From: a virus
Length of the DNA: 48,652 bases
Direction: 5' to 3' (one strand)
Virus record (IMG/VR): IMGVR_UViG_3300021961_000151
Location: 1-48,652 of that record
The position numbers were made by a program, and so were the translations under genes. The notes beneath the pieces were generated by a model. The model saw only the letters and a list, made by a program, of their open reading frames with translations, did no database searches and was not told the origin of the DNA. Each line of letters opens with the position of its first letter. Within the stretch, counting starts at the first letter, position 1. Below, one piece after another: positions 1 to 48,652 of this stretch.

Positions 1-1363
1 ATGCTGAGTAAGATTGTCCTCTACCTACAAAAGTAGATATTTCAATAATAGTTTGCTGATCTCGTATGACTAATTTTTTATTTTCTAATAGATCTTTACA
101 AGCTGAACATCCTAAACGTTTAGTTCTACGAGTCATCTCAATACCAATAGCATTAGCTTTAATAGCAGAAGATACATGTACGTTCTCATATTCTAATTCA
201 TAATATAAACCATTACATACTACAGTACCTTGATCATTAGACTCTATCACCACGTAAGCATTGTTGTAAGAGATCGCAAATTTATAAATAATATTAGGAA
301 AGAGCAAAGGAGATATATTGTTATTTCGATATACTGCGACTTGCTTGAACGGTCTCGTTGAGATGTCAATTACGTTAAACGTAGAATAATCCTGTCCTCT
401 TCCTTTACTAACATCAACGGTCATAATATATTGATGTTTAGGATTAGTCTCTTCATAGATGAGACAATGGCCGTCTTCTAGAACCCTAGTTGGATTACTA
501 GCACGAAGACTCATTAATGTTTCTGCATTGATTAAAGTATCCGCTGTTCCAAAGAAGGTATTACCAAATTCCTGATCGAATTGCAGTCGAGAAGTATTAG
601 CTATAGTTTGTTGCTTCCATACTTCGTCTCTGCCTGGTACGTCATGCCAATCTACTCTGAATGGTTTATATTCATTGACGCCTTGTGTAGCGCCTTCCCA
701 TAACTTATGAAAAGTATTACCTAAACCATTAGCCGTAGAGGTAATAATAACTTTAGTTTCTTTACCAGATGATATTACAGGATAAGTAGATGTATAAAAT
801 TCTGCAGCTCTCTCAACGAAAGCAAACTCATCTAGATATAATAAGTTAACAGACAAACCTCTTATAGAAGAACCAGATGTGGCTCTAGCTATAATTCTAC
901 TATTATTACTAAATTCCACCGATCCTTTATTTAATACCTTACATCCAGGTTGTAGAAAGAAAGGTATGTTTTCTAACATAAGAGTAATACGACCTAGCAT
1001 CTCTCTTGCTGTCTCACCTTTGTTAGCTAGTACGGCTACTGTCTTTTCAGGATTAAATAATACAAACCATAATAGATAAGCACATGCTGATATAGACTTA
1101 CCTGACTGACGACAAGCTAATACAATATTAAAGCGATGATCATTGAATTGTTGAAACATTTGTTTTTGATAAGGATATAGATGAAAAGGAACTAATCCTC
1201 TATCTAATTGAATAACCTTGACGTATGTTTGAGCAAAGTATACAGGATCCTGCATACAACGTTTATATTCTAGTAGTTGTTCCTTGGTCCATTCTTGTTG
1301 AATGCCATCACGTTTAACATTACTATTACCAAGATAGGTTTCGTTACTCTGTTGATTCCACAT
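1..1363 (-). CDS. 17: terminase large subunit gp17 (3' end beyond window)
   Basis: Large subunit of the DNA-packaging motor: an ATPase that pumps DNA into the prohead and a nuclease that cuts the concatemer. My translation gives 454 codons reading MWNQQSNETYL with no stop before the left edge. The N-terminal ATPase shows a Walker A motif CRQSGKS and a Walker B motif LLYLDEFAF. The nuclease half shows TVDVSKGRGQDYS and VVIESND, two acidic patches of the RNase H-like fold. T4 gp17 is 610 aa, so roughly 100-150 residues are missing. The start (ATG at 1361-1363) overlaps the end of gp16 by 20 bases, as in other T4-like phages. No strong Shine-Dalgarno (SD) sequence precedes it, so translational coupling to gp16 is likely. 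Confidence 0.95.
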   Translation of the reverse strand, partial: MWNQQSNETYLGNSNVKRDGIQQEWTKEQLLEYKRCMQDPVYFAQTYVKVIQLDRGLVPFHLYPYQKQMFQQFNDHRFNIVLACRQSGKSISACAYLLWFVLFNPEKTVAVLANKGETAREMLGRITLMLENIPFFLQPGCKVLNKGSVEFSNNSRIIARATSGSSIRGLSVNLLYLDEFAFVERAAEFYTSTYPVISSGKETKVIITSTANGLGNTFHKLWEGATQGVNEYKPFRVDWHDVPGRDEVWKQQTIANTSRLQFDQEFGNTFFGTADTLINAETLMSLRASNPTRVLEDGHCLIYEETNPKHQYIMTVDVSKGRGQDYSTFNVIDISTRPFKQVAVYRNNNISPLLFPNIIYKFAISYNNAYVVIESNDQGTVVCNGLYYELEYENVHVSSAIKANAIGIEMTRRTKRLGCSACKDLLENKKLVIRDQQTIIEISTFVGRGQSYSA

Positions 1364-1679
1364 CTATCACATTATCACTTTTCAATAACATTCTCTGTAG
1401 ATCTACCGTAGTTAGAAATACGTTATTATTAGTTACAGCTTTCTCTGGTAAAGCTTTAGCTTTAATATCTTTTTCTTTCTTATTAAGATCCATAAGACGA
1501 TCATTAATCTCAGCCATTTGCTTCATCATGTTTGATAACACTTCAAAAGCTCTAGGGTGTTCTGATTGTCTTGCCACTTCCATCATAAGATCCAAACTCT
1601 CACGACCTTTATCTAATAGTTCGTAATAAGTAGCTCGTGAGTATTTGTAATCATCATCTATATTTCTTTCATTATCCAT
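1344..1679 (-). CDS. 16: terminase small subunit gp16
   Basis: Small terminase, which recognises DNA and regulates the gp17 motor. The 111 aa are mostly helical and charged. They contain the marine T4-like signature YYELLDKGRESLDLMMEVA followed by SEHPRAFEVLSNM, typical of short (110-150 aa) gp16 versions; T4 gp16 itself is 164 aa. It lies between gp15 and gp17. Its ATG overlaps the end of gp15 (TAATG) and AGGA lies about 9 nt upstream. Identification rests on the sequence pattern plus position immediately before gp17. Confidence 0.88.
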   Translation of the reverse strand: MDNERNIDDDYKYSRATYYELLDKGRESLDLMMEVARQSEHPRAFEVLSNMMKQMAEINDRLMDLNKKEKDIKAKALPEKAVTNNNVFLTTVDLQRMLLKSDNVIDVESTE

Positions 1680-2473
1680 TAGGCGCTATCCTGTACATTA
1701 ACAATTGTTGTAGTAAATCCATAATCTGAATCAGCGTTAACACTTAACGGATCAGGTAAAGTAGTAATGGTCTCTAATAACATATCTGAATCAGACCATC
1801 CTGCACCTAAATTGTATACTGGATTAGTAACTTTACGTATAATCTTACTACCCAATGCACCAATATTTTTATAGAAGTTTACTTTCATTTCAAAATCTAG
1901 AGTGTATACAATAGTTCTTCTAGACTCTACTATACCCTCATAATCATCGGAAAAAGACACGCCTAATAAAACTAATGGTACATCTTCCTTAACAGTAGGA
2001 AAGTCGTCTAAAGGCTTTATAGTAACGGTATATTGAGGATTAAAGAAAGGTATAATCTGTTCTACTATTTGTAAAGCATCGTCTTGTGACTTAGCATATA
2101 CATTTAGTTGCATACCTATATTATAAGGTACAGCGGTATAAATCTTATGTCGATTAGTAATAGAATCTGTTACGGGTTTTGAAAAAGATTGTGTTTTAGA
2201 TAACTGTCGAGTTGCATCATAAGCTATCGAAGTTATTTCAAATGACATACGAGGTAACTTAATAGCTACAGCTCGTTCCATAGCCTCACCTGCATTCATT
2301 TGAGCAATACGTTCTATAAATTTATTTTTATTAGCGTAAGATAAAGGTACTTTAACTGTATCTACTACAGCACCTGATGAGTTCTTTCTAATCACATACA
2401 AATTATTAAACAATGAACCAAATAGTGCTACTGACTTTCTTATTCTTTGATAATAGAAATGTGTACCGAACAT
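1679..2473 (-). CDS. 15: tail sheath stabilizer and completion protein gp15
   Basis: Tail terminator that caps tube and sheath and joins the tail to the neck. The 264 aa (T4: 272) begin MFGTHFYYQRIRKSVALFG, the characteristic start of gp15 in T4-like phages. The middle keeps the hydrophobic/acidic pattern of the family (DDALQIVEQIIPFF and TYTLDFEMKVNFYKNI-type segments). It abuts gp14 by one base, and GGAG lies about 10 nt before the ATG. Place in the 13-14-15-16-17 block supports the call. Confidence 0.93.
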   Translation of the reverse strand: MFGTHFYYQRIRKSVALFGSLFNNLYVIRKNSSGAVVDTVKVPLSYANKNKFIERIAQMNAGEAMERAVAIKLPRMSFEITSIAYDATRQLSKTQSFSKPVTDSITNRHKIYTAVPYNIGMQLNVYAKSQDDALQIVEQIIPFFNPQYTVTIKPLDDFPTVKEDVPLVLLGVSFSDDYEGIVESRRTIVYTLDFEMKVNFYKNIGALGSKIIRKVTNPVYNLGAGWSDSDMLLETITTLPDPLSVNADSDYGFTTTIVNVQDSA

Positions 2474-3366
2474 TATTGCATATCTCCAAATGGATTACCT
2501 TCACTAAAATCTATAAACGATACTTCATAATCATCAAAGGCCGTATTCTGCGCAGTATTCTGAATGCTTTGTAATTCTGCTACTAAGCTAGGTGTCGCCA
2601 CATTACCAGAGGTACTACCAATTACTTGTCTAGTAGTTACAAAAGTATGGAATTGACCATCGTCAGCGCCAACATGTGCAAGATATAATTTATCATCCGA
2701 ATCAGACCATTTAACAACTTCACCAGATATAACCGTACCATCAGTTAATGTTTGTGTAACAGTTTCACCTATAGTGTAGTTACCTATAGTACCATCTGAG
2801 TCCATAGTTAATAACCATTGGTAAGCGAAATTCTTTTCTATAGCATCAATAGCATCAATACCAGTATCCAAATCTTCATCATTGTATTCAAACAATTCTG
2901 CTGTGATTCTAAATACAGGAAGATTCTTTAATTGATAGAAAGGTCTTTCATCTTCTACTTTACTAATTTTAAATAAAGAACCAGATAATGGTAAGAATAG
3001 TAAATCGCCTTCTTTAGGACGATAATATTGTACAGTACCTTCTGCATTAAGAATAGGTTTAATTCGTTGATTCCAAGATCGTTTAGATATTACAAAATTA
3101 GCAACGTCTCGTATCTCTACTCCAAATTTAGTAAATAGATCTCCATCTCCATCAAAGCCATCTATATTCTCAATATACATTTCTAGTTTATGATTGGATC
3201 CAAAAGTAGCAGGAATCTCATCATTGAGAATAGTATCGTAACGTACTTGTGTACGTGGAAGATAATAGACGTCTTGGCCGTATATCTTTAGAGCTTCAAC
3301 TACTATATCTTCATAGAGTATTTGCTCTGAACGCCTGCCTTGAGAAAAATAAGGATTTAATGGCAT
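2473..3366 (-). CDS. 14: neck protein gp14
   Basis: Neck/head-closure protein that with gp13 forms the gate between portal and tail. The 297 aa (T4: 256) begin MPLNPYFSQGRRSEQILYED, a hallmark start of gp14 in T4-like phages, followed by the EALKIYGQDVYYLPR pattern. The C-terminal third has Gly/Thr-rich beta segments (GTIGNYTIGETVTQTL) that look like an inserted small beta domain, and it ends GNPFGDMQ. It lies three bases downstream of gp13 and overlaps gp15 by one base. Confidence 0.93.
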   Translation of the reverse strand: MPLNPYFSQGRRSEQILYEDIVVEALKIYGQDVYYLPRTQVRYDTILNDEIPATFGSNHKLEMYIENIDGFDGDGDLFTKFGVEIRDVANFVISKRSWNQRIKPILNAEGTVQYYRPKEGDLLFLPLSGSLFKISKVEDERPFYQLKNLPVFRITAELFEYNDEDLDTGIDAIDAIEKNFAYQWLLTMDSDGTIGNYTIGETVTQTLTDGTVISGEVVKWSDSDDKLYLAHVGADDGQFHTFVTTRQVIGSTSGNVATPSLVAELQSIQNTAQNTAFDDYEVSFIDFSEGNPFGDMQ

Positions 3367-3369
3367 GGC

Positions 3370-4125
3370 TTAACCTACAAAGAAGTCCGGAGGTAATTCA
3401 TTTTCCATTCGCATAGTTTCTAAAAGTTTTTCTAACTCTGCGGTTGCATCATCATAAAATTGTCTTCCGTTTAAAGTTACTCCTCCAGGTAATTGCATAC
3501 CTTCAAATTTAATTAGGTTTTGGCCCCATTGTTGTTTAATAAGTTGTGTAGTATAACTTTTAATAAACTTATCATTGTATATAGAAGTAGCTGTATTTGG
3601 GTCTATAATTTGATATACTTCAGCTACAATATAATCTCCTGCTTGTATATCTTGATCTGCAAAGTCGCCGAAAATGTATAATCTATTTTCTTTTCTGGAG
3701 AATTGTACTTGCGGAGTACCACTTAACTTCATATCTAATAAAGATAAGTATTGTTGCATTTGTTCATAGTAAGCCATATCTCCTGCGTAAGTAGATAGAT
3801 CGGCTACATCATTTAACATCATTTGATACTTAATATCAAAAAAGTTAAAAGAAGTATTAAAAGTAGTAGATATTGGAAATAGTTTAGAGATGTATATGAT
3901 ATTGCTAGATACAGAAATATACTCATTAGCAACATCAGCAGCAGTTACTAAGTGTTTTAAATATATTTTCTTAGTAGCATCAGAATGATATTCTTGATAT
4001 ACTTGTAAAGCATCATCTACTTTATCTTGTAGTTGATCTTCATCTACGTTAATTTCAATGACAGGTTCACCTAATCGCCTTAGGCAAAAGTCAATTAATT
4101 GTCTGCGTGTTGCTGGTGATGACAT
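3370..4125 (-). CDS. 13: neck protein gp13
   Basis: Head-completion neck protein that connects portal to gp14. The 251 aa begin with TRRQLIDFCLRRLGEPVIEI and continue DEDQLQDKVDDALQVYQEYHSD, the standard N-terminal helices of gp13. Length is slightly below T4 gp13 (309 aa), as in marine relatives. The start is supported by AAAGGG 8 nt upstream. A TATAAATA late promoter 29 nt upstream gives a short leader, so gp13-gp17 form one late transcription unit. Confidence 0.93.
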   Translation of the reverse strand: MSSPATRRQLIDFCLRRLGEPVIEINVDEDQLQDKVDDALQVYQEYHSDATKKIYLKHLVTAADVANEYISVSSNIIYISKLFPISTTFNTSFNFFDIKYQMMLNDVADLSTYAGDMAYYEQMQQYLSLLDMKLSGTPQVQFSRKENRLYIFGDFADQDIQAGDYIVAEVYQIIDPNTATSIYNDKFIKSYTTQLIKQQWGQNLIKFEGMQLPGGVTLNGRQFYDDATAELEKLLETMRMENELPPDFFVG

Positions 4126-4154
4126 GTCATATACCCTTTAATATTATTTATCTA

Positions 4155-4162
4155 TATTTATA
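4155..4162 (-). promoter_or_regulatory. T4-type late promoter for gp13-gp17
   Basis: Read on the minus strand this is an exact TATAAATA, overlapping the 3' end of the cupin gene. Transcription would start about 5 nt later, near 4149, giving a leader of about 24 nt with an SD sequence before gp13. An overlapping GATAAATA lies at 4145-4152. Confidence 0.75.
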
Positions 4163-4784
4163 CTTCGTGAGTACCATTAAACATAGGATGATTAAACTCT
4201 GATCTACCTTGGCTACTCCATACATGAAATGGTAATACTTCTAAAGGTTCATCTTTAGTTTTAAAATGATGTGGTACCATAGGATCAATAATTAATACAT
4301 CATGTGGTTCTAAAGCAATAGTTTCAGATTTTGTTGGAGTACCATGTATACAAATACCGGAGCCTGATTTAACATATACTATTCTTGCAGTAGAATGTAT
4401 ATGATGTGCTTGTTCTGCAGTATGTGGAGGCATATACAAATATTGCCAAGTAGGATCACCTGATCGTATAGGAGGCAATAACTGTGAAGTAGCGCAACCA
4501 TTAATATAAGGTAAAGAAGGTAATACATTAACACTACTATCACGATTCCAACTTTTGTATCCTGGTACCACAATACCCAATAAAGAAGCTCTGGCTCTAT
4601 CTCTTCGAGTATATACTTTACTACAAGAAAAATTATCTGCAACCCATATAGTCCATTTAGATTTAATATCATGTGTTCCTATATACACTTTATAATCATA
4701 TAGTTCACGAACATCTGTAGGTGATACAATAATAGTATCATCTATTGCATTGTACTTTCGTATTATCGGTATGTAAGTCGACAT
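4158..4784 (-). CDS. cupin-domain protein
   Basis: Small-molecule-binding or enzymatic beta-barrel of the cupin superfamily. The C-terminal half (about 115-190) has cupin motif 1 as AEQAHHIHSTARIVYVKSGSG, with His128 and His130 as likely metal ligands, and motif 2 as LEPHDVLIIDPMVPHHF with His172/173. The Glu usual in motif 1 is not obvious (an Arg lies at that point). The N-terminal 110 residues match nothing I recognise. The gene overlaps the end of the upstream PP-loop gene by 22 bases and has AAGGA 9-10 nt before its ATG, so the two are co-translated and probably act together. Substrate unknown; an isomerase, an oxygenase or a sugar-nucleotide enzyme are all possible. Confidence 0.75.
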   Translation of the reverse strand: MSTYIPIIRKYNAIDDTIIVSPTDVRELYDYKVYIGTHDIKSKWTIWVADNFSCSKVYTRRDRARASLLGIVVPGYKSWNRDSSVNVLPSLPYINGCATSQLLPPIRSGDPTWQYLYMPPHTAEQAHHIHSTARIVYVKSGSGICIHGTPTKSETIALEPHDVLIIDPMVPHHFKTKDEPLEVLPFHVWSSQGRSEFNHPMFNGTHEV

Positions 4785-5740
4785 AAAGATCCGTCCTTAG
4801 TTTTAGTAGCGCAATAAGTTTCATCACATCCTCGCGTGCGCAAATAGTTTCTAATAGCTAGTTTATAAGTAGCTTGCTCGTATTTAGCATTCTCTTCGTA
4901 ATGATTCATAGCCCATCTTTGTAAGTCTACATCATCATAAAAATGTAAAACATTACTTAAAGGTGGTATAGGTAATAGTCTCCATAACATACCCATTCTT
5001 AATAATACATCTTGGTATTTACAAGTAAAATTAATAGCCCATACCCACTCTGCATAAGTAACAGAGGCTTTAGGTTTATTAAGAAATGTTAGTATGGTAG
5101 GATCTAATACTTCTTGTACTTCTCCAGGTACTACATATTCATAAGGTTTCTGCCTAGTTTCAAATGATCTACAATAACCCTTAACTGAACCAAATATCTG
5201 ATCTCCAATCTCTCCTGTAATTACTAATAGGTTAGGAGTATCTTCTATAAATTTTCTAAATTCAAAATCTTTATCATGTGGCATACCTAAAAAACCAGTG
5301 TAAACATATTCTGCTGTCACTAATGGAAATTGCCCCGCTAGTATCTCTGCTGCTAACTTAGGATGTTCTCCTATAGCATGATGATTGATATGTATATGAA
5401 AAGGCACGCCAGCGGCTACTAAAGCATAAAAGGCGCAAGTAGAATCTAATCCACCCGACCACATTAATACTACTGTTTTATTCTTAGTAAGTTCTCTAAT
5501 GTAATCTGCGCGTGCTGCAATAAGAGTATTGAAATCCGCTGTCTCTTTACTATGAGGCACAGGAGATACTATTTTGTATTCTTTAGATCCAATAAAAGTT
5601 TTAGTACGATCTACTAAATAGACTTCAAAGAAATTGCGAATAATCTTTTCTTGTTCATTGATAGTATGATATAGCGTGGGATGGTAGGGGCCATAATCCT
5701 TTATAAAAGATACATAATCTTTACGTAATCGTAATTCCAT
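4763..5740 (-). CDS. PP-loop ATP pyrophosphatase, asparagine-synthase-like
   Basis: N-type ATP pyrophosphatase: it would adenylate a carboxyl or carbonyl group so that ammonia or another nucleophile can attack. The PP-loop SGGLDS is at residues 95-100, after a beta strand (TVVLMW), and GEIGDQIFGS (176-185) resembles the GDGGDELFGG loop of asparagine synthetase B. The N-terminal 90 residues are not a glutaminase domain, since there is no Cys2, so nitrogen must come from free ammonia or a partner. Similar stand-alone domains occur in sugar amidotransferases. It sits between the 1800-aa fibre and the cupin gene, inside the host-interaction block. No SD precedes the ATG, but an AATAAATA late-type element ends 9 nt upstream. 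Confidence 0.82.
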   Translation of the reverse strand: MELRLRKDYVSFIKDYGPYHPTLYHTINEQEKIIRNFFEVYLVDRTKTFIGSKEYKIVSPVPHSKETADFNTLIAARADYIRELTKNKTVVLMWSGGLDSTCAFYALVAAGVPFHIHINHHAIGEHPKLAAEILAGQFPLVTAEYVYTGFLGMPHDKDFEFRKFIEDTPNLLVITGEIGDQIFGSVKGYCRSFETRQKPYEYVVPGEVQEVLDPTILTFLNKPKASVTYAEWVWAINFTCKYQDVLLRMGMLWRLLPIPPLSNVLHFYDDVDLQRWAMNHYEENAKYEQATYKLAIRNYLRTRGCDETYCATKTKDGSLCRLTYR

Positions 5741-5749
5741 AACAAAAAT

Positions 5750-5757
5750 TATTTATT
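5750..5757 (-). promoter_or_regulatory. possible late promoter for PP-loop/cupin genes
   Basis: AATAAATA on the minus strand, matching the looser NATAAATA late motif known from marine T4-like phages. It overlaps the stop of the 1800-aa fibre and ends 9 nt before the PP-loop ATG, leaving a leader of only 3-4 nt. Confidence 0.45.
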
Positions 5758-8700
5758 AGTTTAATAAAGTACCGCTTGCATCATAAACATTTATTCTATA
5801 GTATGAACCTTCTTGTCCATCAAGCTTGTCTGCGTCTAATAATGTACCAGCACCATCAACTGTTAATAAAGCTGTTAATATTTCTGAAGCGGTAGAGTAA
5901 GTCTCGTTAAAGTTAATGACGCCAGTACCTGAGTTATAAGTAATATCACCTGTGGCGCTAATATGAGCTCTAACTTCACTTGCACTTGGACCTGTATAGG
6001 TAATAACACCTGTACCTGAGTTATAAGCAAGAGAACCATCTCCACCATTATCTGTGACGCTAATTAATCCTCTGACTTCACCGTCTGTTCTTTCAGTAAA
6101 GCTTATAACACCTGTAGATGAATTATAAGATAGGTCGCCACCAGCGCTTAAATGAGCTCTTACTTCAGCTGCACTAGGTCCTGTATAAGTAAATGCTCCT
6201 GTAGTTGAATTGTAACTAAAGGAACCATCGCCACCTGCATCTACAGCACTAAATAATCCTTTAATCTGAGCTGCAGATCTATCTGAGTCAGTATAGCTAA
6301 ATTGACCTGTTGATGCATTATAAGATAGGTTACCTGCTGCTGAGAAGAATCCTCTTATCTCACCTTGATCTGCTGTGAATGCACCAGTAGAACTATTATA
6401 GTCAATACCGCTGCTGGCACTAAATAAACCTTTGATTTGAGCAGCTGATCTATCTGAATCAGTATAGCTAAATGCACCAGTAGAACTATTATAACTTAGA
6501 TCACCTGCTGCGCTAAATAAACCTCTAATCTGAGCTGGAGTTCTATCTGATTCGGTAAAGTCAAATACACCTGTAGATGAATTATAAGATAAGTCTCCTG
6601 TCGCACTAAAATGAGCTCTTACTTCTGAAGCAGATGGACCAGTGTAAGTAATAACACCAGTGGATGCATTATAAGCTAAAGAACCATCTCCACCAGCATC
6701 AGTTACACTTATCTTACTTCTAACGACTTCTGTTGCGCTATCTGATAAAGATTTAAAGGATAAACTATTAAAGCCATTAATAATAGTATCTAGATTAGAT
6801 CCAGTAGCTAAACTTATTCTATAAACGTTAGTGGCTGAATCCCAAGATGCACTATCTACGCCAGCTACTTGTACAGTAGTAGCACTTGTTACTTGACCTT
6901 GTGCATTAATAGTTAATTGAGGTATCTGAGTAGAAGAACCATATGTAGTTGCTGTAACTCCAGTATTAGTAATACTGTATTGTCCACTACTTAATGTTAA
7001 TCCAGTACCTGCACTAAAATGAGCTCTTACTTCAGCTGCACTAGGTCCTGTATAAGTAAAGGCACCAGTAGAATTATTATAAGCAAATGAACCATCGCCA
7101 CCTGCATCTATACCGTTAAATATACCTCTAATAAATGAAGCCTGATTAGTTAGGTCTGATACTTGACCTGTAACATTACCAGTTACATTACCAGTAAGAG
7201 GACCTTCAAAATTAGCTACTAGAGTAGCAGCCATATAAGATGAATCTAATATATCGATATCACCTTCAGGTTCTGGAGAATAACCATCAAATAGTCTCCA
7301 TTTACTATCAGAAGCATCTCTAAACAATCCTGTATGCGCATAAGGATCACCTGGTGTATTATAGTTACCAATAACACCTATGTCTATATTAGCTGGTTGT
7401 GCAAAACCTTTCCATCGATCATCAACTGTATGGTTAAAGCCTCTTATGAATGATGCTGATATACCATAAGATAATGGAGCAATTAATGACGATACGCCTT
7501 TATAAGTAGCATCTGAATCTAATACCCAAGAAGTAATACCTGAACCAGCAGAGTCAAAAGCTAAAGGAGTAAAGTTACCTACGCCAGCTGATGAGTCGTA
7601 ACCCCATTGAATGGTATCACCTTGTGAATCAACTGCTGTGATTTTTACATAATAGTATTTGTCTGAATCACCTTTATAGTGACCAATCAGAGTAGCATTA
7701 TCTAGACCTGATCCAGTAAATAGTGTATTGGTTTCACCAATAGTGTCGCCACCTGCTAAATAGATAAAGCTATTAGATACATTAAGATTGTTTATAGCTA
7801 CACTAGATTGTGCACCTAAAACTGTTAAGTTACCACCTATAGTAAAGTTACCATCTACTCGACCTGTGCCTGTAACACGTATCCTTTCAAAACTATGGTC
7901 AACAATATCAACATATATGGTACCGTTACCATTAGCTGAATCTGATGTTAGACAGTAACCAATATCCATAGGGAAGTTAGGATACTCAGGCGCTGTATCA
8001 ACTATGTCGCCAGGATTTAAATATCCTAAATGTATTCTACCACCTGATGTTAAAGTAGTAGTATCGATACCACCAACCCATCCTTTAATACGTATCCAAC
8101 CATGTGAATTAATTTCAATTTGAGAAGCAGCTAATCCTATAACATCTTTCTTAGCTTCATCAGAAGCGTCAGCTAAAGCTACAGTTGGATGATGAGAATG
8201 ATAAGGATGTGCGGCATTATGCACACCGGTAATATAAACTGGTTTACCTTTACCAATGACCACACCTGAATTGTTCCATACGCGAATGGTCATCTGTTGA
8301 CCAATAGAGACAGTACCTCCTGAATCATCAGTAAAGAATCTTAATGCTTTATCTGTATTGTCATAATACAGTTTACCATCTGACTCTAATTGAGCAGAGG
8401 TTGGAGTAAATATTAAATGATCGGTAATCTCACCAACGGTGGCAGATACAGTAGTAGTGCTAACATTAGTAGCAGATACACCATCAAAGATAACAGATGC
8501 ATTAGTAGCAACATCTTGACCGATATCTATTTGACCACTTGTAATAGTAACACCAGTACCGCCTGTAAAATGTGCTCTTACTTCAGCATCAGTAGGTCCA
8601 CTATAAGTGATTACACCAGTTGAATTATTATATGATAGAGAGCCATCACCACCTTGATCATCAATACTGATAGCTAATCTAGCATCTGAATCTACTCTAG

Positions 8701-11158
8701 CTGTAGTATAGTAAAGATTAGTACCTTCTGCTAAATTAGTAGTGGTCTTACCAGATAATCTTACGTCAAAGTCTGAGTCTGCTCTAACAGTAGTATAGTA
8801 AAGATTAGAACCTTCTGTTAAATCAGAAGTAGTATTGTCACCAAAATCAGAATCAAATCTTGCTGTAGTATAATAAAGATTGGTACCTTCTGTAACATTC
8901 GTAGTAGTCTTAGTAGCCAATCTAACATCGAAATCGGAATCAGCTCGCGCTGTAGTATAATAAAGATTATCACCTTCAGTTAAATTAGTAGTAGTCTTAG
9001 TGGCTAAATTTTTATCAAAATCAGAATCTGCTCTGACTACTGTGTAGTAAAGATTATTACCTTCTGCTAAATTAGTAGTGGTTCTATCACCTAAGGCTGA
9101 ATCAAATCTAGCATCTGTATAATAGAGATTACTACCTTCGGTTAAGTTATCAGTTGTTTTAACAGCTAGTCTTGCATCAAAGTCTGAATCATGTCTAGCT
9201 TTAGTGTAATAAAGATTACTACCTTCTGTTAATTGTGAAGTAGTAAATGGCCCTAGAGTAACTGAGTCTGTAAAGTCACCAGTAGCTGTAGATAATGTTA
9301 ATACTCCTGTGGCATCGTTATAAGCAAGCCCAGTAACACCAGATACAGTAGAAGTGGTTACATTAGTAATTTGTCCTTGAGCATTAACTGTAAGTACCGG
9401 AATACTACTTGCTGAACCATAAGTGTCAGCAGTGACTCCAGTATTGGTAATACTAATATTACCACTAGATACAGTAATACCTGTACCACCGACAGCATGT
9501 ACATCAAAGTCTGAATCATGTCTAGCAGTAGTATAATAAAGATTGTTGCCTTCTGCTAAGTCGCTAGTACTCTTAGTAGCTAGTCTTACATCGAAGTCAG
9601 AATCAACTCTTGCTTGAGTATAATAGAGATTATTACCTTCTGATAAAGCAGTAGTAGTATGATTAGAAATATCTGATACTTGACCTGTAACGTTACCTGT
9701 TAAATTACCTTGAAAGGTTGCTGCTACAAAAGTTTCAGAACCTACAGTCCATTTATCAGCGGCTTCATCCCATAGTAAAGATTTATTAGAATCAGTACCT
9801 CGTTCTATTTCAATACCGCCATCTAATGACGGTGTACCTGCTTCATTAGCATTAAGTACAATGATATTGTCACCAATATCTACTTGACTAGAATTAACAG
9901 TAGTAGTAGTACCAGCAACAATAAGATCTCCTCTTACAACTGCTGTATTAGTAATTAATAATCCACCAAAGGTAGCTGAGTCTGTAGTACCTACTGGTTG
10001 TCCAATAGATATAGTACCAGTAGATGCATTATAGGTAACACCAGTACCTGCAGTCAATGCATTTTTAGCATCTGAGTCTGCTCTAGCTGTAGTATAATAT
10101 AAATTAGTACCTTCTGCTAAGTCAGTAGTTGTTTTAGTAGTTAATGCAACGGTAAAATCTGAATCATGTCTGGCTGTAGTATAATATAAATTAGAACCTT
10201 CTGCTAAATCTGAAGTGCTCTTAGTTGCCAGTCTAGTATCGAAATCTGAATCTACTCTACCTGTTGTATAGTAGAGGTTGTCACCTTCTGTTAGGTTACT
10301 TGTATTTTTAGTTGCTAGTCTTACATCGAAATCAGAATCAGCTCTATCTGTAGTGTAATAAAGATTAGAACCCTCTGATAAGCTGCTAGTATTTTTAGTA
10401 GCTAATCTTATATCAAAATCTGAATCATGTCTGTCTGTAGTATAATAAAGGTTGGTACCTTCATCAAGATCTGAAGTTGTTTTAGTATCAAATCTTGTAT
10501 CGAATCTTGCTGTGGTATAATAAAGATTGTCTCCCTCTGCTAAATCGGAAGTGGTATTATCACCGAAATCAGAATCAAATCTAGCAGTTGTATAAAATAG
10601 ATTAGTAGTACCTTCATTAATGTCATCTGTAGTGATACCTGCATTAGTAGTAATAATAGTATCACCGTTAAATTGTAATACATCTGTAGCACTATCATAA
10701 CTTAAAATTTGACTACCTAGGTAAATAGTGCTACCACTTAGATATAAGTCTCTCCATTTATTAGCTGAGGTACCTAAGTCATATGTTACGTCTGCAGCCG
10801 GGACTAAATTTTCTGGTATAGCATTAAATCTTATAGCTACACCACCAGCTGAATCTACTACGAAATCATCGGAACTAAATGAAGCTGCACCTACATTATC
10901 TGTAGAAGCTAACTCTAATGTTAATGTCCAAGTATCAGCTGAAGAGTCCCAAGATAAATCAATACCGTTACCTTCTGTAAGTGTTAATGGTTCCCATTTT
11001 GAAGTGGCCTCATTATATGCTAAAAGGTCACCTGAAACTGCTCCTGTTGTATTAACACCTGCTAGGTTATTAATACTAAATGCACCAGAGGTAACAGTCG
11101 CGATAGGAGTTCCAACTACAACCTTTTTAACTAAGATTTTATTTTGATTTGATGGCAT
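5756..11158 (-). CDS. 1800-aa repeat tail-fibre protein
   Basis: Long virion fibre, probably receptor-contacting. About 20 copies of a 29-residue unit built around EGxNLYYTTARxDSDFDxRLATK fall in three blocks (about 175-375, 500-555, 640-830). A non-repeat domain (about 930-1340) contains PVYITGVHNAAHPYHSHHP and a Gly-rich beta region. The C-terminal 430 residues carry a second repeat, LSYNSSTGxFxYTGPSAAEVRAHFSA. The protein ends soon after a DADKLDGQEGSYYR motif common near fibre C-termini, without an S74 chaperone or a recognisable adhesin tip. AAGGG lies 5 nt before the ATG. A module around TTTVNSSQVDIGDNIIVLNA is shared with the 1428-aa fibre. The fibre role is secure; its attachment point is not. 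Confidence 0.85.
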   Translation of the reverse strand: MPSNQNKILVKKVVVGTPIATVTSGAFSINNLAGVNTTGAVSGDLLAYNEATSKWEPLTLTEGNGIDLSWDSSADTWTLTLELASTDNVGAASFSSDDFVVDSAGGVAIRFNAIPENLVPAADVTYDLGTSANKWRDLYLSGSTIYLGSQILSYDSATDVLQFNGDTIITTNAGITTDDINEGTTNLFYTTARFDSDFGDNTTSDLAEGDNLYYTTARFDTRFDTKTTSDLDEGTNLYYTTDRHDSDFDIRLATKNTSSLSEGSNLYYTTDRADSDFDVRLATKNTSNLTEGDNLYYTTGRVDSDFDTRLATKSTSDLAEGSNLYYTTARHDSDFTVALTTKTTTDLAEGTNLYYTTARADSDAKNALTAGTGVTYNASTGTISIGQPVGTTDSATFGGLLITNTAVVRGDLIVAGTTTTVNSSQVDIGDNIIVLNANEAGTPSLDGGIEIERGTDSNKSLLWDEAADKWTVGSETFVAATFQGNLTGNVTGQVSDISNHTTTALSEGNNLYYTQARVDSDFDVRLATKSTSDLAEGNNLYYTTARHDSDFDVHAVGGTGITVSSGNISITNTGVTADTYGSASSIPVLTVNAQGQITNVTTSTVSGVTGLAYNDATGVLTLSTATGDFTDSVTLGPFTTSQLTEGSNLYYTKARHDSDFDARLAVKTTDNLTEGSNLYYTDARFDSALGDRTTTNLAEGNNLYYTVVRADSDFDKNLATKTTTNLTEGDNLYYTTARADSDFDVRLATKTTTNVTEGTNLYYTTARFDSDFGDNTTSDLTEGSNLYYTTVRADSDFDVRLSGKTTTNLAEGTNLYYTTARVDSDARLAISIDDQGGDGSLSYNNSTGVITYSGPTDAEVRAHFTGGTGVTITSGQIDIGQDVATNASVIFDGVSATNVSTTTVSATVGEITDHLIFTPTSAQLESDGKLYYDNTDKALRFFTDDSGGTVSIGQQMTIRVWNNSGVVIGKGKPVYITGVHNAAHPYHSHHPTVALADASDEAKKDVIGLAASQIEINSHGWIRIKGWVGGIDTTTLTSGGRIHLGYLNPGDIVDTAPEYPNFPMDIGYCLTSDSANGNGTIYVDIVDHSFERIRVTGTGRVDGNFTIGGNLTVLGAQSSVAINNLNVSNSFIYLAGGDTIGETNTLFTGSGLDNATLIGHYKGDSDKYYYVKITAVDSQGDTIQWGYDSSAGVGNFTPLAFDSAGSGITSWVLDSDATYKGVSSLIAPLSYGISASFIRGFNHTVDDRWKGFAQPANIDIGVIGNYNTPGDPYAHTGLFRDASDSKWRLFDGYSPEPEGDIDILDSSYMAATLVANFEGPLTGNVTGNVTGQVSDLTNQASFIRGIFNGIDAGGDGSFAYNNSTGAFTYTGPSAAEVRAHFSAGTGLTLSSGQYSITNTGVTATTYGSSTQIPQLTINAQGQVTSATTVQVAGVDSASWDSATNVYRISLATGSNLDTIINGFNSLSFKSLSDSATEVVRSKISVTDAGGDGSLAYNASTGVITYTGPSASEVRAHFSATGDLSYNSSTGVFDFTESDRTPAQIRGLFSAAGDLSYNSSTGAFSYTDSDRSAAQIKGLFSASSGIDYNSSTGAFTADQGEIRGFFSAAGNLSYNASTGQFSYTDSDRSAAQIKGLFSAVDAGGDGSFSYNSTTGAFTYTGPSAAEVRAHLSAGGDLSYNSSTGVISFTERTDGEVRGLISVTDNGGDGSLAYNSGTGVITYTGPSASEVRAHISATGDITYNSGTGVINFNETYSTASEILTALLTVDGAGTLLDADKLDGQEGSYYRINVYDASGTLLN
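5900..7080 (-). repeat. YNSSTGxFxYTGPSAAEVRAH repeats in the 1800-aa fibre
   Basis: Imperfect repeats of about 28-45 residues covering the C-terminal part of the fibre, each with a Y-N-x-S/T-T-G core and an EVRAHxSA or QIKGLFSA half. Several copies carry a DAGGDGS insert. Two isolated copies also occur further upstream in the same gene (about 8575-8660). Confidence 0.75.
8670..10625 (-). repeat. 29-aa (87-nt) tandem repeats in the 1800-aa fibre, three blocks
   Basis: The unit is about 29 codons, roughly [D/N]L[A/T]EGxNLYYTTxRxDSDFDxRLATKxT. Blocks lie at about 10050-10625, 9505-9665 and 8670-9245, separated by non-repeat segments. Copies differ at many third positions, so they are old rather than recent duplications. 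Confidence 0.8.
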
Positions 11159-11166
11159 ACAATCCC

Positions 11167-11523
11167 TTATCTAGTTACAGAAGGAGTAACATAACAGTTA
11201 CCTTCTAATACTCTTTCTATTATAGTATTCTCATCGCTATCTTCAAAAGAAAGCTCAACATCATAAACATATCTTTTCTTTGGTAATAATTGGCTGGTCT
11301 CTGAGTTGGTTAAAGAAAGTGTAACTATACCAGCGGATGCAGGAGAAGCAATAATTGAATTGAATTCAAATGTATTATCACTATCTGCATTATAGTTTAG
11401 TTTTAATTTAGCAGATACTGCATAGTTGGTAAGATTCTTAGCTGAACCATCAGCATTAATCAGATGGACTTCGACTGCTACGTCAGCTCCTTGATCTATA
11501 GTTATTTCTTCGAAATGTGCCAT
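11167..11523 (-). CDS. small beta-rich virion-like protein
   Basis: 118 aa, predicted mostly beta: IDQGADVAVEVHLINADGS, then alternating hydrophobic strands, ending YVTPSVTR. The pattern recalls N-terminal baseplate/receptor-binding accessory domains of the BppU type and small Ig-like virion proteins beside fibre genes in marine T4-like phages; this is a resemblance, not an assignment. It has its own exact late promoter 28 nt upstream and lies 8 bases before the 1800-aa fibre. The two are probably co-transcribed, and it may be a connector or chaperone of that fibre. Confidence 0.6.
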   Translation of the reverse strand: MAHFEEITIDQGADVAVEVHLINADGSAKNLTNYAVSAKLKLNYNADSDNTFEFNSIIASPASAGIVTLSLTNSETSQLLPKKRYVYDVELSFEDSDENTIIERVLEGNCYVTPSVTR

Positions 11524-11551
11524 ACAATATAATCCAAATAGAATTTCTATT

Positions 11552-11559
11552 TATTTATA
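11552..11559 (-). promoter_or_regulatory. T4-type late promoter for the 118-aa and 1800-aa fibre genes
   Basis: Exact TATAAATA on the minus strand, immediately followed by an overlapping AATAAATA (11548-11555). The predicted start near 11546 gives a leader of about 23 nt. It lies just after the terminator of the DUF932 unit, so the late unit starts afresh here. Confidence 0.75.
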
Positions 11560-11573
11560 CGAAGAGGAAAAAG

Positions 11574-11595
11574 AAAGAGGCCCGAAGGCCTCTTT
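11574..11595 (-). terminator. intrinsic terminator with UUCG tetraloop, after DUF932
   Basis: On the minus strand AAAGAGGCC-TTCG-GGCCTCTTT forms a perfect 9-bp stem with a C(UUCG)G loop, followed by the T-rich tail CTTTTTCC. It lies 20 bases after the DUF932 stop codon. It is the only clear intrinsic terminator I found in the window. Confidence 0.9.
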
Positions 11596-11615
11596 AAATA
11601 CAACTTAACTAAGAA

Positions 11616-12545
11616 TTAAGCTGCTTCTGCGTACTCAACAGCTTTGTTAAGTGCTTTAGATTTAAGGTTCTTTTTATTACCGAACCATGCACTGTCTAAT
11701 CTAGTTGCGTGATTACGTCCGAAGACATGATCAGTTAGATAAGTTACAGTGTTAAATGCTTGCCAGAAAGTACCTTCAGCATATTTAGCACCTGGTTGAG
11801 TATTAAGAGTATCATAAGCTAATTGAGCATTTCTAGAAGTAAACTCTAATACTTGACCTGATGGTTTACCAAATACATCGTTAAAGTAGTTTGTAATAGA
11901 CTCATTAGTGAATCTTTTTGATCCAATGAACTGAACTACATTTTTATAAGCATCTAGTTTTTCTCTAGCAATACCCATTTGTTCTTTAACATAGTCTGCA
12001 TCGAACCTAACTTTATGACTCATTCTAAACATATCGTTAGATACTGAATCTAAAGCAAATGATAAAGTATTGTTACATACTACTCTAATTGGAGTCATAC
12101 GAATATCGATACTTGAACCGTATTTGTGAGGATTAGTAAAGAGTAAATAGTTCTCAGTAACATCACCTTTAAATAATTCAAATGACTCTTTTGTTTTAGC
12201 TAATGCCCAAGTAATTTGACCATTTCTTAATGAACCCGCTGTATGCATTTCCATATCACCTGCTGTGACATATTCATTAAAGAAGTCAAACGCTTCATTG
12301 TTTTGTACTGGATTCCAATCAGTACCTACTACGTCTAATAAAGTATTATCAGAAGTACGTACAAGACCTTTCTTGCCTGGTACTACGATACCACTTGCTG
12401 TTATTAGATCTTGTTTCTCTACAGACCAATCAAGTCCAGCTGCAACTAACATTTCTTGAGGTGCTAGATTCTCATCTACAGCTACTCCCAATCCGTGCCA
12501 AGGTAACTCACCTGCATAAGCCATTGTTTCTACATTATGTGCCAT
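11616..12545 (-). CDS. DUF932 / TIGR03299 phage-plasmid protein
   Basis: 309 aa starting MAHNVETMAYAGELPWHGLG, the conserved opening of the DUF932 (TIGR03299) family found in many phages and plasmids. Molecular function is not established. I chose the ATG at 12543-12545 rather than one eight codons upstream, because GGGAGA sits 8 nt before it and the W-H-G-L-G motif is then in its usual place. The gene is a self-contained unit: a host-type promoter (TTGACA, 17 nt, TAATAT) upstream and a strong terminator downstream. This points to early expression, unlike the surrounding virion genes. Confidence 0.85.
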   Translation of the reverse strand: MAHNVETMAYAGELPWHGLGVAVDENLAPQEMLVAAGLDWSVEKQDLITASGIVVPGKKGLVRTSDNTLLDVVGTDWNPVQNNEAFDFFNEYVTAGDMEMHTAGSLRNGQITWALAKTKESFELFKGDVTENYLLFTNPHKYGSSIDIRMTPIRVVCNNTLSFALDSVSNDMFRMSHKVRFDADYVKEQMGIAREKLDAYKNVVQFIGSKRFTNESITNYFNDVFGKPSGQVLEFTSRNAQLAYDTLNTQPGAKYAEGTFWQAFNTVTYLTDHVFGRNHATRLDSAWFGNKKNLKSKALNKAVEYAEAA

Positions 12546-12591
12546 ATTATTTTCTCCCTTTGTTGACATTAATATATTCTTTCATTCTTAT

Positions 12592-12620
12592 ATATTAACT
12601 GATTTCACATCAAATGTCAA
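12592..12620 (-). promoter_or_regulatory. sigma-70-type promoter for DUF932
   Basis: On the minus strand a perfect TTGACA (12620-12615) is followed by a 17-nt spacer and TAATAT (12597-12592), a weaker -10 matching 4 of 6 positions. The transcript would start near 12585 and include the GGGAGA SD of DUF932. The 129-base gap 12546-12674 otherwise holds only an A/T-rich palindrome TTTTTCGAAAAA. Confidence 0.65.
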
Positions 12621-12674
12621 GCCCTAAACCCAATTATTTTTCGAAAAAGTTTGTTTTAAAATCAATGACTTAGC

Positions 12675-13136
12675 TTATTTGATCTCGAAAAGACCTATTT
12701 TTTCTAGATTTTTATCGTATGTTTCGGTATCAAGAGCACCAGTATATTCAATATCTACGTTATGTACTTCTTTAATAATACGTTTTATGTTATTCCAATT
12801 AGCCGGTCTTTTGTTAACTTTATTAGATATAGTAAAGCAATTATAGTCTTTACATATATTAGGACGATCTTTATAGATAGAACATGTTTTTAAATCACCT
12901 TTAGTCTCTAATTTAGAACAAGTATATTCTATTTCAAATGGAGATACATTATGATGAGTATGTTCTTGTTGAGTAAGGTTTCTAGGATTATGCCAAATAA
13001 TCTTTTGTTGTGTACCTACAATAGCATTTAAAAACACTACTTGTTCAGGAGTAGCTAATTGTGTTTTAGATTGCCATTTACAACAATGAGCACAACGTTG
13101 ACATACATCTGACGTTATGAGTGTATCATCTAACAT
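12675..13136 (-). CDS. CxxCxxCC (YkgJ-type) cysteine-cluster protein
   Basis: 153 aa with the Fe/Zn-chelating signature C12-x2-C15-x2-C18-C19 near the N-terminus and a second set C73, C85, C95, C100 in SIYKDRPNICKDYNC. These fit the YkgJ / 'zinc- or iron-chelating' family, whose members often lie beside modification enzymes. Biochemical role is unknown; binding of an iron-sulphur cluster or metal delivery to the neighbouring iron oxygenase are possible. It lies 4 bases after the oxygenase-like gene and is the last gene of the run 15006 to 12675. Confidence 0.8.
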   Translation of the reverse strand: MLDDTLITSDVCQRCAHCCKWQSKTQLATPEQVVFLNAIVGTQQKIIWHNPRNLTQQEHTHHNVSPFEIEYTCSKLETKGDLKTCSIYKDRPNICKDYNCFTISNKVNKRPANWNNIKRIIKEVHNVDIEYTGALDTETYDKNLEKIGLFEIK

Positions 13137-13140
13137 GATA

Positions 13141-13830
13141 TTACTCTGTAGAAATTTCCTCGAGCACTAAATTACGCATAGCTTTAGATTGTGGATCATC
13201 ACCGTATTTAAAAATATAAGATACAGTCATTCTCCAGCAGTCTGTTTTAGCACAATGGTATACTAATTTATCTTGTGGTTCACCGTAATGGCCAAAGTAA
13301 CCATATTTACATTGCCAACCTGGTTTATCTTGCAAAGATATTACTTTATTGGTTTTCCAATCATAGTAATCAAAAGAACCGGTACCTTTTTCAGACCAAG
13401 TAAAGATAAGATTGTAAGCTGTAGCATTAGCGTTATTATGCCAGGCAATCCATCCACCAGGAGGATACATACAAGCTAAAGCGTTAAACCTAACAGAAAA
13501 GGCTGATGACATATCTATGTTTAATTGATTATACTTATTAACTTGTTCTTGCCAATATCCTGGCCCACCTTCTCTTAATACTGTTTGATCTGGTCTTAGA
13601 TTAAAACTCTGAGCGGATTCTGGATAACCATCATGATCTCTTCCTTTATCCATAATATATTTTAGATAAGCTGCATTAGTCCAATAATCGTAATGTTGTT
13701 TTTCAAAGGTACGAAAACCTGAACCATCTAATCGATAATGTTTTGCAATCTCAGCGCGATTATCATACATCCATAACCAATCGTTAAGTACTTCTAGTAA
13801 ATCTTTATTTCGTATATCAATTGTTTGCAT
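13141..13830 (-). CDS. 2OG-Fe(II) oxygenase-like protein
   Basis: 229 aa resembling the small 2-oxoglutarate/Fe(II) dioxygenase-like proteins of marine T4-like phages. The double-stranded beta-helix core is visible as ALACMYPPGGWIAWHNNANA, then YNLIFTWS, then YHCAKTDCWRMTVSYIF. Candidate iron ligands are His131 and His192, with Asn133 where Asp is usual, and Arg200 as the likely 2-oxoglutarate anchor. The H-x-N in place of H-x-D leaves activity uncertain. It overlaps the glycosyltransferase gene by 14 bases and is followed by the Cys-cluster gene, so the three are probably made together. Prolyl, asparaginyl or lysyl hydroxylation of a virion protein is possible but unproven. Confidence 0.7.
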   Translation of the reverse strand: MQTIDIRNKDLLEVLNDWLWMYDNRAEIAKHYRLDGSGFRTFEKQHYDYWTNAAYLKYIMDKGRDHDGYPESAQSFNLRPDQTVLREGGPGYWQEQVNKYNQLNIDMSSAFSVRFNALACMYPPGGWIAWHNNANATAYNLIFTWSEKGTGSFDYYDWKTNKVISLQDKPGWQCKYGYFGHYGEPQDKLVYHCAKTDCWRMTVSYIFKYGDDPQSKAMRNLVLEEISTE

Positions 13831-14566
13831 ATTCGTATATGTTAGAATCTTTTTTAGCCATATTAGAGTAATGCATAATAACTATTGGGTCTTTAGGGTC
13901 ATGTCGACCATCATGATAACAAGTATACCAATTCCATCGAGCATCGTCTGGAAAGATTCCTATTTTTAATTTATTTTCCCATTTAGGGTCTTTATTAATT
14001 AACCACCATAAAGAAAACTGGTCCCACCATTTTAATGATCGTGGATAGTTTCTTTCATCCCAGCCACCTTGTTCATTTTTAGGCCACCATTCATTATTCC
14101 ATTGCTTTTTAAATAGTTCATACCAATCATTACAAAAATCTAATACTTCTTTCTTAGATGATCTATATAAACATACACCACCACATAAACCTAAACGCCC
14201 GGCTGGGAAATAAACTTCTTTAAAAACATATTTACGATCATCTCCTAGGTAAGTAAACATAAGATCATGATCACCTAATTCATCAAATACTTTAGCTATA
14301 TCTTCATGGACTACTTCACAATCAGCATCAATATACATAGTAATATCATAAGGCGATTGAGCCATACCCCATAACTTAGCTCTATAATGATCATCGCAAA
14401 TAATAACTTTATCACATATATCTGCTCTATGATCTACAAATCGTTCTTCTGTTACTAGAGTACATTTAGCTTCAGGATTATGATCCATAATAGATTCGAT
14501 AAGGTTAATAGCGAGAATGTAAAAGTTAGGTTGTTTAGAAGCAACTACAAGATAACCGTTATTCAT
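13817..14566 (-). CDS. glycosyltransferase, GT-A fold (GT8-like)
   Basis: 249 aa with a Rossmann-like start (GYLVVASKQPNFYILAINL), then YIDADCEV carrying the D80-x-D82 motif that binds metal and nucleotide sugar, and the GGVCLYRSS segment typical of GT8-like enzymes. The C-terminal 100 residues are rich in Trp (ERNYPRSLKWWDQFSLWW). No signal peptide or membrane segment, so it acts in the cytoplasm on protein, DNA or a soluble acceptor. Its start overlaps the stop of the 146-aa gene (TAATG) and its end overlaps the oxygenase-like gene. The acceptor is unknown; the adjacent fibre is the obvious candidate. Confidence 0.85.
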   Translation of the reverse strand: MNNGYLVVASKQPNFYILAINLIESIMDHNPEAKCTLVTEERFVDHRADICDKVIICDDHYRAKLWGMAQSPYDITMYIDADCEVVHEDIAKVFDELGDHDLMFTYLGDDRKYVFKEVYFPAGRLGLCGGVCLYRSSKKEVLDFCNDWYELFKKQWNNEWWPKNEQGGWDERNYPRSLKWWDQFSLWWLINKDPKWENKLKIGIFPDDARWNWYTCYHDGRHDPKDPIVIMHYSNMAKKDSNIYEYANN

Positions 14567-15006
14567 TATATACCCAATTCTTCTTTAACAATCAATTGTG
14601 CAAATATTTGCATCTCTACGATATTTTTAGATTTCCTTAATCTTGCTTTTAATTCACGATTCTTTGAATTTTTTATTTCAGGTATTTCAAAAGCATTTAA
14701 TTTAGCATCAAATAATGCAGCTAATTGTTCTTGCTTTTTCTTTTGCTGTTCTTTTAAATAGCGAGTTCTTGACTCCTCTGCTTTTTTATCTGCTCTTGCC
14801 TGCGTATTTTTATCTAATTGCTCTGTACCTAATTGATCAAGTACTTCTTGAAAGTCAGGATTGGCTTGTCCCTTATCATCTAGCTTAGAGACTGTTAATT
14901 GTTGCGATGTTTTTTTACCGTCCGGCTGTGTAATGACTAATATGCCAGTAATACGATCCTTTGCATAGTTTTCCCAGAATGCATGATTCTGCCATTGTCT
15001 ATTCAT
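14566..15006 (-). CDS. unknown 146-aa protein, first gene of the accessory island
   Basis: Not recognised. Residues 1-60 look globular (HAFWENYAKDRITGILVITQ). Residues 70-110 form a strongly charged coiled-coil-like helix rich in K, E, Q and R, and the C-terminus is helical. No membrane segment or Cys. GGAG lies 6 nt before the ATG, and a perfect consensus host-type promoter lies just upstream, making this the leading gene of an operon with the glycosyltransferase, oxygenase-like and Cys-cluster genes. It could be a structural adaptor or scaffold for those enzymes. Confidence 0.8.
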   Translation of the reverse strand: MNRQWQNHAFWENYAKDRITGILVITQPDGKKTSQQLTVSKLDDKGQANPDFQEVLDQLGTEQLDKNTQARADKKAEESRTRYLKEQQKKKQEQLAALFDAKLNAFEIPEIKNSKNRELKARLRKSKNIVEMQIFAQLIVKEELGI

Positions 15007-15026
15007 AATGTACTCCGTAATAGAAT

Positions 15027-15055
15027 ATTATATATCAATTAAAAATTAATGTCAA
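15027..15055 (-). promoter_or_regulatory. perfect consensus sigma-70 promoter of the accessory island
   Basis: On the minus strand TTGACA (15055-15050), exactly 17 nt, then TATAAT (15032-15027): all 12 consensus bases at ideal spacing. The -35 overlaps the stop codon of the 1423-aa fibre. A start near 15020 gives a leader of about 14 nt containing the GGAG of the 146-aa gene. Such a match in a tightly packed late region is very unlikely by chance. Confidence 0.88.
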
Positions 15056-18000
15056 GCTACTCTACAATATAATGTATAAGTTTCTACAGTAGCGTCTGTA
15101 GCTTGAACAGTTAAACCAAAAAAGTCTCCTGTATAGGTTTGTGAAAAGTCTCCAATAAAGTCTCCCGTAAATGTATCAGAAGACACTTGAGTAGAATTAA
15201 GTGTACTGTTAGATAAGAAGGTGCCAGTATAGTCACCTTGATAATCTACTGTGCCTAAGAAGTTACCTGTATACTCACCTAAGTAATCGGCAGTTGATAC
15301 GGCTGTATAATTTAAAGCATCTGGATCAACATAATCAGAAGTAGAATCCTGAGTAGAATTAGCGGTACTGTTTCGTGTACTTACTGCTGTATAATTAGCT
15401 GCATCTGGATTGATATAGATTGTAGTATAGTTACCAGTAGACACTCTAGTAGATAATTGAGTGCTATTAGCAGCAGGATCATTAGGGTTAGTAAAGTTAC
15501 TAGTAAAGTCTCCTATAGATGTTTGAGTACTATTCTGCGTACTGTTACGAGTAGATAATTGAGTACTAGTAGCCGCATCAGGATTAATGTAACCTGTGGT
15601 ATAATCACCTACAGAGATTTGAGTAGAGTTAGCAGTACTATCACGAGTAGAAGTAGTTGCACTATTTTGTGCATCCGGATTAACATAACCTGTAGTAAAG
15701 TTACCTACAGATGTTCGTGTACTATCTTGTGTACTAGTAGCTGCATCAGGATTAATATAAGCAGTAGTAAAGTTACCTACAGAGATTTGAGTAGAGTTAG
15801 CAGTAGATGCTAATGTACTATTTGAAGCATTAGGATTAACATAACCTGTGGTAAAGTTACCTACGCTGTTTGCTGTACTATCACGAGTAGATGTTGCTGT
15901 ACTATTTAATGCATTTGGATTAACATAACCTGTAGTATAGTTACCTACGCTATTGGCTGTACTATCTCTAGTACTATTTCTAGTAGATGTTGCGGTACTA
16001 TTTAATGCATCGGGATTAACAAAGGCGGTGGTATAATCACCTACAGATACTCGTGTACTATTTCTTGTTGAAGTAGCTGTACTGTTTAATGCGTTGGGGT
16101 TAACATAACCTGTAGTATAGTCACCAACAGATACTCGTGTACTAACAGCTGTACTATCTCGTGTACTAGTAGCAGCATCAGGATTAACATAGTTACCTGT
16201 ATAGTTAATCACATCAGGGTTAGTAAACGAAGAAGCATCGGGGTTCACTGATGATCTAGTATAGTTAATCACGTTAGGATTAACATAAGAGGCACCATCA
16301 ACATTAGTATAGTTACCTGTATAGTTAATAACGTTAGGGTTAACATAAGAAGCCGCATCGGGGTTTGTTGATGTTCTGGTATAGTTAATAACGTTAGGGT
16401 TAACATAAGAAGCCGCATCAACATTAGTATAGTTACCTGTATAGTTAATAACGTTAGGATTAGTAAACGAAGAAGCATCGGGGTTTACTGAGCTTCTTGT
16501 ATAGTTAATTACATTGGGGTTAGTAAATGAAGATGCATCAGGGTTAACAGATGATCTAGTATAGTTAATAGCATTAACATTAGTATAAGAAGCAGCATCT
16601 GGATTCACAGATGATCTAGTATAGTTAATTACGTTAGGATTAGTAAATGAAGATGCATCAGGGTTTACTGATGATCTAGTATAGTTAATAGCATCAGGGT
16701 TTACTGATGATCTAGTATAGTTAATAACATCTGGGTTTACTGATGACCTAGTATAGTTAATAGCATCTGGGTTTGTAGAGGTTCTTGTATAGTTAATAGC
16801 ATCTGGGTTTGTAGAGGTTCTAGTATAGTTAATCTCTGGTCCAGATGATGCTCGTGTATATTGTACATAGGCAAAATAAGCACCGATGTAATAATCTATA
16901 AATTTACTGGGGAATACGTTCGGACCACTAAATTGCGCCCCAATATATGAAGGTAATACAACTCGTTGGAAGTTACCAGTATACACTGTACCTGGACCTA
17001 TAAAGTCTCCAGCGTAACCAGCAGGTCCTAAGAAGTCTCCAGCGTAACCAGCAGGTCCTAAGAAGTCTCCAGTGTAAGCAGCTGGTCCTAAGAAGTCTCC
17101 AGCGTAACCAGCAGGCCCTAAGAAGTCTCCAGTGTAAGCGATAGGACCCAAATAAGCTTGTGGACCTAAGTAATCACCCGCATAAGCAATAGGACCTAGG
17201 AAGGCCTGTGGGCCTAAATAATCTCCAGCATAAGCAATAGGGCCCAGATAAGCCTGTGGTCCTAAATAGTCACCAGCATAAGCAATAGGGCCCAGATAAG
17301 CCTGTGGACCTAAATAATCGCCTGTATAACTGATAGGACCCAAATAAGCTTGTGGGCCCAAGAAGTCTCCGGCGTAAGCAATAGGTCCTAGATAAGCTTG
17401 TGGACCTAAATAATCGCCTGTATAACTGATAGGTCCTAGATAAGCTTGTGGTCCTAAATAGTCACCAGCATAAGCAATAGGTCCTAGATAAGCTTGTGGT
17501 CCTAAATAGTCACCAGCATAAGCAATAGGTCCTAAGAAGTTTCCAATAAAGTTACCTGTAAAGTCTCCTGTAAAATCAAATAAGAAGTTACCAGTATAGG
17601 TAATAGGTCCTAAGAAGTCACCAGTAAAGTTACCTGTAAAGTCTCCTGTAAAATCAGTAGTAAAGTTACCAGTATAGGTAATAGGTCCTAAGAAGTCACC
17701 AGTAAAGTTACCTGTAAAGTCTCCGATAAAGTTACCTAAGAAGTCTGTTTGGAAATCTCCTGTATAGGTAATAGGACCTAAGAAGTCTCCTGTAAAGTTT
17801 CCTACGAAGTTACCTAAGAAGTCCGTAGTAAAGTCACCGGTATAAGTAATAGGGCCTAAGAAGTCTCCTGTAAAGTTTCCTACGAAGTCACCTGTAAAGT
17901 CAGTTTGAAAGTCTCCAGTATATGCAATAGGACCTAAGAAGTTACCAGTAAAGTTACCTAAGAAGTCTGTGGTAAAGTCTCCTGTATAAGTGATAGGACC

Positions 18001-19323
18001 TAAGAAGTCTCCTGTAAAGTTTCCAATAAAGTTACCTGTAAAGTCTCCTGTGAAATCAGTTAAGAAGTTACCGGTGTATGTAATAGGACCTAAGAAGTTA
18101 CCAGTAAAGTCTCCTGTAAAGTCTCCTATGAAATCTCCGACGAAGTCAGTAGTAAAGTTACCAGTATAAGTAATGGGCCCTAAGAAGTCTCCTGTAAAGT
18201 CTCCGGTATAATCAGTTTGAAAGTCTCCGGTGTATGCAATAGGTCCTAGGAAGTCTCCTGTAAAGTTACCGGTAAAGTCTCCTACGAAGTCTCCGATAAA
18301 GTTACCAGTATAGGTTTCAGGTCCTGTAAAGTCTCCAGTATAATCAGTTAAGAAGTTACCTGTAAATAGATTAGTATAATCAACTGCTTCATTAACATAA
18401 TTACCTACAAAGGTACCTTCGAAATCTCCTACGAAGTCTCCTATAAAGTCTCCTGTAAAATCACCAACAAAGGTATTAGTAGAGTTAGTAGTGTAATTTT
18501 CTAAATAGTTAGTAGTGTAGTTTTCATCAGCTGTAGTCTTTCTAGTATCAGTAGCTGTACCTCTAGCTACCCAAGTACCTGTTGCAACAGGAGCTCCTTC
18601 TGCTGAACTTCTTAATTGATAAGATCCAACAGCATTAGCAGCTGACATAATTCTAGTTTTAGCTCTTTGTCCTAGAGTATATTTGATTTGTGCATCAGAC
18701 ATCTCTTGTATGCCTTGATAGGTACCAGTAGCACCTGATGATCTTTTTATAGCAATAGGTCGCGCTGCATTAGGAGCAGCCATAGTATTTCTTTTATAAA
18801 TGCTATAGTTAACTGTAGTACCATCTGTTTGAGTATCAGTATATACGTTAGATAAATGTACTCCATAATTACCAGATGGTGCAGAAGATCCTAAACGATA
18901 GGTGCCTGGATATTCATTAGTCATAATTCTACCAACTAGATTATCAACTAATGAATTTAAATCTGCTGTATCTTGTTCGTATAAATCACTATCGCCAGCA
19001 AGGTTTTGTGCTAAAGGTGTTCTCCAATCAGCACCATTCTCTGCTGCTGTACCTGTTGTTTGATATAAGTCTTTGGTAGTATTACCAATAGATAGAGATG
19101 AACCCGGATGAGTACCTACTGCTTGATTATAAAAAGTATCAGTAAAGGTACCTATTAGAGTATTACCAGAAGCAATATTAGTAAGAGCTCCTACTTCAGC
19201 AGAGTCTGCGTCTGCTAATTGTAATCCTGCTTGATAGGCTAACCATTCGAAATCATCATTACCGGCAGAGTCTTCAAATTCCTTGAAGTCATAAGTGCCT
19301 AGTAGTTTTAAAGGTGTAGCCAT
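15052..19323 (-). CDS. 1423-aa multi-repeat tail-fibre protein
   Basis: Giant fibre-like protein almost entirely of short repeats. Residues 1-270 form a non-repeat N-terminal region (LLGTYDFKEFEDSAGN), the likely virion anchor. Then come: x-G-[D/N]-F tetrapeptides (about 285-600); 16-residue YLGPQAYLGPIAYAGD units (about 600-780); a short spacer; 12- and 20-residue INYTRSSVNPDA-type units (about 820-1045); and 26-30-residue Ser/Thr/Asn-rich units with NSTATSTR and VGDYTTGYVNP (about 1045-1340). The repeats have no Cys. The very regular x-G-D/N-F spacing suggests a beta-solenoid or stacked-turn shaft. A late promoter sits only 6 nt before the ATG and there is no SD. It directly precedes the accessory island holding a glycosyltransferase and an oxygenase-like gene. 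Confidence 0.85.
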   Translation of the reverse strand: MATPLKLLGTYDFKEFEDSAGNDDFEWLAYQAGLQLADADSAEVGALTNIASGNTLIGTFTDTFYNQAVGTHPGSSLSIGNTTKDLYQTTGTAAENGADWRTPLAQNLAGDSDLYEQDTADLNSLVDNLVGRIMTNEYPGTYRLGSSAPSGNYGVHLSNVYTDTQTDGTTVNYSIYKRNTMAAPNAARPIAIKRSSGATGTYQGIQEMSDAQIKYTLGQRAKTRIMSAANAVGSYQLRSSAEGAPVATGTWVARGTATDTRKTTADENYTTNYLENYTTNSTNTFVGDFTGDFIGDFVGDFEGTFVGNYVNEAVDYTNLFTGNFLTDYTGDFTGPETYTGNFIGDFVGDFTGNFTGDFLGPIAYTGDFQTDYTGDFTGDFLGPITYTGNFTTDFVGDFIGDFTGDFTGNFLGPITYTGNFLTDFTGDFTGNFIGNFTGDFLGPITYTGDFTTDFLGNFTGNFLGPIAYTGDFQTDFTGDFVGNFTGDFLGPITYTGDFTTDFLGNFVGNFTGDFLGPITYTGDFQTDFLGNFIGDFTGNFTGDFLGPITYTGNFTTDFTGDFTGNFTGDFLGPITYTGNFLFDFTGDFTGNFIGNFLGPIAYAGDYLGPQAYLGPIAYAGDYLGPQAYLGPISYTGDYLGPQAYLGPIAYAGDFLGPQAYLGPISYTGDYLGPQAYLGPIAYAGDYLGPQAYLGPIAYAGDYLGPQAFLGPIAYAGDYLGPQAYLGPIAYTGDFLGPAGYAGDFLGPAAYTGDFLGPAGYAGDFLGPAGYAGDFIGPGTVYTGNFQRVVLPSYIGAQFSGPNVFPSKFIDYYIGAYFAYVQYTRASSGPEINYTRTSTNPDAINYTRTSTNPDAINYTRSSVNPDVINYTRSSVNPDAINYTRSSVNPDASSFTNPNVINYTRSSVNPDAASYTNVNAINYTRSSVNPDASSFTNPNVINYTRSSVNPDASSFTNPNVINYTGNYTNVDAASYVNPNVINYTRTSTNPDAASYVNPNVINYTGNYTNVDGASYVNPNVINYTRSSVNPDASSFTNPDVINYTGNYVNPDAATSTRDSTAVSTRVSVGDYTTGYVNPNALNSTATSTRNSTRVSVGDYTTAFVNPDALNSTATSTRNSTRDSTANSVGNYTTGYVNPNALNSTATSTRDSTANSVGNFTTGYVNPNASNSTLASTANSTQISVGNFTTAYINPDAATSTQDSTRTSVGNFTTGYVNPDAQNSATTSTRDSTANSTQISVGDYTTGYINPDAATSTQLSTRNSTQNSTQTSIGDFTSNFTNPNDPAANSTQLSTRVSTGNYTTIYINPDAANYTAVSTRNSTANSTQDSTSDYVDPDALNYTAVSTADYLGEYTGNFLGTVDYQGDYTGTFLSNSTLNSTQVSSDTFTGDFIGDFSQTYTGDFFGLTVQATDATVETYTLYCRVA
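15290..16190 (-). repeat. Ser/Thr/Asn-rich repeats (NSTxTSTRxST...VGDYTTGYVNPDA)
   Basis: Imperfect repeats of roughly 20-33 codons with STR, NST and a conserved VG[D/N][Y/F]TTxYxNPxA end, near the C-terminus of the 1423-aa fibre. Unit length varies because STR/NST triplets are gained or lost. Confidence 0.8.
16195..16860 (-). repeat. 60-nt and 36-nt tandem repeats (INYTRSSVNPDA)
   Basis: Near-identical 60-nt units recur in exact register from about 16201 to 16680: 20 codons, INYTRSSVNPDA plus SSFTNPNV or a variant. Beyond 16680 the unit shortens to 36 nt, INYTR[S/T]S[V/T]NPDA alone. So the 60-nt unit is the 36-nt unit plus a 24-nt half. Confidence 0.9.
16990..17530 (-). repeat. 48-nt tandem repeats (YLGPQAYLGPIAYAGD)
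   Basis: About nine 16-residue units in which LGP recurs every 6 or 10 residues. The downstream end changes to FLGPAGYAGD 10-residue units. Copies are close at DNA level and so prone to slippage or recombination. Confidence 0.9.
17530..18475 (-). repeat. 12-nt tetrapeptide repeats (xG[D/N]F)
   Basis: Long run of x-G-D/N-F tetrapeptides (TGDF, VGDF, IGNF, LGNF), broken every 4-8 units by LGPITYTGNF[T/L]TDF. The higher-order period of about 30-40 residues suggests stacked coils. Confidence 0.9.
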
Positions 19324-19329
19324 AATCTA

Positions 19330-19337
19330 TATTTATA
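19330..19337 (-). promoter_or_regulatory. T4-type late promoter immediately before the 1423-aa fibre
   Basis: Exact TATAAATA on the minus strand, then only TAGATT before the ATG at 19323. T4 late transcripts start about 5-6 nt after this element, so the mRNA would begin at or one base before the ATG. Confidence 0.7.
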
Positions 19338-19355
19338 TCAATTAAAAAGAAGAAA

Positions 19356-20144
19356 TTATGCTGTTGCGTCAGACTCTACGGTTAACTTAAGTTTTAATGT
19401 AATAGAATAACTGTTAGTAATACCATCTGTACTAATATAAAATGTAAAGTATTGATATTTGCTAAATAAATTACCACCAGATGTAGATCCATATAAATTA
19501 AACCATCTTTCATTATTAGTGCCGGTAGATACTTGACTATAAGAAGTAGTTAAGTCTGCGGAATGAAGAGCATTAGCAGTATTAATTGAAATAGTTCCTA
19601 CTTGTGTTCCTATAGTAGAACCAGCTGAGTATTTAACATAACCACCAGTTAATCCCGCTATTTGATATACTACAGCAGCTAAACCATTAATAGGAGAAGC
19701 AGTAGTCTGGGAAAATGGACCAGTACTAATAATAATCTGTGTAGATGATGCATTATAATAAGAAGCAAAATCCTCATCACCGGCACCTACTTGGTAACCA
19801 AAGTATAAATTAGTATTACCACTTTCTTCTTTAGCTACCATATAGAGCCAGCCTGTAGCTGTTGGGCCCAATGCACTAAAATCATAAGAACTTACATCAA
19901 CATCTCGTGTAGTATCAATTAAAATATTTTCTGATATAGTAACTACTTGTGCACTAAGGAATTGCAACATATTCATAGTACCACTAGTGGGTACATTAGG
20001 AGCCACATCGTTTACATTATCTACAATACCTGCACCTTTTAAATAAGCACGGAAGTTAGAAGCACTGCCTTGCGCATTGAACTCTGTTTGGATTTCACTA
20101 AATTGTAGAGGATCTCCAGCTGATGCGGACGCTTGTAATGTCAT
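19356..20144 (-). CDS. 262-aa fibre-associated virion protein
   Basis: The N-terminal 70 residues show a motif common in marine phage fibre proteins: LQFSEIQTEFN, a short loop, then VPTSGTMNMLQFLSA. The rest is Gly/Ser/Thr-rich beta structure with a TGGYVKYSAGSTIGTQVG-type stretch. The N-terminal motif often marks proteins that plug into fibre or baseplate complexes, but its exact role is not established. It overlaps the end of the S74 fibre by one base and has GAGGG 6 nt before the ATG. It may be a tip or adaptor for one of the flanking fibres. Confidence 0.7.
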   Translation of the reverse strand: MTLQASASAGDPLQFSEIQTEFNAQGSASNFRAYLKGAGIVDNVNDVAPNVPTSGTMNMLQFLSAQVVTISENILIDTTRDVDVSSYDFSALGPTATGWLYMVAKEESGNTNLYFGYQVGAGDEDFASYYNASSTQIIISTGPFSQTTASPINGLAAVVYQIAGLTGGYVKYSAGSTIGTQVGTISINTANALHSADLTTSYSQVSTGTNNERWFNLYGSTSGGNLFSKYQYFTFYISTDGITNSYSITLKLKLTVESDATA

Positions 20145-23100
20145 TAATTACCCTCTAATAATTTTACTTTCTCGTGTAGTTCCTTGACTGCCTCTATAAG
20201 AAGCGGTACTAATTTATCATAAGCTACTGTCTTATATCCATCTTCATTAGTATTAACTATATGTGGGAATAGACCTTCTACTTGTTGAGCAGATACACCA
20301 ACTTGTACTGTTTCTTTATCTGGATTAGTAGCTAGTTCGTTCCATCTATAGTTAAATCCATCTAAGTATGCTAATTTGTTTAATGGATTCTCTATCACTG
20401 CTACATCAGTTTTTAATCTCATATCAGAAGTTGCATAGAAGTCATTAGCATATATGTTAGCTGATGCATCTCTATAAGCTATAGTATTAGCAGTAGCTGC
20501 AGTAGTTGCGTTACTTGTAATAGTAACTGAACCACTTGTTCCTCCACCAGAAAGACCACTACCACTAACTGCTACGCCTGTAATATCACCTACAGCTGTA
20601 GTATAACCAGCTGAGCCTGTTACTGAAGTAACCCTTCCATAAGCATCTATTGTAATAGTTGATATACCTGATGAGTAAGTCGCTGCTCCAGCACCTGCTG
20701 TAGCTAGTGCAACTGCATCTGCGCTAACACTAATACCTGTACCTGCTCCTACGTTTAATGTAGTAGTACCTGAAGTAGTAACTGTACCACCTCCAGTTAA
20801 ACCACTACCTGCAGAGACAGTATGTGAAGTTACTGTACCTGTATTAGTAGTAAAGCCTGCATCGTTACTGAATATACTTAATCCAATTTCATTAGCTGCT
20901 TTTCTTCTATCAGCACTTGCGTCAAGTACGATAAACTCATCTGTACCTAGCATAGTATCTGTCATGTCAGTTAATTCACTGAGAGCAGTTGCTAAACTAA
21001 TAGTACCTGAAGAGGTAACTGTACCACCACCTGACAATCCAGTACCAGCTGTAATACCTACTGAGGTAACTGTACCTGTATTAGAGGTCCATCCAGAGTT
21101 ATTATTAAACTCTGATAGGTTAATATTAGCTTTTGTTAATTTTCTTTCAACTCCAGCTGTATCTACTACTACGAAATAATCTCCATCACCATTTGTAGTA
21201 GAGGTAGCTAACTCATTAAGGTCGATAGCTAATTCAATAGTACCTGATGTAGTAATAGGATTAGTTCCAGAAGATACAATACCTGTACCAGCTGTAATAC
21301 CAACTGAAGTTACTGTAGCAGTAGATGTTCCATATCCTGCAGAACCAGTAACAGATGTCACACGACCGTAAGTATCAACTGTAATAGCTGATATACCATT
21401 AGTAGCTGTAGTCGGAGTAACAACACCACTAGTTAGAGATAAAGTATGTGCAATACCTTCTCCAGTAGTTGCTCCAGTAGAGGAAATACCGGTACCTGCT
21501 GTAATAGTACCTACATAGTTACCAGTAGTATCAGTACCAAGTGCTACTGAGTTAGCAGCAATAGTAGTTGCTAATGATATATTACCAGAACCATCAAATG
21601 AAACACCAGTGGCAGTTACGTCACCAGATAAAGCAATAGTTCTTCCAGTAGCTAAAGTAGTAGCAGTAGTTGCATTACCAGTTAGAGCACCAATAAATGA
21701 AGTAGCTCTTAAAGTACCTGAGTAGTCTGATTCAATATACCATTGATCAACTGCCTCATTCCATTGAATAGATTTGTTTTTAGATGTACCACGCTCTACT
21801 TCAATACCTGCATTTTGTGAAGGTACGCCTGTTTCATCGGCGTTTAATCGAATAATATTATCACCGATATTAACTGTATTAGAGTTAACAGTCGTAGTAG
21901 TACCCGATACTGTTAGGTTACCATCTACTGTTAGATTATTTTTAACAGTAGTAGTACCAGTAGCAGCACCTAAGTTTAAAGTAGTAGCGGCACCAGCTAC
22001 ATTAACTGTAGTAGCTGTAGTGTTCACTAAACTGAAAGTAGTTGAACCTGTGCCTATAGAAGTAGTTACAGTTGGAGTGACTATAGTTGGTGAAGTACCA
22101 AATACTAATGCACCTGAACCTGTCTCATCTGATATAACTGTTTTTAATTCTGCAGAGGTAGTAGCTGAGAAGTCACTAAGTTTATGATTGTGTACTTCAT
22201 TAATAGCAGATACTATATTACTTTTATTAGTAGTAACTAAACTACCTAATGAACCAATTTGTGAATTGAAAGCGTCTGCATTAGCAATTACGTCAGAATC
22301 TAATAATTCGTAATTAGATAATAATAAGTTTAAAGCAGAAGCAACTGTATTGTAACCTGAATCTGTAAAGCCTGATGATAGGTTAGCTGGGTAAATATCA
22401 CCCAATACATACATATCAGAATCTAAGAAGTTAACTACTATATCACCAGATGCATTTTTATTAGTACCTGATCGTATTCTTAATTCACCTGCATTGTTAT
22501 CTAAGCTACCGTAAATAGTACCTGCATCTTTTAATACAATGTTAGCACCATCAGCATCTAGTATAATATCACCTGATGCATCTAATGTTAGATCTCCTGT
22601 TCTACTAATTAAAGGAGTAATGACACTAGTAGTTGCTGTAACGGATCCTGCTGAAGTTACATTAGCACCTGACATAGTTAAGTTAGTAGTAGTACCAGAT
22701 TTAACTATAAGGTTACCTGAACTATTGGTTAATCCACCATAAGTAGAACCATCATCTTTTAATATGATATCAGCGCCGCCTGCGTCTAAATTGATATCAC
22801 CGGAAACATCTAAAGTAAAGTCTCCAGTGCGTGTAAGTTGCGGAGCTACTAATCCTGTAGTAGCTGTAATAGTAGTACCTTGTATAGTAGAAGAAGCATT
22901 TACAGTAGTAAATGAACCTGCTGCTGCACTAGTACCACCTATGACTGTACCGTCTATAGTACCGCCATTGATATCAGCTGTATCTGCTACTAGAGCATCT
23001 ATATTAGCTGTACCATCTATGTATAAATTATTCCATTCTTTAGATACAGAACCTAAATCATATTCTGCATCGCCTGATGGTATTAAATGTGAACCTATTT

Positions 23101-24430
23101 GAGCTTCAATAGCTACTGAGTCAGTAGAAGCATTACCTATAATGCTAGCTGAACCTGATACAGTTAAGTTACCGGTAAAGGTACCATTCGCACCATTAAT
23201 ATTACCAGTAGTAGTTAAATTTTCATTACCGAAACTAATGCTGCCTGAAGTATCTGTAATAGAAGCTGCGGCAACTGTCAATGTGCCTGTTTTAACTGTA
23301 TTGTCTTTTAATAATACACTATCAATAGTAACGCCAGCTAATGATGTTTTTTCATTGATAGTATCAGTGTTTACTGCAGTAGTAGCTGTAATAGTACCAG
23401 CTGAAGTCACATTAGCACCTGACATAGTTAAGTTAGTAGTTGATCCTGATTTAACTATAAGGTTTGCCGAGTTGTTAGTAAAGGCACCAAATTGTACTCC
23501 TGCGTCTTTGAGGAATACATCTGCGCCATCTACATCTAAAGTAATATCAGTACCAGCATCTATAGTTACATTACCACTACCAAATATAGTAGCGTCTCCT
23601 GTTATTTCTATAGAAGGGCCTGCATCTAAATTGAATCTAAATCTTTCTGCTGCTGCATCTGAGAATATAATATCGGAGCCATCAGCGTCTAATGTAATGT
23701 CACCTACTACATCTACAGATAAATCACCAGTAGCTACTACTAATGGAGTAGTGACACTAGTGTTAGCAGTAGCAGTAGTAAAAGTAGCAGCTGCAGGCGT
23801 AGATGCACCAATGACGGTATTGTCTATCGTACCTGCATTAATATCTGCGGTATCAGCTACTAAACTATCAATTTGTGCTGTACCGTCTATGAATAAATCT
23901 TGCCATTCTGAACCTACGGCACCTAAATCATAAGTACCATCTACGGAAGGTATAATATCAGAAGCTACGTCTGCTGTAATAGTTACTGTATCTGTAGCAG
24001 CGTTACCAAGTGTAGTATTACCATTGACGGTTAAATCGTTAGTAACAGTAACAGATCCTGCTGAAGTTACATTGGCTCCAGACATGGTTAAGTTAGTAGT
24101 AGAACCTGATTTAATAATCAGATTACCTGAACTGTTAGTTAAAGTACCGTATTGTGTACCATCGTCTTTTAATATGACGTCAGCAGCACCAGCATCTAAT
24201 ATAATATCTCCGGCAGCTATATCTACAGTGAAATCGCCAGTAGTATTAATCTTGTTAGCAGAAGCGTCAAATACACCTTCTATTTCATTAATAGCACCTA
24301 CTAGATCTGAATCTTCAGTGGTTAAAATAGAATCTGAATCACCGACAAATTGTGATAAGCCATTAAGCTTATTACGCCATACGGATAGGTGATCGCTTAA
24401 TTTAAATTTACCGTTATTACTACCTGCCAT
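20144..24430 (-). CDS. 1428-aa tail fibre with C-terminal S74 chaperone domain
   Basis: Long trimeric-type fibre. Four related modules with GDFTVDI..GDIILDA, a TNLTMSGANVTSAG core and a DLGSVSKEWNNLYIDG-type segment fill residues 40-640. Gly/Thr-rich beta repeats with VTSVGITAGTG follow. The last 94 residues (from Ser1335) are a peptidase-S74 intramolecular chaperone: SDMRLKTD, GFNYRWN, VGVSAQQV and YDKLVPLLIEAVKEL are all in place, ending in a coiled-coil helix. In this family the chaperone drives trimer folding and then cuts itself off just before the Ser. It overlaps both neighbours by one base. Confidence 0.92.
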   Translation of the reverse strand: MAGSNNGKFKLSDHLSVWRNKLNGLSQFVGDSDSILTTEDSDLVGAINEIEGVFDASANKINTTGDFTVDIAAGDIILDAGAADVILKDDGTQYGTLTNSSGNLIIKSGSTTNLTMSGANVTSAGSVTVTNDLTVNGNTTLGNAATDTVTITADVASDIIPSVDGTYDLGAVGSEWQDLFIDGTAQIDSLVADTADINAGTIDNTVIGASTPAAATFTTATANTSVTTPLVVATGDLSVDVVGDITLDADGSDIIFSDAAAERFRFNLDAGPSIEITGDATIFGSGNVTIDAGTDITLDVDGADVFLKDAGVQFGAFTNNSANLIVKSGSTTNLTMSGANVTSAGTITATTAVNTDTINEKTSLAGVTIDSVLLKDNTVKTGTLTVAAASITDTSGSISFGNENLTTTGNINGANGTFTGNLTVSGSASIIGNASTDSVAIEAQIGSHLIPSGDAEYDLGSVSKEWNNLYIDGTANIDALVADTADINGGTIDGTVIGGTSAAAGSFTTVNASSTIQGTTITATTGLVAPQLTRTGDFTLDVSGDINLDAGGADIILKDDGSTYGGLTNSSGNLIVKSGTTTNLTMSGANVTSAGSVTATTSVITPLISRTGDLTLDASGDIILDADGANIVLKDAGTIYGSLDNNAGELRIRSGTNKNASGDIVVNFLDSDMYVLGDIYPANLSSGFTDSGYNTVASALNLLLSNYELLDSDVIANADAFNSQIGSLGSLVTTNKSNIVSAINEVHNHKLSDFSATTSAELKTVISDETGSGALVFGTSPTIVTPTVTTSIGTGSTTFSLVNTTATTVNVAGAATTLNLGAATGTTTVKNNLTVDGNLTVSGTTTTVNSNTVNIGDNIIRLNADETGVPSQNAGIEVERGTSKNKSIQWNEAVDQWYIESDYSGTLRATSFIGALTGNATTATTLATGRTIALSGDVTATGVSFDGSGNISLATTIAANSVALGTDTTGNYVGTITAGTGISSTGATTGEGIAHTLSLTSGVVTPTTATNGISAITVDTYGRVTSVTGSAGYGTSTATVTSVGITAGTGIVSSGTNPITTSGTIELAIDLNELATSTTNGDGDYFVVVDTAGVERKLTKANINLSEFNNNSGWTSNTGTVTSVGITAGTGLSGGGTVTSSGTISLATALSELTDMTDTMLGTDEFIVLDASADRRKAANEIGLSIFSNDAGFTTNTGTVTSHTVSAGSGLTGGGTVTTSGTTTLNVGAGTGISVSADAVALATAGAGAATYSSGISTITIDAYGRVTSVTGSAGYTTAVGDITGVAVSGSGLSGGGTSGSVTITSNATTAATANTIAYRDASANIYANDFYATSDMRLKTDVAVIENPLNKLAYLDGFNYRWNELATNPDKETVQVGVSAQQVEGLFPHIVNTNEDGYKTVAYDKLVPLLIEAVKELHEKVKLLEGN

Positions 24431-24651
24431 TATAGTTTCTCTATTAGTTTATCCAACTTAGCGTGCAAATTCAAAAGACTATGTTCTAAATTTGATACTC
24501 TATGTTGTAATTCTTGTTGTTCCTCTTTTGCTAGTTGTCTAGCTACTTTTCTTTCTCTGGCCAATTGCGCTTCTCTTTTATTTATATTAAGAACCGCGCC
24601 TGACCTACGGTCCTTAACTAAGTTCGCTTCTCCTTCTATAGGTACAAACAT
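24430..24651 (-). CDS. 73-aa coiled-coil protein, conserved next to DUF4815 gene
   Basis: N-terminal 25 residues read MFVPIEGEANLVKDRRSGAV, a short conserved segment of small marine T4-like phage proteins. Residues 25-73 form a Lys/Glu/Leu helix with heptads (HRVSNLEHSLLNLHAKLDKL), likely a coiled coil. The start overlaps the stop of the DUF4815 gene as TAATG, so translation is coupled. Function unknown; assembly factor or connector for the giant neighbours is a guess. Confidence 0.8.
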   Translation of the reverse strand: MFVPIEGEANLVKDRRSGAVLNINKREAQLARERKVARQLAKEEQQELQHRVSNLEHSLLNLHAKLDKLIEKL

Positions 24652-27600
24652 TAATCTACTAATGCGATTGCTCTTAAATCTCTTATCTTAGGCACTCTAG
24701 CACTAGATGTAGATCTCATTACAATCTTTAATTGGAATTGTGTAAATGGATTTAATGAACCACCAGCACCTCCAATCACATATTCATATTCTCTAAATAT
24801 TCTAGGATTATCATCAGCAGGAATAGTAGATTCTGCATCTTTCAATACCCAACTCTGATTACTTAAATTGACTCCTTCTTCTGCTGTTCTATAATACAAT
24901 TGGAAATCAGCTTGTGGAGGTCTATGCGCACCAATCAATACTTTAATACCTACTGCATCTTCTGCTAGTACCACTGGTATGGTAATATGTTTTGCTAATG
25001 CAGAACCACCAGTTGGATTAGTTTCATTTACGAAATCAATAGGTATATTAAATCCTGATGAAGATGCTGAATCTTGTTTATCAATAATGTTCTCTGTTAA
25101 TTGTAAAGTCATTCTATCAAGATCTAGTAAAGGTGATACGTTAGTATCTTTAGTAGCTAGATCAATTTTAAAAGTAGCTGACTTTAATGGTGTAATAGCT
25201 GGCATGGTACCTGCGTCACCTTCATCAGTTGGATTAGCAATTAACAAAGGTTGTAAGAAAGTATTATTTCTTCTATTACTCATAGGTAACCATCCGGTAG
25301 TAGATGGAATAGCTTGATATCTAGTTTCTGTACCTGCTAAAGATGTTCCAGTAATAAATCTACCGAAAGTATTTAAACTTGTTTGTGGTGGAACTATTCT
25401 TGCTATGTTAGGGAACATTTGTGTATATTGAATATTCTTAGATATCTTAACAGCTGAACCTCCAACGCTAGCAGATGAAGTAGCATCTGAATCAGCTGCA
25501 AAGCTAAACGATACACCATCTACTGCTGTAATAGTTCTAGATCCCATAATAGAAGAACCTAATATGTTAGCATATCTAGTAGCTGAATCTAATCCATAAA
25601 CATCTACTGTATCATTAACATCAAAGCCATGTCTAGGAGCTGATACTACAATAGTATCTCCACCTGAGTCTGTTAACAATGGATTGCTACGTAAAGTATC
25701 TAATGGAAGCTCTCTATTAGAAGCTACCACATAACCACCAGCTGTATCAAATTGTGCTTTGAATAATCGATAAGTTAAATCTTGTTTCTGTGAAGGTTCC
25801 CAAGTAGATCCATTCTGTGATTTAAACAATGAACCTAAAGTAGGTTGTTCTGTAACTCTTTTCTCTGTAGAACCTAATACAAATTTTTCCATCTCACCTA
25901 CATATACTTTGTAGTTGATAGAGTCTGCTAATAACACAATAGCGTAATCTGTACCGCCACTTAAATATACAGGCTCATCAAAAGTAAAGTCTGTACCATT
26001 AGCTAACATATTATCAATAGTTTCTACATAGTTAGATAATCCAGTAGCTGGATTGATTTGTGAAGTGACTGCTGAAGCATTCTTATTAACAAATGCTCTT
26101 ACTATTTGTGATGAAGGCACTCCATTGACTACTGGTCTAATTTCTAATCGAACAGGGAAAGTTGAGTCTTTTGTTTTAAAGTAAACTCTAACTTTAGTTA
26201 AGAAGGCACCATTCTCTTCTGATACAGTAAAGGTTTGTGCTAGTGGATCCCAAGGTTCTACTCGTGTAGTAGTACTGGTTTGTGTATCTACAGTTAACAT
26301 AACGTTTCTAGTAGTTACAAAATTCTCTTGTAATGTCTCTAATACTCCACGTGAAGTAAAGTTTACTCTAGCGATAGAAGTAGCTTCTTCATCGTCATCT
26401 ACTGTAACATCTAATAATTTAAATTCTAATGTACCAGTAGCAAATTTTAAAGTATCACCACTAGGTATAAAGAATGAACCTGCTAAATAACCATTAGCAT
26501 CTGTTGTGATGACACTAGGTGTTTGTGGATGCTGTGTAGCATCTTTAAATTGTGTACCTGGATCTTGATAAACAGAAGTATCATCTGAAGCAAATTGGAA
26601 TGTTTCTGATCGTATCCAATCTGCAACACTGACTCCATCAAAGAAAGCAAAGTGTTTAGTATTAGGTTTAAGATTATAAGCTCTAAAGTATACTTTCTTA
26701 GATCTCATCCAAGGTATAACAGTTACAAACAATACAGTATCTGGAGCTATTCTAGTAGTTACATTTCGTATACCTGATACTGTTAAAGTAGAAGTAGTAG
26801 TAGTTTCTGTTACATTAACAAACTGTTGACTACCACCTGCTCTTGGACGACCTACACCTGGACGATCATCGCCTGTATCAAAGTCATTACCTCTACCACC
26901 AAATGCTTCTGATTCGAAGCTAGATGTATTAGAAGTAGAACCTAAAGCTTGACCATCTTCTAATTGATTAAGATCAATACCAGACCAACTAAATTGCCAC
27001 TCATTAAAGAGTTGTTGTTGATCTACAGCTGACTCTGGATCAAGAATAGTACCACCATCTGTAATAGCAGGATCTGCATATTCGATGTCTTTCCAGTCAT
27101 CAGATTGTGGAGATAGTTCCATGATACCTAAAGCGGTTACTACTTGGAACGGGTTAATGTTTTCTGAACCTGATGCTACGTCTTGTGATTGCCATTTAGT
27201 CTCTGTGTAATCTAACATCAGAGTATTACCTTTCTTAGTAATATTAGATGAATTACTTGCGTCGTAAGCTAATCCAACAGCTTGTGTATTATGTCTAGGT
27301 CTTAATTCTTTTAATACTGGATCAACAGCTGCTCTGTATTCTGATCCTAAGTATCTGCCTGACATATCAAAGTTAGCAAAGTTATCTACTAAGAAACCTG
27401 CTTTGGTTCTATTATTACCTGCTGAGTCTAATACTAATATGTTCTTAGTATCTAGCTCTAATAGGGATAAAACGGCCATATCACGGACTTTATCAATCTT
27501 TTCATCTAGTCGTGTGATATCAGCCATAGTATAACGTCTAGCGTCTATTCTATTAAGTTTAGCATCTAATTTGTTAAGTGTATTAGGACCTAATGATATT

Positions 27601-29885
27601 TGATATAAGTCTAATGCATTAGATGGTACAGATGGATAAGAAGGATTAGCAGATGGTTCACCCAATAGTAATTCAATATATCCTCTTTCATTTAATACCA
27701 ATCTATCATTTCTACCTAGGTAGTAATTAACATCAGAAGTAATAACATCTGTATTTCTAGGTAAATTAATCACTTGTCCGTTAGTACCAGTAAAGGCTTC
27801 GCCTGATGAATCAACAGTAGGTCTAAAGTCTATTACGTTTCTAAGGTTAACTAATATACCATTATCTAATCTATGACTAGGTATATCACCGTAATCTACG
27901 ACACCAGTATATGAATTAACTGCAAAGAAGTCACCAGAGGTACCATGTGTAAAATATCTAAATTGACAATAGATATTAGTACCAGGATTAGATAAGCCTG
28001 GCTTTAATATAAGTCTTGCATTACCATAGTAGTTATCTCGCTGACCATTGTCTATAGTAAATGAATTGGTTAAATCTTGACCACCGGAACTACCTTTCTT
28101 AATAGCTAATACATCGTACAAGTCTGCTTTAGCTAGATCTAAAATAAGTTGTCCGTCTACAGTTTCTAATGTTCTTGTAACTGTAGTAGTAGTTAATGTT
28201 TTTGCTTTGACTGTTGCATTAGCTTTATTAACATAAGCCAATACTTCAATATTAGATGATACAATAGAAGCATTAGTAATAGTAGCTGATTGTGTACCAG
28301 TACCAGTTACACTAGTAGGTACAAAGATGTTACCTGTATCAGTAGAACATACCCATAAAGTGGTATCTACGAAAGTCTCACCAGTAGCTGATAAAGTAAT
28401 AGTAGCTACACCAGAACCATTAGTAGTAGAAGTAAATCTTCTTTGTACTGTAAAAGTAGTATCAGATAATGATTGTGGTCTAGTTTTTGGTAAAGAGAAT
28501 AATAAGCTATTGTTTAATGTATCATAGAGAACAGTCTTACCACTTTCTTGTAATGTAGATACGTTATTAGTAGAACCTGAACCTATACTCTTAACATCTC
28601 TAAAGCTCTGTCCTGAGTACATATTGATATCAAATAGATAAGCTCTCCAATCAGCTCCATCTTCTTCTATGGCTCTTATTCTTGCAGAACCAATAGCAGT
28701 ACCAACTCCTTTAGGAGATGCATATAGTGTAGCGGAATCAAATTGTGCAATGTTAGGTAAGCCATCAGCTGAATCTATGTATACATAGTTACCAAAAGTA
28801 GCAGCTATAGCTTGGTTATTAGTAATTTCAGTACTAACAGGTTTAGGTAAAGCTACTCGAGTAGTTTTTCTTACATTAGCTCGATAACCATTGACATAAG
28901 CTAAACCTGGTGATACTCTTAATATAAAATCATCTGAGTCAGTATCTTCAATGGTAGCTGAGAATGGATTAACAATGTAGTTACCTGATTCTTCAAAGGT
29001 TCTTTGTGCTAATACTTCAGTAATCTTATTATAATCTTCTGTACCGGTTTGTTGTTTAGTAATAGCATTATCTGTAATCTCACAATAGAATACAAACATC
29101 TCATCTGAATCTACATCATCTTGTGTAGTTAGAGTTAAACGTATACGGTATCTATCAGCGCCAGGAGCAGATAAGTTAGGTGTGACACCACTATTATCAT
29201 AGAGTGCACTGTTATCTGAAGCGGTAACTATATCTTGTGTAACTAAAAAGCCTATGTTTTGATTAGCAACGTCTCTAGAATATTTAGATAATAGAATACT
29301 TTGACCTTCTACAAATACAAATCTACCCAATACAAAGAAGTCTCCTGCTTGGCAAGATAATTGTGTACCTCTACCTATAGCTGGATTAGCTACAGTATTA
29401 GTAGTTTGAACTTTTAAAGTAGTACCACCTGAAGTAATTAATTCACTCGGAGTCATTCTAACTGAGGTAGAACCTGAAGTACCTGATGAAGTATCAGTAT
29501 AGGCTACGTATATAGTAGCTGGATCAGAACCTGATGCTGCAACTACTTGTAATACTCTAGCTTTAACACCAGAGGTAGCACCAGTAAACTCTAATCCTAT
29601 TAGAGCAGAAGTATCAGCTGGTAATGTATAAGGTGAAGCAGTATTAAGTTTAATAAACTCATAGTTTCTATTAAGTGTTGGTCCACCTGGATTAACTACC
29701 GCACCATCTTTAAATATGTTTCTACCAAAACGAGATATCTCTGATTGTATAATGGTTTGTAATTGAGTTAATTCTCTAGCTTGAAGAGCTCTTCCATTAT
29801 TAAACAATATTCGATAGTAGTTATCACTATCGGCATAGTCATCTCTGTAAGTTGATGAAAACACATTTGAATTAAACGTTGCCAT
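24651..29885 (-). CDS. 1744-aa DUF4815 virion structural protein
   Basis: Very large baseplate or fibre-network protein of marine T4-like phages. The N-terminal 110 residues carry the DUF4815 signature: YYRILFNNGRALQARELTQLQ, then FGRNIFKDGAVVNPGG. The middle has a VDYGDIPSHRLDNG..LRNVIDFRP-type segment and a Gly-rich stretch near 960-1010. The C-terminal third contains WDPLAQTFTVSEENGAFLTK, found in the same family. AGGAT lies 5 nt before the ATG. It follows gp8, where T4 has gp9-gp11, so a peripheral wedge or fibre-anchoring role is likely. Confidence 0.85.
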   Translation of the reverse strand: MATFNSNVFSSTYRDDYADSDNYYRILFNNGRALQARELTQLQTIIQSEISRFGRNIFKDGAVVNPGGPTLNRNYEFIKLNTASPYTLPADTSALIGLEFTGATSGVKARVLQVVAASGSDPATIYVAYTDTSSGTSGSTSVRMTPSELITSGGTTLKVQTTNTVANPAIGRGTQLSCQAGDFFVLGRFVFVEGQSILLSKYSRDVANQNIGFLVTQDIVTASDNSALYDNSGVTPNLSAPGADRYRIRLTLTTQDDVDSDEMFVFYCEITDNAITKQQTGTEDYNKITEVLAQRTFEESGNYIVNPFSATIEDTDSDDFILRVSPGLAYVNGYRANVRKTTRVALPKPVSTEITNNQAIAATFGNYVYIDSADGLPNIAQFDSATLYASPKGVGTAIGSARIRAIEEDGADWRAYLFDINMYSGQSFRDVKSIGSGSTNNVSTLQESGKTVLYDTLNNSLLFSLPKTRPQSLSDTTFTVQRRFTSTTNGSGVATITLSATGETFVDTTLWVCSTDTGNIFVPTSVTGTGTQSATITNASIVSSNIEVLAYVNKANATVKAKTLTTTTVTRTLETVDGQLILDLAKADLYDVLAIKKGSSGGQDLTNSFTIDNGQRDNYYGNARLILKPGLSNPGTNIYCQFRYFTHGTSGDFFAVNSYTGVVDYGDIPSHRLDNGILVNLRNVIDFRPTVDSSGEAFTGTNGQVINLPRNTDVITSDVNYYLGRNDRLVLNERGYIELLLGEPSANPSYPSVPSNALDLYQISLGPNTLNKLDAKLNRIDARRYTMADITRLDEKIDKVRDMAVLSLLELDTKNILVLDSAGNNRTKAGFLVDNFANFDMSGRYLGSEYRAAVDPVLKELRPRHNTQAVGLAYDASNSSNITKKGNTLMLDYTETKWQSQDVASGSENINPFQVVTALGIMELSPQSDDWKDIEYADPAITDGGTILDPESAVDQQQLFNEWQFSWSGIDLNQLEDGQALGSTSNTSSFESEAFGGRGNDFDTGDDRPGVGRPRAGGSQQFVNVTETTTTSTLTVSGIRNVTTRIAPDTVLFVTVIPWMRSKKVYFRAYNLKPNTKHFAFFDGVSVADWIRSETFQFASDDTSVYQDPGTQFKDATQHPQTPSVITTDANGYLAGSFFIPSGDTLKFATGTLEFKLLDVTVDDDEEATSIARVNFTSRGVLETLQENFVTTRNVMLTVDTQTSTTTRVEPWDPLAQTFTVSEENGAFLTKVRVYFKTKDSTFPVRLEIRPVVNGVPSSQIVRAFVNKNASAVTSQINPATGLSNYVETIDNMLANGTDFTFDEPVYLSGGTDYAIVLLADSINYKVYVGEMEKFVLGSTEKRVTEQPTLGSLFKSQNGSTWEPSQKQDLTYRLFKAQFDTAGGYVVASNRELPLDTLRSNPLLTDSGGDTIVVSAPRHGFDVNDTVDVYGLDSATRYANILGSSIMGSRTITAVDGVSFSFAADSDATSSASVGGSAVKISKNIQYTQMFPNIARIVPPQTSLNTFGRFITGTSLAGTETRYQAIPSTTGWLPMSNRRNNTFLQPLLIANPTDEGDAGTMPAITPLKSATFKIDLATKDTNVSPLLDLDRMTLQLTENIIDKQDSASSSGFNIPIDFVNETNPTGGSALAKHITIPVVLAEDAVGIKVLIGAHRPPQADFQLYYRTAEEGVNLSNQSWVLKDAESTIPADDNPRIFREYEYVIGGAGGSLNPFTQFQLKIVMRSTSSARVPKIRDLRAIALVD

Positions 29886-29893
29886 AATTTATC

Positions 29894-31243
29894 CTATAAC
29901 TGTATTACTATTTTAATATCTTCAGTTTGATCAGTAGCTCTTACAATAGCTGCTCTATTATCTAAATAAAGTAATTCACCTGAAATTTGTTCTACGTCGC
30001 CTGCGGAGTCTGTTACCACAGTACCTGTTCCACCAGCTGGATCTGTTGTTAAAGCTTCAGCTGCTGTAAATGTTCCAAACCCAGTAGTTTCATTTTGATG
30101 ATAGTAAATATAATCTGAATCTACTTCGTTAATAATACCTCTAGCTGTAGAAGTACCACCAATGACTACTGCGTCATCTACGAAACCTGAGCCACCTGTA
30201 AATTTTAATTTTCTTAATGCCATACCTGAAGCGGCAGTAAATAAACCATCAGAGTCACCAATCAATGGGTTTCTTAATAACATCACTTGTCTAAAGTCGT
30301 TATCTAATATAAAGGAACCACCTTCTGCGCCATCTGGTTTAGTATTAAACATAATAGCACCAGATCTAAGATCATCTCTTGGATCCCATCCTAAACCTAA
30401 TTTAGGACCAATAACAGCTCTTGCTGCTGCGCCGGAACCCCCACCACCTGTAATAGCTACTTTAGCTCTAGAGTAATTAGTACCTAGTGAAGCTGAGTCA
30501 TCGTCCATTACAATAGAGGTAAGTTGACCACCTGATCTACCACCTACTGAAGCTCCTGCTCCTGAACCATCACCTGTAATAGTAATAGTTGGATCAGAAG
30601 TATAACCAGAACCTGCATTAGTAATAACAATATTTAAAATCTGCCCTTTCTGTGCTGTGGCAGCATTATGAATAGTTTGTTGTTCTACATCAGCTGCAGG
30701 TGAAGCAGAATCTATATCTGCTGAATCGATATATTTTACTGGCATAAAGTTACCAGCTAGAAACTTAGATGCATTTAATGCACCGATAGAATATAAAAAC
30801 TTCCAAGTATAGTTATCTGCAGTAGTAAATGCTTTTTCTAAAGTACCAGTAGGTTTAACTGTAGATACGTTAGAAGCACCAGTAGTAGCATTCTTAGGTT
30901 GTTGTAAACATACATACACTTGGTTCTCATCTGTTAATACATAATACTCATTACTATGAGCTACTGCATTATCATCAAATGGATAATAGATAGCACCACT
31001 AGTCCAGTTATTTCTTGGAATAGTAAATGTATAGTCAGTAATTTGTTTTACTGATTGTAAACTTAATAAAGCGTTTCTAATATCTCTTTCAGAGTTCACA
31101 GGAGTAGTTGGTGTATCAGATGAATCCCAGTCATCGCACTTGCCTATACCTGCATAGTAAGTATTGGTAGCTGAGTCAGCAATATCATTTAATACTTCTG
31201 TAACTAGAAACTTTTTAAATGCATTTGTAATAGTTGATGCCAT
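29894..31243 (-). CDS. 8: baseplate wedge protein gp8
   Basis: Baseplate wedge component. The 449 aa (T4: 334) begin with FKKFLVTEVLNDIADSATNTYYAGIGKCDDWDS, matching the 'xTYxxIGRxxxW' opening of gp8 in T4-like phages, followed by IPRNNWTSGAIYYPFDD and NYTWKFLYSIG. An insert (about 195-285) carries Gly-rich beta repeats (GSGYTSDPTITITG) similar to a segment in the 590-aa amidase protein. AGGA lies 7 nt before the ATG. It sits between the small fibre and the DUF4815 gene. Confidence 0.85.
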   Translation of the reverse strand: MASTITNAFKKFLVTEVLNDIADSATNTYYAGIGKCDDWDSSDTPTTPVNSERDIRNALLSLQSVKQITDYTFTIPRNNWTSGAIYYPFDDNAVAHSNEYYVLTDENQVYVCLQQPKNATTGASNVSTVKPTGTLEKAFTTADNYTWKFLYSIGALNASKFLAGNFMPVKYIDSADIDSASPAADVEQQTIHNAATAQKGQILNIVITNAGSGYTSDPTITITGDGSGAGASVGGRSGGQLTSIVMDDDSASLGTNYSRAKVAITGGGGSGAAARAVIGPKLGLGWDPRDDLRSGAIMFNTKPDGAEGGSFILDNDFRQVMLLRNPLIGDSDGLFTAASGMALRKLKFTGGSGFVDDAVVIGGTSTARGIINEVDSDYIYYHQNETTGFGTFTAAEALTTDPAGGTGTVVTDSAGDVEQISGELLYLDNRAAIVRATDQTEDIKIVIQL

Positions 31244-31255
31244 AATTGTGTCCTA

Positions 31256-32266
31256 TTATATAATGTGAACTCCTAAATCACTATCTTGGTTACCTGTTAA
31301 AACCCAATAACTACCTGTCCAGGTGGTTGTAGTAGATGCCCATTGATCTAATGTAAATGAAGTATAGGCCCCTTTGGGTGTTTTAAACGATACAGGAGTT
31401 ACAGTTGCTAAACCTGTATTGATGTTTATAAAATGTTTTAATTCTCCTGCTAAGCTACCGTTATTCAATGCTATATCTATACCAGTAGATCTATTAGCAA
31501 TGTAAGTACCAGCAGCTGTTGTATTAGTAATAGTATTAGAAGCTGCAGTATAAGTAGTAGCTTCAAAAGCTGGTTTAGAAATACTTACTGCGCCAGAAGC
31601 TTTAGGTTGTATATTAAGACCTATGTTAGTATCATCGCCAGTGGCTGTAATACTAGGTTTATTACCAGTAGCTGCATTAGCTATAGTTATTTCATTAACA
31701 GCAGATGCAGTAGCAGTTATTTTTATAAGTTCAGCACCGTTAGTATCATCAATAGAAGTGACTATATTAGGCGCAGTTAAAATTGGATTAGTTAAAGTCT
31801 TATTAGTAAGTGTTTGGCTATGTGCCTGAAATACAAATGTATCGGCACTAGTTAATAATGGTAAAGTTACTGTTCTATCAGCTGCCAACTCACTCACTGC
31901 AAATACATACTGATGATTAGCAGAGGTATCATTAATCTGTGGAGTAGTTAATACTGGACTAGTTAAAGTCTTATTAGTTAAAGTATCAGTAGTTGCTTTA
32001 CCTACTAGTGTATCACTAGCATTAGGTAACAGTATAGTTCTGTTATCTGTTAGTGATGTGGTCTTTAAAGTATTACGTAGACCACCATCTAAAAAGACTA
32101 TAGCTGAATCTTGAAATTCAAGAGAAGTAGATAGGAAATCTGAATCTATTCCTAAATAGTTATAAAGCTCACCGAAGTTGTCATTAATTTTATCGGCAGC
32201 TAGTCTAAGGGTATCGCCTGTTCCGTCGTTCCCTGTAGTACCTTTATTAATTACTTGTCTTGTCAT
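31256..32266 (-). CDS. 336-aa short tail-fibre protein
   Basis: The N-terminus VINKGTTGNDGTGDTLRLAADKINDNFGELY is the fibre motif (G-T-x-x-N-D-G-T-G-D-x-L-R) widespread in T4-like baseplate and fibre proteins. Then come copies of TDTLTNKTLTSPVLTTP and SQTLTNKTLTNPILTAP, a fibre shaft repeat, and a beta-rich C-terminal domain ending WTGSYWVLTGNQDSD. Exact late promoter 24 nt upstream with GAG at good distance. It lies between the gp7-position protein and gp8, an unusual place for a fibre and perhaps the equivalent of T4 gp10. Confidence 0.82.
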   Translation of the reverse strand: MTRQVINKGTTGNDGTGDTLRLAADKINDNFGELYNYLGIDSDFLSTSLEFQDSAIVFLDGGLRNTLKTTSLTDNRTILLPNASDTLVGKATTDTLTNKTLTSPVLTTPQINDTSANHQYVFAVSELAADRTVTLPLLTSADTFVFQAHSQTLTNKTLTNPILTAPNIVTSIDDTNGAELIKITATASAVNEITIANAATGNKPSITATGDDTNIGLNIQPKASGAVSISKPAFEATTYTAASNTITNTTAAGTYIANRSTGIDIALNNGSLAGELKHFININTGLATVTPVSFKTPKGAYTSFTLDQWASTTTTWTGSYWVLTGNQDSDLGVHII

Positions 32267-32290
32267 AGTCTTCTCAGTGCTTTTACTATT

Positions 32291-32298
32291 TATTTATA
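32291..32298 (-). promoter_or_regulatory. T4-type late promoter for the 336-aa fibre and downstream genes
   Basis: Exact TATAAATA on the minus strand followed by AATAG. Predicted start near 32285 gives a leader of about 19 nt with a GAGAAG SD. The gap 32267-32302 is otherwise empty. Confidence 0.75.
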
Positions 32299-32302
32299 TT
32301 GA

Positions 32303-33316
32303 TTACTCAGCTGAATCATCTCTTAAGATTATTTGTTGTACATATCCATCTGAATCAGAATCCCACCAATATCTTTGTACCTGATCCATAGTCTCAATAG
32401 TGTTTGTAAAGTCTATACCACTTGAATCTGCATCGTGATCTTCATCAAACTGAGGTGAAGTTCTTTGAATCAATTCAATGATAGAACCGTATTGTGTAGC
32501 TAGTTCACCAGTAGTTGCAATACCATCGTAAGCAGCTACTTCTTGACGTAAAGGTTCTAATGGTACTTGTACTCTGTATATGGTACCATCTTCTGCATAA
32601 CGTAAAGTACCTGTCATCTCAGTTTCAGTGTAAGTACTAAAGGTACCTACGCCTTCTACAGCTATTGGAGGTAGTGCTTCTTCTATAATGTTTGGCATGT
32701 TGTCGTAGTCTAAATCAATAGAACTTACTATTTGTACTTCAGCGCCTAAGTAAAAGCCTGCTGGATGTACGAACAACTTATATAGATCTCTCCAGTCACT
32801 ACTACTAAAACCTATCTTAATAAGAATAGCATATGTTTGATATAACTTATCGTTTTGTAAATACCTTTGTGATGAAGGACCAATTAATGAATCTTCTGTG
32901 TTTAGTTTGAAGATATATTGTTTGGGATATATGATATCAGGGTCGGTATTATAAAACATTCTAAAGAACTGTTGTATAGAATATCGAGTACCTTTTGATT
33001 TATACAGTATATGTGCAAACTGTGCGGCTGATCTCTTATCAGGAAAGCCTTCAAAATAAGATTGACCTAGTAATTGTTCATCTTCAATAAAAGATAATAG
33101 ATCATTATCAGTAGATACTATATCTTTAGCTTCTAGTAAGTGTGGAAGTATTTCGGCTGGAGACTGCTCATTGTTTTCCATCCAATCGAAATACTTCTTT
33201 AATAAAGTAACTAGTTGTGGATAGTCTTCTAAAAAGTATTCAGGTATAGTAGATTCTACCTGACTAGTAGGTAGTAGAAAGTTGCGTCTTTTCTTATCTA
33301 CTAATCCTCGATGCAT
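32303..33316 (-). CDS. baseplate wedge-region protein in the gp7 position
   Basis: 337 aa: IPEYFLEDYPQLVTLLKKYFDWMEN and FAHILYKSKGTRYSIQQFFRMFYN are conserved in a marine T4-like virion protein found just after gp6. T4 gp7 is 1032 aa, so this would be a very short counterpart or a different wedge protein; I do not assign gp7 firmly. The ATG overlaps the gp6 stop as TAATG with no SD, which suggests coupled translation. The C-terminus is acidic and ends QIILRDDSAE. Confidence 0.75.
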   Translation of the reverse strand: MHRGLVDKKRRNFLLPTSQVESTIPEYFLEDYPQLVTLLKKYFDWMENNEQSPAEILPHLLEAKDIVSTDNDLLSFIEDEQLLGQSYFEGFPDKRSAAQFAHILYKSKGTRYSIQQFFRMFYNTDPDIIYPKQYIFKLNTEDSLIGPSSQRYLQNDKLYQTYAILIKIGFSSSDWRDLYKLFVHPAGFYLGAEVQIVSSIDLDYDNMPNIIEEALPPIAVEGVGTFSTYTETEMTGTLRYAEDGTIYRVQVPLEPLRQEVAAYDGIATTGELATQYGSIIELIQRTSPQFDEDHDADSSGIDFTNTIETMDQVQRYWWDSDSDGYVQQIILRDDSAE

Positions 33317-35139
33317 TAGTTAGTAGCCGTAGTAGGTACAGATCTAACAACTGTACGTGTATTATCGAATAATAGAACATCGTTACGTGTAGGTTCTATC
33401 GCACTTTGGTTAGCTGGTGTCACTACTAGTTTGATATAGCTATCACCTGAAGTAATGGAGTCAGGATTGAATCCTACTATGTTAACTACGCCAGTAGCAG
33501 CTGTGTAACTACCTAGGTTATCTATAGCTATAGAATCATCTGCTGTACGAACTACTTGTAAAATAGTAGAACTTAATTTATTTTTAATGACGCAGATATC
33601 ACCTCTGTACACAAAAGTAGTAGAATTGATAATATAGTTTTCATCATCTGGTCTTGCAATAGGGCAAGGGAATCTTAAATTATAATCCCGTGTGGCTGTA
33701 AGAGTAGGTACAAATCTTTGATTCAATCGTATATCAGCTCTAGATGACAGTACTGATACATCAGTATCATCTACTAAACTTAATAGATTTGATCTTCTAA
33801 AAGCACGCTTAAATAAGCCTAAATTAGTTGAAAAGTACGTACTTACTACGGATCTTACGTTAGACTCAGTGGTGTTTTTAGATAGTGATGTTAGTTTATC
33901 ATTAAACCTAAAGAAGATATCACCTTCTACATAACTGTATATTGGATCTGCAAAGTCTACACCAAATGATACTACTGATAGATCATTAGCTAAATCACGT
34001 ATAGATTGTTTAGTAGCATCAATAATAGTTTGTGATACATCAGCATTAAATCTTATAGAATAAAAAGTAATACCAAATTGTGGTTCTAAATTATCTTCTC
34101 CACCCCATGCATTAATGTCTGCAATTAATTGTGAGAAGTTTCTAAGTACTAAAGCTTTATAGTCTTCTGCAGTCACCATTCTATTTTGTGTAGCATATTG
34201 AAACGGTGCATTCTTTCTTATTGATTCTATAGATTCTTTAGCTGAACCACTAGCTGATCTAGTTACAGTAGTTACTGATAAAGGATAAGCTACGCTATTA
34301 ACAGTGACAGTATTGCTAGCTGCAAAAGCAGTAGCTGTATTAGCATCTGCACCTGATGATACTAGATAATCAACTTCAATCTTATTACCGGCTGCAGGTA
34401 CTACTCCCAAAGCATTACCATCACCAAAGGTTAATTCATAATAACCATTAGGTGATTCTTTTAAAATATAAAGAGTAGAGCTTGCATTGATAGTAGTAGC
34501 ATCAATAATATCTGTATAAGTCTTATAAGAAGAAGATGAAGTAGTCTCATATACTTTTACTGTAGCTGTTCTAATATCCATATTCTTTTCAGGAATAACA
34601 TATACTACATTTTCTTCATAAGGTCCTACAATAAAGGTTTTAGTTTTTAAAGTACCTTCATAGATATTAATGTTCTCGGAACCAGCTGATGTTTTAAATA
34701 AGTAGTAACCAGAACCATCATCAATAGCTTCTAGATCATCTAGAGTTTGAAAGGTATACGTGGTTTCATCTACTGAAGCAGTAAAAGTAACACCTTCGTT
34801 TAATTGAATAGTAGCAGGTCTACCAGCAGCTCCTATAGTTAAAGCTAATTTAACTTGGCCGCGTGAAGTAGTTACTGAGTCAGGTATGTAACCTAAAGCT
34901 TCAGACAGTGCTACTACTGATGGTCTTAATTGAGCGGTACCTAGAAAAGACTCATTTAATGCAAAGTTTGCAATTAGACCATTGTAATGTGTATTGTAAG
35001 CCAATACATCTAAAATATTAGATAAGCCAGATGCTTCAAAATCATAATCAGTAAATTCATCTTGTGTTTGTAAATAAGTTTTTAGATTACTTTTAATAGT
35101 ATCGAAATCTAATTGGGTTGACCTTATAGTAGTGGCCAT
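33316..35139 (-). CDS. 6: baseplate wedge protein gp6
   Basis: Core wedge protein of the Baseplate_J type that dimerises to form the inner baseplate ring. The 607 aa (T4: 660) include STQLDFDTIKSNLKTYLQTQ and VLAYNTHYNGLIANFALNESFLGTAQLR near the N-terminus, then NRMVTAEDYKALVLRNF and EVDYLVSSG-type segments. All are typical of gp6 in T4-like phages. The gp25 stop overlaps the gp6 start (TAATG) and GAGG lies 8 nt upstream. The gp25-gp6 pair is a conserved contractile-tail module. Confidence 0.93.
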   Translation of the reverse strand: MATTIRSTQLDFDTIKSNLKTYLQTQDEFTDYDFEASGLSNILDVLAYNTHYNGLIANFALNESFLGTAQLRPSVVALSEALGYIPDSVTTSRGQVKLALTIGAAGRPATIQLNEGVTFTASVDETTYTFQTLDDLEAIDDGSGYYLFKTSAGSENINIYEGTLKTKTFIVGPYEENVVYVIPEKNMDIRTATVKVYETTSSSSYKTYTDIIDATTINASSTLYILKESPNGYYELTFGDGNALGVVPAAGNKIEVDYLVSSGADANTATAFAASNTVTVNSVAYPLSVTTVTRSASGSAKESIESIRKNAPFQYATQNRMVTAEDYKALVLRNFSQLIADINAWGGEDNLEPQFGITFYSIRFNADVSQTIIDATKQSIRDLANDLSVVSFGVDFADPIYSYVEGDIFFRFNDKLTSLSKNTTESNVRSVVSTYFSTNLGLFKRAFRRSNLLSLVDDTDVSVLSSRADIRLNQRFVPTLTATRDYNLRFPCPIARPDDENYIINSTTFVYRGDICVIKNKLSSTILQVVRTADDSIAIDNLGSYTAATGVVNIVGFNPDSITSGDSYIKLVVTPANQSAIEPTRNDVLLFDNTRTVVRSVPTTATN

Positions 35140-35582
35140 TATCTATACCTCGTAATAGTTGTCTCTACTGAAATAATATTCTGCGATGCATTTAACACTT
35201 GTGCTTCTAGGTACACATTAAGACTATTATTCTCAGGAGTCATATTAATATCTAATTTTAAAATTTTGGCTCTAGGTTCAAATGCTTCTATTTGTTTTAT
35301 AATTCTATCTCTCATAAGAAACGATGTTACATCATCAGCTAATTCAAATAACATAGCTCTTAAATTACCACCAAAGTTAGGAAGAAAAGGTTTTTCTAAC
35401 TTATTAGTTAATATAAGATTTTTTAATGCTTGTTTGACTGCAGCGGCATCTTGTTTCTTATAAATCTCACCAGATGGTTTAGCTGTAAAAGTTAAATCAA
35501 TATCTTTAAACAGTCGAGTCTTAGCCGTTAGTAAACTAGCGGATCCTAAGTTACCATCTTCAATTGAGAACGCTTTTGCCAT
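35139..35582 (-). CDS. 25: baseplate wedge protein gp25 (lysozyme-like fold)
   Basis: Small wedge protein that initiates sheath assembly; it has a lysozyme-like fold without lytic function. The 147 aa (T4: 132) carry the hallmark FEPRAKI at about residues 103-109 and the NLRAMLFE and DDVTSFLMRDRIIKQIE helices. There is no SD; an exact TATAAATA lies 5 nt before the ATG, so the late transcript would start on or next to the start codon. Followed directly by gp6. Confidence 0.93.
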   Translation of the reverse strand: MAKAFSIEDGNLGSASLLTAKTRLFKDIDLTFTAKPSGEIYKKQDAAAVKQALKNLILTNKLEKPFLPNFGGNLRAMLFELADDVTSFLMRDRIIKQIEAFEPRAKILKLDINMTPENNSLNVYLEAQVLNASQNIISVETTITRYR

Positions 35583-35587
35583 ACTTT

Positions 35588-35595
35588 TATTTATA
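35588..35595 (-). promoter_or_regulatory. T4-type late promoter immediately before gp25
   Basis: Exact TATAAATA on the minus strand, then AAAGT and the ATG at 35582. With the usual 5-nt distance to the start site, the first transcribed base would be the A of the ATG. Confidence 0.72.
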
Positions 35596-36928
35596 TGTTA
35601 CCAAAGACACGATTGGCTACTCTTTCACCACCATCTTGTAACATTCTATTAATAAATCCAGTATCTACATTAGTTGCATAGCCCCAATTCTCATCAGCCT
35701 CACCTGTAATAGTAACCATATCTAACCAAGGATTACTTGTTTTAAGATATTCTACCATACCAGCAGTTACATTAGCAGTGGTGGTTCTATTGTAGTTTCG
35801 TGAATAGTCACTAGAAGGAGTAAAACCATTAGCATGTGTTCCAGACACAGCAGTAAACTGACCTTCTTGTTTAACCACATCAATAATATTATTAGGGTAT
35901 CTATCATTCTTCACTCTGTTTAAAATAACAGTAGTGAGATAGCTTCTCTCTAATGCATTATCACTAACACTAGCTAACACAGTACGAGTCAACGCATTTA
36001 ATTCTGCTTCTGATACTTCTCTATTAATAAAAGCTTCTACTTTTGTCTTTAGGTTAGAATAATTAGGTTCTACTTTAAGTAACAAGTTACTATTAGCTGC
36101 ATCTATAGTACTATTATCTACTGTAGTAGGTGCTTGTATGATATCAGATATAGGTATAGTAGGTGCTGGTAAACTGTCTGGCGCTGGTTCTACATTATTC
36201 GATTGATTAGTTACAATGATTGGATCACGAATATCTAGTTTAGGTTTAAGCTCTACCAATTCATTCATAGCAAATAAAGAATGATTGTAGTAGGTACTAA
36301 TCTGTCTTTCAAATGTTAAATCAAAAGCATAATTAGCATTGGGCATAATTAATATAATCTGTGCATGTAGAGTACCATTAGGATCAAAGGTATCGTATTC
36401 TAAAATTAAATGATCGAAGTTTAAATAATCTTTCCAAAACTCTACTACGTCAAAAGTTTTCTCTAAATCTACTTGACCTTTCTTATTGATTACTTGATAG
36501 ACAATAGCGCGGCCTGTAGTTTTTAGTTCTGCAAAAGTAGCGCCTGGATTGTTAGCATTAAAGGTTGGGAATCGTTCAGTTGCCATATAGTTGGCTAAAT
36601 GACTAGCAGTATTCGGATTAAATGCATTGTATGGTATCGTACCGTTACCACCTGGACGATAATGTCTATAGACACCTTCACTAACTACTAAAGATATATC
36701 TTTAAAAGCTCTTTGATCATCGTTAATCATACGCAATGCTTCGGCATGCAAATATAGATTACGTGCTATCTGCGTACGGTTTTGTGTTGGGAAGTTTTCT
36801 AGTCTACAAGGACTACTCCGGCTACCCATAAACTTACTAATAGTCACACCTGGCGCTAAAGAAGTATTACCTGATAAATTACCTTTTACAAAATTAGGAT
36901 TATACTTCGGGTCTACCAATAATATCAT
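35591..36928 (-). CDS. hub-region protein with M15-like and SleB-like domains
   Basis: 445-aa baseplate-hub protein. Residues about 55-215 resemble an M15_3 D,D-peptidase fold: NLYLHAEALRMI, VVSEGVYR, ASHL, TGRAIV, FDHLILEYDTF, LHAQIIL. The zinc-binding Asp after GRA appears to be Val. Residues about 309-420 resemble the SleB cell-wall hydrolase domain: LTTVILNRVKNDRYPNNIIDVVKQEGQFTAV matches the family well, but Ser stands where the catalytic Glu (AEA) is expected. A Pro/Asn-rich linker (about 240-295) joins them. AGGA lies 8 nt before the ATG. It may be a structural relic or a wall-binding module; activity is doubtful. Confidence 0.65.
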   Translation of the reverse strand: MILLVDPKYNPNFVKGNLSGNTSLAPGVTISKFMGSRSSPCRLENFPTQNRTQIARNLYLHAEALRMINDDQRAFKDISLVVSEGVYRHYRPGGNGTIPYNAFNPNTASHLANYMATERFPTFNANNPGATFAELKTTGRAIVYQVINKKGQVDLEKTFDVVEFWKDYLNFDHLILEYDTFDPNGTLHAQIILIMPNANYAFDLTFERQISTYYNHSLFAMNELVELKPKLDIRDPIIVTNQSNNVEPAPDSLPAPTIPISDIIQAPTTVDNSTIDAANSNLLLKVEPNYSNLKTKVEAFINREVSEAELNALTRTVLASVSDNALERSYLTTVILNRVKNDRYPNNIIDVVKQEGQFTAVSGTHANGFTPSSDYSRNYNRTTTANVTAGMVEYLKTSNPWLDMVTITGEADENWGYATNVDTGFINRMLQDGGERVANRVFGNI

Positions 36929-38358
36929 GTTCTTTTCCTCGGAATAAATCTTTGACTTCTATTTTCTAATGCGTTATTGCCTAAAGGTGTATAACCAAAT
37001 CTAGAAGTAGGTTCATTAGTACTAGTTCTACCTCTTTCAATATTACCCGCTGGTACACTAATATGATAATTACCATGTAGCTTACGCTTCTGAACTAATT
37101 TATTAGCAAAGTCTGCATTAGTAGTTTTATACGTTCTTAACTTAGCACGAATCTCATGTATATCTGGTTCGTGATCTAATAAACCTTTGTAGTCATCTAG
37201 ATGTATTAAATCATTTAAGTAATTATGATCAACATCTAAATCAATATTCTTAATAGCATAATCAGACATATGACACAAACCTATTTCTACTGGAGTGACA
37301 GGAGGTGGTATAATAGGAATAGTAGGAATGATAGGTACAATAGGAATCAAAGTTGGAGCTGGTAGTGCACCTAACTTAATTGCTTGTAAAGCTTGTAATG
37401 AATTAAGAGATATATTAGACGCACCGGCTACTAATGCCATAGCTGCCGTACCTTGTAATTGACCTGTAAAGGTACATAGGCCTGGTATACCTGTATAATG
37501 GCTACCCCAATATTCTACAAAGTCACCACCTATCTTACCTGTAATACCAGTCACTGATACTTGATCACCATTGATGTTAGTGACTTGACCAGTAGCTGCC
37601 CATTCTAAAGCGCCCGATTGCTTAAAGGTACCACTACTGTGCATATCAATATTACCCATACTATTTAATTGATAATGGTTATGATGATGATGTTCAGAAG
37701 TACCATAAGAGCGTCGTACATCTTTTTCTACGATCACTGTTTCTGCTTGACCTTTAATAACTTCTTTATAATCGTTAAGAATCTCAGTAGACTTAGAACC
37801 ATGTATGACTTCTCGTACATTGTTTTTACCAGATATGTTAATGTTACCACCTACTGATAAATTATAGTCACCAGTTACATGCACATCTAAATTACCACGA
37901 TACACTAACTGTCCATTACCTTCTACGATCACAGTATGATCAGCTCCTACAATCTCTACTTGGTTTCTAGGAGAACTATATAGTGTAGAACCATCAGCTC
38001 TTAATTCTATACCAGAACCAGAACGATGTTTAATTAATATTCTTTCACCGCCAGGAGTATCATCTATTTCAATGATATGACCTGATTGTGTTTCTTGAAC
38101 TGAGTTTAAAGGATAAACAGAAGGCTTTTGATCTGGTAAATCAATAGAGATACCAATGTCACCGCCACCTGTAAATAATTCATTAACAGTAGCTCCTCGT
38201 GCAGCTGTATTAATAGAAGAACCGAAGAAATAATTCTGCTTAGGATATTCTCCTGAAGCATCTGCAAAACCATCGGGCTCATACACTCCAGTAGTTAACT
38301 CTGGACCATCACCTCTGTTAGCTATTCTTTTTTGTAAATCATCTCTTGCTGTGGTCAT
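36925..38358 (-). CDS. 5: gp5-like central spike, beta-helix with extra C-terminal domain
   Basis: Central puncturing spike. Residues about 90-335 form a VgrG/gp5C-type triple-strand beta-helix: SGHIIEIDDTPGGERILIKH, SGIELRADGS, HTVIVEGNGQLVYRGNLDVHVTGDYNLSVGGNINI. A His cluster HHHHNH at 223-228 suggests a metal site in the helix. A Pro-rich linker (PTLIPIVPIIPTIPIIPPP) and about 115 further residues follow, unusual after a spike tip. There is no lysozyme or OB-fold in this gene; those functions lie in the two upstream genes. GAGGTG before the ATG; four-base overlap with the next gene. Confidence 0.82.
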   Translation of the reverse strand: MTTARDDLQKRIANRGDGPELTTGVYEPDGFADASGEYPKQNYFFGSSINTAARGATVNELFTGGGDIGISIDLPDQKPSVYPLNSVQETQSGHIIEIDDTPGGERILIKHRSGSGIELRADGSTLYSSPRNQVEIVGADHTVIVEGNGQLVYRGNLDVHVTGDYNLSVGGNINISGKNNVREVIHGSKSTEILNDYKEVIKGQAETVIVEKDVRRSYGTSEHHHHNHYQLNSMGNIDMHSSGTFKQSGALEWAATGQVTNINGDQVSVTGITGKIGGDFVEYWGSHYTGIPGLCTFTGQLQGTAAMALVAGASNISLNSLQALQAIKLGALPAPTLIPIVPIIPTIPIIPPPVTPVEIGLCHMSDYAIKNIDLDVDHNYLNDLIHLDDYKGLLDHEPDIHEIRAKLRTYKTTNADFANKLVQKRKLHGNYHISVPAGNIERGRTSTNEPTSRFGYTPLGNNALENRSQRFIPRKRT

Positions 38359-40127
38359 GAGATCGCACCTCTATTTAATAAATTGTTACAATACTCTTCT
38401 ACATCAAAACCTGGATCTGGTTGATTAACATCTATAGCGTTATGACCTAATATACGCATGCCAGGATATTTAGTTTTCAAAGCGCGCACAAAGGTTTCAA
38501 AAGTATTAAATTGTGTTCTAGTTAATGAACGTACTGTTCTAAATCTTTCAGGATCAGGTGTACCAGTAGGACAATTATACCCACCTACAAAAGCTATCGA
38601 TAGACTTCTTAGATCAGGTATGAGTTCTGCTGTATTAGAAAATAATTCAGGAGGTCTACCTCTTTGTAATACACCATTACGTTTAATAATATAATGATAC
38701 AATATACCATCGTGGCCTAAATCTTTATGAGCAGCATCTATATCATGCGCATCCAAATCTGCATTAACAAAAGAATCAGTCCAATGTACAATACATCTAT
38801 TGATTTCATCTTTATCAAAAGATACCATTTCAGCTTTTAATTCTTCTTCTGAATTGATAGTAGTAAATACATAATCAGCTTGACCCCATAAGTTGGCCGC
38901 TGCTCCTAATTCTATAGGAGTATTGAATACTGATTGTGAAGTATCTAGCTGACTTGCTATACTTTCTGTAATGGTTACTAAAGTCTCTGGTGTTAATGTT
39001 TCTGTAGTTCTATTAGGATTATTACGATTAGCTTCTTGTTGTCCTGCACCTACACCAGGTACAGTATTGCTAATAGCATTATTAATACGTGAGTTGATAG
39101 CAGCTATTTGATCTCTTAAGTTATCTTCTAAAGTACCTGCTTGACGCCATGCATCTAATGTCTGTTGTGCTTCTTCTGTTGTTTGACCTAATATACCTCC
39201 AAGTAAACCAGTAGTATTACTAAAATCTATAGTAGGTTGTCCATTCAATATAGATTGAGCGTAAGTATCTAATAAGTCAGCAGCACTTGCATTAAACTGT
39301 AAATCACTAGCTAGATTAGTTAATGAATCTAACAAACCTTGAGGTCCATTTTTAAATGTATTAAAGGCACCAGTTACCGTATCTGAAATACCACTGACAC
39401 CAGCAGCGTCTGCAGTAGCATGTAAAATATTATTCCAACCAGTTAAATCACCACTTAGTATTCTTCTACCTAATCCAGTAATAGCTAATATTAAAGATAT
39501 TAATGAACCTGTTGAATTATTAGTAATCACAGAAGGAGTAGAAAAAGTATAAGCATCAGAATCAAAAGCCGGTGCGGATATAGTAACAGTAGGAGGTGTA
39601 CCACTATAAGAACCACTATCTACTATACTAATACTAGAGATGACTCCGTTAGATAAATTAGCAGATAATATAGCACCTCCACCACTAACAGTAATAGTCG
39701 GATCTTCAAAATAACCATAACCACCTGAATCTAAACTTACAGAAGCTATAGCGGTAGCACCACCATTAAGAGTTACAGTACCAATAGCAGCGGGCTTAGG
39801 TTGATAAGCTCTAGTAGGAGCAAAGTCCATAGTTATTTTAGAAGTAGTAAAGGTTAAACCTAACATAGAAGCAATTTGTTGTATACCTGCTCCCGATGGA
39901 TCTGTAATAGCACCTAATACTTTATCAGCTGATAGATTTTCTATACCACCAATATTTTCTAAAAAGTCTTTACCAGCATTAACAGCTGACATACCTGATT
40001 TAATATCACCTGCATCTGCTCCTAATAATGAAGCACCAACTACAGCGCTATTACGTATTAGGTTGCTTTCTGAATTTTGTGCAGCTTCGTTACCCGAGTT
40101 TTGAACTGCTTGATCTAAAGTACTCAT
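38355..40127 (-). CDS. hub-region protein with C-terminal N-acetylmuramoyl-L-alanine amidase domain
   Basis: 590 aa. The C-terminal 147 residues are an Amidase_2/PGRP fold: RCIVHWTDS with zinc ligand His448, GILYHYIIKRNG, FVGGYN, and ILGHNAIDVNQPDPGFD with zinc ligands His562 and Asp571. The Lys normally two residues before the Asp ligand reads Gln569, so efficiency is uncertain. The N-terminal part has an Ala/Gly-rich helical region, then a Gly-rich beta repeat (GGYGYFEDPTITVSGGG), which also appears in gp8. It is sited between the gp5 OB-fold gene and the spike gene, so it is probably a tail-tip amidase for crossing the cell wall. GAGGTG 6 nt before the ATG. Confidence 0.82.
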   Translation of the reverse strand: MSTLDQAVQNSGNEAAQNSESNLIRNSAVVGASLLGADAGDIKSGMSAVNAGKDFLENIGGIENLSADKVLGAITDPSGAGIQQIASMLGLTFTTSKITMDFAPTRAYQPKPAAIGTVTLNGGATAIASVSLDSGGYGYFEDPTITVSGGGAILSANLSNGVISSISIVDSGSYSGTPPTVTISAPAFDSDAYTFSTPSVITNNSTGSLISLILAITGLGRRILSGDLTGWNNILHATADAAGVSGISDTVTGAFNTFKNGPQGLLDSLTNLASDLQFNASAADLLDTYAQSILNGQPTIDFSNTTGLLGGILGQTTEEAQQTLDAWRQAGTLEDNLRDQIAAINSRINNAISNTVPGVGAGQQEANRNNPNRTTETLTPETLVTITESIASQLDTSQSVFNTPIELGAAANLWGQADYVFTTINSEEELKAEMVSFDKDEINRCIVHWTDSFVNADLDAHDIDAAHKDLGHDGILYHYIIKRNGVLQRGRPPELFSNTAELIPDLRSLSIAFVGGYNCPTGTPDPERFRTVRSLTRTQFNTFETFVRALKTKYPGMRILGHNAIDVNQPDPGFDVEEYCNNLLNRGAIS

Positions 40128-40966
40128 GCTAACACCTCATTTCTAGCTAATAAACATAACTCTAGAATATCATTATACAATGATGTCTCTGTATTGTTCA
40201 TGTAATATTGTTTAACTATCATAGCTGAACCATCTTTACCTACTACTTTTTTAGATCGTAATAGTTTTCCATTAGTTGTTACATCTGTAGTTCTTAATTG
40301 ATGTAATATAAAATTTAATTGTACTGGAAACTTAAGATAAGATGGATTTTGTTCTAAAGGATCTACCAAATAATATTTTGCAAATACTTTTAATTCTCTA
40401 GCATCAAAGTTATTCCATTTTGCTATACCACTATTATTAGTATCAAATCTAGGATTAAATTTGGATACAAAATCTAAATTACCTACTATACCAGCAGCTT
40501 GTTCTACAGTATATCCATTATCTATAAAGAATTTCATAGCTTCAGATCTTCTTCTTTTTCTTTGTGGCTCTCCTGTCAAACCTTCTGAAGCAAATATAGG
40601 CACTACTTGTTCTGTATTCTCTGAACCTATAGTTTGTTGTGCGGTAGGATATTCTGTTCTAGGTAAAGATCCTAATACTAAAGGAATCTGAGAAGATACG
40701 CCATCTGCAAAGAAACCAAATACTAAAGCACCAGACAATAATTGTGGTGTACGACCTATACCAGATACTCCACCTTCAGTAGTAGGTATAATAACTTGTG
40801 CCCATGGTAAATCTTTTTCTGGTACCATACTTAATCGTGGATCATGTACACCATGTATTCTAACACGGACTCTACCTTCAAATCCGATAGGTGGAGTATG
40901 ATCTACTACTATACCAGTAAACCATCGAACATTGTCACCGTAAAATTGTTTCTCTAAAGTCTTCAT
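40124..40966 (-). CDS. 5: baseplate hub gp5 N-terminal part: OB-fold plus lysozyme-like domain
   Basis: 280 aa. Residues 10-105 are the gp5 OB-fold (WFTGIVVDHTPPIGFEGRVRVRIHGVHDP and PLVLGSLPR), which docks on the gp27-like ring. Residues 140-210 resemble the phage-tail lysozyme domain Phage_lysozyme2: AMKFFIDNGYTVEQAAGIVGN, SKFNPRFDTNNSGIAKWN. The family's catalytic Glu in the GNxxxES motif is Val167 here, so the domain is probably inactive. T4 gp5 holds OB-fold, lysozyme and spike in one chain; here they are split over separate genes. Start and stop overlap the neighbours by four bases. Confidence 0.8.
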   Translation of the reverse strand: MKTLEKQFYGDNVRWFTGIVVDHTPPIGFEGRVRVRIHGVHDPRLSMVPEKDLPWAQVIIPTTEGGVSGIGRTPQLLSGALVFGFFADGVSSQIPLVLGSLPRTEYPTAQQTIGSENTEQVVPIFASEGLTGEPQRKRRRSEAMKFFIDNGYTVEQAAGIVGNLDFVSKFNPRFDTNNSGIAKWNNFDARELKVFAKYYLVDPLEQNPSYLKFPVQLNFILHQLRTTDVTTNGKLLRSKKVVGKDGSAMIVKQYYMNNTETSLYNDILELCLLARNEVLA

Positions 40967-42351
40967 GATACATTACTCAACGGTACATCTGCTTCGTACT
41001 TAGACATCATTACATCTGTACTAATACCATTAGTATTAAATATTAATCGATTAGCGTATATAATATAATCTCCAGATAGATTCACATCTTTGATACTATC
41101 TGCATCAGGTGTAAAAGAAGCAGCTTGGAAATTACAGGTTATTTTTTGTCCTGTGCCAGCACCCGTAGAGAAGAATACATCACCAGGTATCTCTGCTGAT
41201 ATCATATTCTTTTGAAAAGCTACTTTAAGTGCTAAGCTTTCTAATCTTTTTCTTAATTTATGTATACCGTTATCATCATAGTAACCATCGTTATCTAAAT
41301 AAGTATTAGATGAATTTACAGTATCAAATGATATACCTTCTAATTCATCAGGTATAAGATTCTCTGCTACAATACCATTAGTATTGTCAGCTGGTGTACG
41401 AACTACATGTAATGGATCAAATACATTTTGTTCTTTAGTTAATAAATTGTTTTGATACATGCGTCGTAATTGTTCTCGGATGCTAAAATGCGCTTGAGTC
41501 ATTCTACCAGTATTTAAATCTACATTGCTAATACCAGAACCAATACCGCCTAACTCTTGCATAGTTAAAGCGTTAGAATAATCTTTGACATTGATGTCAC
41601 CAATCTGAAATCCTAAATTATCATAGAATTGTATTTCTTCTGGAGATACACCAGGCGCTATAACAAACATCTGTTGATTCATAGAGAAAGGTCTTTCAAC
41701 ATTCATAGCTGGTTGTGTTAATAGATTATGTAGATCATCCATAACCATGACGTCATGATAGAGTGAAGTATGTAGAAAATAAGGACAACCTATAAAAGAA
41801 GTAGCACGATCATTAATCCATCCCATAGCTTCTAATGGTTTTAGATAAGGTATGCATACTGTCATACGTTCTTGTACAGGACGTGATCGTGTAGTAAGTA
41901 AAGCTGCAAAGGGCTTTTTCAAATAATCTTTACAAATACTTTCTATAATTTCTATAGGTGTACCAGTATAAGATTTACTTACTTGTTTTAAACTGTTTAG
42001 ATAATAATGTTTTTCTATCAAACCTAAAGTGTATACTCTTCTTCTTTCACCTTCAGTATTCATTTGTTCAATGTTGTTAATAATAAAATCTTTTCGTATA
42101 CGAGGTTTGGTAGCTGAAGATATAGTTGATTCAATTTCTAAATGTAAAGACTCTGTACCTCTAAACGATATACCATCCATAAGATTATTATCATCTTGTA
42201 TGAGTATTTTACCAGTGACAAAAGGTTGATCTAATTTTTCAAATAGAATAATCTCAGCAATAGAGCTAACTATAGATATAGGTAATGGCAGCTTATCAGA
42301 GGTGATGTCAGCTACTGTTATTCGATAAGGTAATTGTGCTGACTCGAACAT
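40963..42351 (-). CDS. baseplate hub protein, gp27-like
   Basis: 462 aa with the layout of a contractile-tail hub (gp27/gpD type): an N-terminal tube-like domain (IAEIILFEKLDQPFVTGKILIQDDNNLMDG, then DFIINNIEQMNTEGERRRVYTLGL), then YTGTPIEIIESICKDYLKKPF and VCIPYLKPLEAMGWINDRA, typical of hub proteins. It directly precedes the gp5 OB-fold gene, as expected for partners. T4 gp27 is 391 aa. Sequence resemblance to T4 gp27 is only by pattern and position, so the number is left out. Confidence 0.7.
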   Translation of the reverse strand: MFESAQLPYRITVADITSDKLPLPISIVSSIAEIILFEKLDQPFVTGKILIQDDNNLMDGISFRGTESLHLEIESTISSATKPRIRKDFIINNIEQMNTEGERRRVYTLGLIEKHYYLNSLKQVSKSYTGTPIEIIESICKDYLKKPFAALLTTRSRPVQERMTVCIPYLKPLEAMGWINDRATSFIGCPYFLHTSLYHDVMVMDDLHNLLTQPAMNVERPFSMNQQMFVIAPGVSPEEIQFYDNLGFQIGDINVKDYSNALTMQELGGIGSGISNVDLNTGRMTQAHFSIREQLRRMYQNNLLTKEQNVFDPLHVVRTPADNTNGIVAENLIPDELEGISFDTVNSSNTYLDNDGYYDDNGIHKLRKRLESLALKVAFQKNMISAEIPGDVFFSTGAGTGQKITCNFQAASFTPDADSIKDVNLSGDYIIYANRLIFNTNGISTDVMMSKYEADVPLSNVS

Positions 42352-42352
42352 G

Positions 42353-43087
42353 TTACTTTAGATATTGTTTAAAGACACCTACCAAACTTGAAATGATTTC
42401 GGGTCTAATAACTTTAATTTGTTTATGTGATTCATTAACATTAAGATATTGTTCTAGATAAGTAACAATAGTTTTACCGCTAGTATTTTGTAAAGCTGGA
42501 TTGATATCTACCCAGTTACCACTAGCGTCTTCTAAATGATGTATACCATTATATTCATAGTCTTGTGCATATACAGTACAGTAATAATCAATATCGTCTG
42601 TGCCTGTATATTTCAATTGCTCACCCACATTAAAATTATCAGGGCCTTCAATGATTAATTGACCTAAATCTAAATTACGTCTTACGATAGTACCTACGGA
42701 ACCAGATAGTGTTCCAGTTACTTCTGTATCCACTTCAAAAATATGATCGCCTGCTATATGTAAAGGAGTAGCTGTTCTTACTGCCCAATCAGGATAGTTG
42801 GCCATAGCCTTAGTTCTAGCAAGTTGATAATCTAATGGCCACCCTGATTCCTTTAAATGATCATTCATATAAAAGAAGGTCCAATGATAATCAGGTGTAC
42901 CATATAGCTTGTATGATAATGTATCTGGTCTATCACCATCTAATATAGTGTAATAACGATAATCAGAGACTCTCTCTTTAACTTGATCGAACACATCCAC
43001 ATAGACAGATAGATTAGGAAAGGTTACTGACTTTACCTCATCACCGAATCGATAGCCTACTCTTGGGAAGTTATTAAAGTATTTCAT
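42353..43087 (-). CDS. 53: baseplate wedge protein gp53
   Basis: Wedge protein that anchors wedges to the hub. The 244 aa (T4: 196) contain YYTILDGDRPDTLSYKLYGTPDYHWTFFYMND, the LysM-like gp53 core that is strongly conserved, with WPLDYQLARTKAMANYP after it. Residues 100-170 look like an inserted small beta domain. It overlaps gp48 by four bases and is one base from the hub gene. Confidence 0.92.
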   Translation of the reverse strand: MKYFNNFPRVGYRFGDEVKSVTFPNLSVYVDVFDQVKERVSDYRYYTILDGDRPDTLSYKLYGTPDYHWTFFYMNDHLKESGWPLDYQLARTKAMANYPDWAVRTATPLHIAGDHIFEVDTEVTGTLSGSVGTIVRRNLDLGQLIIEGPDNFNVGEQLKYTGTDDIDYYCTVYAQDYEYNGIHHLEDASGNWVDINPALQNTSGKTIVTYLEQYLNVNESHKQIKVIRPEIISSLVGVFKQYLK

Positions 43088-44289
43088 ATCTCTACTTGTT
43101 CCCTACGCTCAGCATCCATCTGATCTTGTGCAGTCATGCCTTCTGATCTTGTAATAGCCCAAAACTTTTGTTTATCATACCATTTCTCTATATCTTTGCG
43201 AGATAATGGTTTTGCTTCTACAAAGGTTAATGTCATTCTTACTTCATTAAACTTACCGTCTCTAAACATACCCATTTGTGATGGGTTATAGGAAGTAGAT
43301 ATATTTCTAAGATAACAAGTTCTAAAATCTAATTGCGGTAATACACCACCTTTATACATAGCAGTAATTTCAAATACATTAGGAAATTTAAAACCTAATG
43401 GTATTTTACCTTCTGGATCAAAAATAACATCTGGATATATTTGCTTTCTAAATTCTTGTATGATTAATTCTAACTGAGTAGCTTCTTTTCTTGAAGTAGG
43501 TACTAATACAAAGTCAAAAGAAAATTCACGAACGTTAACATTATTAAATATAGTTCGTGTGTTAGGATTGACTGTAACTCGTGTTGCACCTTTAATAGCG
43601 CCACCGATAGCTTCTTGACCTAACATATTAGTCAACATAGCTGCACCCACAGCACCTAACTGTCCTGCATTACCTGTATTAGAAGCATTGCCTACTACGG
43701 CGTCTATAAGAGTTCGTAAACCAGTACCAGTTGCACCTACTACATTACCACCACCTGCTGAGATAGCTTGTTGTGCACCAGCACCTATAGCACCTAAGTT
43801 AACATTACCGTAATCAATAGTATCAGGTATAGTGATGTTAGGTGGTAAGTATAAAGCAATCATAGCACCCGTTTCTTCTCTAGGACTGGATGAAGTAGCT
43901 CGTATGTCTGCACCAGCAAAACTTTCTTGCGCTACGCCAACTACGTTTTCAAAAGTTTTAGCCCAATCCCAATCGTTGGCTCTTAACTGCGCTAAAAAAC
44001 TTTGATCTAATAGAGTACCAGTAAAAGTCTTTGCTTGATCTAAAAAGTTAATAAATGATCTACCTAAACCTACTAAGTCTACAGCTTTAGGTTCATAGGC
44101 GCGAAACAATAGAGTGGCTTTTTGTTCTTCATACCCCATTCTTTCAGGGAATCTTAATACTTTATTATGTACGCCACCTAGAGCTTCCCAATCTCCTTGA
44201 TCTAATTCACTCAAAGGAACTCCTGCAGCTACTTGTCTACCAAATTGCGCTCTAGCTCTTTCTTGTAAAATATCGACTCTATTAGCCAT
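43084..44289 (-). CDS. 48: baseplate tail-tube cap gp48
   Basis: Caps the hub and nucleates the tail tube. The 401 aa (T4: 364) have an N-terminal ERMGYEEQKATLLFRAYEPK segment, an Ala/Gly-rich centre, and a C-terminal tube-like domain: NVNVREFSFDFVLVPTSRKEATQLELIIQEFRKQIYP, then CYLRNISTSYNPSQMGMFRDGKFNEVRMTLTF. This fold is shared by T4 gp48, gp54 and the tail tube. First gene of the long minus-strand run, with an exact late promoter 30 nt upstream. Confidence 0.88.
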   Translation of the reverse strand: MANRVDILQERARAQFGRQVAAGVPLSELDQGDWEALGGVHNKVLRFPERMGYEEQKATLLFRAYEPKAVDLVGLGRSFINFLDQAKTFTGTLLDQSFLAQLRANDWDWAKTFENVVGVAQESFAGADIRATSSSPREETGAMIALYLPPNITIPDTIDYGNVNLGAIGAGAQQAISAGGGNVVGATGTGLRTLIDAVVGNASNTGNAGQLGAVGAAMLTNMLGQEAIGGAIKGATRVTVNPNTRTIFNNVNVREFSFDFVLVPTSRKEATQLELIIQEFRKQIYPDVIFDPEGKIPLGFKFPNVFEITAMYKGGVLPQLDFRTCYLRNISTSYNPSQMGMFRDGKFNEVRMTLTFVEAKPLSRKDIEKWYDKQKFWAITRSEGMTAQDQMDAERREQVEI

Positions 44290-44300
44290 ATATGAAGTCC

Positions 44301-44308
44301 AATAAATA
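44301..44308 (+). promoter_or_regulatory. late-type promoter for gp4 (plus strand)
   Basis: AATAAATA on the plus strand, the NATAAATA form. Predicted start near 44314; AAGGA lies 7 nt before the gp4 ATG. Confidence 0.55.
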
Positions 44309-44319
44309 ATTAATGAATT

Positions 44320-44327
44320 TATTTATA
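44320..44327 (-). promoter_or_regulatory. T4-type late promoter for gp48 and the minus-strand run
   Basis: Exact TATAAATA on the minus strand, predicted start near 44314, leader about 25 nt. It faces the plus-strand element at 44301-44308, so both would fire from almost the same base pair. Confidence 0.72.
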
Positions 44328-44338
44328 AGGAAACTCAG

Positions 44339-44839
44339 ATGGCTTACTCGGGTAAGTATAAAGTAAAGAATCCTCATAAGTACGCTGGGGATATTAATAA
44401 TGTGGTATATAGATCACATTGGGAAAAACTTTGCTTTAATTGGTGTGATACTAAAGATGATATTAAAGAATGGTCATCGGAAGAAGTCATTATACCTTAT
44501 TACTTTGATGTAGATAAAAAGTATCATCGTTATTTTATGGATTTAAAGTTTACAACAAAAGAAGGTAAAACATATCTTATTGAAATCAAACCTGAGACAC
44601 AAACTAAAGTACCTAAGAATCCTAATAGGTCTAGAAGATATATCTCAGAAGCATTGACCTATGTAAAAAATCAATGTAAATGGCAAGCAGCAGAAGAATA
44701 CGCTAAAGATAGAGGCTGGCATTTTAAAATATGGACTGAAAAAGATTTACAGAAATTAGGTTTGTTAACCAAACCATTACCTGGAACATTAAAACCTTTT
44801 AAACCGTACAAACCTTTTACACGGAAGAAGCATAAATAA
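44339..44839 (+). CDS. 4: head completion nuclease gp4
   Basis: Head-completion protein of the T4 gp4 (gp50) family with a TnsA/PD-(D/E)XK nuclease fold. The 166 aa (T4: 150) align well by eye with T4 gp4: MAYSGKYKVKNPHKYAGD, VVYRSHWEKLCFNWCD, KYHRYFMDLKF, YLIEIKPETQ, YVKNQCKWQAA, FKIWTEKDL. Active-site residues are likely Glu29, Asp68 and the Glu82-Ile-Lys84 motif. The C-terminal 25 residues (FKPYKPFTRKKHK) are basic and beyond the T4 length. First gene of the plus-strand unit. Confidence 0.95.
   Translation: MAYSGKYKVKNPHKYAGDINNVVYRSHWEKLCFNWCDTKDDIKEWSSEEVIIPYYFDVDKKYHRYFMDLKFTTKEGKTYLIEIKPETQTKVPKNPNRSRRYISEALTYVKNQCKWQAAEEYAKDRGWHFKIWTEKDLQKLGLLTKPLPGTLKPFKPYKPFTRKKHK
44831..44838 (+). 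promoter_or_regulatory. possible late promoter for the sulfotransferase
   Basis: CATAAATA (NATAAATA form) overlapping the gp4 stop codon, 10 nt before the next ATG. Leader would be about 5 nt and no SD is visible. Confidence 0.4.
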
Positions 44840-44848
44840 CTAAGCTGT

Positions 44849-45430
44849 ATGGCCATATATTATCCTGAGCACAATCTTGTGTTTATACATATTCCTAAGA
44901 ACGCTGGGACGTCTGTCAAGCTTTGGTCTCATGCTCACTCTCCTACTAGTATTAACATATTAGAAAAACATGAACACTTTGGTCGTACTTATAATCAACT
45001 TGTATTAAGTAGCTATAATGTAAAAGATCTAAAATCATTTATTATCATTAGAAACCCATGGGATCGAATGGTAAGTTGCTGGGCCTTTTATCTAAAAAGA
45101 GGTATGATAGAATTGAATACTACATTTGAAGATTTTGTAAAACGTAAAGCTAAATTAAAGCCTGGTGTTGGAGAACATCATAGAGGTTGGGGCGCAGTTG
45201 AAACTCAACAATATCGTTTTAATATGATTCCTGATATTGTATTACGGTTTGAAAATTTAACTGAAGATTTTAAAATCATACAGGATATATTAGGTTGCCA
45301 TGTTCCTTTAGAGAAATCTAATATTTCATCTCATATTCGTTATCGTGAATACTATCATAAACAACTCTTAATTGATATAGTGGCCGATCATTTTGTAATA
45401 GATATACAGCGATACGGATATACCTTCTAA
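44849..45430 (+). CDS. PAPS-dependent sulfotransferase
   Basis: Transfers sulphate from 3'-phosphoadenylyl sulphate to a hydroxyl or amine acceptor. The 193 aa carry the 5'-phosphosulphate loop FIHIPKNAGTSV (residues 12-23) and the 3'-phosphate motif IIIRNPWDRMVSCW (65-78, with Arg68 and Ser76), both intact. This pattern is of the heparan-sulphate 2-O / carbohydrate sulfotransferase type. No signal peptide, so it acts in the cytoplasm. It sits between gp4 and a virion gene in a late unit, unlike the accessory genes in the island. Acceptor unknown; a virion glycan or tyrosine is plausible. Its short length (typical 250-350) leaves little room for an acceptor-binding domain. Confidence 0.88.
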   Translation: MAIYYPEHNLVFIHIPKNAGTSVKLWSHAHSPTSINILEKHEHFGRTYNQLVLSSYNVKDLKSFIIIRNPWDRMVSCWAFYLKRGMIELNTTFEDFVKRKAKLKPGVGEHHRGWGAVETQQYRFNMIPDIVLRFENLTEDFKIIQDILGCHVPLEKSNISSHIRYREYYHKQLLIDIVADHFVIDIQRYGYTF

Positions 45431-45433
45431 CCA

Positions 45434-45441
45434 TATAAATA
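45434..45441 (+). promoter_or_regulatory. T4-type late promoter immediately before the 198-aa gene
   Basis: Exact TATAAATA on the plus strand, then AAACAT and the ATG at 45448. A transcript starting 5-6 nt after the element begins at or one base before the ATG; no SD is present. Confidence 0.7.
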
Positions 45442-45447
45442 AAACAT

Positions 45448-46044
45448 ATGAGTAATCTCTTCGCTAAACTAGAACAGGAAGCTTTTAGGGCTGGTATTAC
45501 ACCACGCTCACAAGCATCTATTCGTTGGTTTAAAAATAAAATAGGAGCTATGCGAAGTGTCAATAGACAAGCTCTCATGCAAGAAAAAGAAATACAAAGA
45601 ATGCAAGCAGACTCAGGTATGATAGGATCTATGTTTATGTATTTCTATGATCCAAAACTTAAATTAACTTTACCATATTACGATAAGTTTCCTTTAATTA
45701 TTATGGTAGGTCCAGCAGAAGGTGGCTTCTATGGTTTAAATTTACATTACCTACCTATGACATTAAGAGCTAAGTTTTTAGATACACTTATGGGTATGAC
45801 TAACAATAAGAAGTATGATACTTCTACTACCTTTAATGTTAAGTATGAATTTTTACAAAAAGCAGCAGGTGCCAAATATTTCAAACCTTGCTTTAAACAT
45901 TATCTAACCAAACATGTACGTGGACAAGTAGCATTAGTATCTGCACCTGAATGGGAGATAGCTACTTTTTTACCGACAGCAGATTTTGAGAAAGCTTCAC
46001 AAAACACAGTATGGGGTGACTCTAGGAGAATAATTAATGGCTAA
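45448..46044 (+). CDS. conserved virion-assembly protein, unassigned
   Basis: 198 aa. EAFRAGITPRSQASIRWFKNKI, then GSMFMYFYDPKLKLTLPYYDKFPLIIMV, then GGFYGLNLHYLPMTLRAKFLD look like a conserved marine T4-like protein found next to gp4 in several phages. I cannot attach a T4 number with confidence; gp2 (DNA end protector), which neighbours gene 4 in T4, is one possibility. No signal peptide, membrane segment or catalytic motif. It overlaps the next gene by eight bases. Confidence 0.75.
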   Translation: MSNLFAKLEQEAFRAGITPRSQASIRWFKNKIGAMRSVNRQALMQEKEIQRMQADSGMIGSMFMYFYDPKLKLTLPYYDKFPLIIMVGPAEGGFYGLNLHYLPMTLRAKFLDTLMGMTNNKKYDTSTTFNVKYEFLQKAAGAKYFKPCFKHYLTKHVRGQVALVSAPEWEIATFLPTADFEKASQNTVWGDSRRIING

Positions 46045-46813
46045 TTCAATTGAAATATTAAAGTCAGAAATTAGTAAAGGTAATGGACCTGCACAACGTA
46101 ATCTATACTCTGTAGAATTACCTACAGATTGGTGGAACGTACCAGGCTCTACTCTAAACTATCTTTGTACTGCAGCTATCATGCCAGGTAGATCTATAAC
46201 TACTCATGAAAGAAGAACTGATATGGTAGTACGACAAGTAGCTTATGGATTCGCTGTTGAACCAGTTACATTAACTTTTAAAGTATTAAACGATAGTAAA
46301 ATAAGAGCTTATTGGGAAAACTGGCAGCGTAATATTCTAGGTGGTTATGAAATAAGTTACTTTAACGACTATGTTCGCGAGATTAAAATCAATCAATTAA
46401 AGAGAGGTATGAATCTCTCTATACTAAATAAAAACTTTTCTAATAAGATAACTAAAAATGTACCACCTGAAATATTAGGAGCCATATCTTCCTTTGCATC
46501 AGGCACAGTAGGAGTAGGTACTTCTAAAGGTAGTGGTATACAGTTAACGGGCGATTTAGCACAAGGTGATTTATCTTTAGGTTTTGTAACCCGAGATCAA
46601 ATAACTTACACTTGTACTCTACATGATGCTTATCCTACTAATATTAGCACGGTAGAATATGGAGATGATCAAAACGAGTTCGTAAACTATACAGTTACAT
46701 TAACTTATAGAGATTGGAGTTCAAATTCTAGTGTATATGCACGAGAACAAGGACGTACCTACGAAGGACTAGCAGGTAGTTTAATTACTAAGGCAATTGG
46801 TAAACTACTGTAA
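46037..46813 (+). CDS. tail-tube-fold baseplate protein, probably gp54-like
   Basis: 258 aa with the tail-tube fold pattern: AAIMPGRSITTHERR (substrate loop), YGFAVEPVTLTFKVLNDSKIRAYWENWQRNILGGYEISYFNDYVREIKI, then FVTRDQITYTCTLHDAYPTNISTVEYGDDQNEFVNYTVTLTYRDW. These features fit gp54, the baseplate tube initiator of T4 (320 aa), or the tail tube itself. The location next to gp26/gp51 favours a baseplate role. AGGAG lies 8 nt before the ATG. Confidence 0.7.
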   Translation: MANSIEILKSEISKGNGPAQRNLYSVELPTDWWNVPGSTLNYLCTAAIMPGRSITTHERRTDMVVRQVAYGFAVEPVTLTFKVLNDSKIRAYWENWQRNILGGYEISYFNDYVREIKINQLKRGMNLSILNKNFSNKITKNVPPEILGAISSFASGTVGVGTSKGSGIQLTGDLAQGDLSLGFVTRDQITYTCTLHDAYPTNISTVEYGDDQNEFVNYTVTLTYRDWSSNSSVYAREQGRTYEGLAGSLITKAIGKLL

Positions 46814-46839
46814 TTATATAATAGGAGAATGAAAATATT

Positions 46840-47547
46840 ATGAAAAATTTGCCAAAACTGAATGCGTTACCAAAGCATGTTCTAGTGATACCTTCTACTG
46901 GTAAACAAGTAAGGTTTAGACCCTACTTAGTAAAAGAAGAAAAGGTATTAATGATGGCTTTAGAAACGCAAGATACACAAGCACAAATAAATGCTGTGTT
47001 AGATATATGCCAAGCTTGTTTACAAGAAGAAGTAGATATTAAATCACTACCAACCTTTGATGTAGATTACATCTTTACTAAGATAAGATCTAAGTCAGTG
47101 GGTGAGATATCACAATTAAGATATCCTTGTAAAGCTTGCGAAACATTGAATGATGTGGACTTTAACTTAGATGCAGTAGAATGTATAGTACATAAGCAGA
47201 ATCGTAATATCGAAATTGAAGAAGGTATTACTCTTACTATGAAGTATCCAACCTATAAAGAAATGGAAGGAGTCATAGTAGAAGATGATGAAGCTGCTAG
47301 TGCATTAAGAGGTGTAGCCAAAACTATTGAAAGTATTAAAACAGAAGAAGAAGTTATATTAGCCAAAGACGTATCTCCAGAAGAGTTAAACGAATTTGTA
47401 GAATCTATGACTTCTAATCAGTTTGAAAAAATAACACAATACTTAACTACTACACCACAAGTGAAAGGTAAACTTATTTTTGATTGCACAAGTTGTAAAG
47501 ATCATAACGAGGTTGAAGTAATAGGGTTACAGAATTTTTTCGCATAG
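46840..47547 (+). CDS. 26: baseplate hub assembly protein gp26
   Basis: T4 gp26 family (T4_baseplate) hub assembly factor. The 235 aa (T4: 208) have the family's helical N-terminus (VLVIPSTGKQVRFRPYLVKEEKVLMMALE) and two C-x-x-C pairs (Cys97/100 and Cys216/219) that probably form a zinc ribbon. The stop codon follows three codons after a T TTT TTC run, and a second reading frame continues beyond it. Its -1 product would be 298 aa. Confidence 0.9.
   Translation: MKNLPKLNALPKHVLVIPSTGKQVRFRPYLVKEEKVLMMALETQDTQAQINAVLDICQACLQEEVDIKSLPTFDVDYIFTKIRSKSVGEISQLRYPCKACETLNDVDFNLDAVECIVHKQNRNIEIEEGITLTMKYPTYKEMEGVIVEDDEAASALRGVAKTIESIKTEEEVILAKDVSPEELNEFVESMTSNQFEKITQYLTTTPQVKGKLIFDCTSCKDHNEVEVIGLQNFFA
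47535..47541 (+). other. slippery heptamer T TTT TTC, candidate -1 frameshift site
   Basis: In the gp26 frame the site reads AAT TTT TTC GCA TAG. It fits the X XXY YYZ slippery rule, and the zero-frame stop lies six bases later. AGGG at 47523-47526, eight nt upstream, could act as an internal SD stimulator as in dnaX. A -1 shift continues CGC ATA GCC into the gp51 frame. Confidence 0.7.
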
Positions 47548-47735
47548 CCCTTTCTCATGACAACCTAGTTAATTATTATCGTACCAACTTTGCACTGATA
47601 CAACATCATAAATATAGTTTATCAGAAGTAGAAAATATGATACCATGGGAAAGGGAGATATATGTAGCTCTCTTAGTCGAATGGTTGAAGGAAGAAAAAG
47701 AGCGTTTAGAACAGGAAAAAGCTAAAAGAAAATGA
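47541..47735 (+). CDS. 51: gp51-like baseplate hub assembly domain, made by -1 frameshift from gp26
   Basis: Open -1 frame of 64 codons with no usual start codon until an internal ATG at 47637. It reads RIALSHDNLVNYYRTNFALIQ, then PWEREIYVALLVEWLKEEKE, matching the short gp51 of marine T4-like phages (T4 gp51 is longer). Upstream the frame is closed by a TGA 27 nt before the slip site. Two readings are possible: a gp26-gp51 fusion by frameshift, or re-initiation at the internal ATG giving only 32 residues. The conserved residues before that ATG favour the fusion. Its stop overlaps the next ATG as ATGA. Confidence 0.78.
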   Translation, partial: RIALSHDNLVNYYRTNFALIQHHKYSLSEVENMIPWEREIYVALLVEWLKEEKERLEQEKAKRK

Positions 47736-48652
47736 GCATAGAAGCTTTAACAAGAATAACTAAAGACAACCAGGACAAACAAGATAAACAAAATAAAGTC
47801 TCTGGTAAGAACTTAGCTGTTATCGCTGCAGGTATTGCAGGTCTTTGGGCTTGGTCTAAAAGAAATGATGCAAAAGATGATAAAGTTAGAGAAGAAAACG
47901 CTAAACAAAATAAAGAACAAGCTAAACAAGGTAAAGAAAAAGCTAAAAGAGATCGCGATGCAAAACGCCGAGGCGATACAGGCGATCCAACAGTTAATGG
48001 TTTCCGTAAAGCTTTAAGACGAGCTACTGATTCATTAGGTGGATTCTATAGAGGTATCAAAAAAAGTTTCTCGAGTCTCATCGATACTTTTAGTATTGGT
48101 AATTTAAAAAGAACTGTATTAGCTCCATTTAAATTAATATTACCTTTAATAGCTTTAACTGCTGGTCAAGCATTATTAGGTAATCTATTTGGTGGTGGAT
48201 TACTAGCAGCAGGTGTCGCGACTGGTAACCCTGTGCTTATGTTAGCCGGCTCTTTAGCATTATTAATTGGTAATCTTGATAAGTTAATACCATTACTACA
48301 GAAAGTAGCAGATCCGCAATGGCGTCAAGAACAGATTGATAATCTAGCTAAGTATTTTGATCCTGATCAACCTAATAACATATGGAATCTTCTCGGAAGT
48401 AAATTACCTAGCTTTATCTATGCTGTTCTTAGTAGCGCATTTGGTAAATTAAGAGAGATTATTCAAGGCGCGTTAGGTTTAGGTGATAATTTTGCTGGCA
48501 ATGCTGCTAGCACTGTATTAGGAGGCGTTGCTACTTATGCTTTAGCAAGAAGATTACCTTTCGTAGGAAAAATGCTTCCAACTACAGGTAAAGTGTTGGG
48601 TACAGTAGCTGGCGCGACTGGTCTTACTGCATTAACTAAAGGAATCGGAAGT
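47732..48652 (+). CDS. tape-measure-like protein, gp29 position (3' end beyond window)
   Basis: My translation gives 307 codons from the ATG at 47732 to the window edge with no stop. Residues 1-25 are charged; 26-45 form a hydrophobic Ala/Gly segment (NLAVIAAGIAGLWAWSK). Residues 46-82 are a very Lys/Glu/Asp-rich helix. The rest has several Gly/Leu/Ala hydrophobic stretches (LILPLIALTAGQALLGNLFGGGLLAAGVA). Alternating charged helix and transmembrane-like segments fit a tail tape-measure protein, as does the position after the gp26/gp51 pair. A four-base ATGA overlap with gp51 implies coupled translation. Confidence 0.65.
   Translation, partial: MSIEALTRITKDNQDKQDKQNKVSGKNLAVIAAGIAGLWAWSKRNDAKDDKVREENAKQNKEQAKQGKEKAKRDRDAKRRGDTGDPTVNGFRKALRRATDSLGGFYRGIKKSFSSLIDTFSIGNLKRTVLAPFKLILPLIALTAGQALLGNLFGGGLLAAGVATGNPVLMLAGSLALLIGNLDKLIPLLQKVADPQWRQEQIDNLAKYFDPDQPNNIWNLLGSKLPSFIYAVLSSAFGKLREIIQGALGLGDNFAGNAASTVLGGVATYALARRLPFVGKMLPTTGKVLGTVAGATGLTALTKGIGS

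Follow-up and report, generated by a model that had tools for sequence, protein, structure and literature searches.

The gp26 gene of the virus studied here and the reading frame that follows it, known as gp51, very probably encode the short and long forms of one tail assembly chaperone (TAC), the long form being made by ribosomal frameshifting. The window analysed is a stretch of 48,652 nt (IMG/VR record IMGVR_UViG_3300021961_000151), described as coming from an uncultivated, marine-type virus. Judged from its relatives, a programmed −1 frameshift at the end of gp26 is very likely. The slip site, its phase and conservation, the coding constraint beyond it, the predicted fold, the gene order and the two-gene counterpart in T4 were all obtained in the present analysis. 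The features concerned are the following.

45448-46044, + strand: DNA end protector gene.
46037-46813, + strand: tail-tube-like protein, 258 aa (PHROG phrog_45, tail tube, E 3.5e-29).
46840-47547, + strand: gp26, 235 aa, the putative short tail assembly chaperone (TAC-N), from its PF12322 match and AlphaFold2 model.
47523-47526, + strand: AGGG, candidate Shine-Dalgarno (SD)-like stimulator, 8 nt before the heptamer.
47535-47541, + strand: slippery heptamer T TTT TTC, predicted −1 frameshift site, correctly placed as X XXY YYZ in the gp26 frame.
47541-47735, + strand: "gp51", 64 codons plus stop in the −1 frame, putatively the long chaperone's C-terminal domain (TAC-C; phrog_634, phrog_150).
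47545-47547, + strand: TAG, the 0-frame stop of gp26, one codon past the heptamer.
47732-48652, + strand: tape-measure-like ORF, cut by the window end, so labelled from the aligned downstream ORFs of relatives.
Predicted junction peptide of the gp26-gp51 fusion: LQNFFRIALSHD.

The 3' end of gp26 reads CAG AAT TTT TTC GCA TAG. There the −1 frame has no stop from 47517 until a TGA at 47733-47735, and its first ATG, GTG or TTG is the ATG at 47637, from which a product of only 32 aa would be made. Slippage at the heptamer would instead yield a fusion of 298 aa, made of 234 codons up to TTC and 64 codons from CGC at 47541. The gp51 stop overlaps the ATG of the next ORF, at 47732, as ATGA. An initial annotation, made from the letters of the window, had described the slippery end of gp26, the 64-codon continuation, the lack of a usual start ahead of the ATG at 47637, the upstream AGGG, the length of the fusion and the ATGA overlap; when the register was checked, the −1 frame scanned and the length recomputed, each of these was borne out, and all of its coordinates were correct. 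That annotation also held that the fusion is made at a low ratio and is translationally coupled to the next gene through ATGA; this ratio, the coupling and the existence of the fusion protein are what we infer from the arrangement of the frames.

By itself, a slippery-looking heptamer is no better than chance. The 34 ORFs of the window (15,184 codons) contain 43 X XXY YYZ sites in frame, of which four read T TTT TTN. Among these 43, the gp26 site alone adjoins a stop, and only there does the −1 frame run beyond the 0-frame stop (by 61 codons). The comparative evidence is far stronger. Since the locus had no match at DNA level in the phage collection, we used protein searches, which gave 80 IMG/VR loci with 40-48% identity at gp26, or 36 after removal of near-duplicates. 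T TTT TTN was in register in all of the 80 loci with the gene end present. It lay in frame at the end of gp26 in 36/36 non-redundant relatives, and "gp51" occupied the −1 frame in each of them. In the closer relatives the 0-frame stop follows the heptamer immediately or one codon on, and the −1 protein is the same, beginning FF. The codon ahead of TTT TTN ended in T in every one of the 36 relatives (GAT, AGT, AAT, GCT); GAT was kept there, yet GAC makes up 26% of Asp codons in these genes. Likewise, the first Phe was always TTT, although TTC accounts for 27% of Phe codons. From codon usage alone, the joint probability of retaining the heptamer would be about 10^-14.6, a figure that takes the relatives as independent and is hence overstated. 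Elsewhere in the same genes of the relatives, T TTT TTN writes only 2 of 30 Phe-Phe/Leu pairs.

We then considered the −1 frame beyond the heptamer. The distance from the heptamer to a conserved Met-[ILM]-Pro-Trp-Glu was exactly 32 codons, with no indel, in 34/34 relatives. Over these 32 codons, differences among the relatives fell at rates of 0.29/0.18/0.51 by −1-frame codon position; consequently, the stretch preceding the Met is under protein-level selection in that frame. ATG, GTG and TTG were all absent as far as some 30 nt beyond the slip site in 25/34 relatives, and the other nine had scattered GTG or TTG only; a −1-frame stop stood directly before the heptamer in 7/34. The locus thus has a conserved overlapping −1 ORF without a conserved start of its own. 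Aligning relatives, the check that the initial annotation had proposed, therefore agreed with it in all three respects, namely the heptamer, the phase and the missing gp51 start. Public records place the start of gp51 variously after the gp26 stop or give it none, a discordance that is expected if no real start exists.

Stimulatory elements were less uniform. Across the 36 relatives, the peak of anti-SD pairing lay some 11 nt ahead of the heptamer (mean −5.7 versus a background of −2.8 kcal/mol), and it was stronger than in 299 of 300 synonymous recodings. An SD-like element upstream of a slip site recalls the dnaX type of stimulator. The window's own element, at −3.8 kcal/mol, is weaker than in most relatives. 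Stimulation is uncertain because downstream RNA structure (stem-loop or pseudoknot) is weak, with a mean z of −1.2 and a value of +0.8 in the window.

Several other accounts of the two frames were weighed against these data. Were gp51 a separate 32-aa gene starting at the internal ATG 47637, the presence of that codon would be accounted for, as would the many records that annotate gp51 counterparts from internal starts. The 32 codons before the Met, however, are constrained as −1 protein and free of indels in all 34 relatives, T4 gp51 has counterparts of those residues in frame, and retention of the heptamer would be left without a reason; we regard such a gene as extremely unlikely. That the C-domain is made free, by termination and reinitiation at or close to the gp26 stop and whether or not frameshifting also occurs, we find highly improbable as well: at that stop, a start codon is lacking from the window and from most near relatives. 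TAATG or TGATG overlaps, which would suit reinitiation, do occur in several relatives (phiM9-like phages, some marine groups and the Vibrio K413 group), but most groups retain the heptamer even where such an overlap is found.

The T run itself invites two further explanations. Runs of 6 or 8 T are present in 36/36 relatives, and the fusion could arise from slippage of RNA polymerase and not of the ribosome. Six T is short for polymerase slippage, however, and 19/36 relatives, the window included, have six only; moreover, ribosomal slippage accords with the SD-like element and with the in-register T that precedes TTT TTN. Consequently, a transcriptional origin seems very unlikely to us. Homopolymer runs are also error-prone, and a version fused in frame exists in T4, as would be expected if a sequencing error or gene decay had separated gp26 from gp51. 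This last account is ruled out, since dozens of independent contigs, and isolates too, show the same arrangement.

The identity of the protein was examined by profile and structure comparison. gp26 matched PF12322 (T4_baseplate) with an E of 3.7e-57 and 193.9 bits, against a curated cut-off of 24.5. Its AlphaFold2 model (pLDDT 90.4, pTM 0.85) was aligned with 822 PDB chains. The top three VIA matches were 2OB9 (Z 7.8), 3FGX (Z 7.8) and 3KLU, YqbN (Z 7.2), the next row standing at 4.4, and all three fell within residues 1-97 of gp26. 2OB9 is named in the PDB as the HK97 tail assembly chaperone; YqbN is a tail assembly chaperone as well, and 3FGX a related prophage protein. Taken alone, Z scores of 7-8 would be middling evidence; Foldseek itself gave a probability of 0.85 but an E of 0.75. 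A PDB sequence search with the gp26 profile returned no match, and an NCBIfam search nothing useful. A model of T4-type gp51 gave nothing above Z 2.9 against the PDB, the chaperones matched by gp26 being absent; since Foldseek chose the candidates, a chaperone fold is still compatible with this result. The "gp51" segment matched phrog_634 (E 1.4e-29) and also the C-terminal end of phrog_150.

The gene neighbourhood points in the same direction. The order tail tube, TAC, TAC-C and tape-measure-like ORF matches V-G-T-H of lambda. In relatives, the ORFs that follow on have matches to PHROGs of the tail length tape measure, which were the best family in 9/14; the window's own fragment of this ORF had no tape measure PHROG match. 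When the downstream ORF was compared as a profile with the PDB, only designed coiled coils and unrelated proteins were hit, so coiled-coil composition may contribute to the tape-measure label, which rests on coiled-coil-type similarity together with position. From predicted fold and gene order, a tail assembly chaperone is the most likely identity of the gp26/"gp51" pair.

Other genes of the window were noted in passing. A sulfotransferase-family gene (44849-45430; PF03567, E 1.1e-8) belongs to the cluster of virion genes, where it stands immediately upstream of the gene for the DNA end protector. On the − strand, the ORF at 15052-19323 (1423 aa) consists largely of short repeats (GDFTGDFLGP..., LGPIAYAGDYLGPQAY, SSVNPDASSFTNPNVINYTR) and has tandem DNA repeats of 12-156 nt; it has no Pfam match and is possibly an adhesin or fibre. 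Two further − strand ORFs, of 1800 aa (5756-11158) and 1428 aa (20144-24430), carry repeated YYTT.R.DSDFD or LTNSSGNLIVKSGTTTNLTMSG-type units and are tail fibre-like. The same strand holds two separate peptidoglycan-degrading candidates, one with an Amidase_2 domain (38355-40127; E 9.4e-6) and one with a Cell Wall Hydrolase match (35591-36928; E 3.6e-9).

Genes 26 and 51 of T4 are homologous to the window pair. T4 gp26 (208 aa) and T4 gp51 (249 aa) both match PF12322 over its full length (E 8.8e-64 and 3.9e-52). Unlike gp26, T4 gp51 carries about 50 extra C-terminal residues, which align with the window's −1-frame segment. In an hhalign comparison of T4 gp51 with the window locus, E was 9e-5 for the C-domain and 5e-6 for the N-domain. 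In the alignment, the C-domain joins T4 gp51 at the very Phe where the frameshift falls. T4 gp51 is thus the N-domain followed by the same C-domain. In T4, however, the two genes are divergently transcribed and the end of gene 26 has no slip site, whereas the lineage of the window has a single gene. Each of four T4-type records had two PF12322 genes, and every searched record that was not T4-type had one; in the window, a fragment of 48.6 kb, the gp51 N-domain does not stand beside gp26 as a second gene, unlike the arrangement in T4. Since T4 has a short 26 and a long 51 and the frameshifting phages have one gene, the "gp51" of cyanophages would be the C-terminal domain of the long form.

This relationship bears on earlier descriptions of gp51. 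T4 gp51 is reported to be required and yet missing from the particle (PMC3004832). When T4-like genomes were compared in 2010, cyanophage gp51 was about 20% of the usual length and without the first ~200 residues, and Aeh1 was reported to have no gp51 (PMC3037559). The short cyanophage protein would follow from gp26 supplying the N-terminus by frameshift. In Aeh1 (NC_005260, 119001-119777) we found T TTT TTC and an unannotated chaperone C-domain in the −1 frame, which would explain why its gp51 appeared to be missing; KVP40 has the same T TTT TTC site.

The heptamer is widespread. It is found also in AS-yj, Ps15, phiM9 and LPCS28, in phages of Aeromonas, Stenotrophomonas, Cronobacter and Sinorhizobium/Agrobacterium, in Rhizobium-type phages and in deep marine groups. 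Several distant groups with the heptamer also show TAATG or TGATG at the gp26 stop; these may therefore produce the C-domain in free form too. Two groups keep the −1 C-domain without T TTT TTN. In Ackermannviridae the conserved sequence is ATTTTCAT(T/C)TAA, or ATT TTC ATY TAA in codons, and in the Vibrio K413/D533 group gp26 ends CTT TTC AAG TAATG; a search of viral contigs for further Vibrio-group loci found none related. Relatives with a clean gp51 start and no slippery site, which the initial annotation had named as evidence against frameshifting, are thus absent among closer relatives but do occur in the distant Vibrio group, through TAATG, and in part of the Ackermannviridae. There is about an even chance that T4-like and related phages have at least three ways of keeping the −1 chaperone frame: canonical slippage at T TTT TTN, as in the lineage of the window, KVP40 and Aeh1, duplication with in-frame fusion as in T4, and a third without the heptamer. 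This third way, in the Ackermannviridae and the Vibrio group, would consist either of non-canonical slippage or of separate translation of the C-domain.

Comparable arrangements are known. As at the window locus, gpG/gpGT of lambda (and E/E' of P2) lie between the tail tube gene and the tape measure gene. The lambda slip site is G GGA AAG, in contrast to T TTT TTC here; gp26 is also larger than lambda G and, unlike it, has extra domains with paired cysteines after the shared N-domain. The likeness to lambda G/GT drawn in the initial annotation holds for chaperone fold and gene order, but it is no fresh discovery, T4-like cases having already been published. Frameshifting is reportedly conserved in several T4-like groups, the T4 group being said to use separate genes. 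According to passages of the PRFect paper (PMC10885494), some T4-like phages carry, in place of frameshifting, a short chaperone gene and a long, fused one, and passages of the phage Adele paper (PMC12846349) state that the TAC-N genes of T4-like phages contain poly-T frameshift signals; in these passages both cite Vladimirov, Gautam and Davidson (2022, Virology 566:9-15). Short and long forms and poly-T signals, as these passages give them for T4-like TAC-N/TAC-NC, are what the window locus has. Since these passages credit it to that work, the mechanism in T4-like phages appears to be already known. In Vandenendeviridae/Andersonviridae, too, a −1 programmed frameshift occurs at a T-rich site, and the downstream ORF has been misannotated as a separate gene (phage Adele, PMC12846349); that locus differs in its GTTTTT motif and belongs to other phage families. 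The window locus is a new example, well supported by comparison of sequences, of a published principle, and its surprise is limited.

On the frameshifting that we favour, gp26 would be the short form, TAC-N. A minority of ribosomes would slip back one base at T TTT TTC, aided by the SD-like element about 10 nt upstream; the P- and A-site tRNA-Phe would re-pair on TTT TTT, and the gp26 stop would be bypassed. The 64 residues of the so-called gp51 would thereby be added to give the 298-aa long form, TAC-NC. During assembly of the tail tube, short and long forms together would next bind the tape measure protein, probably the product of the following gene, and recruit it. The slippage itself, its product and efficiency, and the chaperone role in this phage are what we infer from the conserved site and the predicted fold. 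Such a reading adds independent evidence, from the predicted fold, for gp26 as a tail assembly chaperone. It would also correct a widespread annotation error: the gp51 of cyanophages is very probably the C-terminal part of a frameshifted chaperone and no truncated stand-alone gene.
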